From positions 62,001-126,000 of the forward strand of contig JANQLW010000031.1 in NCBI GenBank assembly GCA_028280405.1: 64,000 nucleotides of DNA, in the 5' to 3' direction. Below are positions 1 to 64,000 of the stretch, piece by piece. The notes beneath the pieces are model-generated. The model ran no database searches. It was not told the origin of the DNA and saw only the letters and a list, made by a program, of their open reading frames with translations. This DNA is from Bacteroidales bacterium (GTDB taxonomy: Bacteria > Bacteroidota > Bacteroidia > Bacteroidales > GCA-2711565). Position numbers and translations under genes: made by a program. Position 1 is the first letter of the stretch. The number at the start of each line of letters is the position of its first letter.

Positions 1-1
1 T

Positions 2-709
2 ATTGCTATGCTAGTATCCCTTTTACACTTAGGTGCTCCTAAAAATGCTATTAATTCTTTGAATAATATCGGATTTTCGTGGATCAGTAAAGAAATTCTT
101 GCTATTGGTATTTTTGGATTCTCAGTTGCGGTATTATTTGTACTCAGGCATATTACAAAATCACCGGAATGGGCTATTAAAATCCTTACTTATATCAGTT
201 CGCTAAGTGGCATATACTTATTGTTTGCCATGATAAAACTTTATATGGCCCCTACTATATTGAGCTGGTCAAACTGGTATACCCCTTTAAGCTTTATCAA
301 CACCACTCTGGTATTGGGAATATCTACCTATTTTTTAATCATGTTTTATACTAAAACGGATTTTCATTTTACATTAAAAGGAATAAGCTTAATACTGGTT
401 ATTTTATTACTTATTGAATTAGGTTCTTCCTTTATACACTACCATTACTTAAAAAATCTTGTTGTTCATAATGCCAGTAATTCATTTTTGAAGGAAGGCA
501 GATATTTTTTATTCTTAATGATCAGAGCCAGCCTCATTCTTTTAAGTTTAGTCATACTTATTACTTTAATTAGCAGTAACCATTCAACAGAAAATATATT
601 CTCTTCTCAGTATCATTTGGTTATTAGCATCACATTATTTCTCATTTTTGCAGAAGAAGTTATTGGCAGATACCTATTTTATGGAAGTTTTCTTTGTACA
701 GGCTTATAA
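2..709 (+). CDS. DmsC-like membrane anchor subunit, 5' end cut by window edge
   Basis: The reading frame is open from the left edge, so the N-terminus is missing and the ATG at position 8 is probably internal. The visible part opens with SLLHLGAPKNAINSLNN and SWISKEIL, which resemble the HLGRP...AL.N...SWLSREI signature of the DmsC family, and ends near EVIGRYLFYG, the conserved C-terminal GRYLFY motif. About six hydrophobic segments are visible. DmsC proteins anchor molybdopterin oxidoreductases (DMSO, polysulfide or tetrathionate reductase type) and their iron-sulfur subunit in the inner membrane and pass quinol electrons to them. The catalytic subunits would lie to the left of the window. 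Substrate cannot be told from this subunit. Confidence 0.75.
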   Translation: MAMLVSLLHLGAPKNAINSLNNIGFSWISKEILAIGIFGFSVAVLFVLRHITKSPEWAIKILTYISSLSGIYLLFAMIKLYMAPTILSWSNWYTPLSFINTTLVLGISTYFLIMFYTKTDFHFTLKGISLILVILLLIELGSSFIHYHYLKNLVVHNASNSFLKEGRYFLFLMIRASLILLSLVILITLISSNHSTENIFSSQYHLVISITLFLIFAEEVIGRYLFYGSFLCTGL

Positions 710-903
710 ACTTCCTCTTATCTAATACACGATCATACAAAAAATTTCCAGGTTCCATCCAATTTACTAAGACCTATATAAGCGATGCCTGATGTCCCAT
801 CCTATAGGATAGCTCGATTCCCTTCTAAATCCAGGCTATCATTGCAACTCAAAACATAAAAAAGTACAAAGTCAAAAAATTAAATTTTTAAAAATTATTA
901 CGT

Positions 904-1470
904 ATGAAAAAGATTACAATTTTATTCGCATTACTATTTACAGTAACATTTGCATTTGCGCAACAAGGGAGTATTGAAGTAACAGCAAACGGACAATTTC
1001 AATTTACCAAGGGGAAAGATTTTATTACAGACTATGCAGGATTACATGAAAAATTTGAAACTGGATTTGGAGCAAATATAGAATTCGCATACTATTTACA
1101 AGATAATTTATCTGTAGGCCTGGAAGGTGGTTTTAACATCGTTGAGACATTTGAAATGGAGCAAGCGGAATATAAACCAAAAGTATTCTCTTTATTAGTT
1201 AAACCTAGATTTTATTTTATGGATGGTAGCATTCGTCCATTCGTTGACGCAGGAGTTGGTTTAGCTTTTATGAAAATGGATATTGAAGGAACGGTTCCAA
1301 CCGGTGCTCCGGCAGATTTAGATAACGAAACCAAATTTCAATTTGCACCCGCAGCAGGAGTTAGATTTGGACTTAGTGAAAAATTTGATATCAATGCCGG
1401 GCTAAGATACAATATCATCAAAGATTTTAACTACCTCCAGGCTTTTGCAGGTATTAGCTTTAAACTTTAA
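904..1470 (+). CDS. Small outer membrane beta-barrel protein
   Basis: This 188-residue protein has a clear signal peptide (lysines, a hydrophobic stretch, then FAFAQQ at about residue 20). The rest consists of alternating amphipathic strands ending in an aromatic-rich segment and a terminal FKL, as in the OmpA/OmpX-like porin family (OMP_b-brl) of Bacteroidota. Strand-turn motifs such as GLEGGFNIVE and AAGVRFGLSEKFDINAGLRY support an eight-stranded barrel. It stands alone and is followed by a good terminator. Its ligand or role is not visible. Confidence 0.8.
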   Translation: MKKITILFALLFTVTFAFAQQGSIEVTANGQFQFTKGKDFITDYAGLHEKFETGFGANIEFAYYLQDNLSVGLEGGFNIVETFEMEQAEYKPKVFSLLVKPRFYFMDGSIRPFVDAGVGLAFMKMDIEGTVPTGAPADLDNETKFQFAPAAGVRFGLSEKFDINAGLRYNIIKDFNYLQAFAGISFKL

Positions 1471-1556
1471 AGACAAGTCTTATCAGAAGCTAATCTTTTA
1501 AGTACTTTGATATATGTTTTATTGATGCTGTTTAACTTAATTGTTACTAGGCTTCT

Positions 1557-1595
1557 TAAAGAGGGAAAACAAATTGTTTTTCCTCTTTTGTTTTA
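1557..1595 (+). terminator. Rho-independent terminator after the small OMP gene
   Basis: The arms AAAGAGGGAAAA and TTTTTCCTCTTT form a long stem with one mismatch around a short loop, followed by TTGTTTT. It lies about 90 bases after the stop codon at 1470. Confidence 0.7.
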
Positions 1596-1673
1596 TAATA
1601 CATCTTGTACCGAATATTGGTGTTGAATAAATTATATATTTAGCCCCTCAATAAAACATCAATCAGTACGATA

Positions 1674-2852
1674 ATGAACATCTTAAATACAATAATATTT
1701 GCCGGAGGCATCCATGCACTCTATCTGGCATTTTTCATTTTTACCAAAAGAAAAAAAACACTATCTGACAACTTATTGATCAGTTTATTTCTATTATTTT
1801 TTATAGTGTATATTACAGGCTTTCTTGCATATAACTATCAATTTGATTTATTGATATTAAGTTTTTTGCCTAATGTAAGCTTATTAATTCCTCCTCTTCT
1901 GTTCATATACTTTTCTTCATTAATGGAAGAAAACTTCATACTGGATCAAAAACATTTATTCCACTTTATTCCTTTCCTGGTATCTTTTATTTTCATTGCA
2001 TTTCATATATACATTTATAAACCTGATATAAAAATATTGGAAATGCCCTATAGCTTTAACTTTCATGAGCAACCTATTCATTTACTCATTTATAGCCTGA
2101 CAAGGCTTATTTATACTCCCATATATCTGGCATGGCTGTTTCTTAAGTTCAGAAAACATAAGCTTGAAATAAAAAACAACTTTTCCTATTCAGAAGAAGT
2201 TAATTTAAATTGGATCAAAAATCTTCTCATATTTATTTGTGGAGCCTATTCATCATATTTTATGATTTACTTTCTGTTTTCCAAAGTAGATGGTATTGAT
2301 AGCGGACAAGTTGGTTTTGCCTGTTCTTCACTATTTATATTTTATATCGGATTTTATGGTTTTAAACAAAGAGCTATTTACTTTTCCCAACGGCCCGAAA
2401 TCTTAATCAGGCAATCAATTGAAAATAATTCTTCATCTCCTGAAAAAAAAGAAAGATATATAAAGTCTAAATTAAGTCAAAACGTGGCTCAATTACATAT
2501 GGAAAATCTAAAGCGCATTGTAGAAAAAGAAAAACTCTACCTGAACCATAAATTTACATTAAATGAGCTTTCTGATAAATCAGGGATCCCTCATCATAAT
2601 ATTTCCCAAATACTAAATGAACATCTTGATAAAAACTTCTATAATTTTATTAATGAATATCGTATTCAGGAGTTTAAAGAACAGGTTTTAAATCCAAAAA
2701 ACAAAAATTACTCTATACTTGCTATTGCTTTTGACTGTGGCTTTAATTCAAAGTCATCCTTTAACAGAATATTTAAAGAAATGACAGGACAGACACCCAG
2801 CCAGTATATAGACTCAACAAATAATAATTCATTTGGGATGAATAATAATTGA
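1674..2852 (+). CDS. Membrane-bound AraC-family transcriptional regulator
   Basis: The 392-residue protein has two parts. Residues 1-230 contain about seven hydrophobic helices. Residues about 285-380 form a two-helix-turn-helix AraC domain: FTLNELSDKSGIPHHNISQ is the first HTH, and the ILAIAFDCGFNSKSSFNRIFK segment followed by TGQTPSQY is the conserved second half. This membrane-sensor plus AraC layout is common in Bacteroidota, where it is usually uncharacterised. The likely role is direct transcriptional control in response to a membrane or periplasmic signal. A TATATTTA element just upstream is close to the TAnnTTTG consensus. The flanking genes give no clue to the target. Confidence 0.85.
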   Translation: MNILNTIIFAGGIHALYLAFFIFTKRKKTLSDNLLISLFLLFFIVYITGFLAYNYQFDLLILSFLPNVSLLIPPLLFIYFSSLMEENFILDQKHLFHFIPFLVSFIFIAFHIYIYKPDIKILEMPYSFNFHEQPIHLLIYSLTRLIYTPIYLAWLFLKFRKHKLEIKNNFSYSEEVNLNWIKNLLIFICGAYSSYFMIYFLFSKVDGIDSGQVGFACSSLFIFYIGFYGFKQRAIYFSQRPEILIRQSIENNSSSPEKKERYIKSKLSQNVAQLHMENLKRIVEKEKLYLNHKFTLNELSDKSGIPHHNISQILNEHLDKNFYNFINEYRIQEFKEQVLNPKNKNYSILAIAFDCGFNSKSSFNRIFKEMTGQTPSQYIDSTNNNSFGMNNN

Positions 2853-2913
2853 TAGCTCCAAAATGTTATAATTGGATGTAATTTTAATCTGAATTACAAA
2901 CCAATTCAAGAAC

Positions 2914-3465
2914 ATGAAAACAAAAACTTTATTTTTTTGCTTAATAGCAAGTATCATTTCTATTTCAATAAATGCTCAGGGCTTTACAAAGCCTTCAGAG
3001 GGAAAAGCAGTGATTTATATTATTTATAAAACAGTTGGAGCCTCTACACAATTAATATTTGATGGAGACAAACTAATTGGCACATTAAAAATGGATCAAT
3101 ATTTACGTTATGAATGTAAGCCCGGTAATCATATTTTCATTGGATCAATAGGTATGCAAAAAGGGTTTCTTACTGTTGAAATGGAAGAAGGGAAAATTTA
3201 CATAGTTAAAATGCGTGTAGAAGAAAAACTTGGAGGTGTGGCTCCTTATTTTAAATTTATTGATTTTAACAAGGAAAACCAAATGAAAAAAATGACCAAA
3301 TTGGTTAATAGTAAAGCTCCTGCTGAAATGGACCCTGCTAAAAAAGATAAATGGGCTAAACGATGGAAAAAACCAATGGCAAAGGCGATCATCAAATTTA
3401 AAACCAAACTAAAAAAGAAAAATAAACATCAGCACATATCAGCAGACATGGATTATAAAATTTAG
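2914..3465 (+). CDS. DUF2846-like secreted protein
   Basis: The 183-residue protein has a signal peptide ending near INAQG. It is followed by the pattern KPSEGKAVIYIIYK and later GTLKMDQYLRYECKPGNH, which resemble the DUF2846 fold (P..GKA.IY.YR ... G.L......Y.....PG.H). The C-terminus, from about residue 130, is strongly basic with many lysines and looks flexible. Function is unknown; proteins of this type are predicted periplasmic or outer membrane associated. It is followed by a terminator and has no operon partners. Confidence 0.65.
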   Translation: MKTKTLFFCLIASIISISINAQGFTKPSEGKAVIYIIYKTVGASTQLIFDGDKLIGTLKMDQYLRYECKPGNHIFIGSIGMQKGFLTVEMEEGKIYIVKMRVEEKLGGVAPYFKFIDFNKENQMKKMTKLVNSKAPAEMDPAKKDKWAKRWKKPMAKAIIKFKTKLKKKNKHQHISADMDYKI

Positions 3466-3489
3466 GTTGGTATCAATAAAATATATTCT

Positions 3490-3527
3490 AAAATCCTTAT
3501 TCAGCTTTTTGAGTAAGGATTTTTTTA
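3490..3527 (+). terminator. Rho-independent terminator after the DUF2846-like gene
   Basis: AAATCCTTA and TAAGGATTT form a perfect 9-bp stem around a loop of about 12 bases, followed by a run of T. Confidence 0.85.
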
Positions 3528-3558
3528 TTTTTTTCTAGATGAATATTTCCATTGTTTG

Positions 3559-3566
3559 TAACTTTG
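3559..3566 (+). promoter_or_regulatory. Bacteroidota -7 promoter element TAacTTTG
   Basis: TAACTTTG matches TAnnTTTG exactly and lies about 85 bases upstream of the preferred start of the M1 aminopeptidase gene at 3651. No convincing -33 TTTG is seen. Confidence 0.45.
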
Positions 3567-3650
3567 GTAATTGCCGGAAGCACCATAAGATGATGATAGC
3601 TTATGCGGCAGGAAAGAACCCAGTTGATACACCTAAACACAAATCGATTT

Positions 3651-6200
3651 ATGAAGAAATTCTTAAACCTTATTGTAATTATCAGTTTAGCACTGACAAT
3701 GTCTCATTGTAAACAGACTCAAAAACCAATTCAAATTGTTAAGGGTGTTTCCAAAGAAATTGCAGAATACAGAAAATCGAGCATTAGCGATATAGAATAT
3801 GATTTGCAATTAAAAATCCCTGCATCTATTGAAGAAAAAATTCCTGCAAAAGAGATCATTACTTTTAAACTATCTGATATATCACAGGACCTCATTCTGG
3901 ATTTTTCGGTTGATTCATTTCAAATTCAGTCTGTAATTTGTAATGATAACCCCAATTATCAGTTTAAAGAAAACCATATCATTATTCCGGCTTCTTCTTT
4001 AAAAGAAGGTGACAACTTGGTTCATATTCTCTTTAATGCAGGAGAATCATCCTTAAACAGAAATAAAGAATACCTATATACTTTATTTGTACCCGACCGG
4101 GCAAGTACTGCATTCCCATGTTTTGACCAACCGGATTTAAAAGCTAAATTCAAACTTACATTAAGAATTCCGGAAGAATGGACTGCTATAGCAAATGCAC
4201 CAGTATTAAAAACAGACATCACTCCTAAAGGGAAAATTCTGTTTTTCGATATTACTGAACCATTAAGTACATACTTATTTTCTTTTGTAGCAGGAAAATT
4301 TGAAACCATAACCAAAAATATCAATGGGCGCAGCATGCAAATGCTGCATCGGGAAACCGATAAAAAACTATTGAATAAAAACATTGATGAGATATTCAAG
4401 ATTCATGCTGATGCCCTTGATTGGCTGGAAGAATACACAGGTATAAAATATCCCTTTAAGAAATTTGATTTTGCATTAGTCCCATTTTTCCAATATGGAG
4501 GGATGGAACATCCCGGAGCAATATTATATAAAGCTTCATTATTATTTCTGGAAGACAATGCAACTATTAATCAAAAACTAAGAAGAGCAAATTTAATTTC
4601 CCATGAAACAGCTCATATGTGGTTTGGAGATTATGTTACCATGCCCTGGTTTGATGATGTTTGGATGAAAGAAGTTTTTGCAAATTTCATGGCTGATAAA
4701 ATGGTTAATCCGGGATTTCCGGACATTAATCATGAATTGAAGTTTTTATTAGCACATTATCCTCCCTCTTACAAGATAGACCGTACATCAGGAGCAAACC
4801 CGATTCAGCAGGAATTGGGAAACATGAAAAATGCAGGTACTTTATACGGAAGTATCATTTATCATAAAGCTCCTATCGTTTTTAATCATCTGGAAAAAAT
4901 AATGGGTAAAGAAAAACTTCAATTAGGAGTTAAAGAATACCTAAACAGCACTCCTTATGGAAATGCCGGTTGGGATGATTTAATTAGTATACTGGACAAG
5001 CATATTGATAAAGACATGCATGCATGGAGCAAGATATGGATTAAAAGCCCGGGCATGCCACATATTAGTCTTGAAAAAAATAAAAAATCTGGCCCAACAG
5101 ATTATACTCTTATCCAGGAAGATCCGAGTGGAAATGATAAGATCTGGCCTCAAATATTAAATCCTTATGAATTTTATGATACAAAAATCAGAAAACGGGA
5201 AATAAATTTTAATAAAAAGAAACATACCGAAAAAAATGATAGTGAAGATGAGCCAAATCTAATACTTATAAATGGTGAAGGATTAGGTTATGGATATTTC
5301 AAATTAGATAAGGCCAGTTTAAATTATCTTAAGCATGATTTACAAAAGCTAAAAAGCTCTTACCACAGAGGGATCGCATATCTGAGTTTATGGGAAAACA
5401 TGTTAAATAAAAATTTAAGCCCTCAGGATTTATTTTACATTCATACCCAAAATATTCAGAAGGAAGACAATGAACAATTGGTGCAATTATTATTAAACCA
5501 GATACAAACTAACTTCTGGACTTTCCATAATGCTAAAAAACGTGAATCAATGCACAAAAACCTGGAAAACCTGCTTTGGGAAAAAATAAATTTAAGTTAT
5601 AATAAAGGGCTGAAAAGAGCCTATTTCAATACCTATAAAAACATAGCACTATCGAAAGAAGCTTTAAATAATCTGGAAAAACTATGGAATAAAGAAACCA
5701 GTATAAAAGGGTTGAGTTTTTCTGAAAATGACTATACTTCAATGGCTTATCAATTAAGTTTAAAACTGGATGATTTAAAGTATTTGAATGAACAATTAGA
5801 AAGAATAAAAAACGAAGATCGTAAGGCCAGAATGCAATTTATTATTCCCGCAGTTTCACCGGATGAGAAAGTCAGGGATCATTTCTTCAACAGACTTAAA
5901 CATTTAGAAAACAGGGCTCAGGAAAGATGGGTAATTACAGCATTAAAGTATTTACATCATCCACTAAGAGCAGAATATTCCGTAAAATACTTACAAGAGA
6001 GTTTAGAATTACTGGAAGAGATCCAGATTACCGGGGATATCTTTTTTCCAATGCAATGGCTCACGGCAAGTTTTAGCGGACATCAGTCTGCTGAAGCAAA
6101 TCAAATTGTCAATACTTTTTTAAAGAACAATCCGGATTACCCTAAAAGCTTAAAAGGGAAAATTTTACAGGCAACTGATTTTCTTAAAAGGAATAATTAA
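3651..6200 (+). CDS. M1 family zinc aminopeptidase, lipoprotein
   Basis: I start the gene at 3651 rather than the in-frame ATG at 3603, because from 3651 the protein begins MKKFLNLIVIISLALTMSHC, a clean lipoprotein signal with the lipobox cysteine at residue 20. The zinc site is HETAH (H318, E319, H322) with the third ligand E341 exactly 18 residues further on. The substrate-anchoring motif reads GGMEHPG at about residues 283-289, where the canonical family motif is GAMEN; the glutamate is kept. Residues up to about 200 form the N-terminal beta domain and the long helical C-terminal domain is present, so the gene looks complete. It should remove N-terminal amino acids from peptides at the cell envelope. 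It converges on the next gene with an 11-base gap. Confidence 0.93.
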   Translation: MKKFLNLIVIISLALTMSHCKQTQKPIQIVKGVSKEIAEYRKSSISDIEYDLQLKIPASIEEKIPAKEIITFKLSDISQDLILDFSVDSFQIQSVICNDNPNYQFKENHIIIPASSLKEGDNLVHILFNAGESSLNRNKEYLYTLFVPDRASTAFPCFDQPDLKAKFKLTLRIPEEWTAIANAPVLKTDITPKGKILFFDITEPLSTYLFSFVAGKFETITKNINGRSMQMLHRETDKKLLNKNIDEIFKIHADALDWLEEYTGIKYPFKKFDFALVPFFQYGGMEHPGAILYKASLLFLEDNATINQKLRRANLISHETAHMWFGDYVTMPWFDDVWMKEVFANFMADKMVNPGFPDINHELKFLLAHYPPSYKIDRTSGANPIQQELGNMKNAGTLYGSIIYHKAPIVFNHLEKIMGKEKLQLGVKEYLNSTPYGNAGWDDLISILDKHIDKDMHAWSKIWIKSPGMPHISLEKNKKSGPTDYTLIQEDPSGNDKIWPQILNPYEFYDTKIRKREINFNKKKHTEKNDSEDEPNLILINGEGLGYGYFKLDKASLNYLKHDLQKLKSSYHRGIAYLSLWENMLNKNLSPQDLFYIHTQNIQKEDNEQLVQLLLNQIQTNFWTFHNAKKRESMHKNLENLLWEKINLSYNKGLKRAYFNTYKNIALSKEALNNLEKLWNKETSIKGLSFSENDYTSMAYQLSLKLDDLKYLNEQLERIKNEDRKARMQFIIPAVSPDEKVRDHFFNRLKHLENRAQERWVITALKYLHHPLRAEYSVKYLQESLELLEEIQITGDIFFPMQWLTASFSGHQSAEANQIVNTFLKNNPDYPKSLKGKILQATDFLKRNN

Positions 6201-6211
6201 AACAAAGAAGT

Positions 6212-6835
6212 TTATTTCCTACAACAATATTGATTTGTAAGTTCTCTAACAGTTTTAGAGTCAGCGGGTTTTTGCATAACGGATTGACTCAAATTAAATT
6301 TCTCAGGGTACTTTGCATGAATAGTTTTATAAAAAGAAAAGACTTCTTCTTTAACAGGTTTTTCATCTTTAGCCTCTACCAGTTTTGCGATACCTCCTTC
6401 TTTCTTTTTATAATCAACATAAGCAAGAGCTATTGGGACATTTGCTTCTTTTGCAATATGATAAAAACCCATCTTCCACCGATTCGTCTTTTTGCGTGTA
6501 CCTTCCGGGGTAATAACCAAGTAAAACGTATCTTCTTTTTTAAACCTTTCAACGATATCTATAACCAGATTACTGCTATTAGCTCTGTCAACAGGAATTC
6601 CACCGGCATTCAATAAAAGTTTTTTAAAAGGAAATTTAAAAGCTTCTCTTTTTATGAAGAAATGAACTTGTTTCAATCCAAGTATATAAAAGGCAAGCCT
6701 TCCGATAAAAAAATCAGAATTTGAAGTATGAGGAGCTGCCACAATCACACATTTTTTAAGGCCAGATGGAATATTCCCTTTAATTTTCCATCCCATAAAA
6801 AACAATATGATTTTCGCCAAAACCTTTTTCATCAC
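6212..6835 (-). CDS. 1-acyl-glycerol-3-phosphate acyltransferase-like protein
   Basis: The 207-residue protein has the PlsC-type H(X)4D catalytic motif, HTSNSD at H36 to D41, followed by the family block GGIPVDR and the later ITPEGTRKKT, corresponding to the conserved PEGTR motif. It is shorter than typical PlsC and resembles the small glycerol acyltransferase group found in Bacteroidota. It would acylate a lysophospholipid or related acceptor at the inner membrane face. Its start codon directly abuts the dnaX stop at 6836, so the two genes are probably co-transcribed, with no obvious functional link. Confidence 0.85.
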   Translation of the reverse strand: MMKKVLAKIILFFMGWKIKGNIPSGLKKCVIVAAPHTSNSDFFIGRLAFYILGLKQVHFFIKREAFKFPFKKLLLNAGGIPVDRANSSNLVIDIVERFKKEDTFYLVITPEGTRKKTNRWKMGFYHIAKEANVPIALAYVDYKKKEGGIAKLVEAKDEKPVKEEVFSFYKTIHAKYPEKFNLSQSVMQKPADSKTVRELTNQYCCRK

Positions 6836-8671
6836 TTAAAACTCAATTTCAAGATCCAGTTTCTGTTTCAGGCTCAAAATATTTGGATTCTTCTTTACCA
6901 TGATTTCAAATTTTTCCTTATCGGTATAAGCGGTTTTTTGTTCCTGAGCTTCTACCACAACGGGCGTTATGCTAAGGCTATAGTTGTTCAATTCTTGCTT
7001 CAAATGACTCTGGAGCTCGGCAATATTGATTTTATCGTTGGCAATGATTTTATTGTCTATCTTAAATTCTACTTTAAAATCCTCTTTTACCTCCGGTTTA
7101 TATTTTAGTAAAGCATTACTAAATCCGGGTAAAGAGGTTTTAATAGAATTCAAATATTTTTCCCATGCATCTTCAAACTGCTTTTGATCAAATGCATCTT
7201 TAGGCATATTTGAAGTATCTATTTCCTCACTCTCTGCCTTTTTCTTTTCTTCTTCCTTTTTAGAGGAGAATCCTTTTATTGAAAATGAGCCTGGTAAATT
7301 CGCTCTGCCATTAGATTCGGTTTTTAACTCCTGTTTTATAGAAGGATTGGTGTATTTAATTCTTTCCGGTTCTATTTTTGATTGCGGCTTGGGCTCTTCA
7401 TTATCAATCACCGGCGGTGAAATACTTTCTGTTTTATCTTCAGGAATGATTTTTTTCTCAATTTTCTGCGGTACAACAACAACTTCCTTTACAGGTTTTT
7501 CTGTTTTATTCTCAACAACTTCTTTTTTTTCAGTTACTTTTAACTTAATGGGAGTTGAAGTTTTTTTTTTATCCGTATCAGTATCAATGGAGCACATTTG
7601 CATTAAACTCAACTCCAGTAAAAGCCGTTTATTATTACTAGCTTTATAAGCCAGATCAGTACGATTATTAATATCCAATGCTTCCATCAAAAACTTTAAA
7701 TCGCAACTCTCCGATTGAACAGCGTACTTTTCTTTGATATTATCTCCTACTTCCAAAAGTTTCAATGTGGCTGTATCTTTACAAACCAAAAGGTTTCTAA
7801 GATGCTCTCCCATTCCAACAATAAAATGCTGCCCATCAAACCCATTTTCAATAATTTCGTTAATAATTAACAAGCAACTAGTAATATCCCTTGCCATCAT
7901 TGAATCAATGATCCTGAAATAATAATCATAATCCAGTACATTTAAATTCTCGATTACGTTTTTATAAGTAATATTGCCACTCGAGAAACTGACAATCTGA
8001 TCAAAAATCGATAATGCATCTCTTAAAGCTCCATCTGCTTTTTGAGCAATAATATGCAATCCATCGGTTTCAGCATTTACATTTTCATTGGCTGCTATAA
8101 ATTCCAGATGTTTAGCAATATCATCTATACCTATTCTTTTAAAATCAAAAATCTGACAACGGGAAAGGATAGTCGGAATAATTTTATGTTTCTCAGTAGT
8201 AGCCAGAATAAACTTCGCGTAAGCAGGTGGTTCTTCTAGGGTTTTAAGAAAAGCATTAAATGCAGCAGCAGAAAGCATGTGAACCTCATCAATAATATAC
8301 ACTTTGTACTGCCCTACCTGTGGAGGAATACGAACCTGTTCAACCAGATTCCTTATATCTTCTACTGAATTATTCGATGCAGCATCCAACTCATGGATAT
8401 TGAATGAAGCCGAATTATTAAAGGAAGTACAGGATTCACATTCATCACAGGCTTCAATATTCTCCGTTGGATTCATACAATTTATCGTTTTAGCCAGAAT
8501 TCGGGCACATGTAGTTTTTCCGACACCTCTTGGTCCACAAAACAAAAATGCCTGTGCTAAATGATTGTTTTTAATCGCATTTTTCAATGTTGAGGTAATC
8601 GATTTCTGCCCTACTACAGTATCAAATGTAATTGGCCTATATTTCCTTGCTGAAACAACAAAATTTTCCAT
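6836..8671 (-). CDS. dnaX: DNA polymerase III subunit gamma/tau
   Basis: The 611-residue protein has Walker A GPRGVGKT at residues 46-53, a zinc site from C65, C75, C78 and C81, and Walker B DEVH at 128-131. The sensor segment LATTEKHKIIPTILSRCQIF is also present. These are the defining features of the clamp-loader ATPase. After about residue 380 there is a lysine/glutamate/proline-rich low-complexity linker and then a tau-like C-terminal domain. The product loads the sliding clamp and couples polymerase and helicase at the replication fork. No obvious slippery frameshift site producing a separate gamma form was identified. It is the first gene of a two-gene operon with the acyltransferase. 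Confidence 0.97.
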   Translation of the reverse strand: MENFVVSARKYRPITFDTVVGQKSITSTLKNAIKNNHLAQAFLFCGPRGVGKTTCARILAKTINCMNPTENIEACDECESCTSFNNSASFNIHELDAASNNSVEDIRNLVEQVRIPPQVGQYKVYIIDEVHMLSAAAFNAFLKTLEEPPAYAKFILATTEKHKIIPTILSRCQIFDFKRIGIDDIAKHLEFIAANENVNAETDGLHIIAQKADGALRDALSIFDQIVSFSSGNITYKNVIENLNVLDYDYYFRIIDSMMARDITSCLLIINEIIENGFDGQHFIVGMGEHLRNLLVCKDTATLKLLEVGDNIKEKYAVQSESCDLKFLMEALDINNRTDLAYKASNNKRLLLELSLMQMCSIDTDTDKKKTSTPIKLKVTEKKEVVENKTEKPVKEVVVVPQKIEKKIIPEDKTESISPPVIDNEEPKPQSKIEPERIKYTNPSIKQELKTESNGRANLPGSFSIKGFSSKKEEEKKKAESEEIDTSNMPKDAFDQKQFEDAWEKYLNSIKTSLPGFSNALLKYKPEVKEDFKVEFKIDNKIIANDKINIAELQSHLKQELNNYSLSITPVVVEAQEQKTAYTDKEKFEIMVKKNPNILSLKQKLDLEIEF

Positions 8672-8697
8672 GAATATTTACACTAATTATTGTTTCC

Positions 8698-8705
8698 CAA
8701 AAGTA
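8698..8705 (-). promoter_or_regulatory. -7 promoter element for dnaX
   Basis: On the minus strand TACTTTTG matches TAnnTTTG. It lies about 27 bases upstream of the dnaX start, a suitable distance for a short leader. Confidence 0.5.
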
Positions 8706-8788
8706 AGAAATTTTCATCAGGATATGAGCCGATCTTATTAACACTCAGAATTAGTTTTCAAAAATTACTGTTACTTATTAAAAGCATT

Positions 8789-8796
8789 TATCTTTG
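8789..8796 (+). promoter_or_regulatory. -7 promoter element TAtcTTTG for the deacetylase-like gene
   Basis: TATCTTTG matches the consensus and lies 21 bases upstream of ATG 8818. It overlaps the alternative TTG start at 8794, which argues for starting translation at 8818. Confidence 0.55.
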
Positions 8797-8817
8797 TGTA
8801 ACACACAATTTTTGAAT

Positions 8818-10113
8818 ATGATTCTTGTCTACAGCACATTTATAAACCCAAGAATAGCCTACACTTTCGAAAGCATTTTTAAAAGTATTTTGGGATATAG
8901 TGTTCGAATAACCTTAAACAAAAATGATTTTAATATTTATAAGGGTCCCAGATTAAACTACTCGGATGTTGAAATTGCAGATACGATCCGGTTTATACCT
9001 TATGGATTACTAGAAGAAAAGGGCATTAAGAAACAGAACACAGAGTGTTTTAATTGGGAGGGACTGAAAGTTTTTTTTAGAGTAGATAAGAAATCTCAAT
9101 GGCCTTTTGATCCTTTTTCCATGATATTTTTTCTACTAAGCAGATATGAAGAATATTATGAAGATATACAAACAGATAAGCACGATAGATATATTGCTAC
9201 TCAAAGCCTGGCTTTTAAAAATGATTTTTTGGAAATACCTGTTATAGATCATTTAATTCAAAAATTAAAATCTTTGCTTTTAAGCAAATATTCTAAAATT
9301 GAATTTTCGGAGATCAGGTATTTATACCAACCCAGTTTTGATATTGATAAGCTATATTCCTACAGTGCCCTGTCATTATCAAGATCATTCGGAGGACTTA
9401 TAAGGGATTTGTTTACATTTAAATTAAAAAAATTCTCTCTAAGAATAAAAGTTTGGGGCGGCAAAAGCAAAGACCCATACGATAATTTTGAAAAACTACT
9501 AAAATGCTGTAAAGAGAATGACTTAAACCCCATATGTTTTATTAATTTGGGAAAACATTCGAAATACGATAAAAATAATCGAATAAGGAGCAAAAAATTT
9601 ATTCAGGGATTAGGAAAAATAGCTAAAACTATAAATTGTGGTATACATCCATCCTACTATACTAATGATTATCCCAGTAAACTGGAAAAAGAACTGAATA
9701 TCTTCAAAAGCCTTTTTGGCATTATACCTTCTTTTAGCCGTCAACATTACATTAAGATAAGCTTACCCAAAACCTATCGTATGCTGAATCATTTTAAAAT
9801 CAAACATGATTATTCGATGGGCTATTCTGATCAAATCGGATTCAGGGCTTCTACCTCCTATTCATTCTTTTTCTATGATTTAAAAAAAGAAAGCAAAACG
9901 CCATTAATGATCCATCCTTTTGTATGTATGGACGGTACATTATTTGATAGTTTAAAACTACAACCTAAAGCAGCTTTAGATCGAATTCTCAAAATAAATG
10001 AACATTTGAAAAAAGTAGAAGGGCGTTTTATTTTTATATGGCATCATTCGTATATTGCTGATAAAAACAAAATGGAATTCTTTGAAAAAGTAGCCAATCT
10101 TCTTTCAACATAA
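8818..10113 (+). CDS. Polysaccharide deacetylase-family protein
   Basis: The protein of about 431 residues starts MILVYSTFINPR. It has an N-terminal region typical of Bacteroidota deacetylase-like proteins (RIAYTFESIF... and a RYEEYY segment around residue 110). A NodB-like TIM-barrel part follows, with YQPSFDIDKLYSY at about 175, ICFINLGKHSKYDKNN, a GCGIHPS-like NCGIHPSYYTN, and a C-terminal FIWHHSYIAD. The DID and HPS elements correspond to family metal-site motifs. It probably modifies or recognises a cell-surface sugar; enzymatic activity is not proven by the sequence. It sits 6 bases before the acetyltransferase gene, suggesting a shared role in surface polysaccharide modification. Confidence 0.75.
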   Translation: MILVYSTFINPRIAYTFESIFKSILGYSVRITLNKNDFNIYKGPRLNYSDVEIADTIRFIPYGLLEEKGIKKQNTECFNWEGLKVFFRVDKKSQWPFDPFSMIFFLLSRYEEYYEDIQTDKHDRYIATQSLAFKNDFLEIPVIDHLIQKLKSLLLSKYSKIEFSEIRYLYQPSFDIDKLYSYSALSLSRSFGGLIRDLFTFKLKKFSLRIKVWGGKSKDPYDNFEKLLKCCKENDLNPICFINLGKHSKYDKNNRIRSKKFIQGLGKIAKTINCGIHPSYYTNDYPSKLEKELNIFKSLFGIIPSFSRQHYIKISLPKTYRMLNHFKIKHDYSMGYSDQIGFRASTSYSFFFYDLKKESKTPLMIHPFVCMDGTLFDSLKLQPKAALDRILKINEHLKKVEGRFIFIWHHSYIADKNKMEFFEKVANLLST

Positions 10114-10119
10114 AACAAA

Positions 10120-11067
10120 ATGGAAATTAGATATTTAGAAAACTCACAAATAGACTACGACAAGTGGGATCATTGTATTGCAAAATCTTTTAATGGAATG
10201 GTTTATGCATACAGTTGGTACCTGGATGCTGTATGCGATAAATGGCATGCTTTGGTACAGGGAGATTATGTGAGGGTATTTCCATTGGCAATTAAAAAGA
10301 AGTTTGGAGTAAATTTAATCTATCAACCATTTTTCACTCAACAACTAGGGCTATTTTCAAAGGAATTACTAAGTAAAGAGATCCTTTACGAATTTCTTTC
10401 AGCTATTCCTTCAAATTATAAATATGTGGAAATCTGTTTGAATACACATAATAAAGTAAGTACATCAAATTTCATTCAAACTAAACACATAAACCTGGAA
10501 TTGGATTTGATTAATTCTTATGAAAAAATTCAAAGTAAATACTCTAAGAATTTAATCAGAAATTTAAAGAAGGCTAAAGAGCATAAGCTAAATATTGCAA
10601 AAAACATAAAACCGGATGAAGTTATCCGGCTCTTCAGAGCAAATAAAGGAAAGTCGATCAAACATTTAAAGGAAGCAGACTACTTAAGATTTAAGCGACT
10701 GGTATATTCAGCAGTCTATAAAGGGATGTGTGATGTTTATGGCGTCTATGACATTAAAAATGAATTAGTGGCCGGTGCCATATTTATCCGCTCTCATCAT
10801 AGGGCCAGTTTTATCTTCTCCGGATTAAGTGATCCGGGAAAAGAATTAGGAGCAATGCCGTATTTGATTGATCGATATATACAGGATTATTCAAATCGTC
10901 ATTTAACATTTGACTTTGAAGGATGCGATGATCCCCAGCTAGTAAGGTTTTACAAAAGTTTCGGAGCAGTTAAAACGAATTATTTTCAAATAACGATTAA
11001 CAGACTATCATTTATTCATAATACATTATTTAAATTATACAGAACTATTAAAAAACTCTACGAATAG
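10120..11067 (+). CDS. GNAT/FemAB-like N-acyltransferase
   Basis: The 315-residue protein follows the deacetylase-like gene after 6 bases. Its layout resembles the acetyltransf_6 (CelD/BcsL-like, FemAB-related) group: an N-terminal half with SFNGMVYAYSWYLDAVC, a basic helix SKNLIRNLKKAKEH, and a GNAT-like C-terminal half with YGVYDIKNELVAGAIFIRS and DFEGCDDPQLVRFYKSFGA. The last segment is a typical acyl-CoA-binding, substrate-closing motif of this family. The likely reaction is transfer of an acyl or aminoacyl group to a cell-surface sugar or peptide. The donor and acceptor cannot be named. Confidence 0.75.
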   Translation: MEIRYLENSQIDYDKWDHCIAKSFNGMVYAYSWYLDAVCDKWHALVQGDYVRVFPLAIKKKFGVNLIYQPFFTQQLGLFSKELLSKEILYEFLSAIPSNYKYVEICLNTHNKVSTSNFIQTKHINLELDLINSYEKIQSKYSKNLIRNLKKAKEHKLNIAKNIKPDEVIRLFRANKGKSIKHLKEADYLRFKRLVYSAVYKGMCDVYGVYDIKNELVAGAIFIRSHHRASFIFSGLSDPGKELGAMPYLIDRYIQDYSNRHLTFDFEGCDDPQLVRFYKSFGAVKTNYFQITINRLSFIHNTLFKLYRTIKKLYE

Positions 11068-11103
11068 AAGCAAAAGCCTGATAGGGCATTAATTGCTTTT
11101 TTT
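11068..11103 (+). terminator. Terminator after the GNAT gene
   Basis: AAGCAA and TTGCTT pair, with an inner GCC/GGC, followed by a run of seven T. It runs directly into the upp promoter. Confidence 0.6.
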
Positions 11104-11104
11104 A

Positions 11105-11112
11105 TACATTTG
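11105..11112 (+). promoter_or_regulatory. -7 promoter element TAcaTTTG for upp
   Basis: TACATTTG matches TAnnTTTG and ends 25 bases before the preferred upp start codon at 11138. Confidence 0.55.
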
Positions 11113-11137
11113 TAAGAGGAGTCAAAATTTTATTAAT

Positions 11138-11794
11138 ATGGTATATAATCTGGGAACAAAAAATAGCTTACTGAATCAATTTCTATCAGAACTCAGGGAT
11201 GAGGAAATTCAACTGGACCGGATGCGATTCAGAAAAAACCTTGAACGACTAGGAGAAATCTTTGCTTATGAAATAAGCAAAAAACTCTCCTATGAAGAAA
11301 AAGAAATTACAACTCCGTTGGGAGTTTCCAATATGTCGTTACTCAAAGAACAACCTGTAATTTCAACGATATTCAGAGCTGGCTTACCTTTACATCAAGG
11401 GATATTAAATTATTTTGATCAGGCCGACAATGCTTTCATTTCTGCTTACAGAAGGTATCAGAAAAATGAAAGGTTTGATATCCGTATTGAATATGCTTCC
11501 AGTCCGGATCTGGAAAACAGAGTTCTGATAATATCGGATGTAATGTTAGCCACAGGAGCATCAATAAAACTGGCCTACAAAGAATTATTAAATTATGGCA
11601 AGCCATCACATACTCATATTGTTTCTGTACTAGCGAGTGTTGAAGGTGTTGAGTATATAAAGAAACATTTGCCAACGACAAAGGTTAGTTTATGGGTAGG
11701 TGCAGTGGATGATGAATTAACAGCTCAATCGTATATTGTTCCGGGATTGGGAGATGCGGGAGACCTGGCTTACGGTACAAAAAATCATGCTTAA
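11138..11794 (+). CDS. upp: Uracil phosphoribosyltransferase
   Basis: I choose ATG 11138 (MVYNLGTKNSLL) instead of an upstream in-frame start at 11093, since the promoter lies between them. This gives 218 residues, normal for the family. The PRPP-binding motif is DVMLATGASI, and the C-terminal uracil-binding motif is PGLGDAGDLAYGT. FRAGLPLHQG is the conserved region near residue 80. It converts uracil and PRPP to UMP in pyrimidine salvage in the cytosol. The next gene begins 9 bases after the stop, so co-transcription is possible. Confidence 0.95.
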   Translation: MVYNLGTKNSLLNQFLSELRDEEIQLDRMRFRKNLERLGEIFAYEISKKLSYEEKEITTPLGVSNMSLLKEQPVISTIFRAGLPLHQGILNYFDQADNAFISAYRRYQKNERFDIRIEYASSPDLENRVLIISDVMLATGASIKLAYKELLNYGKPSHTHIVSVLASVEGVEYIKKHLPTTKVSLWVGAVDDELTAQSYIVPGLGDAGDLAYGTKNHA

Positions 11795-11803
11795 TTGATT
11801 GAA

Positions 11804-13039
11804 ATGAAAAATTTAGTATTTGAAAATATAAGGATCTCTATTGAGTCTATCAGAAGTCACTTATTGAGAAGTATACTTACCATCATGATTATTGCATTTG
11901 GTATTATGGCTCTTGTTGGAATTATAACAGCAATAAAATCTATTGAAAATTCCTTAAACCAGAATTTTGCTATGATGGGAGCAAATACTTTCACTCTAAG
12001 AAACAGAGATGTCAGGATTATGGGGAATAATGAAAACAGAAAACGTCATCCTTCCATCACATACAAAGAAGCACTTCAATTCAGAGAGCGATATGATTAT
12101 CCGGCGTCGACCTCTATTTACACTAATGGGACAGGGATAGCCACTTTGAAATACGGATCAAAAAAAACGGATCCAAACATTAGTGTAGTAGGGTCTGATG
12201 AAAATTACTTGATCACTTCAGGGCTCGAACTGGAAAAAGGCAGAAACTTCACAACCAATGAAGTATATTATGGAAGTAGTACGATCATCATAGGAAGTGA
12301 AATTGCAAATAAGCTGTTTAAAAAAGATGAAAATCCTCTGGAGAAAATAATTTCTGTGGGGCCGGGCAAATACCGGGTCATAGGGGTATTAAAAGATAAG
12401 GGATCAAGTGCAGGATTTAACAGCAGCAGAAGGTGTATCATGCCAATCAATAATGTCAGGCAATATTTTTCCAGACCCCGGATGACATTTTTTATCAATG
12501 TGAATGTAAAGCGTGCTGAAGACATGGAAGCTGCTATTGGTGAAGCCACAGGAATTTTCAGACAAATACGTGGAGATAGAATTGGAGAGCCTGAAACTTT
12601 TAGCATTTCAAAAAGTGATTCCATAGCTGAAATGTTGATCGGGCTGACAAGTAAAGTTTCATTGGCAGCTATAGTTATTGGAGTGATTACCCTTTTAGGT
12701 GCTGCCATTGGCTTGATGAATATCATGCTGGTATCGGTAACCGAAAGAACCAGAGAAATTGGCATTAGAAAAGTATCAGGGGCTACCAAACAAACGATCA
12801 GAAATCAATTTTTTGTAGAATCAATTGTTATTGGACAATTTGGAGGAATATTTGGAATCATTCTGGGCATTCTTATTGGCAATTTCCTTTCATTGATGTC
12901 AGGAAGTTCATTTATAGTTCCCTGGCTATGGGTTGCAATAGGAGTTGCTTTGTGTTTTGTAGTAGCGATATTGTCGGGGCTTATCCCTGCATTAAAGGCT
13001 GCTAACCTGGATCCGGTTGAATCATTACGATACGAATAA
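11804..13039 (+). CDS. MacB-like ABC transporter permease
   Basis: I start at ATG 11804, which gives MKNLVFENIRISIESIRSH. The protein has one N-terminal membrane helix (residues about 18-42), a periplasmic MacB-PCD-type domain of about 220 residues, and three C-terminal helices of the FtsX type, including REIGIRKVSGATKQTIRNQF and the ending NLDPVESLRYE. This four-helix topology is that of MacB/LolC-like mechanotransmission permeases, not of true channels. No ATPase or membrane fusion partner is adjacent, so its partner is unknown. Confidence 0.9.
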   Translation: MKNLVFENIRISIESIRSHLLRSILTIMIIAFGIMALVGIITAIKSIENSLNQNFAMMGANTFTLRNRDVRIMGNNENRKRHPSITYKEALQFRERYDYPASTSIYTNGTGIATLKYGSKKTDPNISVVGSDENYLITSGLELEKGRNFTTNEVYYGSSTIIIGSEIANKLFKKDENPLEKIISVGPGKYRVIGVLKDKGSSAGFNSSRRCIMPINNVRQYFSRPRMTFFINVNVKRAEDMEAAIGEATGIFRQIRGDRIGEPETFSISKSDSIAEMLIGLTSKVSLAAIVIGVITLLGAAIGLMNIMLVSVTERTREIGIRKVSGATKQTIRNQFFVESIVIGQFGGIFGIILGILIGNFLSLMSGSSFIVPWLWVAIGVALCFVVAILSGLIPALKAANLDPVESLRYE

Positions 13040-13249
13040 TATTATACAATATACATAGAAAAAAAGATTGTCCGATTTTCTATATCCGGTTTTATCTTCA
13101 TACCAGTCAGGGAATAAAGAACCACTACTTTCAGCCCATTCTCCAAACTTTAAGTGTGCTTTTAGGATTTCCGTCTTTTCGATCGGGTAATCAAAAAATC
13201 TTAAAATATGAGAATTATTTCTATTTAGAACCCACTTTATTAAATCCAA
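13025..13249 (-). pseudogene. C-terminal remnant of a LruC-domain protein
   Basis: This frame encodes FDYPIEKTEILKAHLKFGEW, AESSGSLFPDWYEDKTGYRK and SDNLF. That matches the usual end of LruC-domain (DUF4842) proteins: (F)DYP.EK..I..A.L.FA.WA.S.G....DWY....GYR....IY. Only this last part exists. Its upstream end merges with the 3' end of the T9SS plug gene, and its own stop seems lost, so translation runs on into the 3' end of the permease gene. No start codon or body of the gene is present. I read it as a scar of a deletion or gene conversion. Confidence 0.6.
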
Positions 13250-14552
13250 CTAATCTATAATAATATGATCCCGGTTCATTATAATACACATATATTAAAT
13301 AATCATTTTTCGTTTCATAATAACTACCTTCAAACTTAGTGGTATTAACAAAACCGTCCTCATTATCCACATAAGCCAAATAATAATTATAGTAACCTTG
13401 TTTTAAAAACATCTTAGCCTTATAATACTTTTTATCAAAATCATATTTCAACTCATAATCAGGATTTATCTCCCAATTAGTAAACTCTCCAAATACATAA
13501 ATTTTACTTAGAGGGAAATATCCTTCAGATATCAGGTTGACATGCACCCAGCAATAATCTGCATTTATACGGGGATCATAATCTTCATTCAATTGTACCA
13601 TCCACTTCCCATTTATATCATTGGAAAATCTGTAATCAGCAAATGCTCTGCTCTTATTATCCCACAGCCATACCTGTATAGTATCATTTACATTCTCAAT
13701 AGATTTTACATATTCAGTATTATATTTGAATGTTTTTGTATCAAAATTTCTGAATTCATTTCCTCCATGAAAGACCGTTTCACCATTTAGTTTATAATCC
13801 AATGCACGGCCTAAATTCCTCATTGGTTTGATCCCTGAAACCATATTATCGGTACGACCATTTTGCAAAACCTTTACCAGTATATTATTTTCAGGATTTT
13901 GTACATCTATTTTATTAAGATTTACCAAGAAACTTAACTCTTGTTTATTGCTTTTATTATCAACACCTATTGCAGCCACTATTTCTGCATCAATACTAAC
14001 TAATGGTTCCAACACTTTGAACCTTTGTATCAGAATCAACTGTTCTTCATCTTCATCAAAAACTTTTATTACATAATTCCCGGATAATTTAGGTTGCATA
14101 TTATCATTAGGAAACTCCAACTCATAATGAATGTATGAGACTAAAGTATTTCTCGAAAGTTCATAATTATTAATATAATCTATATTGTACCCATCAAGAT
14201 ATTGAGACTCTATTAAATCAGTAGCTTGCCAATCAGGATCACAATGCTGTATAGTATACCTATAGTTCTTTATATTTTCATATTCCAGATCGTCAAATGA
14301 AAGCACTAAACTTTCTCCAGAATTCAATTGAATAACAGCATCTGAAAGTTCAAAACCCTTTTTAGAAAACCGTACAGATTTAATTGACTTTTTGAATACA
14401 GTATCTTTAAAGCTATCCTCTTCTTTTGCGAATCTATTGTTTGCTAAACCCAGAGAATTAGCAAATAATAGGGCTATAAAAGGAATAGAAAAAAACATGA
14501 TATATATCAATTTAAAAGAAAGCTTATACCTTGTTTTACAATTCGTTCTCAT
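13221..14552 (-). CDS. Type IX secretion system plug protein (DUF5103)
   Basis: The 443-residue protein has an N-terminal signal/anchor segment (residues about 13-36). It then follows the DUF5103 pattern: NYRYTIQHCDPDW, ESQYLDGYNIDYINNYELSRN, LVSYIHYELEFPNDNMQ and LSGNYVIKVFDEDEE. DUF5103 proteins are known as the plug that closes the periplasmic side of the SprA translocon in the type IX secretion system. The C-terminus is immunoglobulin-like with many aromatic strands. It is monocistronic here and away from the other T9SS genes, as is common in the phylum. Presence of the plug implies that the organism secretes proteins through T9SS. Confidence 0.88.
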   Translation of the reverse strand: MRTNCKTRYKLSFKLIYIMFFSIPFIALLFANSLGLANNRFAKEEDSFKDTVFKKSIKSVRFSKKGFELSDAVIQLNSGESLVLSFDDLEYENIKNYRYTIQHCDPDWQATDLIESQYLDGYNIDYINNYELSRNTLVSYIHYELEFPNDNMQPKLSGNYVIKVFDEDEEQLILIQRFKVLEPLVSIDAEIVAAIGVDNKSNKQELSFLVNLNKIDVQNPENNILVKVLQNGRTDNMVSGIKPMRNLGRALDYKLNGETVFHGGNEFRNFDTKTFKYNTEYVKSIENVNDTIQVWLWDNKSRAFADYRFSNDINGKWMVQLNEDYDPRINADYCWVHVNLISEGYFPLSKIYVFGEFTNWEINPDYELKYDFDKKYYKAKMFLKQGYYNYYLAYVDNEDGFVNTTKFEGSYYETKNDYLIYVYYNEPGSYYYRLVGFNKVGSK

Positions 14553-14678
14553 TTGCTTTTATAAATATATTTACAACCGTGTTTGGGGCATGAATTATTT
14601 ATTTGTACTCAAAATAAAATAAGTAATTGAATACTGAAATAAGTATGTTCCCTAGTGCAATATATGCATTATTTTGCA

Positions 14679-14686
14679 TACTTTTG
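14679..14686 (+). promoter_or_regulatory. -7 promoter element TActTTTG for the nqr operon
   Basis: TACTTTTG matches TAnnTTTG and lies 26 bases before nqrA. The 25 bases before it contain three TGCA words (in GTGCAATATATGCA and TTGCATAC), which could be part of a regulator site; this is only suggestive. Confidence 0.5.
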
Positions 14687-14712
14687 CTATTTGAAATATT
14701 GACATTAACTAA

Positions 14713-16059
14713 ATGCCGATGACTATAAAAATTAAACGAGGCTTGGATATCAAGTTACAAGGAGAGGCTGAAAAAACGGTAGAAGAAATTAAGGCAAAAT
14801 CTTATGCGATTAAACCTACTGATTTCATTGGGGTTTTTCCTAAACTGTTAATTAAAGAGGGCGATAAAGTAAAAGCTGGTTCGCCTTTATTTTTTGACAA
14901 ATACCGTGAAAATATTCAGTTCACAGCACCTGTCAGCGGAACTATCACCGAGATTAAAAGAGGTGCAAAGCGCGTTCTATTGGAAATCAAAATTGAAGCA
15001 GACGAAAAAAATTTACATGAAGAATTCGGTGCTGCAAATCCAAATGATCTGTCACGCAAAGAAATCATTGAAAAATTATTAAAGAGTGGAGTTTGGCCAT
15101 TTATTCGTCAAAGGCCTTATTCAACAATTGCAAATCCGGGAAATGATCCAAAAGCGATTTTCATTTCTGCATTTGACAGTAGTCCGCTTGCTGCCGACAA
15201 TGATTTAATTGTACATGGTTATGGTGAAGAATTTCAACTCGGTTTAGATACATTGAAGAAATTAACTTCCGGTACAATTCATTTAAATGTAAAAACGGAT
15301 ACCTCTTCTAAAGTATTTTTAAATTCTAAAAATGTTCAGATCAATGAATTTTCCGGTCCTCATCCATCTGGCAATATTGGGACTCAAATTCATAGTTTGG
15401 ATCCGATTAACAAAGGAGAAATTGTTTGGTATTTATATCCACAGGATGTATTAACTATTGGCCGTTTATTTAAAGAAGGAAAACTTAACCCACAAAGAAC
15501 TATTGCTTTAACCGGTTCTGAAGTACTTCGCCCTAAATATTTCAAAACAAAATTAGGTGCTGCTATTGAACCATTTCTTGAAAACAACACTTCTGATGAG
15601 AAGAAAAGAATCATTAGTGGAGATGTATTAACCGGAACTAAAATTGACAATACAGGCTACATTGGTTTTTACGATTCACAGGTTACTGTTATTCCGGAAG
15701 GTGACAAACATGAGTTTTTCGGATGGTTATTCCCAAGCCCAAAGAAACATAGTTATTACAGAACAGCGCTTTCATGGTTGACTCCTAACAAAAAGTACAG
15801 ATTAAACACCAACCTAAACGGAGGAGAACGTGCATTTGTGGTTACCGGTGAGTTTGAAAAAGTTTTTCCGTTTGATATCTATCCATTACAGCTTATCAAA
15901 GCAATTATGATTGATGACATTGATGCAATGGAAAACTTAGGAATTTATGAAGTTGATGAAGAAGATTTTGCACTTTGTGAATACATTGATCCTTCTAAAA
16001 CAGAAATACAGGCCATTGTTCGTAAAGGACTTGACTTGATGAGAAAAGAAATGAGCTAA
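14713..16059 (+). CDS. nqrA: Na+-translocating NADH:quinone reductase subunit A
   Basis: The 448-residue protein begins MTIKIKRGLDIKLQGEAE (after two possible extra residues), the typical NqrA start, and has FIGVFPKLLIKEGDKVKAGS with the biotinyl-like barrel fold. PRPYSTIANPGNDPKAIFISAFD and GLDTLKKL are further family blocks. NqrA is the peripheral cytosolic subunit of the sodium pump. It is the first gene of a complete nqrABCDEF operon transcribed in the order A to F with gaps of 2 to 28 bases. Confidence 0.97.
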   Translation: MPMTIKIKRGLDIKLQGEAEKTVEEIKAKSYAIKPTDFIGVFPKLLIKEGDKVKAGSPLFFDKYRENIQFTAPVSGTITEIKRGAKRVLLEIKIEADEKNLHEEFGAANPNDLSRKEIIEKLLKSGVWPFIRQRPYSTIANPGNDPKAIFISAFDSSPLAADNDLIVHGYGEEFQLGLDTLKKLTSGTIHLNVKTDTSSKVFLNSKNVQINEFSGPHPSGNIGTQIHSLDPINKGEIVWYLYPQDVLTIGRLFKEGKLNPQRTIALTGSEVLRPKYFKTKLGAAIEPFLENNTSDEKKRIISGDVLTGTKIDNTGYIGFYDSQVTVIPEGDKHEFFGWLFPSPKKHSYYRTALSWLTPNKKYRLNTNLNGGERAFVVTGEFEKVFPFDIYPLQLIKAIMIDDIDAMENLGIYEVDEEDFALCEYIDPSKTEIQAIVRKGLDLMRKEMS

Positions 16060-16087
16060 TAAATGTTTAATATCATTATATAAATTA

Positions 16088-17224
16088 ATGAAGGCAATAA
16101 GAAAAATATTAGATAATATCAAACCTCATGTTCAAAAGGGTGGAAAATTTGAAATGTTCCATTCTGCTTTTGATGCTGTTGAAACACTACTTTTTGTTCC
16201 TGATCATGTTACAACAAAAGGTAGCCATATCCGTGACGGTGTTGATATGAAGAGAACCATGACTGTTGTTATCCTTGCATTATTACCCACTCTTATTTTT
16301 GGGATGTGGAATGTAGGTCGTTTACACTTTCTTTCTCATGGTGAAACTTTTGAAATAATGGATGCTTTTTGGTATGGATTCTTAAAGGTTCTGCCAATTA
16401 TAATTGTAACATATGTAGTTGGCTTGGGCCTCGAAATTATTTTCGCCCAGCAGAGGGGGCATGAAGTAAATGAAGGCTTTCTTGTTTCAGGGATGTTAAT
16501 TCCTCTTACGTTACCACCTGACATTCCATTATGGATGGTTGCTATTGCAACTGCATTTGCAGTAATCATAGGTAAAGAAGTATTTGGTGGTACCGGAATG
16601 AATATTCTTAATCCTGCTTTAACAGCGCGTGCATTTTTGTTTTTTGCTTATCCTGCGGATATGTCAGGAGACAAAGTCTGGATATCAGAGAAAGCAGATG
16701 CATTCTCCGGAGCAACTCCACTTGGAGATGCCTTAGTTGGAAATTTTGAAAATATTCCAAGCCCAATGGAAATGTTCATCGGAACAATTCCCGGCTCCAT
16801 CGGAGAAACATCAACCTTATTAATAACTTTTGGAGCGATTATTCTTTTAGTTACCGGAGTAGGTAGTTGGAGGATATTACTTTCAACTGTGGTAGGAGCA
16901 TTAGTAATGGGAGGATTATTTAACCTTTGGGGAGAAAATGCATATATGGACATGCCTGCTTATTATCATTTAATTCTAGGTGGTTTTGCTTTTGGCGCTG
17001 TATTTATGGCAACGGATCCGGTTACTGCATCTCAAACAAATAGAGGCAAATACATCTACGGATTCTTAATTGGTTTTATTGCAGTATTAATCCGCGTATT
17101 TAATCCTGCCTACCCGGAAGGGATGATGCTGGCCATCTTATTTATGAATGTGTTTGCTCCTTTAATCGACCATTATGTTATTGAAGCAAATATTAAGAAA
17201 AGACTTAAAAGAGCTAAAGCTTAA
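16088..17224 (+). CDS. nqrB: Na+-translocating NADH:quinone reductase subunit B
   Basis: The 378-residue membrane protein has about ten helices and the covalent FMN attachment motif SGATPLGD, with the flavinylated threonine at T210. The upstream GGTGMNILNPALTARAFLFFAYP is a strongly conserved block. NqrB carries covalent FMN and riboflavin and forms part of the Na+ pathway with D and E. ApbE, encoded a few genes downstream, is the enzyme that attaches the FMN. Confidence 0.97.
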   Translation: MKAIRKILDNIKPHVQKGGKFEMFHSAFDAVETLLFVPDHVTTKGSHIRDGVDMKRTMTVVILALLPTLIFGMWNVGRLHFLSHGETFEIMDAFWYGFLKVLPIIIVTYVVGLGLEIIFAQQRGHEVNEGFLVSGMLIPLTLPPDIPLWMVAIATAFAVIIGKEVFGGTGMNILNPALTARAFLFFAYPADMSGDKVWISEKADAFSGATPLGDALVGNFENIPSPMEMFIGTIPGSIGETSTLLITFGAIILLVTGVGSWRILLSTVVGALVMGGLFNLWGENAYMDMPAYYHLILGGFAFGAVFMATDPVTASQTNRGKYIYGFLIGFIAVLIRVFNPAYPEGMMLAILFMNVFAPLIDHYVIEANIKKRLKRAKA

Positions 17225-17250
17225 TTATTAAAAATATAAAATCCAGAAAT

Positions 17251-17988
17251 ATGCAAAGTAATTTTTATATTTTTCGATATGCAAGTGTGATGGTAATCGT
17301 TGTTGCAGCTATTCTATCTTCCGCAGCAATGCTCCTGAAACCATATCAAGAGAAAAACAAAGCTATTGATAAGATGAAAGGCATTTTAACTTCAGCTAAT
17401 ATTGAAGCGACTTCTGAAAATGCCATTCAACTTTATAAAGATAATATTACGGAAGAAATTGTTATAAATAATAAAGGAGAGATTGTTGAAAGCAAGAAAA
17501 AAGGAGAAGTAGAACCTGGGAAAAGTCTGGCATTCAGCCTTGATCTCAAAAAAGAATTATACAAAAAAGGTAGAGGAGAAGACTTTAACATCCCATTAAT
17601 GGTAGCTGAAACCAATGGCAAAAAAATATTTATTATTCCTTTATTAGGGACCGGCTTATGGGGACCTGTTTGGGGAAACATAGCTGTGAAGGATAACTTC
17701 AGCACTGTCGTTGGTGTAACTTTTGGGCACAAAGCTGAAACTCCCGGCCTTGGTGCTGAAATTGACACCAAAATTTTCCAGGCACAATTTGTGGGAAAAG
17801 AGTTATTCAGAGATGGCAAGTTCCAATCAATAAGTGTAGTTAAAGGCGGTATTGGCACGATGCCAAATGATATGCAAATACATGGCGTAGATGCAATTTC
17901 AGGCGGTACAATTACCAGTGTTGGTGTAAGTGATATGCTTGCCAATTGCCTTGAAAATTATGTTCCATTCATCAATAAACGCAACTAG
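17251..17988 (+). CDS. nqrC: Na+-translocating NADH:quinone reductase subunit C
   Basis: The 245-residue protein has one N-terminal membrane helix (residues about 8-30) and a periplasmic FMN-binding domain. The flavinylation site is SGGTITS with T220 as acceptor, a variant of the usual SGAT. GFGHKAETPGLGAEI-like sequence (FGHKAETPGLGAEI) precedes it, as in other FMN-binding domain proteins. It passes electrons between the D/E iron centre and NqrB. Confidence 0.96.
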   Translation: MQSNFYIFRYASVMVIVVAAILSSAAMLLKPYQEKNKAIDKMKGILTSANIEATSENAIQLYKDNITEEIVINNKGEIVESKKKGEVEPGKSLAFSLDLKKELYKKGRGEDFNIPLMVAETNGKKIFIIPLLGTGLWGPVWGNIAVKDNFSTVVGVTFGHKAETPGLGAEIDTKIFQAQFVGKELFRDGKFQSISVVKGGIGTMPNDMQIHGVDAISGGTITSVGVSDMLANCLENYVPFINKRN

Positions 17989-17990
17989 TC

Positions 17991-18650
17991 ATGAGTAAAG
18001 ATAAAAGAGAAAAGGAACCTTTGTTTTCGGCTAAAAACCGTAAACTTTTAATAAACCCTTTACATAAAGATAACCCGATTACAACTCAGGTACTCGGAAT
18101 TTGTTCTGCATTAGCAGTTACTGCGAAAATAAAACCCGCTTTTGTAATGACATTATCAGTAATAGCTGTACTTGGATTTGCAAATGTAATCGTCTCCATT
18201 TTGCGTCATGGAATCCCTCCAAGAATCAGGATCATTGTTCAGTTGGTTGTCATTGCATCTCTCGTAATTCTTGTAGACCAGGTATTAAAAGCCTTTGTTT
18301 TTGATGTCAGTAAACAACTTTCCGTTTTTGTAGGATTGATTATTACAAACTGTATTATTATGGGACGCCTTGAAGCTTTTGCATTAGGGAATAAACCCTG
18401 GCCTTCATTTCTGGATGGAATAGGAAATGCATTTGGTTATGGCTGGATCCTTATTGTAGTAGCATTTTTCCGTGAATTCTTAGGGTCAGGGACAATCTGG
18501 GACTACCCTGTTATGGAACAATTAGGTGTATACAATTTCGGTTATCAAAACAACGGATTTATGATTTTACCTCCAATGGCACTGATTATTGTAGGTATTA
18601 TTATTTGGGTTCAAAGATCAAAAGATAAATCACTAGTTGAAGAAAATTAA
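17991..18650 (+). CDS. nqrD: Na+-translocating NADH:quinone reductase subunit D
   Basis: The 219-residue protein has six hydrophobic helices and the family blocks NPITTQVLGICSALAVT, IVSILRHGIPPRIRII and TNCIIMGRLEAFA. The cysteines in GICSALA and TNCIIMGR are those that, together with NqrE, hold the intramembrane iron-sulfur centre. It starts 2 bases after nqrC. Confidence 0.97.
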   Translation: MSKDKREKEPLFSAKNRKLLINPLHKDNPITTQVLGICSALAVTAKIKPAFVMTLSVIAVLGFANVIVSILRHGIPPRIRIIVQLVVIASLVILVDQVLKAFVFDVSKQLSVFVGLIITNCIIMGRLEAFALGNKPWPSFLDGIGNAFGYGWILIVVAFFREFLGSGTIWDYPVMEQLGVYNFGYQNNGFMILPPMALIIVGIIIWVQRSKDKSLVEEN

Positions 18651-18665
18651 TAAGAAATAGATGAT

Positions 18666-19283
18666 ATGCAAGAATTATTTAACATATTCGTAAAATCAAT
18701 CTTTATTGATAATATGGTATTTGCCTATTTCTTAGGCATGTGTTCTTATCTGGCTGTTTCCAAAACAGTAAAAACATCAATGGGATTGGGAATTGCTGTA
18801 GTTTTCGTACTTGGGATTACAGTACCGGTTGATTATTTATTAAACCAATATGTTTTAGCTCCGGGAGCATTGAGTTGGTTAGGTCCTCAATTTGCAGAAT
18901 TTGATTTAAGCTTTTTAAGTTTTATCATGTTTATTGCAGTGATTGCATCTATGGTACAATTAGTGGAAATGGTTGTCGAAAAATTTGCACCGGCACTTTA
19001 TAGTTCATTAGGTATTTTTCTGCCTTTGATCGCTGTAAACTGTGCCATTCTTGGCGGGTCTTTATTTATGCAGGAAAGAGAATACGTAACAATCTGGCAT
19101 GCCACTTCATTCGGACTGGGATCAGGTGTTGGTTTTTTATTAGCAATTGTAGGAATAGCAGCCATACGTGAAAAAATACGTTATTCGAATGTACCTCCGG
19201 CATTAAGAGGGCTTGGAATTACATTCATTATTACCGGTTTAATGGGAATTGCATTTATGAGTTTCCTCGGCATCAAATTATAA
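18666..19283 (+). CDS. nqrE: Na+-translocating NADH:quinone reductase subunit E
   Basis: The 205-residue protein has six helices and is the pseudo-symmetric partner of NqrD. Its cysteine blocks are [12 protein letters not shown] and [15 protein letters not shown]. These cysteines should share the membrane [2Fe-2S] centre with NqrD. The start follows nqrD after 15 bases. Confidence 0.97.
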
Positions 19284-19310
19284 TAATTATCAAGAGAAAA
19301 TAATAAGATT

Positions 19311-20564
19311 ATGACTTTTATAAATATCGGATTAGTTGTTGGGATTAGCGTTGCAATATTCCTTACCATTATTTTATTATTGGTATCGGTTTTACTTTTT
19401 GCACGTAAGAAATTACTTCCTTCAGGAAAAGTAAAATTAACCATTAACGATGAAAAAGAATTTACAGTAGATCCCGGCTCTACTATTTTAACGACACTTT
19501 CAGATCAAAAAATATTTTTACCATCTGCTTGTGGTGGTGGTGGTACTTGTGCCATGTGTAAATGTCAGGTTCATGATGGCGGAGGGACTATTCTTCCAAC
19601 TGAAGTAGGATATTTTACACGTAAAGAAATCCAACAGAATTATCGTTTGGGTTGCCAGGTTAAAGTAAAAGAAGATATGAATATTGAAATACCGAAAGAA
19701 ATATTTGGTATTAAAAAATGGGAATGTGAAGTTGTATCTAACGAAAACGTTGCCACTTTCATTAAAGAGCTTGTGGTTAAACTTCCTGAAGGAGAAATAT
19801 TGGATTTCCGTTCTGGGGGTTATATTCAAATAGATGTTCCTAAATGTGAGGTAGATTATAAAGATATCGAAGTACAGGAAGAATATCGTGCAGATTGGGA
19901 TAGTTTTAATATGTGGGATCTTAAAATGAAGAACCCTGAACCCATTTTCCGTGCATATTCCATGGCTAATCATCCGGCTGAAGGTAATATTGTAATGCTG
20001 AATATTCGTATCGCAACTCCACCCTGGGATCGTGCAAAAAATCAATTTATGAATGTAAATCCTGGCATTTGTTCCTCATATACATTCTCTCTTAAACCAG
20101 GTGATAAAGTAACCGTTTCCGGTCCTTATGGTGAATTTTTCATTAAACCTACACAAAAAGAAATGATGTTTATTGGTGGCGGAGCAGGTATGGCTCCAAT
20201 GCGTTCTCATATCTTTGACTTATTTCATACTCACAAAACAGATCGTAAAGCTACTTTCTGGTATGGTGGACGATCATTGAGAGAATTATTTTATGTTGAT
20301 CAATTTCGTGAAATTGAGAAAAACTTTCCAAACTTCAAATTTCATATTGGATTATCAGAACCATTACCGGAAGATAACTGGGATGGGTATACAGGATTTA
20401 TCCATCAAATGATTATGGACAATTATTTGAAAAATCATCCGGAGCCGGAAGAAATCGAATATTATTTATGTGGTCCTCCAATGATGAATGATGCGGTTTT
20501 TAAAATGTTAGAAGATTATGGAGTACCGGATGAAATGATCGCATTTGATGATTTCGGAGGTTAA
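19311..20564 (+). CDS. nqrF: Na+-translocating NADH:quinone reductase subunit F
   Basis: The 417-residue protein has one N-terminal helix (residues about 5-31). A plant-type ferredoxin domain follows with [2Fe-2S] ligands C74, C80, C83 and C115 in [12 protein letters not shown] ... LGC, and then an FAD and NADH domain. RAYSMANHP is the FAD-binding motif, GPYGEFF and [15 protein letters not shown] form the nucleotide site, and YYLCGPPMM is the NADH end. It is the entry point for electrons from NADH. It ends the operon, and a strong terminator follows. Confidence 0.97.
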
Positions 20565-20587
20565 AATTTAAAGCCCACTAAAGAATT

Positions 20588-20618
20588 AAAGACGTTTCGT
20601 TTTGAGACGTCTTTTTTT
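20588..20618 (+). terminator. Terminator of the nqr operon
   Basis: AAAGACGT and ACGTCTTT form a perfect stem around TTCGTTTTGAG, followed by a run of T. Confidence 0.85.
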
Positions 20619-20619
20619 A

Positions 20620-20627
20620 TACTTTTG
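20620..20627 (+). promoter_or_regulatory. -7 promoter element TActTTTG for apbE
   Basis: TACTTTTG matches the consensus. It is immediately followed by the 28-bp palindrome at 20631, which would lie at or just after the transcription start. Confidence 0.5.
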
Positions 20628-20630
20628 TTT

Positions 20631-20658
20631 GAGGTGTCACCCTGCAGGGTGACACCTC
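20631..20658. repeat. Perfect 28-bp palindrome in the apbE leader
   Basis: GAGGTGTCACCCTG is followed without a gap by its exact reverse complement. It overlaps the expected +1 of the apbE promoter and ends 33 bases before the apbE start codon. It has no trailing T-run, so it is not an ordinary terminator; an operator or an inserted repeat are the alternatives. Confidence 0.7.
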
Positions 20659-20691
20659 ATGATAACTTGACAAATCGTAAAAGTTAGCAGT

Positions 20692-21696
20692 ATGAAAAAA
20701 TGGATATTTGCTTTTATAATATTTGGCTTTATAAGCAGCGCATGTAATCAAAAGCAAGAAATAAAAAAAATTCAATTTCAAGGTGAAGCCCAAGGGACCT
20801 ATTATATAGTCACCTATTATGATCAGCAAGAAAGAAATTTACAAGCTAAAGTTGACTCCATTTTAAAAGATTTTGACCTGTCATTGTCATTATGGGTGCC
20901 AAATTCAACACTTTCCAGAATAAACAGAAATGAAGCTACTTTTCTTGACAGCTATTTTATTGACAACTTCAATCTTTCACAAAAAATTGCAAAAGAAACA
21001 AATGGAGCTCTCGACTGCACTTTAGGGCCTTTAATTGAAGCTTGGGGCTTTGGTTTCAAACAAAAAATAAAACTTACACAACAAAAGGTTGATAGTCTAA
21101 AAAATATTATTGGTTTAGATAAAGTAAAAATAAAGAATAACAAACTGGTTAAAACCGATGAACGTATTCAATTAAATTTCAATGCTATTGCGCAAGGCTA
21201 TTCCGTTGACCTCGTTGGAAAACTTCTTAGATCATATGGAATAGAAAACTTTATCATAGATATTGGAGGAGAAATACTTGCGAATGGTATTAAACCTGAT
21301 AAGCAAAACTGGATCGTAGGAATTCAGAAACCCACTGAAACCTCAGATGGTGCAATTGAAGCACAAGAAAGAATTCCTTTAAACAACAAGGCTTTTGTGA
21401 CCTCAGGGAGCTATCGGAAATATTATGAAGAAAATGGGAAACGTTATTCACATATGATAGATCCGGTAACCGGCTACCCTGTCACACATTCATTACTAAG
21501 TGTTTCGGTATTAGCTAATACTTGTGCTGAAGCAGACGGATATTCAACAGCCTTCATGATTATGGGATTAGAAAAAGCCAAAGAATTTCTTAAAAACAGA
21601 AATGATTTGGAGGCTTATTTTATTTTTGCAGATGAAACAGGTAAGCTAAAAACCTATTCAACCGAAGGAATAAACAAATTATTACTAGATCATTAA
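20692..21696 (+). CDS. apbE: FAD:protein FMN transferase
   Basis: The 334-residue lipoprotein has the lipobox FISSAC, with the cysteine at about residue 18. It carries the ApbE blocks GAQGTYYIVTYY-like (EAQGTYYIVTYYD), FNAIAQGYSVDLV, IDIGGEILANG and the metal-binding HMIDPVTGYPVTHSLLSVSV. ApbE cleaves FAD and attaches FMN to threonine of S(G/A)xT motifs, exactly those present in NqrB and NqrC just upstream. It has its own promoter region after the nqr terminator. Its 3' end overlaps the convergent small gene by four bases. Confidence 0.95.
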   Translation: MKKWIFAFIIFGFISSACNQKQEIKKIQFQGEAQGTYYIVTYYDQQERNLQAKVDSILKDFDLSLSLWVPNSTLSRINRNEATFLDSYFIDNFNLSQKIAKETNGALDCTLGPLIEAWGFGFKQKIKLTQQKVDSLKNIIGLDKVKIKNNKLVKTDERIQLNFNAIAQGYSVDLVGKLLRSYGIENFIIDIGGEILANGIKPDKQNWIVGIQKPTETSDGAIEAQERIPLNNKAFVTSGSYRKYYEENGKRYSHMIDPVTGYPVTHSLLSVSVLANTCAEADGYSTAFMIMGLEKAKEFLKNRNDLEAYFIFADETGKLKTYSTEGINKLLLDH

Positions 21697-21878
21697 TTAT
21701 TGTGACAAGCTTCTGCTTTTTGTTTCCCACACGTACACCCAATGCGAGTACCACTCGCATCTACACTGCTGCACTGCTTTTTAAATTCGCCCCCTTTTTG
21801 TAAAAACATTTTAATTCCAATAGCAGCAAATGCAATCGCTAACAATCCAACTGTAATCAATATCAATTTTAAAGCCAT
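21693..21878 (-). CDS. Four-cysteine small membrane protein, probable NqrM-like factor
   Basis: The 61-residue protein has one N-terminal membrane helix (residues about 4-26). A short tail follows with cysteines C36, C48, C50 and C58, the pattern C-x11-C-x-C-x7-C. NqrM (DUF539), known to be needed for NQR assembly and thought to deliver iron to the NqrD/NqrE centre, has the same size, one helix and four cysteines, and is commonly encoded next to apbE. Here the gene is convergent with apbE. Assignment rests on architecture and position, not on a close sequence match. Confidence 0.6.
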   Translation of the reverse strand: MALKLILITVGLLAIAFAAIGIKMFLQKGGEFKKQCSSVDASGTRIGCTCGKQKAEACHNN

Positions 21879-21949
21879 GTCAATTCTTTTTTACAAAAAT
21901 AATTAAAAGATACATATTAATTTAGATTCATTCTTATTTAAATAATCAT

Positions 21950-22717
21950 CTAAATAAAATCTTTACGCCTGAATTCAGCACATAATATAGCTGCAGCAAC
22001 TGAAGCATTTAATGATTCTACTTTACTATTCTTAACGGAAGGTATTCTCAATTTAGATGTTAAGTACTGTTCTATATTTGAAGATATTCCTTTGGATTCA
22101 TTTCCTATAACAAGAATACTATTTGTTATTAATTTCTCTTCATAAAGATTATTTCCTTCGAGTAATGCTCCATAAACTTCAAGATTTTTCGGTACCAAAT
22201 TATTAAAGAAATCCTTAAGATCAGTATAGTGAACTTTAACACGTAAAATTGACCCCATAGTCGATTGTACGACTTTTGGATTGTACACATCTACTGTTTC
22301 ATGAGAACAAACTATATTTTTAATTCCATACCAGTCAGCAGTTCTTATAATTGCTCCCAGGTTCCCGGGATCCTGTATAGTATCCAGAACAATTGTAAGG
22401 TCATCAAACGTACAGCACTCTTTCAAATTATAAGAGGGAGATTCTACAACAGCCAGCGCTTTATTAGGCATTTTCAGAAAACTAATTCGCTCAAGCTCCT
22501 TAGTACTGATTCTTTCTGTTTTTAATTGATTTCTCTCAATTAAATCCTGATTATTTTGAATCCACGAATCCAAAGCAAAAACAGACTTTACCTTATGATC
22601 ACTTGCTATTAATTCTGAAACTATTTTTTCACCCTCTACCACAAACTCATTATATTCTTTTCTGAATTTAGAGCGTTTTAATGATTGTACGTGTTTTATT
22701 TTATTTTTCGTGAGCAT
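21950..22717 (-). CDS. TrmH/SpoU-family RNA 2'-O-methyltransferase
   Basis: The 255-residue protein has an N-terminal substrate-binding domain (KHVQSLKRSKFRKEYNEFVVEG). A knotted SPOUT domain follows with motif 1 QDPGNLGAIIRTADWYG, motif 2 LVIGNESKGIS and motif 3 IPSVKNSKVESLNASVAAAIL. These define TrmH/SpoU enzymes that methylate ribose 2'-OH in rRNA or tRNA using S-adenosylmethionine. The exact target is unknown. It is transcribed on the minus strand downstream of the ribosomal protein operon, separated from it by a terminator. Confidence 0.9.
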   Translation of the reverse strand: MLTKNKIKHVQSLKRSKFRKEYNEFVVEGEKIVSELIASDHKVKSVFALDSWIQNNQDLIERNQLKTERISTKELERISFLKMPNKALAVVESPSYNLKECCTFDDLTIVLDTIQDPGNLGAIIRTADWYGIKNIVCSHETVDVYNPKVVQSTMGSILRVKVHYTDLKDFFNNLVPKNLEVYGALLEGNNLYEEKLITNSILVIGNESKGISSNIEQYLTSKLRIPSVKNSKVESLNASVAAAILCAEFRRKDFI

Positions 22718-22730
22718 ATTGATATAAACA

Positions 22731-22759
22731 AAAATCCCGACACAGATGTATCGGGATTA
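22731..22759 (-). terminator. Terminator of the rpsF-rpsR-rplI operon
   Basis: On the minus strand AATCCCGA pairs with TCGGGATT around a 10-base loop, followed by TTTG and T-rich sequence. It lies just after rplI. Confidence 0.7.
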
Positions 22760-22813
22760 AAGTTAATTATATTTTTACTTCGACTACGTTCAGTAATCGA
22801 ATATTTCCATGGA

Positions 22814-23263
22814 CTATTCTGCAAATACTTCGAAACTGATCTCAACTGTAACTTCTTTATGAAGCATTACTTTTGCAACATAAGTTCCAATTTCTTTTAC
22901 AGATTCACCATTAATTAAGATCTTCTTACGATCAACTTCTAATTTATGTTGTTCCTTAATTGCATCTGCAATTTGTAAAGCATTTACAGAACCAAAGATT
23001 TTCCCAGAAGTTCCGGCTTTGGCACCTATCTTAACAGTCAGGCCTTCAAGAGCTGCAGCTAAAGTTTCAGCTTCTTTCTTAATTTTTTCTTCTTTAAAAG
23101 CTTTTTGTTTTAAATCTTCTTCACGAACTTTTTTTGCTGATTCTGAAGCAATGATTGCCATTCCCTGAGGAATCAAGAAATTTCTGGCATAACCATTCTT
23201 TACAGTAATCAAATCGTTGGTAAATCCTAAACCTGGTACATCTTGTTTTAAAATAACTTCCAT
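22814..23263 (-). CDS. rplI: 50S ribosomal protein L9
   Basis: The 149-residue protein starts MEVILKQDVPGLGFTNDLIT and continues VKNGYARNFLIPQG, the L9 signature. The long connecting helix and the C-terminal domain are present, so it is full length. It is the third gene of the rpsF-rpsR-rplI operon on the minus strand. Confidence 0.98.
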   Translation of the reverse strand: MEVILKQDVPGLGFTNDLITVKNGYARNFLIPQGMAIIASESAKKVREEDLKQKAFKEEKIKKEAETLAAALEGLTVKIGAKAGTSGKIFGSVNALQIADAIKEQHKLEVDRKKILINGESVKEIGTYVAKVMLHKEVTVEISFEVFAE

Positions 23264-23275
23264 GACTTTCCCTCC

Positions 23276-23545
23276 TTATTTTAATAAATCTGCCACATAT
23301 GGCATTAATGCTAAGTGGCGAGCTCTTTTAATTGCTTGCGAAACTTTTTTCTGGTATTTGGTTGAAGTACCGGTAATACGGCGTGGTAAAATTTTACCTT
23401 GTTCATTAACAAACTTCAAAAGGAAGTCAGCATCTTTATAGTCGATATATTTTATACCGCTCTTTTTAAAACGGCAATATTTTTTCTTTTTAGTATCAAC
23501 TGCTATAGGAGTTAAATATTTAATATCTGAATTAGCTTGAGCCAT
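23276..23545 (-). CDS. rpsR: 30S ribosomal protein S18
   Basis: The 89-residue basic protein has the S18 core [20 protein letters not shown] and [20 protein letters not shown]. It lies between rpsF and rplI, the standard order in bacteria. Confidence 0.98.
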
Positions 23546-23573
23546 TTTTCAAAATTTTTAGGGGTTAAACAAT

Positions 23574-23927
23574 TTATTTAGCTTCTTCCTTTTCCGCTTG
23601 AGCTTTTTTACGTTTTTTCTCGTTGTAAGCAACAGCGTGTTTGTCTAATTTAACAGTAAGGAAACGAAGAATTCTTTCATCACGTTTGAAAGCAACTTCG
23701 AAATCGCGAATTACTTCGCCATTGTCTTTGAATTCAATTAAGTGATAGAAGCCTGTAGATTTTTTTTGGATAGGATAAGCTAATTTTCTTAATCCCCAGT
23801 TTTCTTCGTGTACAATTTCTGCCCCCTTATCTTTCAGGAAATCCTGATACTTTTTTACCGCTTCCTTCATCTGTTCTTCAGACAAAACGGGAGTCATAAT
23901 GAAAACGGTTTCGTATTGATTCATCAT
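23574..23927 (-). CDS. rpsF: 30S ribosomal protein S6
   Basis: The 117-residue protein begins [20 protein letters not shown] and has the S6 block [20 protein letters not shown]. The C-terminal tail is lysine- and glutamate-rich. It is the first gene of the operon, and two strong promoter elements lie upstream. Confidence 0.98.
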
Positions 23928-23993
23928 CTTGGGTTAATTTATTGTTAATGATTAATTTAATCCCACTTTAAACACTCGGTTTAAAATGGTGTG

Positions 23994-24024
23994 CAAAAAT
24001 AGAAAAACTATTTTGATTTTCAAA
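23994..24024 (-). promoter_or_regulatory. Bacteroidota promoter of rpsF-rpsR-rplI
   Basis: On the minus strand TTTG (24021-24024) is followed after 19 bases by TATTTTTG (23994-24001), matching the -33 and -7 consensus. A second TATTTTTG at 24029-24036 may give a tandem promoter. Confidence 0.7.
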
Positions 24025-24170
24025 GCTGCAAAAATAAAAAAACTTAATTAATTATAGATTATAAATGATGAGTTATGAATTGGTTAGAACTATTGTTATA
24101 TTGTTCAATTCAGGATGTAAAAAAAGTCAAACTTAAAGAAATAGCATTCCCCAATATTTGTAATCTAAAT

Positions 24171-24875
24171 TTATAATAATCCTTCATCAGCAAAACTAAA
24201 ATAGTTTTCACCGCCTATTATTATATGATCCAGCACATTTATATCCAGGAAACCTCCTGCATTTTGAATTTTCTTAGTCAGTTTGATATCTGACTCACTT
24301 GGCTTTGTATTGCCGGAAGGATGGTTATGGCATAAAATTACGTTACATGCGTTATATTCCAGGCATACCTTAAATATTCGCTTCGGGTCAGCTACTGTAC
24401 CTGCAACACCTCCATCACTTACCTGAACCGTTTTAATTATTCGATTAGCCCTGTTGAGTAATAATAACCAAAAACTTTCGTACTGATATCCTTCAACGAT
24501 ACCATGAAATATTCCGAATACATCCAGGGAACTGCCAATCCTTTTTTTCTTCAGCACTTCGGCACCTCTTCTCCTCCTTCCTAATTCCAAAGCGGCTATA
24601 ATAGACAATGCCTTTGCTTCTCCAATACCTTTAAATTTCAGAAAATCTTTAATATTGAAACCAGATAATTCTATCAAATTATTTGATGCCTTCTGCAAAA
24701 TAACTTTTGCTAAATCTACCGCTGATTCATCTTTATTTCCGGATCTAAGCAAAATTGCTATTAATTCGGCATCACTCAAAACACTTTTACCTTTGAAGAT
24801 CAGCTTTTCCCGGGGCCTGTCATCCTCAGCCCACAACCTTATAGGCTGGGAATTCGATTTATTATTAGAATCCAT
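24171..24875 (-). CDS. radC: DNA repair-associated protein RadC
   Basis: The 234-residue protein has an N-terminal helix-hairpin-helix region (GFNIKDFLKFKGIGEAKALS). The C-terminal JAB1/MPN-like metalloprotease-type domain carries the signature HNHPSGNTKPSESD. The JAMM zinc residues (H, H and D) are intact. RadC's biochemical role is unsettled in spite of its name. It precedes the rpsT terminator region and appears monocistronic. Confidence 0.93.
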   Translation of the reverse strand: MDSNNKSNSQPIRLWAEDDRPREKLIFKGKSVLSDAELIAILLRSGNKDESAVDLAKVILQKASNNLIELSGFNIKDFLKFKGIGEAKALSIIAALELGRRRRGAEVLKKKRIGSSLDVFGIFHGIVEGYQYESFWLLLLNRANRIIKTVQVSDGGVAGTVADPKRIFKVCLEYNACNVILCHNHPSGNTKPSESDIKLTKKIQNAGGFLDINVLDHIIIGGENYFSFADEGLL

Positions 24876-24929
24876 TTACTAAGAAAATTAGTCACGGGAA
24901 GCAAGTACGAATTTAATAAAAATGACGGA

Positions 24930-24966
24930 CAAAAAAAAGGCCTCCAACATGGAGGCCTCTAAAATA
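24930..24966 (-). terminator. Terminator of rpsT
   Basis: On the minus strand GAGGCCTCC pairs with GGAGGCCT around ATGTT, followed by eight T. The symmetric A and T tracts mean it could work in both directions. Confidence 0.9.
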
Positions 24967-24987
24967 TATTAGATCAATATCTTCTTA

Positions 24988-25239
24988 TTATAAAGCGTTA
25001 GCTAATTTTGTCAATTTTGATTTAAGGTTTCCAGCTTTGTTTTTGTGAATGATAGATTTCTTTGCAAGTTTATCAATCATAGAAACTAATTTTGGAAGGC
25101 TTTCAACTGCTTCGTTCTTATCAGTAATTGCTCTGAACTTACGTACTGCATTACGCATCGTTTTAGCATGATATCTGTTACGTAATCTTTTTGCATTATT
25201 AGCTCTAATTCTTTTAATCGCCGATTTATGATTAGCCAT
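24988..25239 (-). CDS. rpsT: 30S ribosomal protein S20
   Basis: The 83-residue lysine- and arginine-rich protein begins [20 protein letters not shown], typical of S20, and is predicted to be all helical. It has its own promoter and terminator. Confidence 0.98.
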
Positions 25240-25285
25240 ACGTCTATTTTTTTCTTTTTATCCTTAAACTTTCAATTTTGGGCTG

Positions 25286-25315
25286 CAAAGGTAAAAATAT
25301 TTTTTTTATCACAAA
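25286..25315 (-). promoter_or_regulatory. Bacteroidota promoter of rpsT
   Basis: On the minus strand TTTG (25312-25315) and TACCTTTG (25286-25293) are 18 bases apart and fit the -33/-7 consensus, 46 bases before the start codon. Confidence 0.7.
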
Positions 25316-25452
25316 ACAATTAAACTCATTTATTTAAAAATAATCTTCAAATATGACATGAACTTAAAATTGAATGGCAAATATAATTAGTATTTAACCC
25401 GGCTTCTGATTTTTTCAAAATAAGATACATACTCCATAAAAAACAGAGCCTT

Positions 25453-25878
25453 TTAAGAATCCGTTTTGGGGGGCTTTCTAGACAATAAAAAATACGACAA
25501 TCCTGTTATTATTAAATTGAATAACAAATGCGGCCAAAAGCTCAATTCAGCAAACAATCTTCCACAACCGCAATCTTCAGTTTTTGTAATCTCAAATACG
25601 ATCAAATAAATACTTAATAAAACCACAACAGAAAAGACATAACCGGCTGTAAACTTATTTTTTGAAAAAAACACTAATAATACAATAGCAAAAAACTCCA
25701 TCAATGGAATTCCATAAGACAAAATATTTATCAGAAATTCGGGAATTAAATAAGAAGTAAAAAGGTCTATTTCAAATTGTTGAAAATATAGAACCTTTTT
25801 TAAAACAGCATAAGTGAATACCGCTATTAATAAATAAGCTCCAAACTCTCTGAAATGATAATTAGTTATCTTTTTCAT
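25453..25878 (-). CDS. MauE/DoxX-like redox-associated membrane protein
   Basis: The protein of about 141 residues has four hydrophobic helices and the motif TEDCGCGRLF between helices 3 and 4. Paired cysteines (CGCG) at this place are typical of MauE-like proteins, which belong to the DoxX/DsbB-like group and are thought to handle disulfide exchange at the periplasmic face. I use ATG 25878; the TTG one codon before it is less likely. In Bacteroidota such genes commonly sit beside small secreted cysteine peptides, and one is found here just upstream on the same strand, although frameshifted. Confidence 0.7.
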   Translation of the reverse strand: MKKITNYHFREFGAYLLIAVFTYAVLKKVLYFQQFEIDLFTSYLIPEFLINILSYGIPLMEFFAIVLLVFFSKNKFTAGYVFSVVVLLSIYLIVFEITKTEDCGCGRLFAELSFWPHLLFNLIITGLSYFLLSRKPPKTDS

Positions 25879-25984
25879 CAAGAACTAACTTATAGTGAAC
25901 AATAATCATATCTTCATATAGTACCCAAAAGTTATTAGCATCAAGTTTAAGAATGTTATCCGGTAAAAAATCGCCTCTGGTTAA

Positions 25985-26171
25985 TTATTCTTCCTCTATT
26001 ACAATTGCTGCAGAACCAGGTTTTTTTACAAGGTGCATACTCATACCCTTTTTCTCGATAGTCATACAGTCCTCTCCCGAACCTTTACATATAATAATTC
26101 GTTCGGGCGTTTACATAGTTACAAAACAGGAATGTAGCTGCAACAAACATTACAAATAATAACTTTTTCAT
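25985..26171 (-). pseudogene. Frameshifted small secreted cysteine peptide (NVEALA-like)
   Basis: From ATG 26171 the frame gives a perfect signal peptide ending FCNYVNA, then shifts. The mature part continues in the next frame as ERIIICKGSGEDCMTIEKKG and then MSMHLVKKPGSAAIVIEEE, ending at 25985. Removing one C from the CCC run (plus-strand GGG at 26105-26107) joins the two parts into a 61-residue precursor with cleavage after VNA and two cysteines in the mature peptide. The pattern is that of small exported NVEALA-type peptides. Recent inactivation, a sequencing error in the C run, or programmed slippage are all possible. Confidence 0.6.
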
Positions 26172-26567
26172 AATTCAATAGTTTTTCGTTAATAATAAAT
26201 TAATTAAATAACTGCCAGGTTCATCATCCTGGATGATGACTCCTGAATTAGGATTCATTTCATAGGCATAAAAATTTTGAACTAACACTGTACTTATTAA
26301 TACCAGAGTCCTAAAAATGTCCCTCTTAATATTTTGATCTTGAAAGTAAATTATGATGGAAAGAAGTTTTATTATCAAAATCTAAAAAATCAAAAAAGTG
26401 ATTTAAATCAATAAAAAATAAATCATAAATCACCTTATTTTATTGCATACATAGAACACATGTAAATATTTCAATTTTTTAACACTTCATTAACAAAAAA
26501 GCAATACTTTCGCCGCAAGTATTACCCAAACAAGCTGTCAAAAAGTTTTAATTAATCTTCACAAAGA
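26172..26567. other. Intergenic stretch before the TonB receptor gene
   Basis: This stretch of about 400 bases is strongly AT-rich. A 67-codon open frame on the minus strand (26175-26378) has one hydrophobic segment, but I have no support for it as a real gene. A TACTTTCG element near 26507 is one mismatch from TAnnTTTG and could be the promoter for the TonB receptor at 26568. Confidence 0.4.
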
Positions 26568-29024
26568 ATGAAAAGAATTCGAATTATGGGTATGGCATTA
26601 TGCCTGTTATTTGCATTAAATATTCATGCAAAAACAAATATGCCGGTTAAAGAACCAATGGAAGCAGCAGGAAAAATCAGTGGGTCAATCATCGATAAGC
26701 AGTCACAGCTTCCTGTTGAATACGCCAACATCATTATTATTAAAGCAAACGACAAACAAATGCTTACCGGAACTATTTCCAATGAAAAAGGGAAATTCAC
26801 TCTTAAAGACATTCCTTTTGGGAAGTATACCGTAAAAATTGATTTTATAGGATACGAAGAACTTGTATTAAAAGATATAGTGCTAAACAAAAAATCTCCT
26901 CAGAAAATTTTCGACAAATTATATTTAAATCAGGCTTCCACTCAATTGGAGGGTGTAGAGATCGTTGCAGAAAGAACAAATTACGAATATAAAATCGATA
27001 AAAAGGTCGTAAATGTAAGTCAGGATGCAACTTCTACCGGAGGAACTGCAGCCGATGTTCTGGAAAGCATACCGGCTGTAGAAGTGGATATTGAAGGAAA
27101 TGTAACCCTCAGGGGTTCCAGCAGTTTTACCGTACTTATCAATGGCCGTCCAAGTGTACTGGAAGGCAGCGATGCGCTTCAGCAGTTGCCTGTAGATAAT
27201 ATTAAGAATATTGAGATCATCACCAACCCATCAGCTAAATATGATCCTGACGGAACTGCCGGTATTATTAATGTGATCCTGAAGAAACAAAACCAACAGG
27301 GATTTGGAGGCATCATAAACCTTAGTGCAGGATCAAGAGATAAATACAGCTCTAACCTCTTATTCAATTATAAAATCAAAAAACTGAATATTACAGCAGG
27401 TTTTGATTACCGGGATGATAAGTTCCATATGATGCGTGAAAGTGAACGTAAAGTATTTGCGGATAATAGTACCAGCCATATTAATGCTTTTGGCGGCCGG
27501 ATTTTTAACAGAAAAGGGATTAGCGGTAAACTGGGAATTGAATACAGCTTCACCAATCAAACAATTTTAGGCTTTAATGCAAAACTGGGAGAATCCAAAT
27601 TCGTGATTGATGCCGAAAATTTCACACACCAGTTTACAGATCCGGCTACAACGAATTTCTATCGCTATAGCCAAATCGATATGAAGCGGGAAGCAGATTA
27701 TTATGAACTGGACCTGAACCTGCATCATAAGTTTGATGATAAAGGCCAGCAAATCGATTTCTTTGTATACTATTCGAAAAGGGATGGCGAAGACCTGGAT
27801 TCAAGTATTGAAACTGAAACCGATGATAAATGGGTTTTACAAGGCGATCCCTATTACAGCAACCGGGGATTCGAACTGGGAGATTCCAAACAATACAGAG
27901 CTAAAGTTGATTATGTAAAACCTTTTGCAAGCAATGGCAAATTTGAAGCCGGCTATCAGTTGCGTATCAATAAATCAGATGAAGATTATGACTTGGAAGA
28001 ACTTGTGAGCGGCAACTGGGTAAGTAATTCTTTATACAAAAGCAATTCGGAATTCAACCGGGATATTCATGCCGTATATGCCATTTTAAACAAAAACAGC
28101 AAAATCGGCTTCGGATATCAAATCGGATTAAGAGGTGAATACACCAAAAGGGAAACCGGAGTTAAAGACGCTACTGAAGTTTATACCATCGACCGTATTG
28201 ATTTATTTCCAAGCATTCATTTCTCCCAACAATTAGATAAACACAATCAATTCATCTTATCTTATTCAAGAAGAATCAACCGCCCCAGAGGCAGGTTCCT
28301 GGATCCTTTTTTGTCTTACAGAGATGAAAATAATCGCTGGTTAGGTGATCCCGGACTTAAACCCGAGTATATCGATTCATTTGAATTCGGATGGAACCAT
28401 CAGATTGGCAGGAAAGCGAATTTAAATATCGAAGCTTACTATACCATTACAAATGATATGATTTCCAGAATTCTTACAAATACAAATGAAGGATATGTGA
28501 TCCATACCGCTACCAATATTGATAAGGATAAATCATTAGGACTGGAAGCTATGCTAAAATGGGATTTAAGCAAAAAGTTTAATATTACCCTTTCAGGAAG
28601 ATTATACAAATACAAAATCGAAGGAGGTATCGGCAGTACTACTGTTAATCAGGAATCAACCAACTGGCGGGCAAACCTTAATACCACCTACAAATTTTCA
28701 AAGCATTCACGACTGCAATATAAAATGGGATACAGGGGAACAACTGTTACTGCCCAGGGAGAACGCAAAGGCTTCTTTACTTCAGATATTGCCTATAAAC
28801 AGGATCTTTGGAAAAAGAAAGCCAGTATTACCTTACAGGTACAAAACCTGTTCAAAACTATGGGACGTGATATGATCATTACCGGTGACGGCTATTGGGA
28901 ACATTTTGACATGACCCGCGAGGCCAGAACCGTTAAATTAAGTTTCTCTTATAAAATCAATAACTTCAAAATGAAGAAACAAGAAAGAAACGGTAATGGA
29001 GAACAAATGGACATGGACTTTTAA
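26568..29024 (+). CDS. TonB-dependent receptor, outer-membrane beta-barrel family
   Basis: The 818-residue protein has a signal peptide ending about NIHAKT. A carboxypeptidase-regulatory-like domain spans about residues 35-120 (GSIIDKQSQLPVEYANIII ... GKYTVKIDFIGYEELVLKDI). The plug spans about 150-235 (DVLESIPAVEVDIEGNVTLR, GSSSFTVLINGRPSVLEG). A barrel follows, ending LSFSYKINNF plus a short charged tail. It belongs to the OMP_b-brl_3 group of TonB-type proteins whose ligand is mostly unknown. It has no SusD partner. It stands alone, and the region after it contains a dispersed hairpin repeat. Confidence 0.88.
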   Translation: MKRIRIMGMALCLLFALNIHAKTNMPVKEPMEAAGKISGSIIDKQSQLPVEYANIIIIKANDKQMLTGTISNEKGKFTLKDIPFGKYTVKIDFIGYEELVLKDIVLNKKSPQKIFDKLYLNQASTQLEGVEIVAERTNYEYKIDKKVVNVSQDATSTGGTAADVLESIPAVEVDIEGNVTLRGSSSFTVLINGRPSVLEGSDALQQLPVDNIKNIEIITNPSAKYDPDGTAGIINVILKKQNQQGFGGIINLSAGSRDKYSSNLLFNYKIKKLNITAGFDYRDDKFHMMRESERKVFADNSTSHINAFGGRIFNRKGISGKLGIEYSFTNQTILGFNAKLGESKFVIDAENFTHQFTDPATTNFYRYSQIDMKREADYYELDLNLHHKFDDKGQQIDFFVYYSKRDGEDLDSSIETETDDKWVLQGDPYYSNRGFELGDSKQYRAKVDYVKPFASNGKFEAGYQLRINKSDEDYDLEELVSGNWVSNSLYKSNSEFNRDIHAVYAILNKNSKIGFGYQIGLRGEYTKRETGVKDATEVYTIDRIDLFPSIHFSQQLDKHNQFILSYSRRINRPRGRFLDPFLSYRDENNRWLGDPGLKPEYIDSFEFGWNHQIGRKANLNIEAYYTITNDMISRILTNTNEGYVIHTATNIDKDKSLGLEAMLKWDLSKKFNITLSGRLYKYKIEGGIGSTTVNQESTNWRANLNTTYKFSKHSRLQYKMGYRGTTVTAQGERKGFFTSDIAYKQDLWKKKASITLQVQNLFKTMGRDMIITGDGYWEHFDMTREARTVKLSFSYKINNFKMKKQERNGNGEQMDMDF

Positions 29025-29118
29025 ATTTTCGATAGCAGATTCTTGATTTATAGAAGATTTAGAATGCATGAGTAGCATCTTGATGACCGGTCACCGAGCT
29101 TGTCTAGGTGTGCATCTT

Positions 29119-29181
29119 GATTCCGCTTCGCTCCATTCGATACCCGACCGGGATCGTTTCCCCGAAAGGGGACGCGATCCC
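29119..29181. repeat. Dispersed hairpin repeat, copy A
   Basis: The hairpin core GGGATCGTTTCCCC / GGGGACGCGATCCC lies at 29150-29181 and is preceded by GATTCCGCTTCGCTCC. Related copies are at 31892, 43925 and 57049, all intergenic. Confidence 0.75.
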
Positions 29182-29295
29182 ATAAATTAAACAAATTCAT
29201 GTTCATTATTTATTTTTCATTATTCATTGTTCTTTTTTAAGAGTTCATCTATTTGAGAATTATCTCAGGCAGATATTTTTTATATTTACCTGAAT

Positions 29296-31773
29296 ATGAA
29301 CTATAATAAAAAAAACATGACCATGAAAAGAATCTGTTCAGTTTTACTCATGATTGGGATCTTTCTATCCCCAATCAACCTCAACGCTCAAATCGACACC
29401 AAATATCAAAAACCACCAAAGGAAATCCTGGAATTAATTGACAGCCCCGTTACCCCGTCCGTCAGTTTTAGCAATAATGGAGAATGGATGCTTCTTCAGG
29501 AAAGAGATGCTTTTAAAAGCATTGAAGAAGTAGCAGCCAAAGAATTCAGAATTGCCGGATTACGTATCAATCCGATGACCAATGGCGGTAGCCGGACTTC
29601 CTTCTCAAAAAACCTCATCCTGAAAAACATTCATTCGGGAAAAGATTTTCAGATCCAAGGGCTTCCTGCAAATGCCAAGATCACGGATCTAAGCTGGTCA
29701 CCCGACAATAAACATATTGCTTTTACCAATACCCTTATAAACGGCATCGAACTATGGATCGTAACCCTTGAAACCAAAACCGCTAAAAAACTTACCGATG
29801 CCATTTTAAATGATGTTTTCCGCGGACGCCCCTATTACTGGGATAAGGATGGAAAAGGCTTGCTTTGTAAATTCATCGACAAAAACAGAAAGGCCATTCA
29901 AGCACAAAACTTGGTTCCAACCGGGCCAATCATTCAGGAAAACTTAGGGAAAAAAGCGCCTTCCAGAACTTATCAGGATTTATTGAAAAACAAACATGAT
30001 GAAGACCTCTTCGATTATTTCGCCAGTTCAAAACTGGTTAAAGTGGATCTGAACGGAAATCAGAAACATTTTGGAGATACCGATATTTACGGTAGCATTA
30101 GCTCCTCCCCTGACGGAGAATACTATCTGGTAACCACCAAACGTAAACCTTATTCTTATCTGGTACAATACAATCGGTTCCCAACCGTGGTTAGTTTAAG
30201 GGACAAAAACGGAAAATGGATCAAAAAGATTAAAGACAATCCGCTAATTGAAGAACTACCCAAAGGATTTGATGCTGTAAAATTAGGACCCAGAAATATT
30301 GCATGGAGATCCGACAAACCTGCAAGCCTATATTTTGTAGAAGCGTTAGATGGTGGAGACCCACGTAAAAAAGTAGAATTCAGAGATGCTTTGTATACTA
30401 TGGATTATCCTTTTGAATTTAAAGACAAAAAGCTTCTGGTAAAAGTTAAAAATCGCTATAGCTCCGTGCAATGGGGAAATAATGAAATTGCAATCGTTAT
30501 CGACCGCTGGAAAAAAAACAGAAAGTCAATCATTTATAAGATCAATCCTAATCACGATAATCCAAAGCCTGAAATCTTATTTGATTATAATACCGAAGAT
30601 ATCTATAATGCACCCGGCAGTTTTGTAACGACCAAAAATGAGTTTAACAGAACGGTACTGGCAATCACCAAAAACCAATACCTCTATTTAAGAGGAGAAG
30701 GCTATTCGCCTGAAGGCAACCGTCCGTTTTTGCGCCAGTACAATTTACAGAACAAAGAAACCAAAGAACTTTGGAGAGCTGACGGAAAAGATTCTTACGA
30801 AACACATGGTTCCCGTTGGAGCGGCATGTATTTTCTGGATATCAAAAAAGGAATACTCATTACGAATAAACAATCCAAAACAGAAAATCCGCAATATTTC
30901 TTAAGGTATTTTAAAAAGGAAAAAGCACCGAAACAGCTTACGCATTTTCCAAATCCTTACAAAAGCCTGAAAGGTGTAACCAAAGAATTTATCAAATATA
31001 AAAGAGACGATGGCGTTGACTTAACAGCAACCATGTATTTACCTGCCGGATACGATAAAGAAAAAGATGGCAGACTTCCATTATTAATGTGGGCCTATCC
31101 ACGCGAATATAAAGACCCCAAAACTGCAGGACAAGTTCGTACTTCGCCTCATCGTTTTACACGTGTGAGCTATGGTTCTCCTATTTTCTGGGTAAACCGC
31201 GGATTTGCAATTCTGGAAAATGCTGAATTCCCGATTATCGGAGTTGGAGATACCGAACCTAATGATTTATTTGTACCTCAACTGGTAGCCAATGCAAAAG
31301 CTGCGATTGATGCACTTGACGAAATGGGGATCGTAGACCGCAAGCGTGTTGCTGTGGGAGGACATTCTTATGGCGCATTTATGACGGCTAATTTATTGAC
31401 ACATTCCGATTTATTTGCTGCTGGTATTGCACGAAGCGGAGCTTACAACCGGACCCTTACTCCTTTTGGATTCCAAAGGGAGGAGCGTACTTTCTGGGAA
31501 GCACCGGAACTTTATTTCGCCATGGCTCCATTTATGCATGCCCACAAAATGAAGCATCCTTTATTATTAATCCATGGAGCTGCAGACAATAATTCCGGAA
31601 CGTTTCCATTACAAAGTGAGCGCTATTACAATGCACTTAAAGGACATGGAGCGACTGTACGTTTGGTAATGCTTCCTGCCGAAAGCCATGGGTATGCTTC
31701 AAAAGAATCGATATTTCATGTACTTTGGGAAACAGATCGTTGGCTGATGAAATATGTAAAGAATGGTAAATAG
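29296..31773 (+). CDS. S9-family serine peptidase, secreted
   Basis: The 825-residue protein (numbering from ATG 29296; ATG 29317 or 29323 are also possible starts) has a signal peptide ending NLNAQ. A beta-propeller-like N-terminal part follows, and then an alpha/beta-hydrolase domain with catalytic S691 in GGHSYGAF, D764 in HGAADNNSG and H798 in AESHGY. KPPKEILELID near the N-terminus and the catalytic context resemble the glutamyl-peptidase-like branch of prolyl oligopeptidases. It should cleave peptides in the periplasm or outside. A terminator follows. Confidence 0.9.
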   Translation: MNYNKKNMTMKRICSVLLMIGIFLSPINLNAQIDTKYQKPPKEILELIDSPVTPSVSFSNNGEWMLLQERDAFKSIEEVAAKEFRIAGLRINPMTNGGSRTSFSKNLILKNIHSGKDFQIQGLPANAKITDLSWSPDNKHIAFTNTLINGIELWIVTLETKTAKKLTDAILNDVFRGRPYYWDKDGKGLLCKFIDKNRKAIQAQNLVPTGPIIQENLGKKAPSRTYQDLLKNKHDEDLFDYFASSKLVKVDLNGNQKHFGDTDIYGSISSSPDGEYYLVTTKRKPYSYLVQYNRFPTVVSLRDKNGKWIKKIKDNPLIEELPKGFDAVKLGPRNIAWRSDKPASLYFVEALDGGDPRKKVEFRDALYTMDYPFEFKDKKLLVKVKNRYSSVQWGNNEIAIVIDRWKKNRKSIIYKINPNHDNPKPEILFDYNTEDIYNAPGSFVTTKNEFNRTVLAITKNQYLYLRGEGYSPEGNRPFLRQYNLQNKETKELWRADGKDSYETHGSRWSGMYFLDIKKGILITNKQSKTENPQYFLRYFKKEKAPKQLTHFPNPYKSLKGVTKEFIKYKRDDGVDLTATMYLPAGYDKEKDGRLPLLMWAYPREYKDPKTAGQVRTSPHRFTRVSYGSPIFWVNRGFAILENAEFPIIGVGDTEPNDLFVPQLVANAKAAIDALDEMGIVDRKRVAVGGHSYGAFMTANLLTHSDLFAAGIARSGAYNRTLTPFGFQREERTFWEAPELYFAMAPFMHAHKMKHPLLLIHGAADNNSGTFPLQSERYYNALKGHGATVRLVMLPAESHGYASKESIFHVLWETDRWLMKYVKNGK

Positions 31774-31837
31774 AAAATTGTCGATAAAAGATATACAATT
31801 TAGTTTCTATTTATATCTTCTACTAAATATCCGAAAT

Positions 31838-31869
31838 AAAAAACCGCTTTCACTATGAGAGTGTTTTTT
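31838..31869 (+). terminator. Terminator after the S9 peptidase gene
   Basis: AAAAAC and GTTTTT pair outside an inner CTTTC/GAGAG stem around ACTAT, ending in a T run. Confidence 0.6.
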
Positions 31870-31891
31870 AGTTACTGGTTGCTAGCTCGAT

Positions 31892-31922
31892 GGAATCGTT
31901 TCCCCAAAGGGGACGCGATCCC
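31892..31922. repeat. Dispersed hairpin repeat, copy B
   Basis: It contains GGAATCGTTTCCCC / GGGGACGCGATCCC, the same core as copy A with small changes, without the flanking CGCTTCGCTTC module. Confidence 0.75.
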
Positions 31923-32043
31923 TTGCTTGCAAAGAATTTCGGATGTAAAGCATTTTTCAGCTATTACATAAAGAGTACAAAGAAAGCGTAAAGATTCGCG
32001 AAGGTTTTTCAATTAGCAAATCTCCAATTTGCTATTTAATATT

Positions 32044-32089
32044 AAAAAAGGCCATTCTCAGATTATGTTATTTGAGGGTGGCCTTTTAG
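32044..32089 (-). terminator. Terminator after the XRE regulator gene
   Basis: On the minus strand AAAGGCCA and TGGCCTTTT pair, with inner CCTCA/TGAG, and are followed by a T run. Confidence 0.75.
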
Positions 32090-32101
32090 CTCAGTTCTTT
32101 G

Positions 32102-32965
32102 TTATGCAAAGCTACCTTCTGTTTGCTTGGTTTTTATATTCTCTATTACTTTAAAAATTATAATTATCTCTATAATTATTGCCGGGACATATACCAAAAG
32201 TCCGATAAAAGCTAGAATGATCGTTAATAAAAAGCATCCACTAATTATTTCTAAGATTCCAGCGTACACTGAAATCGTACCTACTGAGTTTTTTAATCTT
32301 ATTAATGAAATCCCGTAAATAATACCTATAATCCCAGAAGTAAGTACAAAAGCACCTGCTGTTATAAGATCGCCCTCCATCGTATCACTAAATATTGATA
32401 TTATATCATAACCATTTAGAAATATTATTATTATAATCATTATAAAGGACACAATTTTAAGCAAATAATTCCTAAACAATTCACCAATCATAATAAATCC
32501 ACGCTGAAAAAAAACAAAAGAGACTACTGCAATGACCTTTATAAAAATAAAAACACTGGTACTAAATATCATTCTATCCTCCTTAAATAAAAAATAGTCG
32601 GCTGTACCTTCTAAAAAACCAATTATAAAGTAAATGATCCCGAATATCCATGCGAAATTGAGCTGTTTTATCAGAAAATCAAATGGTTTCTCAATATCAA
32701 TATTGATTAACATAAAGTCTTTTATCCATGCAGTTAATGCCCCCCAAAAAGAGCTCTCATCATCAGATATTTTACTAAGGTCATAATCCAGGGCAGCTAA
32801 TACTGTTTTAATAGTATAGATTCTAGGTGTTACTTCTCCGGCTTCAATTCTTTGAATTGTTCTGACACTGATATTGCACTTTTCGACAAGTTCTTCTTGT
32901 GTCAATCCTTTTGCCGTTCTTAATTCGGATATTTTTCTTCCTAATTCTGGTTGTTTCATCATCAT
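32102..32965 (-). CDS. XRE-family regulator fused to a membrane domain
   Basis: The 287-residue protein has an N-terminal HTH_3 domain (LGRKISELRTAKGLTQEELV, KCNISVRTIQRIEAGEVTPR). It is followed by about five or six hydrophobic helices in residues 110-280. The N-terminal three methionines leave the exact start open. Such HTH-membrane fusions are common in Bacteroidota and may sense membrane state, but none of the neighbours suggests a target. It is monocistronic with its own terminator. Confidence 0.8.
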   Translation of the reverse strand: MMMKQPELGRKISELRTAKGLTQEELVEKCNISVRTIQRIEAGEVTPRIYTIKTVLAALDYDLSKISDDESSFWGALTAWIKDFMLINIDIEKPFDFLIKQLNFAWIFGIIYFIIGFLEGTADYFLFKEDRMIFSTSVFIFIKVIAVVSFVFFQRGFIMIGELFRNYLLKIVSFIMIIIIIFLNGYDIISIFSDTMEGDLITAGAFVLTSGIIGIIYGISLIRLKNSVGTISVYAGILEIISGCFLLTIILAFIGLLVYVPAIIIEIIIIFKVIENIKTKQTEGSFA

Positions 32966-33398
32966 TACATTTTAAATTTATGAACAATTTTACTTCCAAG
33001 TCTTAAATTGTCCAAGAAATTAGAAAGAACTTCTCCCGTCATTTACACGCCAATTCATATAATTTGCTGATATTCAATCTCAAGTCTATTACATACAGTT
33101 TAATCACAACATAGGTTGCTTTAGCTGGGAGTTAGTTTTTTATACGGCATTGTTTGGCTTAGGCTTCTGCTTAAGTCATATTATGATAAACTATTCCAAA
33201 ATTGATACACTATATATCAGGCAAAGCCTGCTAAAATAAAACGGCGGAGATATAACCACCGCCGAACTTTCCTGCAGTCAGTATAAGCGTAGTGCGGGTT
33301 AGTTTTTTTCACCCACACTGAATTTTGACAGAAGCAAAAAGCTCAATGTTAAAGTTTCTGCCTGCATTACGCTTATACAATCTTGGACATATTATTCT
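32966..33398. other. Intergenic stretch with nested inverted repeats
   Basis: No coding signal is seen. Structures present are CGGCGG...CCGCCG (33242-33264), and an 18-bp inverted repeat with two mismatches (GTATAAGCGTAGTGCGGG at 33281-33298 against 33361-33378). A TATACGGCATTGTTTGGC word near 33141 resembles TATACGGTGTTGG near 35030. Confidence 0.5.
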
Positions 33399-34412
33399 TT
33401 AATGTCCTATTGAGTATTGAACTCCAAATATCGCCATAAGTGTATTCTTCATTTGAATTCCATTTACTTTTTGGTAGACAGGGAGTTTAATTTCTGCTGC
33501 TAATCGTAAATTTTTCCATTTACCGCCCGGTACATAAAAGTTTGTTCCTAAGCCAATATCTATTTGGTTTTTCCCGGAATTCACGGTATTAAACAACGGC
33601 ATCATCATTGGATTTAAATCTGCATCAGCCCCTTCTATTTTCTGTATATTATAATAGTTTAAGCTTGTAGAAAAACTAAAATAGTCAGAAACTTTAATTG
33701 CCCCCCATCCAACAATATCAAACCGGTTACCAAAAGTGTATTTTTTTGAATTATCTCCAATCCTGAATTTGTATTTGGATTGTACTCCCCAGGAAAGTTT
33801 ATTTGATTGTCCAAGATAGGTTAAACCCCAATTAGGATCCCATGTTCCACTTCCCAATTGCATAGGGTAAGCCAGTTGTGCATCATTCATCATAGGTGTT
33901 GCATCCCGCTGGTTAATATCACCTATCGGAATCGAAATCCCAATGTTAGCGTGTAAGGACTGTTTGTTTTTATTGAATATTTTGATCAGCCCGGACAAAC
34001 TAATATCTCCTAATCCACTTGATTCTGTAGTAAAATCAACTCCCATTCCAGTCCTTAAATCCATAGCATTAGAAATATAATTTCCCATTACCATAAATGT
34101 AAGGTTATCAAAAGGAGCATACATCACGCCTAACATATGCATATTCATCTGCATTTGTTGTGGAGCGATCATAAAATCCTGATAGATCTCATCATTGGTT
34201 ATGTCCTTAGTTGACTGAAGATTATCTTTCATCCACATAAGCATGAATCTATATGAAAACATGACTTCTCCTTTTTTGTGATAATGGTCGCCCATTACAC
34301 TAATCGGTGCATGTCCGTCCGGACGTGCTGAACTCCATTGATTTTCCTGTGCCACGGCAACGTTAAGCCATAGCAATGCAAGGCCCAATAAGGGCAAAAT
34401 TATTTTATTCAT
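33399..34412 (-). CDS. Outer membrane transporter-like barrel protein
   Basis: The 337-residue protein has a signal peptide ending NVAVAQ. It then carries the conserved opening ARPDGHAPISVMGDHYHKKG, typical of a family of Bacteroidota outer membrane proteins annotated simply as transporter. The body is barrel-like with methionine- and histidine-rich loops (MMWMKDN, QMQMNMHMLG), which may point to soft-metal contact. It lies 73 bases downstream of the CNGKC protein gene on the same strand. Because of these residues and its closeness to the metal cluster to the right, a role in metal handling is a reasonable inference, not a demonstrated fact. Confidence 0.7.
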   Translation of the reverse strand: MNKIILPLLGLALLWLNVAVAQENQWSSARPDGHAPISVMGDHYHKKGEVMFSYRFMLMWMKDNLQSTKDITNDEIYQDFMIAPQQMQMNMHMLGVMYAPFDNLTFMVMGNYISNAMDLRTGMGVDFTTESSGLGDISLSGLIKIFNKNKQSLHANIGISIPIGDINQRDATPMMNDAQLAYPMQLGSGTWDPNWGLTYLGQSNKLSWGVQSKYKFRIGDNSKKYTFGNRFDIVGWGAIKVSDYFSFSTSLNYYNIQKIEGADADLNPMMMPLFNTVNSGKNQIDIGLGTNFYVPGGKWKNLRLAAEIKLPVYQKVNGIQMKNTLMAIFGVQYSIGH

Positions 34413-34485
34413 TATTTACCTTTTTAGTTAATTGTAATTAAAAATGTTTTGCTTCCATGTTAATCGAAAGCTTCGCAGCGTTCAA

Positions 34486-34911
34486 TTAATTTTCAGGAGG
34501 CGGTGTAGGCGGAGAAATAAACACTATTTTCAGCGAAAATTCATAAGAAAATAAATGCTTAAGAAATGCATTTAAATCCTTATTTCTGCTTGATAGTTTA
34601 TTTTCATAAAATATCATAGGAATTTTCTCCCATTCAATCTTTGGTATTGTTTTATCCGGCTCTTCAGTTTTCTGCTCTTTTTCCACTTGCTTATTCAAGT
34701 AGCATTTTCCATTACAAGTTGACATTGGCTTGTCTTTGTTAATGCATAAGACTTCTGAAATGTATTTGTAATTCAAATAATACTCTATTATAGGCAACAA
34801 AGGTTTGATTTCTGCGAAACAGAAAAAAAATAATATCCCTATGGCTATTTTTGGTCTCATCCTAATTATGTCCAATATGTTTGCGAAGTTACATAACAAT
34901 TTTTTCTGCAC
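34486..34911 (-). CDS. Small membrane-anchored protein with CNGKCYL motif
   Basis: The open frame gives 141 residues, and an internal ATG at 34860 would give 124. A hydrophobic segment (residues about 20-40) is followed by EVLCINKDKPMSTCNGKCYL, a cysteine signature (C...CNGKC) seen in small Bacteroidota proteins next to outer membrane metal-related genes. The C-terminus is proline-rich (SPPTPPPEN). I cannot name a function. It is the first gene of a probable two-gene unit with the outer membrane protein at 33399. Confidence 0.6.
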   Translation of the reverse strand: MQKKLLCNFANILDIIRMRPKIAIGILFFFCFAEIKPLLPIIEYYLNYKYISEVLCINKDKPMSTCNGKCYLNKQVEKEQKTEEPDKTIPKIEWEKIPMIFYENKLSSRNKDLNAFLKHLFSYEFSLKIVFISPPTPPPEN

Positions 34912-35053
34912 GGTTTCCAGTCTACCTTTTCCATACGAAGCTTTAGCGTAGTATAGCGATGTGAATGATTATTTATTTGATTAAATGCCCCGGACTTTAA
35001 AATTAGTACTTTCTGCCAAATGTTTTATATACGGTGTTGGTAACTGGTATTTA

Positions 35054-35728
35054 TCAATATTCAATATCCATAGGCACATCTTTCGCTACGTCTACTACTA
35101 TTTCAATGTCATTTAAACCTATATGCCCTTTATAAATGTTTTTTTCTTTATTCAACTGATTGACTCTTTCGTGCAAATCAACCGGATCAGCTTTTGCTAC
35201 ATTATCAACGGTATCAACTCCCAGGTCATAGAGCATTCTGGAAAAAGTTGGTCCAACCCATTTTATCCTGGACAAATCAGTCAGTTTTGTCAACTCCAGT
35301 ATTTCACTTTCATCTATCTTCATATCAGTTGCAAGCTTTTTTCTAGATACAGGATTAATTACCTTATCAAATAATTTTACAGTATTCTTAATTCCTGCAT
35401 TTTCAAGTTTTGCAATTGTTTCTTTGGAAATACCTGTAAAGTCTCTGATTTTATTAGGTTTTGGAAGTGTGCTTTTTAGTTCCCTAAGTAATAAGGTCAG
35501 ATAATCACCAGATAAACATTCAACCTTTTGTAATTCAGAAAATTTATCTTTTTTCTTTAGTATCTGGATCAATTCTTTAATGTTTTTTATCCCTTGCCCC
35601 TTAAAATATCCGAATCTTTCATCCAGTCTTTCTTTTAGGACCATCCTGCTTGGAGGTAAGTATGCTGTTTTTAATTTTGTCCGGTAATTATCAACTGATA
35701 TTTTTTCTAAGTCAATGTAGTATCCCAT
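35054..35728 (-). CDS. DUF4332 domain-containing protein
   Basis: The 224-residue protein has two helix-hairpin-helix-like repeats: ISKETIAKLENAGIKNTVKL in the middle and LSRIKWVGPTFSRMLYDLGV followed by DTVDNVAKADP near the C-terminus. The last is the DUF4332 signature, a helix-hairpin-helix fold without known activity. There is no signal peptide. It is monocistronic and lies between two sequences sharing an ATACGGTG word, which may mark a mobile cassette. Confidence 0.75.
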   Translation of the reverse strand: MGYYIDLEKISVDNYRTKLKTAYLPPSRMVLKERLDERFGYFKGQGIKNIKELIQILKKKDKFSELQKVECLSGDYLTLLLRELKSTLPKPNKIRDFTGISKETIAKLENAGIKNTVKLFDKVINPVSRKKLATDMKIDESEILELTKLTDLSRIKWVGPTFSRMLYDLGVDTVDNVAKADPVDLHERVNQLNKEKNIYKGHIGLNDIEIVVDVAKDVPMDIEY

Positions 35729-35924
35729 ATTTTTTGATTTTATATTAATTGATGCTAACAGTCAGCATATGCACCGTATGGGTTTTAAAGGTTAATATTT
35801 ATCAAGTTACTTTTAAAGATACAAAATTGCCTCGAACCTCCAAATACTTCATCACCCCACATGACGTATGATGCATTGTTGTATGCTGGCCTTTTAACAA
35901 ATCATTCAATTTTCTTTTATTTAT

Positions 35925-35941
35925 TTGCAATATTGTTGTAA
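35925..35941. promoter_or_regulatory. Fur-family operator-like box 1 (broken fur copy)
   Basis: TTGCAATATTGTTGTAA is an imperfect 17-bp palindrome of the TTGCA-N7-TGCAA type (second half-site TGTAA). It lies between the -33 and -7 regions of the promoter of the broken fur gene. Confidence 0.55.
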
Positions 35942-35947
35942 TTAATT

Positions 35948-35955
35948 TATATTTG
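35948..35955 (+). promoter_or_regulatory. -7 element TAtaTTTG before the broken fur copy
   Basis: TATATTTG is an exact consensus match, 22 bases before ATG 35978. Box 2 overlaps its last three bases. Confidence 0.55.
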
Positions 35956-35969
35956 CATCATTATTGCAA
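35953..35969. promoter_or_regulatory. Fur-family operator-like box 2
   Basis: TTGCA-TCATTAT-TGCAA is a 17-bp palindromic site that overlaps the -7 element. The same arrangement occurs before the intact fur gene. Confidence 0.6.
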
Positions 35970-35977
35970 TTAAAACT

Positions 35978-36458
35978 ATGATGCATTTAAAGTCACTTGA
36001 ATTACTAAATCGTCATAATCTAAAGCGAACCAATTCCCGGGAAGGTATTATTGAAGGAATAATGTCTGCAAATAACGCGCTATCAGAAAATGAGATTCAG
36101 GAAAGGCTTCAAGCCAACAATGTAGAAAGATCTGTTATCAATTTAAGTGATCTTTCCTTTCTTTCCAGGAAGAAGGAACACGCTCACACAATTTAGACAT
36201 TAAGCTTTATCATTCCGGGATACTTTGAAATGAAAAAGCTTTCTTTTTGGTTGGATGATTTTCTGTGTTGAAGGTATGCAACACAAACTTGCAATACAGT
36301 CGGTTGGCGACAACTTCTATATTTCACAGAGCAATGTATGGTGGAAAGATGAAAACAGTGAAAGCCGGATAGTTGCAATTGGTTCTAATCTCGATAAAAA
36401 CGAGATGCAAAAGAGCCTTTATTCATTAATTGTAAAAACAAATAAAACTGAAGCATGA
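35978..36458 (+). pseudogene. Broken fur-cobW hybrid
   Basis: The first about 45 codons match the N-terminus of the intact Fur protein encoded at 38368 (LNRHNLKRTNSREGIIEGIM, NALSENEIQERL). The match then stops, and the frame ends at 36196. From about 36231, in two different frames, the sequence resembles the C-terminal domain of CobW-family GTPases: EMKKLSFWLDDFLC, then VEGMQHKLAIQS, NVWWKDENSESRIVAIGSNL and DKNEMQKSLYSLI, ending at 36458. So a Fur start is joined to a CobW end, with everything between lost and at least two frameshifts. Its stop overlaps the merC start by four bases, a remnant of operon structure. Confidence 0.7.
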
Positions 36459-36862
36459 ATACAACTCTAATAAAAAAATCTTTTTCCTCTGATAACATAG
36501 GAATGGCAAGTTCCAGTCTATGTTTAGTTCATTGCATAATAACCCCATTTATATTTATTGCCCAGGCATGCACAGTGAGCTGTTGTGCTGACAGCCCGAC
36601 CTGGTGGCGAGCTATTGATTTCATCTTCCTCGTAATATCCTTCGCTGCCGTTTATTTTGCTGCAAAAAACACTTCAAAGAAGTGGGTGAAGGTAGCATTC
36701 TATGTTTTATTTACTTTTCTGAGTATATTCATTCTCAACGAACATGCCGGTAGTTTACATTTGCCAAGAATCTTGCTTTATGCACCTGCATTTTTGTTGT
36801 TTGCGTTGCATTTGTACAACAAAAAGTATTGCCAATGTAAGGATGAATGTTGCACTGTCTAA
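36455..36862 (+). CDS. MerC-domain membrane protein
   Basis: The 135-residue protein has four helices. Its first helix carries the MerC motif SSLCLVHCIITPF with C23 and C27, and further cysteines follow at SCCAD and in the C-terminal CQCKDECC tail. MerC proteins are heavy-metal membrane transporters. In Bacteroidota they usually occur with Fur-family regulators and CobW proteins, as here, which suggests zinc or another essential metal and not mercury. The start overlaps the end of the broken cobW remnant, and the intact cobW follows after 12 bases. Confidence 0.85.
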   Translation: MNTTLIKKSFSSDNIGMASSSLCLVHCIITPFIFIAQACTVSCCADSPTWWRAIDFIFLVISFAAVYFAAKNTSKKWVKVAFYVLFTFLSIFILNEHAGSLHLPRILLYAPAFLLFALHLYNKKYCQCKDECCTV

Positions 36863-36874
36863 TAATCAAATATT

Positions 36875-38074
36875 ATGAATAAAAAATTGCCTGTTACAGT
36901 TTTGAGTGGATTTTTAGGAGCAGGAAAAACCACCTTGCTCAATCACATTCTGCATAATAAAGATAATCTTCGTGCTGCGGTTATAGTGAATGACATGAGC
37001 GAAGTAAACATTGACGCCCAACTGGTTGAAAACGAAAATGTATTGTCTCGTACCGATGAGAAACTTGTTGAAATGAGTAATGGTTGTATTTGCTGTACCT
37101 TACGAGAAGATCTTGTGAAAGAAGTGGAAATACTTGCCAAACAAGACCGCTTCGACTATCTTTTTATAGAAAGTACCGGAGTCTCTGAACCAATACCGGT
37201 TGCACAAACATTCACCTATGCCTTTGAAGAATCAGGGATTGATCTTACCCAATGGGCAAATTTGGATACAATGGTAACTGTTGTTGATGCCCTCAATTTT
37301 GTGAATGATTTTGCCAGTTTGGATACCATAGCAAACAGAAATTTGAACGATGATAATTCTGAGGATGAACGTAGCATAGTAAACCTTTTGACCGATCAGA
37401 TTGAGTTTGCAAATGTAATTATCGTCAATAAAGCTGACCTGGTAAGTTCTTCAGAACTGACTCAGCTAAAAGCACTTTTACATAAGCTTAACCCAGGAGC
37501 AAAAATTATTGCCTCCACCTTTGCTAAGGTCGACTTGAAAGAAATTGTAAACACAGGACTTTTCGACTTTGAGGAAGCTTCCTCAGCAGCGGGCTGGATT
37601 AAAGAACTTGAAGGAGAGCATACCCCGGAAACAGAGGAGTATGGAATCTCTTCATTTGTTTTTAGAGACAAGCGCCCTTTTCATCCTGCTCGTTTTTGGA
37701 ATTATGTTAATGAGGCATGGGATGCTTCCATAATCCGCAGTAAAGGACTGTTTTGGATGGCCTCAAAACCTGATGTTGCCATTAACTGGAGCCAGGCAGG
37801 TGGTTCATTGAGAGCCGAGAGGGCTGGTGTGTGGTGGACTTCCCTTAGCAAGTCCGAACGTAACCAAAATCCTGTTTTTCAGCAAAACGAAGAGTACATT
37901 ATGAGCAAGTGGGACAAGCGATTTGGCGACAGGCAAAATGAAATTGTTATTATTGGTCAAGAGATGGATGAGCAGGCAATACTGGAGGAACTGGAATCAT
38001 GCTTGTGTACAGAAAAAGAGATTATCGGTATGGAGCAAAATAATCATGAGTTTATAGATGAATGGCCAGTTTAA
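36875..38074 (+). CDS. CobW-family GTP-binding metallochaperone
   Basis: The 399-residue protein has the P-loop GFLGAGKTT (residues 12-20), the metal-binding CxCC motif GCICC (C71, C73, C74) and NKAD as the guanine motif near residue 187. A CobW C-terminal domain is present ([39 protein letters not shown]). This belongs to the COG0523 group often induced under zinc limitation (ZigA/YciC type), where it is thought to deliver zinc to key enzymes. The neighbouring merC, fur and TonB receptor fit that role. Confidence 0.88.
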
Positions 38075-38160
38075 AAAACGTAAAACAAAAATCAGCACCC
38101 TTATGTTCTGTGTAATTAAATCATTGGTAGGTTATTAGCTTGGCTTGCATACAACGATTC

Positions 38161-38263
38161 TATATATTCAAATTACCTATTATTTCTCCGTTAATTAGTA
38201 ATACGAATAATCCCAGAAATCATTCTGTTAAAAACTTCACACAGTCTGGAAAATATGCTCAAC
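38161..38263. repeat. Diverged dispersed repeat, copy 1
   Basis: TATATATTCAAATTACCTAT starts a stretch of about 100 bases that resembles 43575-43680 at many positions, both in non-coding DNA. The rest of the gap 38075-38367 shows nothing else. Confidence 0.45.
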
Positions 38264-38331
38264 CTTGAAGCGAAAGGACGGTACATTTTTGAATTATTTC
38301 TATCATAAGCTAAAATTTTCACCTTAATTTA

Positions 38332-38348
38332 TTGCAACAATGCTGCAA
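38332..38348. promoter_or_regulatory. Fur-family operator-like box before intact fur
   Basis: TTGCA-ACAATGC-TGCAA is a 17-bp palindromic site seven bases upstream of the -7 element of the fur gene. It has the same half-sites as the boxes at 35925 and 35953. Confidence 0.65.
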
Positions 38349-38354
38349 ATAATA

Positions 38355-38362
38355 TATATTTG
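38355..38362 (+). promoter_or_regulatory. -7 element TAtaTTTG for fur
   Basis: TATATTTG matches the consensus and ends five bases before the fur start codon, so the leader would be nearly absent. Confidence 0.5.
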
Positions 38363-38367
38363 CATTT

Positions 38368-38775
38368 ATGAAACCTATTGATATTTTAAATAAGCACGAC
38401 ATGAAACGCACAAGTTGTCGTGAGGGCATTATTGAAGTTGTAATGACAGCAAGCCAGGCACTTTCCGAAAATGAAATCAGAGAAAGACTTGCAGGAAATT
38501 ATGACCGTACTACTTTTTACCGTTCATTTAAAACATTGGAAGAACACAACATTATCCACAAAATTGTGGTAAATAACCAACTTGTAAAATATGCACTGAA
38601 TAATTCAGTAACACATAAAAACGAACATACCCACTTTTTTTGTAACAAATGTCAGTCTGTAAAGTGTATGGATGATGTTCCTGTACAAAAATATCAATTG
38701 CCCGATGGCTATTCTGATAATAAAACAGAAGTGCTAATAAAAGGTACATGTGCCAATTGTAAAACAGAGGAATAA
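38368..38775 (+). CDS. Fur-family transcriptional regulator (Zur-like)
   Basis: The 135-residue protein has an N-terminal winged helix (LSENEIRERL, DRTTFYRSFKTLEEHNIIHK). A C-terminal dimerisation domain follows, with the structural zinc cysteines C92/C95 (FFCNKCQ) and C128/C131 (GTCANC), and the histidines HKNEHTHF. This is the canonical Fur/Zur/PerR layout. The link to CobW and MerC favours zinc sensing, but the metal cannot be fixed from sequence. A palindromic box sits on its own promoter, so autoregulation is likely. Confidence 0.88.
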   Translation: MKPIDILNKHDMKRTSCREGIIEVVMTASQALSENEIRERLAGNYDRTTFYRSFKTLEEHNIIHKIVVNNQLVKYALNNSVTHKNEHTHFFCNKCQSVKCMDDVPVQKYQLPDGYSDNKTEVLIKGTCANCKTEE

Positions 38776-38850
38776 AGATGACAGGAATTAAACTATAAGC
38801 ATACCAATACAATTTACTAAAAACTGATTACTAATCTCAATTCTTTTAAT

Positions 38851-41268
38851 ATGGGCAAATTCGTCATACTTGTATTCGGCATGAGTATGTTATCAAACCT
38901 ATTGTTCGGACAAACAAATTGCACGATTAAAGGCCTGGTTGTTGACGAAAACAATGAGCCTTTAACAGGGGCAACTGTATTGCTGTCCCCCATTGAGAGG
39001 GCGACAATAACGGATGCTAAGGGTAATTTCAGTATAAAAAACATCCCGAAGGGTAAATATAAACTCCAAATATCCTTTATCGGGTATCATTCGTTAATTG
39101 ATTCTGTTAGAATGGATGGGGATAAAACATACAATGCCCGGCTCAGGTTAGCAGCACTTAGCTTGCAAGAGGTGGTCGTAAAGAATAATTATGTTGAATC
39201 ACGAAAAAAAGATGAATCGCTCGATATTGAAATTGTGAATGATAATTACCTGAAACAAAATCTTGGAGGAAGCCTTATGAATTCGCTTGAACGTTTGCCA
39301 GGGGTCAGTAACATTGATATTGGTTCAGGCCAGTCGAAACCGGTAATCCGGGGATTGGGATTTAACCGTATTGTAGTTGTTGAGAACAGCATTAAACATG
39401 AAGCCCAACAATGGGGAGCAGATCACGGGCTTGAGATTGACCAATATGCAGTTGATAATATTGAAATTATAAAAGGGCCGGCTTCGCTCATGTATGGTTC
39501 GGATGCCATTGGCGGGGTCATTGACCTGAAGAACAGAAAACTACCTGCTGAAAATTCCTTTGGAGGAGTAATTGACCTTTCGGGAAAAACAAACAATGAT
39601 TTCCTTGGAACATCTGTTTTGTTATATGGCAGAAAAAAATGGTTCTTTGTAAACTTTAGAGCAACTTTACTTGATTATGGCGATTATAAAGTCCCAACTG
39701 ATAGTGTCGATATTTATTCATACCGTGCAGCATTGCATAAAAATCGTTTGAGAAATACAGCAGGAAAAGAACAGAATTATCACCTGTCGTTTGGCATTAT
39801 AAAAAAACGGTTTCACACCAGGTTTTATGTCAGCAATACGAGTAGTAAAAACGGCTTTTTTGCTAATGCCCATGGCTTGGAACCCCGAAATGTAGATACT
39901 GATTTACATGATAGTTCAAACCGGGACATTCAATACCCTTATCAAAAGGTTGAACATTTTAAAATTATCAATATAAGCATATTTAGTTGGGATAAACTTA
40001 GAATGGAATCTAATATTGGCTTTCAAAGAAATTTCAGGCAGGAATGGAGCCAGTATGTCAATCATGGCTATATGCCTCCGATTTTTCCCGACACTTTGAG
40101 CTTTCTTCCTGACCTTGAACGGCAATTTGAAAAATACGTCGTATCAGCTAATTTAAAGTTTCTTTATCAGCTAAATGACCATGTTCAAGTCAATGTAGGA
40201 GTAAATGGCGAATATCAAGATAACCGCATTGATGGTCGTGGTTTTATTATACCTGCTTTTAATCAAAAAAACATAGGTGGATACGCTTTAGGTAAATATT
40301 CATTGCCCCAGAATCAAATGATCCAGTTTGGGGTTCGTTACGATTATGGAGTAATAAATGCAAGCGAATATTTCGATTGGTTCCCTTCTCCGGTTTTTGA
40401 AAATGGAAATACAAGCATGCAGTATTTGATGAGAGCAGAGAATATTAAGCAGGATTTTTCAAATATTTCGTGGTCATTGGGGTACAATTACCATCCGGGA
40501 AAGTGGTCGTATAAAGCGAATTTGGGAAAAAGTTTCAGAATGCCAATTGCTAAAGAATTGGCTGCAAATGGTGTCAATTATCACCGTTTCAGTTATGAAG
40601 TTGGGAATCCGAATTTATCTCCCGAAATCTCATGGCAGCTTGATATGGGCATAGAATATTCAAGCCGGAACTTTGCCATCGGAATGACTCCGTTCGTAAA
40701 CTATTTCCCGAATTATATTTACCTGAATCCAAGTTCAGAACACGACAGGCTTTATGGCAATGGCAATCAGGTATATTATTATACAGAAAGCAGGGTGTTC
40801 AGGTATGGTTTGGAACTACATACTCATTACGAATTGTTTAAATCTCTGCAATTAGGTATTATGGGTGAATATGTGTATTCTGAACAACTCTCCGGCAAAA
40901 AGGAAGGTTATACGCTGCCTTTTTCTCCGCCTCCATCTGTCGTTTTTAATATTAAATACCAAAAGCAAAAAATCAAATTCCTTGAAAATGCTTATTTGTC
41001 GCTTGATTACAGGATTGTCGCCCCACAAAACAATATTGTTCCACCGGAAGAAACAACCAAAGGTTATCAGGTTATCAATGTTGCGTTTGGGGGTAATATC
41101 AAGCTAAAGAATCACAGCATAAATATTACTGCACAGGTTCAAAACCTTTTAAACACAAAGTATTTCAACCATACCAGTTATTATCGGTTGATCAACGTTC
41201 CTGAACCGGGAAGAAATTTAATTGTGAACATTTCGGTACCCTTTTCAGGAAATTTTAAACAAAAATAA
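38851..41268 (+). CDS. TonB-dependent receptor of the metal cluster
   Basis: The 805-residue protein has a signal peptide ending LLFGQ. A carboxypeptidase-like domain lies at residues about 25-110 and the plug at about 130-235: SLERLPGVSNIDIGSGQSKP, VIRGLGFNRIVVVENSIKHE and GPASLMYGSDAIGGVIDLKN. A 22-strand-type barrel follows, ending LIVNISVPFSG. The QQWGADHGLEID block between plug elements, with histidines, is also seen in metal-uptake receptors. Its place 75 bases after fur and before two histidine-rich lipoproteins suggests uptake of zinc or another metal across the outer membrane. Confidence 0.88.
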   Translation: MGKFVILVFGMSMLSNLLFGQTNCTIKGLVVDENNEPLTGATVLLSPIERATITDAKGNFSIKNIPKGKYKLQISFIGYHSLIDSVRMDGDKTYNARLRLAALSLQEVVVKNNYVESRKKDESLDIEIVNDNYLKQNLGGSLMNSLERLPGVSNIDIGSGQSKPVIRGLGFNRIVVVENSIKHEAQQWGADHGLEIDQYAVDNIEIIKGPASLMYGSDAIGGVIDLKNRKLPAENSFGGVIDLSGKTNNDFLGTSVLLYGRKKWFFVNFRATLLDYGDYKVPTDSVDIYSYRAALHKNRLRNTAGKEQNYHLSFGIIKKRFHTRFYVSNTSSKNGFFANAHGLEPRNVDTDLHDSSNRDIQYPYQKVEHFKIINISIFSWDKLRMESNIGFQRNFRQEWSQYVNHGYMPPIFPDTLSFLPDLERQFEKYVVSANLKFLYQLNDHVQVNVGVNGEYQDNRIDGRGFIIPAFNQKNIGGYALGKYSLPQNQMIQFGVRYDYGVINASEYFDWFPSPVFENGNTSMQYLMRAENIKQDFSNISWSLGYNYHPGKWSYKANLGKSFRMPIAKELAANGVNYHRFSYEVGNPNLSPEISWQLDMGIEYSSRNFAIGMTPFVNYFPNYIYLNPSSEHDRLYGNGNQVYYYTESRVFRYGLELHTHYELFKSLQLGIMGEYVYSEQLSGKKEGYTLPFSPPPSVVFNIKYQKQKIKFLENAYLSLDYRIVAPQNNIVPPEETTKGYQVINVAFGGNIKLKNHSINITAQVQNLLNTKYFNHTSYYRLINVPEPGRNLIVNISVPFSGNFKQK

Positions 41269-41318
41269 ATATGTATAACCTTTCTGCCGACAAGGCAGAT
41301 AATTTAAATTTTAAAATC

Positions 41319-41759
41319 ATGAACACAAAAAATCTATTAACACTAGTCATAATCACAACTTTGTTTTTTATTGCATGTGATAAAGAAGATGACATACCAT
41401 CAAAACCTGTAATAAGTATTCTTGAACTTGGTGATGGCGAGACCCATGGAAATGATCATACGGCAAAAATTGGTGAGGATCTTCACATGGAGGTTAATGT
41501 TGTAGCAGAAGGGAAAATTGATAAGATTCAGGTAAGGATTCATCCTGAAGGTGAACACCATAAAGATGGTGGCCATGAAGAATGGGAAATTGACACCACT
41601 TATACAAAGTTTTCTGGCTTGAAAAACACGCTCTTTCATGAACATCTTGAAATTAGCAATTTGGCAGAACCAGGTGAGTATCATTTTGACTTTATAGTTA
41701 CAGATATGGAAGGAAACCAGAGCAGTGCAGAAGCAGAACTGGAAATTATTAACGAATAA
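41319..41759 (+). CDS. DUF4625 lipoprotein, histidine-rich, first copy
   Basis: I start at ATG 41319 (MNTKNLLTLVIITTLFFIAC), giving a lipobox cysteine at residue 20; an earlier in-frame ATG at 41271 would add a non-hydrophobic leader. The mature part is one immunoglobulin-like DUF4625 domain with many histidines (GETHGNDHTAK, HPEGEHHKDGGHEEW). These suggest metal binding at the cell surface or periplasm. It follows the TonB receptor and is probably in the same transcript. Confidence 0.75.
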   Translation: MNTKNLLTLVIITTLFFIACDKEDDIPSKPVISILELGDGETHGNDHTAKIGEDLHMEVNVVAEGKIDKIQVRIHPEGEHHKDGGHEEWEIDTTYTKFSGLKNTLFHEHLEISNLAEPGEYHFDFIVTDMEGNQSSAEAELEIINE

Positions 41760-41767
41760 TGCTAACC

Positions 41768-41802
41768 AAAGCCTGACATGCTTTAGCTAGTCAGGCTTTT
41801 TA
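41768..41802 (+). terminator. Terminator between the two DUF4625 genes
   Basis: AAAGCCTGAC and GTCAGGCTTT form a perfect 10-bp stem followed by T. It may act as an attenuator, since the next gene starts 13 bases later without its own visible promoter. Confidence 0.75.
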
Positions 41803-41815
41803 ATATGTTTTTGAC

Positions 41816-42310
41816 ATGAAAATTAATGGCAGATATATCATTCCGTTTCTCTGTGTCCTAATACTTTTTAGTTCCTGTGGAAAGGATAAGGAAATTGATA
41901 CGGATAAACCTTTTATTGATATTAGTTTCCCAGAGGCTTTTCCAAAGAATTGCGATACCATATATTTTGGAGAATCACTTAACCTTAGAATATTGTTGAC
42001 AGATAATTCAGAACTTGGTACTTTCAGTATTGATATTCATCATAATTTTGATCATCATTCACACAGTACTGAAGTAACAGAATGCAACTCAGACCCTGTC
42101 AAAGACCCTGTAAATCCTTTCATATATATCAAGGATTTTGATATTCCCGCAGGATTAAAGGAACATGAAACCAATTTGTCAATAACGATCCCCTCTGGTG
42201 ATGGTAATGGGATATACGATGAAGGAGACTATCATTTCTTCATCAGTCTTACTGACAAAGAAGGATGGTCTGCACAAAAAGGATTGAGTATCAAAATGCT
42301 ACATCGCTAG
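41816..42310 (+). CDS. DUF4625 lipoprotein, histidine-rich, second copy
   Basis: The 164-residue lipoprotein has the lipobox LFSSC with the cysteine at about residue 21. A DUF4625-type domain follows, ending GDYHFFISLTDKEGWSAQKG. A cluster of histidines, DIHHNFDHHSHS, sits at the same place as the histidine stretch in the upstream paralogue. A probable pair of surface metal-binding lipoproteins would help load the TonB receptor; this is inference from context. Confidence 0.72.
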   Translation: MKINGRYIIPFLCVLILFSSCGKDKEIDTDKPFIDISFPEAFPKNCDTIYFGESLNLRILLTDNSELGTFSIDIHHNFDHHSHSTEVTECNSDPVKDPVNPFIYIKDFDIPAGLKEHETNLSITIPSGDGNGIYDEGDYHFFISLTDKEGWSAQKGLSIKMLHR

Positions 42311-42694
42311 AATCAAGAGGTGTATCGGCAAAAAAAGCATGTGTGTGGATGCGTAGGGCATGTTTTCGTAGTTATTCTTTTTTCATTGTATTTTAGTCAC
42401 TATTGTGCTTATATAATATTAGCATCAGAATATCAATCATCATAGGGAAACATAAATTCAACCAACTCTTCCATAAGTATTTTTGAGTTATTATAGGAAC
42501 CTCCGGCAGGGGATGAAATTCTCAAAGTGAGAACCTAGCGATATGGAAGTATTTTTCCCCATTTGATTTAATTTTAAATCAAAATTACCAAAACTTGGTA
42601 ACAAAGTCAAGTATTTCAGATTACTACACGATACAATCGTACAGCAGCTGGGTAAAATGGCAATGGCATAAGAGACATGTTGCTGTACACCGTT
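42311..42694. other. Gene-free stretch after the metal cluster
   Basis: No convincing coding frame or RNA was seen. The only structure noted is a short hairpin, TTCTCA / TGAGAA, near 42520. Confidence 0.5.
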
Positions 42695-42955
42695 TCAATT
42701 GTTTTTTAAATAATCAAGTAAATTTGGGGAATCTTGTCTGTTGTCCCAAAATGCGGTTATAATTATCTTCCCGATTTCTCTTTTATATATAATAGAATAA
42801 TGTCCTAATGAAATAGACCTGTGGTTCTTATAAGTAGTCTTTTTCCCAATGTCCGGGTATGACTTAAGTTGATTCATTCTTTCTTTAATGCTTTTGAGGA
42901 GTTTTTTTAACTCATCCTTGCAATCTCCATTGTACAAATCAGTATAAACTTTCAT
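42695..42955 (-). CDS. RelE/ParE-family toxin, possibly N-terminally truncated
   Basis: The 86-residue protein ends IIYKREIGKIIITAFWDNRQDSP, matching the C-terminal strand of RelE/ParE toxins in which ..FxDxRQ(N/D)P is conserved. RMNQLKSYPDIGKKT is the typical middle. Family members usually have 10-20 more residues at the N-terminus. No antitoxin gene is visible on either side. It may be a degenerate or orphan toxin, or a stand-alone housekeeping relative. Confidence 0.65.
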   Translation of the reverse strand: MKVYTDLYNGDCKDELKKLLKSIKERMNQLKSYPDIGKKTTYKNHRSISLGHYSIIYKREIGKIIITAFWDNRQDSPNLLDYLKNN

Positions 42956-42960
42956 ATACT

Positions 42961-42968
42961 CAAAGATA
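42961..42968 (-). promoter_or_regulatory. -7 element TAtcTTTG before the toxin gene
   Basis: On the minus strand TATCTTTG lies only five bases upstream of ATG 42955, so transcription would start at about the start codon and give a leaderless message. Confidence 0.4.
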
Positions 42969-43110
42969 CTATTATTATTCTAGCTCAAATCTAGTTATGA
43001 GTCTTTTTCAACATTGGCACTAGCGTTTTGATTTAGCTGTATATCAGATTTCTAGTCTGCCTAGCTATATTACTTCTGTTACTTAGTTATAATAGCAATA
43101 CGATTTAAGT

Positions 43111-43514
43111 TTACTTAAGCTTTGTTTTTATTTTACTTTTTTCAATATATATTTCATGAATAACCGGTTTAATTTTATTATAACTATAAAATACCAAAAC
43201 TACAACAACAATAAAAAAACTTATAATGTCAAACCGATTAAACCTTGAAATATTACATAATTCTGATACCACCAATAATTCCACCGGCTATACCTCCTAC
43301 AATAACTCCTGTTCCACCTCCTAACAAACCTAAAAGTCCTCCTATTACCGCTCCTCCAGCAGTATCATTACTACTTGATTCAGCATTGAGATTGTCAATT
43401 GTATAATATTCTCCTTTAACTGAAAACTCAAATCCAATTTTTTGGGCAAGGTGTTGTCGAGTTTCAGGAGAAATATCTAAAACCTCTTTTTCACCTCTGC
43501 TAATAAAGTCTCAT
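43111..43514 (-). pseudogene. Degraded small protein with glycine-zipper and membrane segments
   Basis: On the minus strand an open frame from 43510 to 43253 encodes GEKEVLDISPETRQHLAQKI and a glycine-zipper region GGAVIGGLLGLLGG plus GGIAGGIIGG. It has no start codon in frame; an ATG at 43514 is one base out of phase. Just after its stop, a second frame continues to 43111 with one membrane segment (DIISFFIVVVVLVFYS) and a basic tail. These could be two tiny genes, but the phasing suggests one decayed gene with two frameshifts. Glycine zippers often insert into membranes. No family was recognised. Confidence 0.45.
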
Positions 43515-43574
43515 TTCAAATTTTTTGACCGTATCTAAATTCTATAAACTATTAAAAAAACATGCCTAATGAAT

Positions 43575-43680
43575 GTATATATTCAACTACCTATTATTTC
43601 CTTATCTATTACCATTAGAACGAACACTTTCGCAAATTTTACTTAAAAAACTTCCGTAGTCCGGGGAGTATGTTCTCTCA
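43575..43680. repeat. Diverged dispersed repeat, copy 2
   Basis: It starts TATATATTCAACTACCTATT and can be aligned with 38161-38263, with many mismatches and a few gaps. Confidence 0.45.
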
Positions 43681-43710
43681 AATTTATACTGACAGTCATA
43701 AATGAATAAC

Positions 43711-43874
43711 CCATGTCATCCTGTCCAGATGCCTATCGGGATCAGGATCTCCATCCAGTTAGGCAAGTCGGTTATTAAACAGGTCATATCCAAAAGCTAT
43801 TGTAGAAGTAGCTATACCTATTAGCTGTAGAAATAACATCAAGGAGATCCTGAAACAAGTTCAGGATGACATGG
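43711..43874. repeat. Nested inverted repeat
   Basis: CCATGTCATCCTG (43711-43723) is the exact reverse complement of 43862-43874, and CAGGATCTCC (43743-43752) of 43843-43852. Together they form a long cruciform-capable element with a spacer of about 90 bases. Confidence 0.75.
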
Positions 43875-43924
43875 AGTATTCACTGGCTGTAGTGATTGGG
43901 ATGATTAAAGGCTTTTATTACTAT

Positions 43925-43997
43925 GGGATCGCGTCCCCTTTGGGGAAACGATCCCGGTCGACATTTCGATTCCGCTTCGCTTCACTCAATGACCGGG
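43925..43997. repeat. Dispersed hairpin repeat, copy C
   Basis: The core GGGATCGCGTCCCC / GGGGAAACGATCCC (43925-43955) is in inverted orientation relative to copies A and B. It is followed by GATTCCGCTTCGCTTC and ACTCAATGACCGGG. Confidence 0.8.
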
Positions 43998-44055
43998 TTC
44001 AATAAACTATTGCAAAAACTCGCAACCCGCAACCTGCAATCCGCAACTCGAAACA
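43998..44055. repeat. Tail module of the dispersed repeat, copy C
   Basis: TTCAATAAACTATTGCAAAA followed by CTCGCAACCCGCAACCTGCA is closely matched at 57202-57246. Confidence 0.65.
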
Positions 44056-44172
44056 ATTTTACACTCACCATTAAAAGTTAAGGCTGCCGGATTCAACATC
44101 CAACAGCCTAACACCTAACAGCATTTAGTCAAATAACTAGAACGCAAATGAATCAATTTAGTTATTAACTAA

Positions 44173-45411
44173 TCAATCATTCAATTTATTTGGGAAAATA
44201 TTAACAGCTAAAAATCCAAATAAACCACTTACTAAAACAATTCCAAAATCTACAATATGATTTTTCAGTTTTGCTTTCCGCTTACGAATTATTAAGAAAT
44301 GTGAACCAAGCAAAACAATATGAAGTATGATCCAATTGAAACCTTTTGTAAGATGAAAGTAAAAGTTAATAAACGCATTGTTTTCATCAACTAAGTTTAA
44401 TTGCAGGGGAAACAAATAACTAAACACTTTTCCTTCAGGTCGCTCTGATCGTTTTTTCCACGATTTATAAAACACATCTACTTTTTCCATATTATCGTCA
44501 AGTACCGTAACTTTCATAAAATCTTCAGCTAATGCAATTACATTATAGTTAAACAAATCGCTATAAATACGTAATTGCTGATTTTCGGGATTAAATTCAT
44601 CAACCGGTAAACGTTTCAGATAATAATCATCCTGGGTAATGATATAAATATTATGATCATGGCCAATCAGGTAACAATAAAACAGCTTATTACGAAAATC
44701 AACACACCCGATATGTTTAAAGATTAATCCTTTGGGGATTTCCACCTGTTGAACATAAGGTTGGCCCTGTTCCATTTTCACATGAAAAACCTGGTCGGCA
44801 TTATCCACCACAAAATAGCCTTCATCACATGATTTCCGGGTTGTAGGAATCCCTTCTATCATTTTCGCAGGAAACTTAAATCCGAAATGCTGTAAGGCAC
44901 CTGTAAATAAAGCTGTTTTTGCTTCATTAATTTTATTTCTGTCTGCATCTATAAATTCCATGCGGGAATTAATTCTGAAGAAATCCTCAGGCATCTCTAG
45001 TTTTGCCCTTCCCGATTCAGATTCAAACATTGGATATAAACCCGGTTTCGGAGCATTCTTGGTACTTGGTTTATACCTGTAGAATGAACGTGCTTTATTT
45101 ACCACATGAGGGTCCATCTCCACACCCTTGATAGAATCCGGTAAAGTTCTGGAAATCATTAACTGCCGAATATTTAGCAATGGAAGTTTTTGTTCAAACT
45201 CTTCACGTGTAAACATTTCCCCATGTTCATTCATCCGGTACGATTTCCCATTTTCCGAACCTCTGATCATAAAACAATCATCCACACAACTATACATTAC
45301 AAATGGCTTTGGAATCGGTTTTTCAAATGATAACCAATAGATCCAGGGTAAAATCACTGATAGTGATATGATGCTTATTACGATTAAATTATATCTACTT
45401 AAATTCTTCAT
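44173..45411 (-). CDS. DUF4857 domain-containing membrane protein
   Basis: The 412-residue protein has one N-terminal helix (residues about 8-28), a large extracytoplasmic region of about 310 residues, and two C-terminal helices (about 350-405). The pattern SYRMNEHGEMFTREEFEQKL near the start and the overall topology fit DUF4857. It has no known activity. In Bacteroidota this domain is typically encoded with an ABC ATPase/permease pair, and here it follows the permease after two bases. It may be the periplasmic partner of that transporter. Confidence 0.75.
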   Translation of the reverse strand: MKNLSRYNLIVISIISLSVILPWIYWLSFEKPIPKPFVMYSCVDDCFMIRGSENGKSYRMNEHGEMFTREEFEQKLPLLNIRQLMISRTLPDSIKGVEMDPHVVNKARSFYRYKPSTKNAPKPGLYPMFESESGRAKLEMPEDFFRINSRMEFIDADRNKINEAKTALFTGALQHFGFKFPAKMIEGIPTTRKSCDEGYFVVDNADQVFHVKMEQGQPYVQQVEIPKGLIFKHIGCVDFRNKLFYCYLIGHDHNIYIITQDDYYLKRLPVDEFNPENQQLRIYSDLFNYNVIALAEDFMKVTVLDDNMEKVDVFYKSWKKRSERPEGKVFSYLFPLQLNLVDENNAFINFYFHLTKGFNWIILHIVLLGSHFLIIRKRKAKLKNHIVDFGIVLVSGLFGFLAVNIFPNKLND

Positions 45412-45413
45412 CT

Positions 45414-46082
45414 CTACATTTCTCCTTTCCTGAATCGATATGCTGAAAACAGCAACGATACACTAATTAATACCGTTAGTAAAGCCAATGGAATATTGAT
45501 GGGTCCATAAGCGCCAATCATACCTGATTTTAAATAGAGAGGCACAAACATGGCTGCTGCAAAAGCGTAAAGAATACGATACTTCCATACGGGTTCCAAT
45601 ACAATTAGACCTACCAAAAAATAAGCTGCTAATCCCGATAAAAACCATGGAGTGATGGTGATTAAGGAAGCCACTGTGATTTCATGTGCGAAATAATAAT
45701 TACTTAACATCCAGAATACCATAAAGTGGAGTAAATAAGTCAGCAGAAGGCAAATCATGCCTACACTTAACATCATCATGAGGGCCCTGTTTTCAAATAA
45801 AGGCAAATGAAAGGTTAGTTTAATTCTTTTATTTACCGTTTCAGGGAAATACTGTGCAACGCCAATTCCTATTCCAATTAAAAGAGGAACGTATTTCATA
45901 ATGCCAAAAATCATTTTATTCAGGAATAATATATTATACCAAACCGCATTGGCACCCTGAAATGTAATTGATCTTTGAACATTCATAAACATATAGGCAA
46001 TTATGAATAAGCCCAATATTGCTGCTCCGATCAGAAACCATCTGATCTTAAGCCATTCTTTATAAATCATTGATTTTAACAT
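45414..46082 (-). CDS. ABC-2-type membrane permease
   Basis: The 222-residue protein has about six hydrophobic helices and an N-terminal IYKEWLKIRW, typical of ABC-2 permeases. It lies 5 bases after the ATPase gene and 2 bases before DUF4857, so the three probably form one complex. The substrate is unknown. Confidence 0.8.
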   Translation of the reverse strand: MLKSMIYKEWLKIRWFLIGAAILGLFIIAYMFMNVQRSITFQGANAVWYNILFLNKMIFGIMKYVPLLIGIGIGVAQYFPETVNKRIKLTFHLPLFENRALMMMLSVGMICLLLTYLLHFMVFWMLSNYYFAHEITVASLITITPWFLSGLAAYFLVGLIVLEPVWKYRILYAFAAAMFVPLYLKSGMIGAYGPINIPLALLTVLISVSLLFSAYRFRKGEM

Positions 46083-46087
46083 ACCCT

Positions 46088-46975
46088 CTAATATTTACCC
46101 GTTAAACCTATAAAAGCATCCTCAAGATTCATGTCGATTTTTTTAAAATCTTTCATCTCAACTCCGTTATCATCAAGGAATTTTTTTACAAATTCTTCTG
46201 ATTCATAAGTATAGAGTTCAACTTCATTATTAACTTTCTCCAAATTCGAAACAAATTTCTCTTTCGACAAATCAACTCCTCCATTTAACAGCGTAAAGTT
46301 GAACTGCTTAAAGTTTTGCATGAACTCATGAACAGGACATTGTGCCAATACCCTGTTATAATCCATGATAAGTACATCATCGATGAGCCGTTCCATATCA
46401 GAAATAATATGGGAAGTTGTAAAAATGGTTTTGTTTTCGGATTTAGCATATGCCCGTAAATAATCAATAAACAAGCGACGATAACCCGGATCCAGGCCCA
46501 TAGAAAAGTCATCTAATATCAACAAGTCAGGGTCCTGGGCTAAAATTAGCCCAAGCGCCACTTGTGATCTTTGTCCACACGACATTGTAGATATTTTCTG
46601 GCTTGGAGTCACTTTAAGTTTTGACATGAGTTCCCAATAGGGTTCATTATTCCAGTTAGGATAAAAACCTGAATAGAATTTTTCAATCTGATGAATATCC
46701 ATAAAAGCATATTGAATATGTCCTTCTATCAAAAAACCAATCCTTCCTTTTGTTTCAGGAGGGAGTTTCTGTGTATTCTCTCCATAAATCAAACACTCTC
46801 CACTACGTGGCTGTAAAAAGCCATTCAATATATTGATCGTGGTAGTTTTCCCTGCCCCATTCTTCCCCAGCAAACCCAATATACTTCCTTCTTTCACATG
46901 TATATTAAGGTTCTCGTAAACAAGCTTCTGACCATAATAATGGGTAAGATTGTTACACTCAATCACATTATTCAT
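46088..46975 (-). CDS. ABC transporter ATPase with atypical motifs
   Basis: The 295-residue protein has Walker A GKNGAGKTT (residues 37-45) and the H-loop H189 in TTSHI. The signature reads MSCGQ (131-135) where LSGGQ is usual. Walker B is LLILDD (151-156), so the position of the catalytic glutamate holds aspartate. A C-terminal extension of about 80 residues is present. The deviations could slow hydrolysis or be family-specific. It pairs with the permease at 45414. Confidence 0.88.
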   Translation of the reverse strand: MNNVIECNNLTHYYGQKLVYENLNIHVKEGSILGLLGKNGAGKTTTINILNGFLQPRSGECLIYGENTQKLPPETKGRIGFLIEGHIQYAFMDIHQIEKFYSGFYPNWNNEPYWELMSKLKVTPSQKISTMSCGQRSQVALGLILAQDPDLLILDDFSMGLDPGYRRLFIDYLRAYAKSENKTIFTTSHIISDMERLIDDVLIMDYNRVLAQCPVHEFMQNFKQFNFTLLNGGVDLSKEKFVSNLEKVNNEVELYTYESEEFVKKFLDDNGVEMKDFKKIDMNLEDAFIGLTGKY

Positions 46976-46986
46976 AAAATTTTTAA

Positions 46987-48540
46987 TTAAAATGTTATAC
47001 CTGTACTAATACTGAATATCGTACGGGATTGGCCATTACCCTTATAAATATTCACATTCGATTTTATAAAATATTGATCAAATACTTTCTTCATTGGAAT
47101 TTCTAACGCAAAGCCCATTTTAGGGGCATAGTAATCGCTGGTTAAAAATTCATAATCCGGAGCTAAAATTTTCTCAGCTATAAATGTATAGTCGGTTAAA
47201 TTTAGTTCTCCATCCAAATTAAATTTGTAATCAAAGCCTAATGAAAGAGAAAATGTAGACTTTCCGATCATTAAGTTCTTATCAATGGAAGCACTCAGTT
47301 TAAGATTCTTGAAATTTTCTTTTTGCATAGGAATATAGTATTGCTCGCTGAAGCTATGATAAGTACCTTTAAACTTGAATGAATAGTTTCGCTCATTTTT
47401 ATTTTTCAATTTAAGGTATTCGAAAAATACATTCATCTTAATATCTTCACCTTTATACTTTTCTTCTTCACCATAAGTAACCCACTGATCAAGCTGATTT
47501 TGCCCGACTCTTTCAAGATGTTGAATGATTTCAATTCCAAGCATCGTGTTAACATTTAACTCAAAACCAAAATGTTTAATATGATTTTTACTTTTTATAC
47601 TGGTATAATTATAAATATCAAACTGAATCCCTTTTAGTTTTGAATCATCTTTTATAGCAGACCAGATTGCACCGGAAGCCTTTCTGCCATCACCATTTGT
47701 TTCTTTATAATACAAGAACTTAGATCCGAACAGCGTTTCAAATTTCTTTTTGGAGAAAGCAAGTTGAAAATCAAATCCTGCGGAATTTCTTTTTTGAAGT
47801 CTGTTGAAATTTTCTGATTCATGACTTATAGCCAGACCCAGTCCATGAGTAGAAAAGAATGTAGCATCCGTATTTTCCTGTATAATTCTAACTTCAATTT
47901 CTTCATTATAGTATTTATAAAGCATATTGAAACCAATTTTAAGCTTATCCTTTGTATAAATGATACCAGGGGATACAGTCATATTAAACACCTTATTTAC
48001 AGGCCTGGGATCTCTGTCCTGCACTGATAATCCGACTCTGAAATCCATGCCTAATCCCAAAATTAAATTCTTTTTAATAGGAGTAGATATTCCAGCTACC
48101 ACACTAAAGAATTCGCGACTATATTCATCATTTCCAATAGTATCTATCAAATGATATGGTGATAAGCGAAACGGATCATCCACATTTGAAAAATCCAATC
48201 CTTTTTCAACATTTCTTTCATAATTAAAGCTACCATAAACATTAAAGTTTTTGGTTTTCGCATATGAAAGTGTATTAAAATTAAACTGGTTTATTTTATC
48301 ACCCCGCTGAACGCGTTTATACTTACCATCTTCAATCAGGTAGCTCGCATTAATGATTCCGGGTAATAAATCATGCATTTGGCTAAAAGCAGCCGGATTA
48401 CTGGAGTTTAACCATAGGTTTTGCAAACGAATTAATTCGAACGAATGCAACGATACTTTTTGCAAGCTGTCAGATGCAGCCATTAAGGTAATACCCATAT
48501 TCAAGATGAATAATACCGATAATATTTTCTTTTTATTCAT
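46987..48540 (-). CDS. DUF6850-family outer membrane beta-barrel protein
   Basis: I use ATG 48540 (MNKKKILSVLFILNMGITLM), which gives a proper signal peptide and a protein of about 517 residues. This start overlaps the end of the DUF4876 gene by eight bases, which suggests coupled translation. The first mature part HSFELIRLQNLWLNSSNPAAF and the barrel pattern fit DUF6850. The protein ends in a terminal aromatic strand (SISTGITF). No activity is known; an outer membrane partner of the TonB receptor is the simplest guess. Confidence 0.75.
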   Translation of the reverse strand: MNKKKILSVLFILNMGITLMAASDSLQKVSLHSFELIRLQNLWLNSSNPAAFSQMHDLLPGIINASYLIEDGKYKRVQRGDKINQFNFNTLSYAKTKNFNVYGSFNYERNVEKGLDFSNVDDPFRLSPYHLIDTIGNDEYSREFFSVVAGISTPIKKNLILGLGMDFRVGLSVQDRDPRPVNKVFNMTVSPGIIYTKDKLKIGFNMLYKYYNEEIEVRIIQENTDATFFSTHGLGLAISHESENFNRLQKRNSAGFDFQLAFSKKKFETLFGSKFLYYKETNGDGRKASGAIWSAIKDDSKLKGIQFDIYNYTSIKSKNHIKHFGFELNVNTMLGIEIIQHLERVGQNQLDQWVTYGEEEKYKGEDIKMNVFFEYLKLKNKNERNYSFKFKGTYHSFSEQYYIPMQKENFKNLKLSASIDKNLMIGKSTFSLSLGFDYKFNLDGELNLTDYTFIAEKILAPDYEFLTSDYYAPKMGFALEIPMKKVFDQYFIKSNVNIYKGNGQSRTIFSISTGITF

Positions 48541-49708
48541 AAATCCAAGGTTTAGGGTCCACATCTTTTTCAAAATCTACGGTAGAGTTATTCGTATCCT
48601 GATATACAACTCTTCCATCTACTACATATTTAACTTTACGACGAATACATTTCCCGGACTTCGACCCTGCTATTATATATGTATATCCGGCATCTAAGTC
48701 AGGAGAGAATCGTTTATACTGTGCCCGGGCTTCATCTCTGATTACTTCTACCGCATCAACTATTAAGCTTTTCTCCAAAGTACAATACAACCTGGTACTC
48801 GTTGATTCCGGTTTTCTGATTAAATGATTATTAATATAATCTGCACGTTCTGTTGCATCATTTGAAATTCGTGCCAAAGCAATTGCACTGGTTCCACTAA
48901 CACCAAAAGTAACATCTATGCCTCTGAATGTAAATAGTTCTTCCAGCATATTTGGAACTGCAGGGTTATCAATATCACGGCCGCTTGGATGATCTACCCA
49001 AAACTCGAAATCAGCATTTCCCAGATCTACAGAGCTTAACGGATTTCCCAGAGGATCACTTTTATGATCAAAAGCATCACGGGCAATCACAATACTTTCA
49101 CCCGGATTTATGGGAACATCATCACCATCACCAGGAATGGTCCATATCATTTTAACGACAATATCATCAGGCAAGAATTCCCATATATTTGTTTTTGTTC
49201 CTGTTGATTCATGTTCAACAATTGATAAACCGTCTGCATATTGAACGACTGCCGAATTATTGTAGATTTCAATATACTGGCCTTCGTAATATGATTTATT
49301 TGCAGGAGTTTTCGTTCCACTGTAATAAAATTCTTTTATGATGAGCGGATTGGATGTGCTTAAAATGACAGGTAGTGTTTCTTTCACTTCAGCAAACACT
49401 GAGAATTCAAACATCGCATTCAAATTACTATTATTAAGCCCATCTTCATATTGATGGCTCATTGTTGCAGTGTAGAACCCAGGTTCTACCATTGTGAATT
49501 TTACATTACCTTCAGCGTCAACAATAGCTTCCTGTGAATATTTTTTTTCCACATTATTTAAGAAAACCTTTGCCCCAACTATAGATTCTAGTGTAATCTC
49601 AACATTCGTTGGGATATTAAATTCAACATTATAAGCATTGAACTCAGGATCTTTCATACAGGATGAAAAGATCAGTACAACTGAAATTATATATAATATT
49701 TTCTTCAT
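48533..49708 (-). CDS. DUF4876 lipoprotein
   Basis: The 391-residue lipoprotein has lipobox FSSC with the cysteine at about residue 17. Residues 20-110 resemble a carboxypeptidase-regulatory-like Ig domain (NVEFNIPTNVEITLESIVGA). The rest has the DUF4876 pattern LIIKEFYYSGTKTPANKSYY, GQYIEIYNNSAVVQYADGL. Later GRDIDNPAVPNML and RFSPDLDAGYTY follow, a fold similar to lamin-tail domains. A surface-exposed binding lipoprotein for the adjacent receptor is plausible. It lies 5 bases after the receptor gene. Confidence 0.78.
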   Translation of the reverse strand: MKKILYIISVVLIFSSCMKDPEFNAYNVEFNIPTNVEITLESIVGAKVFLNNVEKKYSQEAIVDAEGNVKFTMVEPGFYTATMSHQYEDGLNNSNLNAMFEFSVFAEVKETLPVILSTSNPLIIKEFYYSGTKTPANKSYYEGQYIEIYNNSAVVQYADGLSIVEHESTGTKTNIWEFLPDDIVVKMIWTIPGDGDDVPINPGESIVIARDAFDHKSDPLGNPLSSVDLGNADFEFWVDHPSGRDIDNPAVPNMLEELFTFRGIDVTFGVSGTSAIALARISNDATERADYINNHLIRKPESTSTRLYCTLEKSLIVDAVEVIRDEARAQYKRFSPDLDAGYTYIIAGSKSGKCIRRKVKYVVDGRVVYQDTNNSTVDFEKDVDPKPWIYE

Positions 49709-49713
49709 AGCAT

Positions 49714-52464
49714 TTAAATTTTAATTCTAAGTTCTGCACCAAAATAAATTGAAGGATTTCGTCTTATATAAGATTCGCTTCTGGTAAACTTATAGCGTGG
49801 TCGATAATTGGTAAAGTTGTTTACATATAAACTCAAGCGCATATTATTAGAAATCTCTTTGGAAATGCGGATGTTTGCCATAAATAAAGGAGACATCACT
49901 TCTTTTTCCCAGTACAGGTCTGATTTTTCAGTTACATAGCGAACATACTGAGGATCCGTACGCATCTCGGTTGTAAATGTGATGGTATTTCCATCTTTAT
50001 TTACTAAGTAAGTTGGGATCTTATCATAAAATGGATAATAGTATTTATCAAACCAGATCATTTGAAGTGTTGTAGCAACAATTAATCTCAAGCTGGGAAT
50101 TTGCGTTACCATTCGCAGATTGGTATTCAAACGCTCACTTACTTTACTTTCACCTGCTGCATAAACACCTATATATTCATATTGTTGACTAGTGCCACTG
50201 CTTGGTAAATAATAAAGACCCCGTGTGCTTAAAATTCTGGTTGTTTTGAACCAGGCTCCATCTAAATTAAAGCTTGTATATAAAGATTTGATTTCCCCTA
50301 ATTGCAAGTCAAACTCTATCCCTTTTTTTATAGAACTTTTCAAATTAAACGGCTTCTGATAGCTTACAAGATAATTTTTGATTTCTGTGCTTATGGTAGA
50401 TAAATCAGGAAGCGTTCCTGCAGGAATTTCGCTGGCATCATATATATCATAACTAACGGATTCATATTGTCTTGCAAAGCCAAATCCATTCGTTAACTTT
50501 TCATGAAAAGCAGTAATATTACCTTTAATACCACCTATATTAAAATCAATACCTATTTCTTTTTTTAGGTTTTCAGAAGGTTTAAGGTCAGGATTAGAAG
50601 TATCATAAACTTCAGTATGGAACACGACCATGCTTGTTTCTAAATCTCCGGTATACCAATCCAGTGCTTTTAAGTCTTTATAAGCTTCGTCGGGATCCAG
50701 ATAAAGCAAAGAAGGAGCTTTATATGTTTTACCGATTCCAAAATTCAGGCTAAAATCCTTAATTAGTTTTGTTCTTCTGTTTTTAAAGATCTGATAACTC
50801 ATATTAAAACGAGGCTCTACATAAAATCCAAGGTCTGATTTAAATAAACCTGCAGCCTGGAAATTATTGATCCGCGCACCTGCCTGAACAGTTAAACGTG
50901 TACTTCCAATAGGAAAAGCGAACTTATCTTCAACATAAAAAGAAAGCGTTTTAAGGGAAGGAGAATCCTTAAAAGAAGTTGGCCTTGATGTACTACTGGA
51001 CACATATGGAGGATTGGTTATATCATAAATCTGTCCATCCCCAGTATTATGCGTATACTTGAAATCAACACCGTATAATAATGTATTGATGGTTTTATTT
51101 TTGAAATTATTTACTTTTCGGGCAGTAATTTGTCCGAATATATTAAGTGGACGACCATCAATCGTTAATTCTGTCAATTGTTCCGAAGGAAGATAAATAC
51201 CAATATTTTCTCCAGGGACTTTAGCTAATGAAAGACCCACAAGCCCGCTGGAACTACGATATCTCTTTTGGTAATTTTCCTGATGTGTTGTAGATAGTGA
51301 AAATGAATATTTAATATTTGTAGCCAACTTTTTGTTTAATTGCCATATTCCATGAATATTAATGCGACTCCCATTTTCTTTTGCTTTATACTCTTCATCA
51401 TTGGTCATTGCATCCGGATCTGTTTTGCTTTCATCTATCGTTTTAAAATAACTGTACTTCAGGTTAAACGATAATGGATTATTTCCTTTGGAAAATGTTT
51501 TTGACCATGCAATAGAACCTGTTAATCTATCATAGCTATCAAATGTGCTTCTTAAGTCCTGATGAGATTTCAAAAATTCCATATCAACATTGAGAGAGCT
51601 ATTTTCACTCAATAAAAATCCTTTTCCAACAGCAAACTGTTTTATTTTAGGATCGGTCTTAACTTTTAAATTAAGTGGTGCTCTACCTGCTTTTGTTTTT
51701 ACAACAACAGCTCCTGAAGTAAGATCACCGTAGACTACAGATGGAATACCTTTAATCACTTCAATAGATTCGATATTCTCCGTAGGAATACCACGTAAGT
51801 CAATACCCTCACCAGCAACAGTGGTCGCAGCGCCAGTACTGGATTGCGAACCTTTATGATGAGCTGTACTTAAACCCTGCAAGTTACCATCATTGGATAT
51901 AGGAGCACCATCGATGATAATTGCTGTTCCTAATGCACTATTTATATCACTTCCAATTTCACGAATTGCTAATTGTTGAGGTCGTGAAAGGTCAGGGTTA
52001 AGCGCTAAATTACCTGGTAATAATTGTAATATATCACCAAGGCTGGTTGGTTGAACATGTTCAATTGCAGCATTACCAAGAGTTGTCGAGGTATTTATAT
52101 TTTTTCCTCTTTGAGCAATAATTACGACTTCCTTCATATCAAAGGAAGTTGGTGCAATTCTCAATGCTAGTTTTTTACCCTTGGATTTATTGAAGTCAAA
52201 GGTCAACGAATATTTTTCATATCCTAAACATTCTGTTTCAATCGTATAAATTTCAGGTTTGATGTTTTTAAGGATAAAATTTCCTTTTTCATCAGTCGTT
52301 GTCCACTTCTCAATTTCTTTAATGTGTACTACACAAAACATTACCGGCTCATTGGTTTTTTTGTCAATGACCTGACCTTCAAGATCAATATTTTGTTGAG
52401 CATAAAGATGACCGAGCATCAACAGTGGAAACAACAAAAAGGTCAATATTAATTTTTTTACCAT
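49714..52464 (-). CDS. TonB-dependent receptor of the DUF4876/DUF6850 operon
   Basis: The 916-residue protein has a signal peptide ending HLYAQQ. A carboxypeptidase-like domain follows at about 28-115, and the plug at about 125-260 (GDILQLLPGNLALNPDLSRP, IREIGSDINSALGTAIIIDG, GIDLRGIPTENIESIEVIKG). A barrel ends SIYFGAELRIKI. A TonB-box-like segment MKEVVIIAQRGKN precedes the plug. It is the first gene of the six-gene operon that reaches to 44173. Ligand unknown. Confidence 0.88.
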   Translation of the reverse strand: MVKKLILTFLLFPLLMLGHLYAQQNIDLEGQVIDKKTNEPVMFCVVHIKEIEKWTTTDEKGNFILKNIKPEIYTIETECLGYEKYSLTFDFNKSKGKKLALRIAPTSFDMKEVVIIAQRGKNINTSTTLGNAAIEHVQPTSLGDILQLLPGNLALNPDLSRPQQLAIREIGSDINSALGTAIIIDGAPISNDGNLQGLSTAHHKGSQSSTGAATTVAGEGIDLRGIPTENIESIEVIKGIPSVVYGDLTSGAVVVKTKAGRAPLNLKVKTDPKIKQFAVGKGFLLSENSSLNVDMEFLKSHQDLRSTFDSYDRLTGSIAWSKTFSKGNNPLSFNLKYSYFKTIDESKTDPDAMTNDEEYKAKENGSRINIHGIWQLNKKLATNIKYSFSLSTTHQENYQKRYRSSSGLVGLSLAKVPGENIGIYLPSEQLTELTIDGRPLNIFGQITARKVNNFKNKTINTLLYGVDFKYTHNTGDGQIYDITNPPYVSSSTSRPTSFKDSPSLKTLSFYVEDKFAFPIGSTRLTVQAGARINNFQAAGLFKSDLGFYVEPRFNMSYQIFKNRRTKLIKDFSLNFGIGKTYKAPSLLYLDPDEAYKDLKALDWYTGDLETSMVVFHTEVYDTSNPDLKPSENLKKEIGIDFNIGGIKGNITAFHEKLTNGFGFARQYESVSYDIYDASEIPAGTLPDLSTISTEIKNYLVSYQKPFNLKSSIKKGIEFDLQLGEIKSLYTSFNLDGAWFKTTRILSTRGLYYLPSSGTSQQYEYIGVYAAGESKVSERLNTNLRMVTQIPSLRLIVATTLQMIWFDKYYYPFYDKIPTYLVNKDGNTITFTTEMRTDPQYVRYVTEKSDLYWEKEVMSPLFMANIRISKEISNNMRLSLYVNNFTNYRPRYKFTRSESYIRRNPSIYFGAELRIKI

Positions 52465-52704
52465 ATTTTTTATTTTTTAATTGTTCACATAGGTCATTTC
52501 CAATTACTAAATTGAAAACAGCATATGAATTACAAGAAAGAATAGAAAACCTATTATTACTATAAAATGCTTATTATAATAGTTTACGATCTACAGACTT
52601 ATATCTAAAAATCCTACCATCATTAAGTCTGCTTTATTTAAACATCTTGAAAAAGACATTTAATTCAGTCATGCTATATATTGTGCATGGGGAGCTTATG
52701 TAAC

Positions 52705-52813
52705 ACAGCTTGTAGCTGTTATCCTTTGCAGATATTTCTCTGCAAACTTTAACTCAGTCCGGGGGATTCCTCATCCCAATTGTTTGCAGACTGCACCATT
52801 GCCATTGAGGCAA
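52705..52813 (-). promoter_or_regulatory. Leader with mutually exclusive hairpins (riboswitch-like)
   Basis: On the minus strand TTGCC/GGCAA (52799-52813) forms a first hairpin. The segment TCTGCAAAC (52782-52790) is fully complementary to GTTTGCAGA (52739-52747), enclosing a second hairpin GGGAT/ATCCC (52763-52777). The CTGCAAA at 52725-52731 can instead pair with the TTTGCAG at 52740-52746. A final hairpin ACAGCT/AGCTGT is at 52705-52719. Two alternative partners for one segment is the layout of a switch or attenuator. No known riboswitch class was recognised. The TonB receptor starts about 240 bases downstream. Confidence 0.45.
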
Positions 52814-52850
52814 AGGAGGAAAATAAAATTAAGGGCGTAATTTTATTCAT
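52749..52850 (-). CDS. Candidate 33-residue exported peptide
   Basis: A short frame encodes a signal-like peptide (MNKITPLILFSSFASMAMVQ) followed by SANNWDEESPGLS. It overlaps the structured leader at 52705-52813, so it may be a leader peptide, the start of a lost gene, or chance. Confidence 0.3.
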   Translation of the reverse strand: MNKITPLILFSSFASMAMVQSANNWDEESPGLS

Positions 52851-52930
52851 AGTTTTCGGTTTTTTAATTAACATTTGGTTTATAGGTTATGTTTTTAATG
52901 TAATGGCCTTTTACATTAATAAATTTCTAA

Positions 52931-54868
52931 CTATTTCCCTTGTAGATCATCAATCTTAACATGCTTAAAATCAAACATATTTTTAACCACTCCTTTTTTC
53001 CCACTGCTATATGAAAAATGTAACGAATCACATTTTATCAGGTTAAGGACATCCACTTTTGTCATTACCGTATCTACATAATGTATTTCTAACATTTGCT
53101 TCAAATCATTATTAAGAAGGCTTCTTATTCCCAGTATTGCATTTTTATTGTATAGATGTGAAGCCAGGTATTTCAGGCTTTTTGTTTTAGATTTATTTCT
53201 ACCCAAAGGAATAAGGAAACGTCCGATTACATCATCGGTATAATTTTTCTTACGGGAAAATTCTGCATCATAAGGCTTGAACATCAATTTTGCATAATCA
53301 GCAATTGATATATTCTCATAACTATAATCTCCTATGACGATATAACCCAATTCAACAGTTCTCTTAGTTTCTCTATAAGTATATGTCAACTTATCTGATT
53401 CCAGTATCTTCGTTAATTTCTCCTCATCAACATCAACATCCAGAGGGAAGAAGATATTTGCAATGACAGGACATCCGTATTTTGTTTCAATTCCTACAGC
53501 ATTCGTTTCCTGTTGTAATAATTTTGCCAGATAATTAAAATCGAACGTATCAAAAAACTTATCGAGCTGAATATTTACTTTTTGAACTCCTTTTGCATTT
53601 CCAGGTAATGTACGGATAGGAGACTTCATTGGAGTAAAAATTGCACTCTCTACCTTAGACTCATCTATTACTTTTGGATCATAAAAGATTTTTACTGTCT
53701 TCGTTCCTACATAAGCAGTTACTCCCATTACTCCATTCACTTTTTGCATTTGATTTGCAAATGATGCACAGCTTCCATAACATTTAATGCTTTTCAATCC
53801 CGAACGGGAATAAACTTCTGCTTTCGCAAGATCAGAAGAATCAGCCCATTTCCGATCGATTGTCGGCACTTCAAAAAATGAACTAATGTATAATGCTAAT
53901 AGAAATAATATGGTAACAGCAATTGGAGCCAACCATTTGAGTTTATTAGTCTTATTAATTTGAAGTGTATTTTTTGCCGGACAAGCTATCACACATTCAC
54001 TACACAAATTACAGTCTACATCACGTACTTCCTTCATGTTTGCCACATCAATATTCTGAGGACATTTTATAGAACATAACTGACAATCTGTACAACTATC
54101 TTCATTACGGGTAACTTTAGCAACAGGGAAAAACTTAGTTTTAAATCCGCTTATTTCAATGATGAAACCTCCGACACATGCAACAGTCAATGGCCATACA
54201 TAAGACATCTCGATTCCTGCTTTTAATAAGATGATATAAACAGCCATAACTAAGACAAAAAATCCTGTAAACTTGAAAATATTAGCTAAAGCTCCAAACG
54301 GACAAATATATTTGCACCAAAACATATTGATGAAAATAGAGCCAATAATAACGAGGAAAATAGCGATGGAAGCATACATAACAACTACATCCATATCAAA
54401 ACCGGTTGTTGCGGCATAAAACGGATCAAACTTTTTACAAAACAATTCACTTGAATCTAATGTATAATAAAGTGTAATAAATAATAACACATATTTTAGT
54501 GAACGTAAAGCTTTATCAAGGATTCCACTCACATTAATTTCAATCTTTAACTTCTTTCCGAGTTTACTCAGGGGTTCGGTTATGGTACCGATCGGACAAA
54601 TAAACGAACAAAATAATTTACTGAAAAGGAATACACCTACCATCATGGCAATACCCATCACAATTTGAATACTGGTCATTGAACAGGTTAATGAGTTATT
54701 AAGAAAATAACTTCCCAGGGCCTGAAGTCCTCCAAACGGACAATACGCCTCAAAGTCAGGAACATAAGAAGTAAGCGCTTGAATAATTACTAAAATTAGT
54801 ACATACAAAATGACACCCCATTGAAACGCCAGTCTAGGCCAATTTGATTTTGATAGTTTGAATTTCAT
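52931..54868 (-). CDS. Multi-helix ferredoxin-type protein with HMA-like metal-binding domain
   Basis: The 645-residue protein has a NapH/NosR-like membrane part (residues 1-250) with YCPFGGLQ (C43), FICPIGT and YICPFGA. A double [4Fe-4S] ferredoxin follows at about 259-300 (CTDCQLCSIKCP and CNLCSECVIACP). After one more helix comes a domain of about 60 residues with KCYGSC (cysteines at about 362 and 366) and a beta-alpha-beta pattern resembling heavy-metal-associated (HMA) domains, and then about 200 residues of unknown fold. It probably moves electrons across the inner membrane to a periplasmic metal or metal complex. Start and end are intact. Confidence 0.82.
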   Translation of the reverse strand: MKFKLSKSNWPRLAFQWGVILYVLILVIIQALTSYVPDFEAYCPFGGLQALGSYFLNNSLTCSMTSIQIVMGIAMMVGVFLFSKLFCSFICPIGTITEPLSKLGKKLKIEINVSGILDKALRSLKYVLLFITLYYTLDSSELFCKKFDPFYAATTGFDMDVVVMYASIAIFLVIIGSIFINMFWCKYICPFGALANIFKFTGFFVLVMAVYIILLKAGIEMSYVWPLTVACVGGFIIEISGFKTKFFPVAKVTRNEDSCTDCQLCSIKCPQNIDVANMKEVRDVDCNLCSECVIACPAKNTLQINKTNKLKWLAPIAVTILFLLALYISSFFEVPTIDRKWADSSDLAKAEVYSRSGLKSIKCYGSCASFANQMQKVNGVMGVTAYVGTKTVKIFYDPKVIDESKVESAIFTPMKSPIRTLPGNAKGVQKVNIQLDKFFDTFDFNYLAKLLQQETNAVGIETKYGCPVIANIFFPLDVDVDEEKLTKILESDKLTYTYRETKRTVELGYIVIGDYSYENISIADYAKLMFKPYDAEFSRKKNYTDDVIGRFLIPLGRNKSKTKSLKYLASHLYNKNAILGIRSLLNNDLKQMLEIHYVDTVMTKVDVLNLIKCDSLHFSYSSGKKGVVKNMFDFKHVKIDDLQGK

Positions 54869-54898
54869 TTATATATTTTTTAGGCTTTTGTAAAATGA

Positions 54899-55231
54899 TT
54901 ATTTGAATATATAAGCCCGGTCGACTAATAAGTGATGGCTTATTTTGTACTCTATTAATGATCTGTTTTTCTTGTTTTCTTTAGATGTAAATAAATTTGT
55001 ATCCGCATTTTTACCCAATACAACTCCCAGAAAAACACCAGCGGCCAATACAGCAGCAATTTGTAGATAAACAGCAAGGTTCTTTCTTACCTTTCTATGG
55101 GGTTTTATATTTGTACAATGAGATAAAATCTTATCGGTAAGGTTTTCAGGAACCTGGAATTCTTCATCCAGAATACTTAAAGTAGTTTCTACTTTTTCAT
55201 TCAGGTCCCCGATATTTTTTAGTTCTTTCAT
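54899..55231 (-). CDS. Small membrane-anchored protein, possible anti-sigma type
   Basis: The 110-residue protein has a soluble N-terminal part of about 45 residues with a short coiled-coil-like start (EKVETTLSILDEEFQVPENL). One helix lies at about 52-73 and a short basic tail follows. The layout resembles small membrane anti-sigma or accessory proteins, but I do not recognise the family. It lies 30 bases before the ferredoxin-type gene and downstream of the ECF sigma factor and the Spy-like gene. Confidence 0.5.
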   Translation of the reverse strand: MKELKNIGDLNEKVETTLSILDEEFQVPENLTDKILSHCTNIKPHRKVRKNLAVYLQIAAVLAAGVFLGVVLGKNADTNLFTSKENKKNRSLIEYKISHHLLVDRAYIFK

Positions 55232-55334
55232 TCTAATTATTATTCTTTATAAAATGATCATATTGAAAATCTATTTGGATTTACATATAACTACAAGACG
55301 ATCCTAATTTTAAAATCTGGCGTTTAATATTAAT

Positions 55335-55859
55335 TTATTTTTCATCTAGTTTCTTAAGTGACTCACGTCGTGAGCAATACTTTTTATTACAATATTTACA
55401 TTGATCGTCGAGTTCCATCATATCCTTGATCAATTTATCAAGCAAATGAGATTGTTCTTCCGTACAAACACTTCTGATATTCATGAAATGTTTAATGGTT
55501 TGCCGCTTGAGTCCGGTATGCAGGTTTCCTATTTGTTTGGCAAGAGAGTCCATATATTGCATATTCGGTTGTTCAGAGCACAATTCTTCCAATATTTTAA
55601 AATTGGACTCACATTGCATATCCAGGATATTTTGATAAACCCTGAAAATTTTATGATCCATAGAACTAACTTCTTTATACTGTTCCTCAGTAAGATTGAG
55701 TGCTTCTTTTAGAAATTCATTTGATTTAAAATGCTCAGTTGAGTTCGAATCAATAGGATCAGATTTACTATTCATCAGCAAAAGAGTCGTAAAAGCTGAA
55801 ATATTTATGACCAGCAAAAATATGCTTAGCCAATTGATTATACGTTGTTTTTTACTCAT
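55335..55859 (-). CDS. Spy/CpxP-like periplasmic protein
   Basis: The 174-residue protein has an N-terminal membrane anchor (residues about 8-30) and a helical domain with FLKEALNLTEEQYKEVSSMD, the LTxxQ motif typical of Spy/CpxP and heavy-metal-resistance periplasmic proteins. The C-terminus holds a cysteine cluster, CKYCNKKYC, unlike ordinary Spy proteins, which may bind metal. It starts 6 bases after the sigma factor gene, and membrane-anchored proteins of this type can act as the anti-sigma sensor of ECF factors (CnrX-like). This is inferred from position. Confidence 0.68.
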   Translation of the reverse strand: MSKKQRIINWLSIFLLVINISAFTTLLLMNSKSDPIDSNSTEHFKSNEFLKEALNLTEEQYKEVSSMDHKIFRVYQNILDMQCESNFKILEELCSEQPNMQYMDSLAKQIGNLHTGLKRQTIKHFMNIRSVCTEEQSHLLDKLIKDMMELDDQCKYCNKKYCSRRESLKKLDEK

Positions 55860-55865
55860 CGCGAA

Positions 55866-56444
55866 TTAGTTTAATTGATTCTTGAAATATGAAAACAATG
55901 ACTTTCTTAAATTAGTTTTTGCACGATAAATAAGAGATTCAACAGAAGTCTGACTAAGATTAAGGGCCTTACAAATTTCCTTTTGGGAATAGTCCTCAAA
56001 CTTATGCATAAGCAGTACTTTCTTCTGTTTTTCAGGTAAAGAATCTATTGCCTGAAAAAGTACTTGTCTGGCTTCGGCATCCTCCAGTTTACGTGCAGGT
56101 GTATTCTGTTCTGTATTTTTTTGACTTATTTTATTCTGAATGGCAGCACTTTGGATATCAGTGGCCATTTGTGCTTTAGCAGGATTTCGCTTACGAAGAA
56201 AACTGATCGATTTATTTTTGGTAATTTTAAACAACCATCCTGAAAGGTCATCTTCATTTCTAAGTTTATGAATGGACTTAAACACTTCAAGGAATACCTC
56301 CTGACAAATATCCTCTGCATCAGAAGTATTCCCAACAATACGATACGAAGAACCAAAAACAAGATTCTTATACTTCTCGATTAAAAGCCTGAAACTGGGT
56401 TCGTGTTTTCGTATAATGCCTTTTATGATTAGCTTATCTTCCAT
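55866..56444 (-). CDS. ECF-type RNA polymerase sigma factor
   Basis: The 192-residue protein has region 2 (YKNLVFGSSYRIVGNTSDAE, DICQEVFLEVFKSIHKL, GWLFKITKNKSISFLRK). Region 4 reads DSLPEKQKKVLLMHKFEDYS and QKEICKALNLSQTSVESLIY. This is a sigma-70 family extracytoplasmic function factor. It follows the lipoprotein gene after 11 bases and precedes the Spy-like gene by 6, forming a regulator unit that probably controls the ferredoxin-type gene and perhaps the TonB receptor operon downstream. Confidence 0.9.
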   Translation of the reverse strand: MEDKLIIKGIIRKHEPSFRLLIEKYKNLVFGSSYRIVGNTSDAEDICQEVFLEVFKSIHKLRNEDDLSGWLFKITKNKSISFLRKRNPAKAQMATDIQSAAIQNKISQKNTEQNTPARKLEDAEARQVLFQAIDSLPEKQKKVLLMHKFEDYSQKEICKALNLSQTSVESLIYRAKTNLRKSLFSYFKNQLN

Positions 56445-56455
56445 TCAGAAGTATA

Positions 56456-56884
56456 TTATTTTTGCAATAATCCTTGCTTGCGAAGAAAGGCTTCGGCTTT
56501 TTCTTTGGTTTGAAATAAATCACCATCCTTTTCCCACCAGGTTTCCCCGTATGACATTCCCATTTGATTACATCCTTCTTTTGGGCCAATATTCACACTT
56601 TCCATGGCTTTCATTTTAATCTCATCTTTTTTAATGCGGATGATCTTTGCTTTCACAGGTAAGCCATGCTGAGGAATTCCATTTTTATCCACAGCTACTA
56701 CAACACCATAACATTCTATCCCTTTTTTTGCCCAATCTCCAATTTTAGCTTTTAATGCGGCACTCATTTCAACATTTGGCTCCTTATAGTCATAAGTTGC
56801 CGTTTTTTCTGATTTATTACCCGAATTACAACCACTAATCGTTATTGCCACTAACAGTGCAATGACTGATATCCATTTTTTCAT
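56456..56884 (-). CDS. Small lipoprotein before the ECF sigma factor
   Basis: I use ATG 56884, giving MKKWISVIALLVAITISGC and a lipobox cysteine at residue 19; an upstream in-frame start at 56905 adds seven residues. The mature part of about 124 residues contains WAKKGIECYGVVVAVDKNGI and ends GDLFQTKEKAEAFLRKQGLL. No family was recognised. It is the first gene of the minus-strand block. Confidence 0.6.
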   Translation of the reverse strand: MKKWISVIALLVAITISGCNSGNKSEKTATYDYKEPNVEMSAALKAKIGDWAKKGIECYGVVVAVDKNGIPQHGLPVKAKIIRIKKDEIKMKAMESVNIGPKEGCNQMGMSYGETWWEKDGDLFQTKEKAEAFLRKQGLLQK

Positions 56885-57048
56885 AAGTTTTTTAGTTAGG
56901 TTCACGTACTATAGACGCAAGGCCTGAAAAAATCTGGCGCTATCTTAATATAAAAAGGTGTAATATGTCAAATTTTTAAAACTAATTGCTTAAAAATTAA
57001 GGGCATTGAAATCAAATAAAATGTCTAAAAATTGGAAAAAAGATGTAT

Positions 57049-57125
57049 GGGATCGGTTCCTCTTTGAGGAATCGATCCCGGAAGAAACTCATTTCGATTC
57101 CGCTTCGCTTCACTCAATGATCGGG
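57049..57125. repeat. Dispersed hairpin repeat, copy D
   Basis: The core GGGATCGGTTCCTC / GAGGAATCGATCCC (57049-57079) has changes in both arms that keep pairing. It is followed by GATTCCGCTTCGCTTC and ACTCAATGATCGGG as in copy C. Confidence 0.75.
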
Positions 57126-57201
57126 TTTAGCAAACTCAACTCCCAAATTATCGAGTGAAAGCGAAGTATAATTTTATATAAAAGCATGTCCCCTCGAACG
57201 A

Positions 57202-57246
57202 GTTCAATAGGCTATTGCAAAAACCTGCAACTCGCAACCTGCAACC
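57202..57246. repeat. Tail module of the dispersed repeat, copy D
   Basis: TTCAATAGGCTATTGCAAAA followed by CCTGCAACTCGCAACCTGCA matches 43998-44055. Between copy D and its tail lie about 75 extra bases. Confidence 0.65.
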
Positions 57247-57321
57247 AAAAATTTGAATAAACCGGCTTAAGCCGAACTCACATTATTTTAAATTCAGATT
57301 AGCATAATTCCTTTAACTTTT

Positions 57322-57329
57322 TACCTTTG
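57322..57329 (+). promoter_or_regulatory. -7 element TAccTTTG for the SusC-locus sigma factor
   Basis: TACCTTTG matches the consensus 16 bases before ATG 57346. Confidence 0.55.
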
Positions 57330-57345
57330 TTAGAAAGGACAAGGC

Positions 57346-57927
57346 ATGGTCGCATACAATTCTCTTTCTGATCTTGAGTTGTCAGCCTTCTTAAAGACAG
57401 GTGATCATGAGGCATTTGCTGAAATTTATGAGCGGTATTTTGGCTTGTTATACCTACATGCTTTTAAGCGGCTAAGAGATGAAGAAGGAGCAAAGGATGT
57501 GGTTCAGGAACTCTTTGCCACACTTTGGTCAAAAAGGGAAACCTTGGTATTTAAGACCAATCTTTCGAATTATTTATATACGGCTATCCGTAACCGGGTT
57601 TTGGATGTGATTGCACATAAACAAGTGGAGTCCAGGTATATTTCAAGCCTCCCTCAATTTATTAAAACCGATACCTGCCAGACAGATCACCGTTTAAGGG
57701 AAAAGCTATTGGCAGAGATGATTGAAAAAGAGATACAAGAGCTACCTCCCCGGATGCGGGAAGTTTTTGAACTCAGTAGAAAAGCAAACCTCTCTCACAA
57801 AGAAATTGCCGATCAATTAAACCTATCCGAACAGTCGGTAAGAAGCCATATAAAAAACGCACTAAAAAGACTAAGAAATAAAATTGGTTTTATACTATAT
57901 GTGATGTGTTTACTCAATAATCACTGA
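57346..57927 (+). CDS. ECF sigma-70 factor, Bacteroides family 1
   Basis: The 193-residue protein has region 2 (GDHEAFAEIYERYFGLLYLH, AKDVVQELFATLWSKRE) and region 4 (ELPPRMREVFELSRKANLSH, EIADQLNLSEQSVRSHI). These are the marks of sigma factors that pair with FecR anti-sigma proteins and SusC-type receptors, here at 59891 and 61280. Ligand binding by the receptor would release this factor. The usual tight order is broken by the DUF4143 ATPase gene in between. Confidence 0.92.
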   Translation: MVAYNSLSDLELSAFLKTGDHEAFAEIYERYFGLLYLHAFKRLRDEEGAKDVVQELFATLWSKRETLVFKTNLSNYLYTAIRNRVLDVIAHKQVESRYISSLPQFIKTDTCQTDHRLREKLLAEMIEKEIQELPPRMREVFELSRKANLSHKEIADQLNLSEQSVRSHIKNALKRLRNKIGFILYVMCLLNNH

Positions 57928-58013
57928 GTCTGGCCCGGAAGATGTTATGATGATCAGGAGATTAGTAATACAATTGTCATTCGATAGTCATTCAATTGTA
58001 ATTCGGTTGTATC

Positions 58014-58035
58014 TTGGGAACGCATTCTCCTAATT
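58014..58035. repeat. Flanking direct repeat, left copy
   Basis: TTGGGAACGCATTCTCCTAA plus TT recurs at 59618-59639 as CTGGGAACGCATCCTCCTAA plus TT, the two copies bracketing the DUF4143 ATPase. An inverted partial copy (GAGGATGCATTCCCAG) is at 58082-58097. Confidence 0.65.
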
Positions 58036-58160
58036 AGCTAATATCCCCTTATATTTAATTTTGTGTATTCTTTGCAAAACTGAGGATGCATTCCCAGTCA
58101 CATTGAATTATAAATTGAACAACGGTATAAACCATTCTAAAGTTGAAAAGTTATTTTCAA

Positions 58161-59486
58161 CTAAGAATTGGTATTATCTTTAAAAAAACTGGAAATCCCA
58201 TAAAAAGGAAGAGAAATAATATTTTCTTCACGCTTATAACCGGCTTGCGAAATTTTAACCCCATAATCCGTATTATATGTCTTCAGAAACATATTCATAC
58301 TTTTAAGGTGTCCACTTGAGCCCGATTTTATTTCAATAGGAATAACTTTCTCATTTTTCTCTACCAGGTAATCAACTTCAGCATTGCTACTTTTTGCTTC
58401 CCTTCCCCAATAATACAATTGGGGTTTTATATATGGTTCCTGGGAAGCAATCATTTCCTGTCCCGAAAACTGTTCAGCCAGAGCACCTTTAAATATAGCT
58501 GTTAAATCCTTTTCTTTTATGGTTTCGCTGTAAATTCCATTAATCGCCTGCATTAAGCCAATATCCAGAAAGATCATTTTAAATAAATTCTCTTTTACGC
58601 CTGCTTCCAACGGAAGCCCGGCTCCACTGCTTCGTTTTACACGGTAAACAACACCTGCAGTCTCCAATAATTCAACAGCTGCTTTCAGGTCTCTCGATTT
58701 CATTGAATTATCAACCTTCGCATACACAAATTTATCACCTACCATTGAAGGAACAGAATTAAAAACTTTTCTTAAATAGTTAAATTTTGATTCCCGGGCA
58801 TACTTTGAAAAATCATCCCTATAGGTTGAAATAATTGAATGTTGAATCTTCTGGCATTTTAATATATCTCTTGTCTGAATGTATTCATTCACAACAGCAG
58901 GCATTCCGCCAAGAATAAAAAATTTTCTGACATACTCAACTAATTTATGATGCAAAGCCTCTGGCAACTTCGATAAATTCGACAAATCCAAAATATGTTC
59001 ATACAGGGCCTCTTCTCCAAGTGCATTCAGAAACTCACCGAATGAAAGTGGGAACATATATATATACTGTATACGGCCAACGGGTATCCTAAGGTCTTCA
59101 GCCTTCAATGTAAATTCGAGTAAAGAGCCTGCTCCAACGATATGCAGATCCGGCATTTCTTCATAAAAATAACGTAAAGCCATGATCGCTTTAGGACAAT
59201 CTTGTATTTCATCTAAAAAAATAAGACTCTCACCTTCTTTTACCTTTTTACCGGTAAAAAGTGTTATTCTTTCAATGATTTCAAGCGGATTATAAGTTGT
59301 GAATATCTCTTTATACTCCGGATTCCGTTCAAAATTGAGTGAGATGAACGATTTAAATTCATTATTTCCAAATGCATTGAGTAGAAACGTTTTGCCAATT
59401 TGCCTCGCTCCTCTTATTAACAATGGGCGACGGTTCTTTTCATTTTTCCACTCTTGAAGCGTTTTATATAATGTTCTTTTAATCAT
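58161..59486 (-). CDS. AAA ATPase with DUF4143 domain
   Basis: From ATG 59486 the protein has about 441 residues: MIKRTLYKTLQEWKNEKNRR, the P-loop RGARQIGKTFLL, Walker B SLIFLDEIQDCP, and the sensor IHIVGAGSLLE-like (LHIVGAGSLLEFTL). The C-terminal half carries DUF4143, ending EVDYLVEKNEKVIPIEIKSG. The C-terminal part resembles a PD-(D/E)xK nuclease fold (EVDY...IPIEIKSG), with D and ExK visible. Such genes are highly mobile and of unknown role, possibly defence. An upstream in-frame start at 59555 would read through two repeats and add 23 residues (FLPCKTAKI occurs twice). Confidence 0.88.
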   Translation of the reverse strand: MIKRTLYKTLQEWKNEKNRRPLLIRGARQIGKTFLLNAFGNNEFKSFISLNFERNPEYKEIFTTYNPLEIIERITLFTGKKVKEGESLIFLDEIQDCPKAIMALRYFYEEMPDLHIVGAGSLLEFTLKAEDLRIPVGRIQYIYMFPLSFGEFLNALGEEALYEHILDLSNLSKLPEALHHKLVEYVRKFFILGGMPAVVNEYIQTRDILKCQKIQHSIISTYRDDFSKYARESKFNYLRKVFNSVPSMVGDKFVYAKVDNSMKSRDLKAAVELLETAGVVYRVKRSSGAGLPLEAGVKENLFKMIFLDIGLMQAINGIYSETIKEKDLTAIFKGALAEQFSGQEMIASQEPYIKPQLYYWGREAKSSNAEVDYLVEKNEKVIPIEIKSGSSGHLKSMNMFLKTYNTDYGVKISQAGYKREENIISLPFYGISSFFKDNTNS

Positions 59487-59493
59487 TTTTTTA

Positions 59494-59610
59494 ATTTTGG
59501 CTGTTTTACAAGGTAAAAATATACAAATTTTGGCTGTTTTACAAGGTAAAAACACATAAATAATGGCTACTTTACAAGGATAAAACAGTCAAAATTTGGC
59601 TAAAATCCAA
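59494..59610. repeat. Tandem 33-bp repeats upstream of the DUF4143 gene
   Basis: Units start at 59495, 59528 and 59561, each containing TTTTGGCTGTTTTACAAGGT or a variant, plus a degenerate fourth near 59594. The period is exactly 33 bp, and the array begins eight bases upstream of the preferred start codon. It resembles an array of operator sites for self-regulation. Confidence 0.7.
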
Positions 59611-59617
59611 CCATATC

Positions 59618-59639
59618 CTGGGAACGCATCCTCCTAATT
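59618..59639. repeat. Flanking direct repeat, right copy
   Basis: CTGGGAACGCATCCTCCTAA plus TT matches 58014-58035 at 20 of 22 positions. Confidence 0.65.
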
Positions 59640-59675
59640 GAATAACGAACACCGATTAACGATTTTAGAATGAAT

Positions 59676-59760
59676 TAGGGAAGCAATCCTATTATTTTCT
59701 ATGAATGCCTAAAATATTAAGACTTAGAGGCCTTGAATTGAAGAAAGGATTGCTTCCCTA
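59676..59760. repeat. 85-bp inverted-repeat element
   Basis: TAGGGAAGCAATCCT at 59676-59690 is the exact reverse complement of 59746-59760, with a 55-base spacer. It could be a miniature transposable element or a transcribed hairpin. The remaining intergenic DNA up to 59890 shows no other feature. Confidence 0.65.
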
Positions 59761-59890
59761 GGGCTGCAAGACAAAATGTCGAAAAATCGCATATCGCATA
59801 TCTAATATCAAATATCTTATATCTAACTACCCCCCTCTCCCCTCCCTTCACCGTCTATCTATAAAAGACACCTATATAAAGCGGTAAAGT

Positions 59891-61057
59891 ATGCAAAAGG
59901 TAGACATTCAATATTTATTAGAAAAATATAAAGCAGGCACTTGTACACCGGAAGAGTTTGAATTACTGGAAAACTGGTATCTGCAATGGAATCCGGACGA
60001 AGCAAAAGTAGATCCGGAACGGCTGGAACAAATAAAAGAAGAGGTTTGGCAGATTCTCCTGTCAAGAAACAATAAGGAGAAAAAGATTCACAAATGGGTA
60101 CGGGTTGCTGCTGCCGCTGCCATTATTTTCAGCCTGTCGGCAGGTGCTTATTTCTTCCTGCAAACAACAGATGAGGCTATACAGCAAGCCCAACTTTATG
60201 ATGTTGAACCCGGAGGAAACAAAGCCATTCTTACCTTAGCTGATGGCTCCAACGTCGTATTGGACAGTATTCAAACCGGCGTTTTTGCTAAACAGGGAAA
60301 TACACAAATTATTAAATCAGATAGTGGCCAATTGGTATATAGCACTTCTCTTTCTAAGGGAAGTAAAAATCTCCCTGGGTCCCTTAAAAAGGGTGACACC
60401 CCGGTTCAAATGAATACATTAACGACACCCCGGGCCGGTCAATACAGGCTTGTATTACCGGATAGCAGCATTGCCTTCCTGGATGCTTTTTCTTCCATCC
60501 GTTTTCCTACTGCATTTAACGGGCAAAGCCGGGAGGTCACAACTACCGGGCAGGTCTATTTTGAGGTAGCGCATGATGAACATAAACCATTTAAAGTAAC
60601 GACCAAAGGACAAACTATCCGGGTATTAGGCACACATTTTAATATTAATGCTTATGATGATGAGGCCGTCATCAAAACGACCCTGCTGGAAGGATCCATA
60701 GAAGTTTCCTCATTGCTTACCGGACAATCCTCACTGATCGTACCCGGCCAACAGTCTGTAATAGATACAACAGGCAACATAAAGATAGAATCCGCAGATA
60801 TCGATGAAATCACCGCCTGGAAGGATGGTTATTTTCGCTTTAATAATGTTGATCTCCCTTCCATCATGCGTCAGTTTTCCAGATGGTACGATATAGAAAT
60901 AGTCTATGAAAACCAAAACTTCCCACAACAATTCAATGGGAAAATTACCCGAAATGCCAGCCTTTCCAGAGTACTCAAAATACTAGAACTGGGAGGAGTG
61001 AAATTTAGGATTGAAGAAAAGAAATTGATTGTTATAAGCGATGAGAGTTATGAATAA
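59891..61057 (+). CDS. FecR-family anti-sigma factor
   Basis: The 388-residue protein has an N-terminal sigma-binding domain (LLEKYKAGTCTPEEFELLEN) and one membrane helix at about 72-93. The FecR domain lies at about 180-280 (RLVLPDSSIAFLDAFSSIRF, GQVYFEVAHDEHKPFKVTTK, IRVLGTHFNINAYDDEAV). A C-terminal DUF4974-type domain follows (FNNVDLPSIMRQFSRWYDIE). It transmits a signal from the SusC-type receptor to the sigma factor at 57346. The linker at residues about 155-172 contains extra sequence, SKGSKNLPGSLKKGDTPVQ, encoded by repeat-like DNA. Confidence 0.92.
   Translation: MQKVDIQYLLEKYKAGTCTPEEFELLENWYLQWNPDEAKVDPERLEQIKEEVWQILLSRNNKEKKIHKWVRVAAAAAIIFSLSAGAYFFLQTTDEAIQQAQLYDVEPGGNKAILTLADGSNVVLDSIQTGVFAKQGNTQIIKSDSGQLVYSTSLSKGSKNLPGSLKKGDTPVQMNTLTTPRAGQYRLVLPDSSIAFLDAFSSIRFPTAFNGQSREVTTTGQVYFEVAHDEHKPFKVTTKGQTIRVLGTHFNINAYDDEAVIKTTLLEGSIEVSSLLTGQSSLIVPGQQSVIDTTGNIKIESADIDEITAWKDGYFRFNNVDLPSIMRQFSRWYDIEIVYENQNFPQQFNGKITRNASLSRVLKILELGGVKFRIEEKKLIVISDESYE
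60377..60402. repeat. Repeat-like insertion within the FecR gene
   Basis: GGGTCCCTTAAAAAGGGTGA followed by CACCCC is partly palindromic and shares AGGGTGACACC with the palindrome at 20631. It keeps the frame of the FecR gene. Confidence 0.35.
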
Positions 61058-61279
61058 TAAAGCACGATAGCTATCGGAACGAATATCGGACTTAATTAAG
61101 GACTTTAAAATTAAAAAAAATCGAAAGGAGGAAATTAAAAAGAAAAAACAAAAAAAGCTTATCCCCAAAAGAACCGGATTCCGCTAGTGACGGAACCCGG
61201 CGAAAATTCGGGCTAAAAGTTAAAAAATCGAATAGGAAATCAATTAATAACCAAGTATTAACCCAAACACTACAAAAGT

Positions 61280-64000
61280 ATGAAAAAAGAAAATACGCGA
61301 AAACGTAAAGTATTCATTAAAATAATGTGTGTAATGAAACTGACCGCTATACTATTATTAGGGACCTGCCTGCATGTGAGTGCCACGGTATACTCACAGA
61401 AGATCACTCTGAATGAGAAAAATGCATCGGTTACCAAAGTGCTGAACAGCATTCAGCAACAAAGCGGCTATGAATTTTTCTACAATAGTAAAGCCATCCG
61501 TGAGGCCGGTACAGTGAGCCTGTCTCTTAAAGACGCCACCGTTAAACAGGCATTGGAAGCCTTGTTTAAAGAACAACCTTTTACTTATACCATTAAGGAT
61601 AAAACCATCGTGGTAAGGCCGGTGGAAATAGTTTCCATTGAGGTTACAGGGAAAGTAACCGATAAAGAAGGCAAGTCTTTACCTAATGCCACCGTACTGA
61701 TTAAAGGTACCTTAAAAGGGGTCACCACAGACCTGGAAGGAAATTATAAGATTACCGTACCCAGTTCCAAGAAGGTATTGGTCTTTTCCTATATAGGTTT
61801 TGCCAAACAGGAAGTTATAGTAGGGAACAAAACTACCATTAATGTTACATTGGAACAATCTGCTATGGAGCTGGAGGGGGTAGCTATTAATGCGGGATAT
61901 TATACAGTAACGGAAAGAGAAAAAACGGGAAGTATTTCCGGAATCAAAGCAAAAGAAATTGATAAACAGGCGGTATATAGCCCTCTACAAGCTCTTATAG
62001 GACGTGTTCCGGGATTGGAAGTAACTCAGTATTCCGGAGGGATTTCAGGAGGTGGATTTTCTATTAGGATCAGGGGGCAAAACAGTGTCAGGTACAATGG
62101 TAATGATCCCTTATTTGTGGTAGATGGTGTGCCTTACCCGACTCAGAGTATAAATAAATTGGGTGCCAGTGGTTTTACTATAGGCCCTTTAAATGCCTTT
62201 AACCCAAATGATATTGAAAGTGTTGAGGTACTGAAAGATGCCGATGCCACTGCTATTTACGGCTCATTAGGTGCTAACGGAGTGATACTCGTCACTACCA
62301 AAAAGGCAAGAGCCGGTAAAACAACAGTGGACATAAATATATCCCAGGGCTTTGGCAAAATCGGTAAAAAAGCAGATTTGCTGAATACCCGTCAATACCT
62401 TGATATGCGCTATGAAGCCCTTGCCAATGATGATGTAACTCCAAGCATTAGCCGGGATCCTGACCTGCTCCTTTGGGATACCACCCGTTATACAGACTGG
62501 CAGAAAGTGTTGCTCGGCAATACAGCTCAATTTACCAATGTGCAATTATCTGTTTCAGGAGGAAATGAGAATACACAGTTTTATGTAAGCGGAGGCTATA
62601 ACCGGACTACCAATGTTTTTCCCGAAGTTTTTCCCTATCAAAAAGGATCCCTGCATTTCAGTGGCTCACATACCTCAAATAACCGAAAGTTTAATATTTC
62701 CTTAGTATCAAATGCAATAAGAGAACACAGTTCCCTGCCGGCTAACAATTTAGCAAGAGAAGCTTACAGACTCTCTCCAAATGCGCCCGAACTCTTCGAC
62801 GAAAAAGGAAAACTGAACTGGGAAAACGGCTCATTTAATAATCCTTATAGTATATTGTTAAGGACATCTGATGACTTTATGACTAATTTTATTAATAATT
62901 TGGATGTCAGCTATAAAATTCTTCCTGGTCTTAAATTGAAAAGTAGTTTTGGCTACAATTTAATTCGAAGTGACGTTTATAAAATTACACCTATAGCATC
63001 AGTCAATCCAAAGTGGAACCCGAGAGGTAAAAATGTAGAATCACATAGTGATATCAGAACCTGGCTCTTAGAGCCCCAATTGTTCTATAAAAGCACTATT
63101 GCAGGCAAAGGCAAACTATCTGTATTAATCGGAAGTACCTTCAGGGAATCGATAAATAAGAATTTTCTGATCTCTGGACAAGGCTTCAGTAGCGATGCCG
63201 TGATCAAAGACATAGCGGCAGCCTCAGACAAATTTATAACTACTACCTCTACCAAGTACAAATACATGGCTGTATTTGGCCGTATCGGTTTTGATTGGGA
63301 CGAAAAATACCTGATCAATCTAACGGGCCGGCGGGATGGTTCCAGCCGCTTTGGACAAAACAACCATTTTGCCAATTTCGGAGCTATGGGACTGGCCTGG
63401 ATATTTTCCCGTGAAAGCTTTCTGGAGAATTCTTCCCTCATTAGTTTTGGGAAATTCAGGTTTAGCTATGGCATCACAGGTAATGATCAAATAGGTGATT
63501 TTCAGTTTTTATCCGCTTACAATTCATATTATTACACTTATGACGGGATTAATCCGCTTCTTCCTAAAAGACTTGGAAACCCTGATTATCAATGGGAAGT
63601 GGTAAAAAAGATGGAATTGGGCCTTGAACTTGGGCTATGGGATGACCGGGTATTCCTTACGGCCAGTTACTATCGTAACCGTTCTTCCAATCAATTGATC
63701 GATTTCCCCTTGCCTGCTGCAACGGGTTTTACAAGTATTACAGGGAACCTGGATGCTATTGTACAAAATACGGGCTTTGAACTGGAGCTGAATACCAAGA
63801 TTATTCAAACAGAACAGCTTAGCTGGACCACCTCTTTTAATCTTAGTATAGCTAGGAATAAGCTTCTTGAGTTCCCGAACCTGGAAGGGTCCAATTTCCG
63901 CAATCGTTATATTATAGGTAAACCTTTAAGTGTTATAAGAGCTTATAAGGGACTGGGCGTGGACCCAGAAACTGGGCTTTACCATTTTCAAGATTTTGAT
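61280..64000 (+). CDS. SusC/RagA-family TonB-linked outer membrane protein, 3' end outside window
   Basis: The frame starts at ATG 61280 and stays open for 907 codons to the right edge. After a signal region (LTAILLLGTCLHVSA) it has a secretin/TonB short N-terminal domain at about 45-110 (ITLNEKNASVTKVLNSIQQQ, SGYEFFYNSKAI). A carboxypeptidase-like domain follows at about 118-195, and the SusC plug with NPNDIESVEVLKDADATAIY and GSLGANGVILVTTKKA. The STN domain is the part that talks to FecR, in agreement with the upstream sigma/FecR pair. A SusD-type lipoprotein gene is expected just beyond the edge. Family members import glycans or peptides. Confidence 0.93.
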   Translation, partial: MKKENTRKRKVFIKIMCVMKLTAILLLGTCLHVSATVYSQKITLNEKNASVTKVLNSIQQQSGYEFFYNSKAIREAGTVSLSLKDATVKQALEALFKEQPFTYTIKDKTIVVRPVEIVSIEVTGKVTDKEGKSLPNATVLIKGTLKGVTTDLEGNYKITVPSSKKVLVFSYIGFAKQEVIVGNKTTINVTLEQSAMELEGVAINAGYYTVTEREKTGSISGIKAKEIDKQAVYSPLQALIGRVPGLEVTQYSGGISGGGFSIRIRGQNSVRYNGNDPLFVVDGVPYPTQSINKLGASGFTIGPLNAFNPNDIESVEVLKDADATAIYGSLGANGVILVTTKKARAGKTTVDINISQGFGKIGKKADLLNTRQYLDMRYEALANDDVTPSISRDPDLLLWDTTRYTDWQKVLLGNTAQFTNVQLSVSGGNENTQFYVSGGYNRTTNVFPEVFPYQKGSLHFSGSHTSNNRKFNISLVSNAIREHSSLPANNLAREAYRLSPNAPELFDEKGKLNWENGSFNNPYSILLRTSDDFMTNFINNLDVSYKILPGLKLKSSFGYNLIRSDVYKITPIASVNPKWNPRGKNVESHSDIRTWLLEPQLFYKSTIAGKGKLSVLIGSTFRESINKNFLISGQGFSSDAVIKDIAAASDKFITTTSTKYKYMAVFGRIGFDWDEKYLINLTGRRDGSSRFGQNNHFANFGAMGLAWIFSRESFLENSSLISFGKFRFSYGITGNDQIGDFQFLSAYNSYYYTYDGINPLLPKRLGNPDYQWEVVKKMELGLELGLWDDRVFLTASYYRNRSSNQLIDFPLPAATGFTSITGNLDAIVQNTGFELELNTKIIQTEQLSWTTSFNLSIARNKLLEFPNLEGSNFRNRYIIGKPLSVIRAYKGLGVDPETGLYHFQDFD

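Follow-up and report, generated by a model that had tools for sequence, protein, structure and literature searches.

Whether a run of minus-strand genes at 44173-56905 of the window, the 64,000-nucleotide stretch of a Bacteroidales contig analysed here, forms one system, and what such a system would handle, is the question raised by this locus. The eleven genes are one conserved system, and the cluster is real, widely conserved and previously undescribed. On balance, and by a small measure, we favour a sensor-gated regulon whose products take up a metal complex, probably a ferric one, through a TonB-dependent receptor and reduce it in the periplasm by means of the membrane ferredoxin FER.

Gene content and organization of the cluster

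The features are as follows, in genome order.

44173-56905 (-): cluster of 11 genes
44173..45411 (-): DUF4857 (Pfam 4e-85)
45414..46082 (-): small ABC permease, 222 aa (no Pfam family)
46088..46975 (-): ABC ATPase (Pfam, NCBIfam)
46987..48540 (-): DUF6850, outer-membrane barrel predicted from the family (Pfam 3e-80)
48533..49708 (-): DUF4876 lipoprotein (Pfam 6e-44)
49714..52464 (-): TonB-dependent receptor with a carboxypeptidase-like N-terminal domain (Pfam plug and barrel)
52465..52930 (-): intergenic leader (folding against shuffles)
52750..52851 (-): 33-codon ORF (start-to-start alignment with a secreted YCF48/BNR protein)
52931..54868 (-): FER, NapH/NosR/CcoG-like membrane ferredoxin with a C-terminal HMA-like domain (profile matches, alignment)
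54899..55231 (-): putative anti-sigma factor in CnrY-like position, one TM (HxxxCxxC in relatives)
55297..55321 (-): candidate ECF promoter 2, GCCAGATTT-N-ATCGTC, upstream of the anti-sigma and ferredoxin genes (sequence pattern)
55335..55859 (-): SPY, predicted CnrX-like sensor (26-sequence alignment, structure model, Foldseek)
55866..56444 (-): ECF sigma factor in CnrH-like position (Pfam Sigma70_r2 and r4_2; NCBIfam sigma70-ECF)
56456..56905 (-): LIPO, small lipoprotein (no family at cut-off)
56914..56938 (-): candidate ECF promoter 1, GCCAGATTT-N-TGCGTC, upstream of the lipoprotein-ECF-sensor genes (sequence pattern)
57346-57927 (+): second ECF factor, FecI/Sus-type (TIGR02985)

The gene families, strand and order given in a preliminary description agree with the Pfam and NCBIfam profile matches, whereas its count of twelve genes has to be lowered to eleven. 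The twelfth is the 33-codon ORF (33 aa; 52851-52750), probably the remnant of the 5' end of a gene for a secreted, T9SS-tailed YCF48/BNR protein (C0). In relatives, a secreted YCF48/BNR protein of about 790 residues occupies exactly the position of this ORF, and the C0-type surface-protein gene is intact in other genomes. Only one ECF regulator belongs to the cluster, and not several as previously stated, since the second is of the FecI/Sus type and is not conserved upstream of the cluster in relatives. The reported spacing of 2 to 11 bases applies to block 2, the transport genes (2, 5, 11, an 8-base overlap with the start at 48540, and 5 bases), and only partly to block 1, from LIPO to FER (11, 6, 103 and 30 bases).

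Conservation and phylogeny

The conservation survey comprised 80 loci centred on FER, 36 of them with long flanks. In 27 of these 36, FER has three or more of the six transport genes within 10 kb, in at least four gene orders and in both Bacteroidota and Calditrichota, and the gap between FER and the transport block is as short as 14-58 bases in some Bacteroidota genomes. The recurrence of the same neighbourhood in dozens of genomes from two phyla excludes a chance arrangement, and DUF4857 is so rare (6 of 396 Bacteroidia genomes) that the linkage is not background. The initial proposal was to be abandoned if the two blocks shared no conserved neighbourhood; they co-occur in many Bacteroidota genomes. 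FER stands alone in at least eight of the 36 long-flanked loci, which indicates that it has a role beyond the transport system and counts against the favoured reading.

In the ABC ATPase tree, all FER-linked transporters fall into a single clade (support 100/98), and the remaining DUF4857 transporters, from loci with PepSY_TM or without a reductase, lie on other branches. PepSY_TM often fills the reductase slot in the non-FER DUF4857 loci; it adjoins the equivalent transport block in six other loci and FER itself in one (L113).

The sensor-sigma module and its promoters

The ECF sigma gene adjoins that of the one-TM anti-sigma factor, and together with the CnrX-like sensor they constitute, judged from sequence and a structure model, a putative CnrYXH-type switch. 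The anti-sigma factor, which has a single TM helix, had been described as a small membrane protein; its identity is corrected from relatives carrying HxxxCxxC, whose N-terminal zinc-motif region the protein of the window lacks. The cysteine-tailed protein previously termed Spy-like is nearest to CnrX in its predicted fold. SPY has a single N-terminal TM helix followed by a helical-hairpin periplasmic domain, and all of the top 11 Foldseek matches of its model (pLDDT 85) are CnrX or NccX, with a VIA Z of 11.0 over 105 residues against CnrX, a match that rests on a predicted model of a kind, the helical bundle, that scores easily. Among 26 aligned sequences, C83, C154, C157 and C162 are invariant and C132 is nearly so, and these four invariant cysteines are the invariant potential ligands; the alignment has no invariant His, Met or Glu, so that the Met/His/Glu metal site of CnrX is not retained. 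SPY appears CnrX-like in its working but is not classed as CnrX.

Candidate promoter 1 has the same position and spacing in relatives, and the counterpart of promoter 2 in a second subclade is a variant, CCGCARGTTT...TTGTCTTT, at the equivalent position. The pattern GCYRGWTT-N13-CGTC matches twice in the window, against 0.16 matches expected. A third match in the 3.87-Mb genome lies within a glutamine synthetase gene and was dismissed as chance; apart from the two cluster sites, the genome holds no meaningful candidate by this pattern. The assignment of promoters to the switch's own genes is likewise made by sequence pattern. Directly upstream of the TonB receptor gene no such promoter was found with up to two mismatches allowed, which speaks against the favoured reading, and the gene layout in several genomes favours a single transcript.

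As in CnrYXH and NccYXH of Cupriavidus, the ECF sigma factor, one-TM anti-sigma factor and one-TM periplasmic sensor of predicted CnrX fold are encoded together, and the putative promoters of the sigma factor precede its own genes. Unlike in those systems, the sensor has four to five conserved cysteines in place of a His, Glu and Met site, the anti-sigma factors of many relatives of the cluster carry the HxxxCxxC zinc motif, and the target would be a TonB/ferredoxin/ABC system rather than an RND efflux pump. A literature search for Bacteroidetes ECF systems with Spy-like sensors returned none. The CnrX-type switches known so far serve efflux rather than uptake and answer to an excess of metal (PMC7689651), which weighs against the favoured reading. 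Control of efflux by the best-known of them favours a stress-defence function, in which the sensor would detect harmful metal or oxidised thiols, FER and the ABC unit would reduce and expel the metal or repair the envelope, and the TonB receptor would be secondary. The cluster, or FER alone, comes after a TetR-RND efflux set in one lineage, and the ABC ATPase resembles exporter ATPases such as PmtA and GldA, both consistent with such a defence. However, few partners are as constant as the TonB receptor and the surface lipoprotein, which point to uptake, and iron starvation induces homologous blocks; we regard stress defence as improbable.

FER and the transport proteins

FER has seven TM helices, two 4Fe-4S motifs and the Fer4_5 membrane motifs, and 16 of its cysteines are invariant among 75 homologues. 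It scores below the NCBIfam cut-offs (213 or more) for NapH (46.6 bits), NosR (42.0 bits) and CcoG (15.8 bits). It shares with these proteins the membrane C-x3-C-P motifs and the two 4Fe-4S motifs, and differs in carrying a further TM helix and, as its C-terminal half, an HMA-like part of about 310 residues; the flavin domain of NosR is absent. The HMA-like domain, which should be periplasmic, weakly matches the HMA domains of copper ATPases; of the CxxC metal site typical of HMA domains only the first cysteine is kept, within a K-C-[YF]-G-S motif in nearly all sequences seen.

In the transport block, DUF4857, DUF4876 and DUF6850 adjoin the TonB receptor, ABC ATPase and permease. The receptor has a weak barrel match to FepA, DUF4876 has a relative of solved but unnamed structure (PDB 4q1z), and the ABC ATPase is 82% identical to a homologue from another family; no PDB relative of the permease was found by profile. 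DUF4857 consists of one N-terminal TM helix, a large beta-rich domain, expected to be periplasmic, and two C-terminal TM helices. Structural comparison of its model (pLDDT 89) yields nothing beyond weak, propeller-like matches at a TM-score of about 0.25, and no convincing PDB relative was found by sequence profile.

Proposed function

The initial proposal of one undescribed trans-envelope system, under its own ECF regulation, that acquires and reduces a metal or metal complex is supported. Metal acquisition with reduction gains weight from the resemblance of the sensor to CnrX, from the cysteines that are invariant in the ferredoxin and HMA parts, and from the PepSY_TM reductase that fills the equivalent slot in the iron-starvation-induced Bacteroides version. 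The TonB receptor and DUF4876 lipoprotein, with the DUF6850 barrel, would bind and import a metal complex, most likely ferric, at the outer membrane, a step that the secreted propeller protein of relatives may join. FER would convey low-potential electrons across the membrane, by way of two 4Fe-4S clusters in the cytoplasm and its cysteines within the membrane, to the periplasmic face, where the HMA-like domain, with its one invariant cysteine, may bind the metal so that it is reduced and released. The ABC ATPase, permease and DUF4857 may use ATP for a linked inner-membrane step, in which the ligand is recycled or exported or the metal enters, and Fe2+ could enter through FeoB, found in nearly all carriers. 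The cysteine sensor may feel periplasmic metal or thiol redox state, relieving the anti-sigma factor and freeing the ECF factor, which would transcribe the lipoprotein-ECF-sensor genes and the anti-sigma-FER genes with read-through into the transport genes.

Iron is suggested by PepSY_TM loci. BT3625-BT3633 (DUF4857, ABC, PepSY_TM, DUF4876 and TonB receptor) is upregulated 37-128 fold upon iron depletion (PMC10434189), and PG1019-22 20-214 fold upon iron starvation. These data concern the PepSY_TM branch and not the FER branch, which detracts from the favoured reading. Known PepSY_TM members are periplasmic ferrisiderophore reductases, with one proposed for copper (PMC13038864). The HMA domain, related to copper ATPase domains, and the cysteine-rich sensor also fit copper, against the iron-uptake reading. 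In a copper version, which we hold to be unlikely, a cupric complex would be imported, FER would reduce Cu(II) in the periplasm in the manner of CcoG or CrpH, and the sensor would read copper through its cysteines. The position of orphan FER genes after small cysteine-rich exported proteins, the B. pertussis pair of a PepSY_TM protein and a TonB importer for copper (PMC13038864) and the heme-copper oxidases in the window's own genome favour this version, while the iron response of the homologous transport blocks opposes it. Heme-copper oxidase was detected in 16 of 21 carriers, and its absence from the other five, including one with a complete cluster (G055), also speaks against copper. FeoB occurs in 20 of the 21, but it is common in Bacteroidota, and the two tallies therefore weigh little between iron and copper.

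The loci of B. thetaiotaomicron (BT3625-BT3633) and P. gingivalis (PG1019-1022) both share DUF4876 and the TonB receptor with the cluster; the former also has DUF4857, the ABC ATPase and a small protein at the permease position, and in other genomes DUF6850 belongs to loci of this kind. They differ in having PepSY_TM in the FER slot, in lacking the ECF-CnrX module and in their small lipoprotein, which is unrelated; those loci of the type that were analysed also lie on a separate branch of the ABC tree. TonB and PepSY_TM systems of the FoxB, FpvG and XusABC type resemble the proposed system in outer-membrane import followed by periplasmic reduction at the inner membrane; here, reduction would fall to a NapH/CcoG-like iron-sulfur protein that carries an HMA-like domain, and DUF6850, the ABC unit and DUF4857 are additional. 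Tentatively, and as a possibility short of an expectation, the cluster may represent a TonB-dependent route of metal acquisition of a new class, in which an iron-sulfur membrane protein brings low-potential electrons from the cytoplasm to its own periplasmic HMA-like metal-binding domain, this step is coupled to an ABC unit with a new DUF4857 subunit and a cysteine-based CnrX-type sensor controls this locus only.

If the favoured reading is true, DUF4857, DUF4876 and DUF6850, three families so far without an assigned function, would have in common a role that can be tested. In one gut Bacteroides their block ranks with the strongly iron-induced loci and is also upregulated in colitis, and no functional test of it or of BT3625-33 was found in the literature searched. 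The FER branch suggests that the reductase of an importer may be exchanged for an unrelated one, and also that an uptake machine may be under the control of a sensor of the CnrX type, which is known from metal efflux. With a short promoter motif and a regulon confined to one locus, the switch is readily testable by reporter.

Leader, probable relic gene and LIPO

A further reading, after the label that one study gave the B. thetaiotaomicron locus, makes the cluster a system that assembles and exports surface proteins or fimbrillins and imports no nutrient. T9SS-tailed secreted proteins are present in many of these loci, yet the secreted gene is missing from the window and two other loci (L053 and L064) while the remainder of the cluster is intact, and the TonB receptor, FER, PepSY_TM and CnrX-like sensor would be left unexplained, making export very improbable.

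The leader described as structured does fold more stably than its shuffles (z -4.2). It has no Rfam match, even at permissive thresholds, and was rejected as a known riboswitch on this ground. The full sequence occurs once in its own genome, was not found in six relatives and most likely derives from a lost gene.

For LIPO no PDB relative was found, and homology to the small lipoprotein of PepSY_TM loci was rejected, the alignment being confined to the signal peptides. Besides the lipobox cysteine C26, C65 and C112 of LIPO are invariant in 22 homologues.

Gene content and conservation of the cluster

The cluster at 44173-56905 of the window comprises eleven minus-strand genes; the preliminary description had counted twelve, while its order and spacing of the transport genes were correct. 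In the direction of transcription, the genes are:

LIPO, small lipoprotein
ECF sigma factor
SPY, small, helical, cysteine-rich protein
smTM, protein with one transmembrane (TM) helix
FER, ferredoxin-HMA membrane protein
(466-base gap)
TonB-dependent receptor
DUF4876 lipoprotein
DUF6850 protein
ABC ATPase
Small permease
DUF4857 protein

The three DUF families were assigned with E-values of 1e-44 to 1e-85. The DUF4876 protein (48533-49708) also matches a solved structure, PDB 4q1z (E 5e-75), deposited merely as a 'putative lipoprotein', whose surface is worth a look for a ligand site.

A FER alignment was scanned against 84,980 species (one genome per species), giving 266 relatives, of which the best 80 were taken with up to 10 kb per side and all their ORFs searched with profiles of all eleven proteins. 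Flanks of 8.5 kb or more on either side are available for 36 loci; 27 of these carry three or more of the six transport genes, 18 carry all six, and 18 carry all four regulatory-side genes. The ECF-SPY pair accompanies transport genes in 30 of 32 loci, and the remaining two end at contig ends. Since DUF4857 is rare (6 of 396 Bacteroidia genomes sampled, 5 of 60 relatives), the linkage of FER with the transport genes cannot be background. The neighbourhood is conserved. FER lies as little as 14-58 bases from the next transport gene in several genomes, which suggests one transcript there. Four main gene orders were found, where C0 denotes a T9SS-tailed YCF48/BNR protein:

Order 1, as in the window: LIPO-ECF-SPY-smTM-FER-(C0)-TonB-DUF4876-DUF6850-ABC-permease-DUF4857
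Order 2: start as order 1, then ABC-permease-DUF4857-TonB-DUF4876-DUF6850
Order 3, Calditrichota: TonB-DUF4876-DUF6850-C0-ABC-permease-DUF4857-FER
Order 4, Marinifilaceae: ECF-SPY-smTM-TonB-DUF4876-DUF6850-FER

Butyricimonas has an arrangement similar to order 4, with a 95-aa ORF in the place of smTM.

The 466-base leader has an unusually stable predicted RNA fold (z -4.2) and contains a 33-codon ORF, MNKITPLILFSSFASMAMVQSANNWDEESPGLS, whose start matches the start of several C0 proteins (47% over 34 residues for that of genome G055; the best E-value, about 0.006 against this short ORF as target, comes from another member). A similar 442-base gap in locus L053 holds a 31-codon ORF resembling a signal peptide. 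On this modest evidence, both ORFs are best read as C0 relics.

A probable dedicated ECF switch

The promoter pattern GCYRGWTT, 13 bases, CGTC was read from the regions upstream of LIPO, so the smTM sites provide an independent test of it. It occurs twice in the window, ahead of LIPO (56938-56914) and ahead of smTM-FER (55321-55297); for a looser pattern, 0.16 matches were expected and no shuffle reached two. In the annotated loci (2.7 Mb, both strands counted) the exact pattern occurs 23 times, always ahead of LIPO or smTM, and the whole genome has three matches, the third within a glutamine synthetase gene. A second subclade has a related pattern, CCGCARGTTT...TTGTCTTT, at the same place upstream of smTM. 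From this placement, the ECF factor seems to be dedicated to this locus.

For the SPY model (pLDDT 85), the eleven best Foldseek matches are all CnrX or NccX, each with probability 1.00 and modest E-values (0.008 to 0.05), and a second aligner scored CnrX (Z 11.0, 105 residues) above Spy (9.5) and CpxP (8.5). For a helical bundle, such scores would not be decisive by themselves; the assignment as a CnrX-like sensor gains weight from the adjoining genes for an ECF sigma factor and a one-TM protein, relatives of which have the HxxxCxxC motif characteristic of zinc-type anti-sigma factors. SPY does not conserve the metal ligands of CnrX; across 26 aligned sequences, C83, C154, C157 and C162 are invariant instead, and C132 nearly so. 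In the closest relatives the anti-sigma factor begins with an N-terminal zinc-motif region that is absent in the window, where the stretch ahead of the start codon (55232-55296) may be its decayed remnant.

FER and the putative transported metal

FER has sixteen invariant cysteines across 75 homologues; fifteen belong to its membrane and cluster region, the sixteenth to the HMA-like domain. Judged by eye on the sequence, from hydropathy and the positive-inside rule, the two 4Fe-4S motifs are cytoplasmic and the HMA-like half, which follows an additional TM helix (~312-332), is periplasmic. As its scores fall far below the cut-offs, FER is a relative, not a member, of NapH/NosR/CcoG.

PepSY_TM, a reductase, adjoins the transport block in six DUF4857 loci without FER, and one locus (L113) has both. 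In the ABC ATPase tree all 22 FER-linked sequences fall on one side of a branch (support 100/98). FER and PepSY_TM thus distinguish two branches within a single transporter family, and by analogy FER likely takes the reductase role. Those PepSY_TM proteins whose function is known are periplasmic ferrisiderophore reductases (PMC13038864). BT3625-BT3633 of B. thetaiotaomicron, a PepSY_TM-type locus going by its published annotation, is up 37-128 fold under iron depletion, with values of 14-19 listed under colitis in that table, and PG1019-1022 is up 20-214 fold (PMC10434189). Copper in place of iron is the main rival. The HMA part of FER, which has a single Cys, weakly matches copper-ATPase domains; by analogy with the PepSY_TM loci, iron is the more likely metal. 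The transport block would import a metal complex that FER reduces, with a presumed role for the ABC unit; we give this import-and-reduction reading, with iron as the most likely metal, somewhat better than an even chance.

FER genes outside the cluster follow small exported proteins, with a divergent histidine kinase gene nearby, and FER may have a second function connected with thiols or soft metals:

L114, 8659-9057, and L121, 9243-9623: very cysteine-rich
L047, 9908-10234, and L048, 9601-9945: small exported proteins

In one lineage (L075-L094), a TetR-TolC-MFP-RND efflux set, in many cases with a PG0541-family protein, lies immediately ahead of the cluster or of a lone FER gene; this may reflect shared neighbourhood ancestry only.

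Further copies and flanking repeats

The genome of the window carries the transport block a second time (L037, C58:82000-101500, at 7507-17933; ABC 59% identical), preceded by a T9SS-tailed CARDB protein and without FER, PepSY_TM or an ECF module alongside. At L141 (G131:C2, 16430-17646), peroxiredoxin-like and Dps-like genes come after another reductase-less DUF4857 block.

DUF4857 is absent from the other five genomes sampled in the genus, and imperfect direct repeats (43962-44052 and 57090-57257; 79-91% over 47-62 bases) flank the whole cluster, which together hint that it moved or recombined as a unit. Related copies of these repeats lie elsewhere on the same contig.
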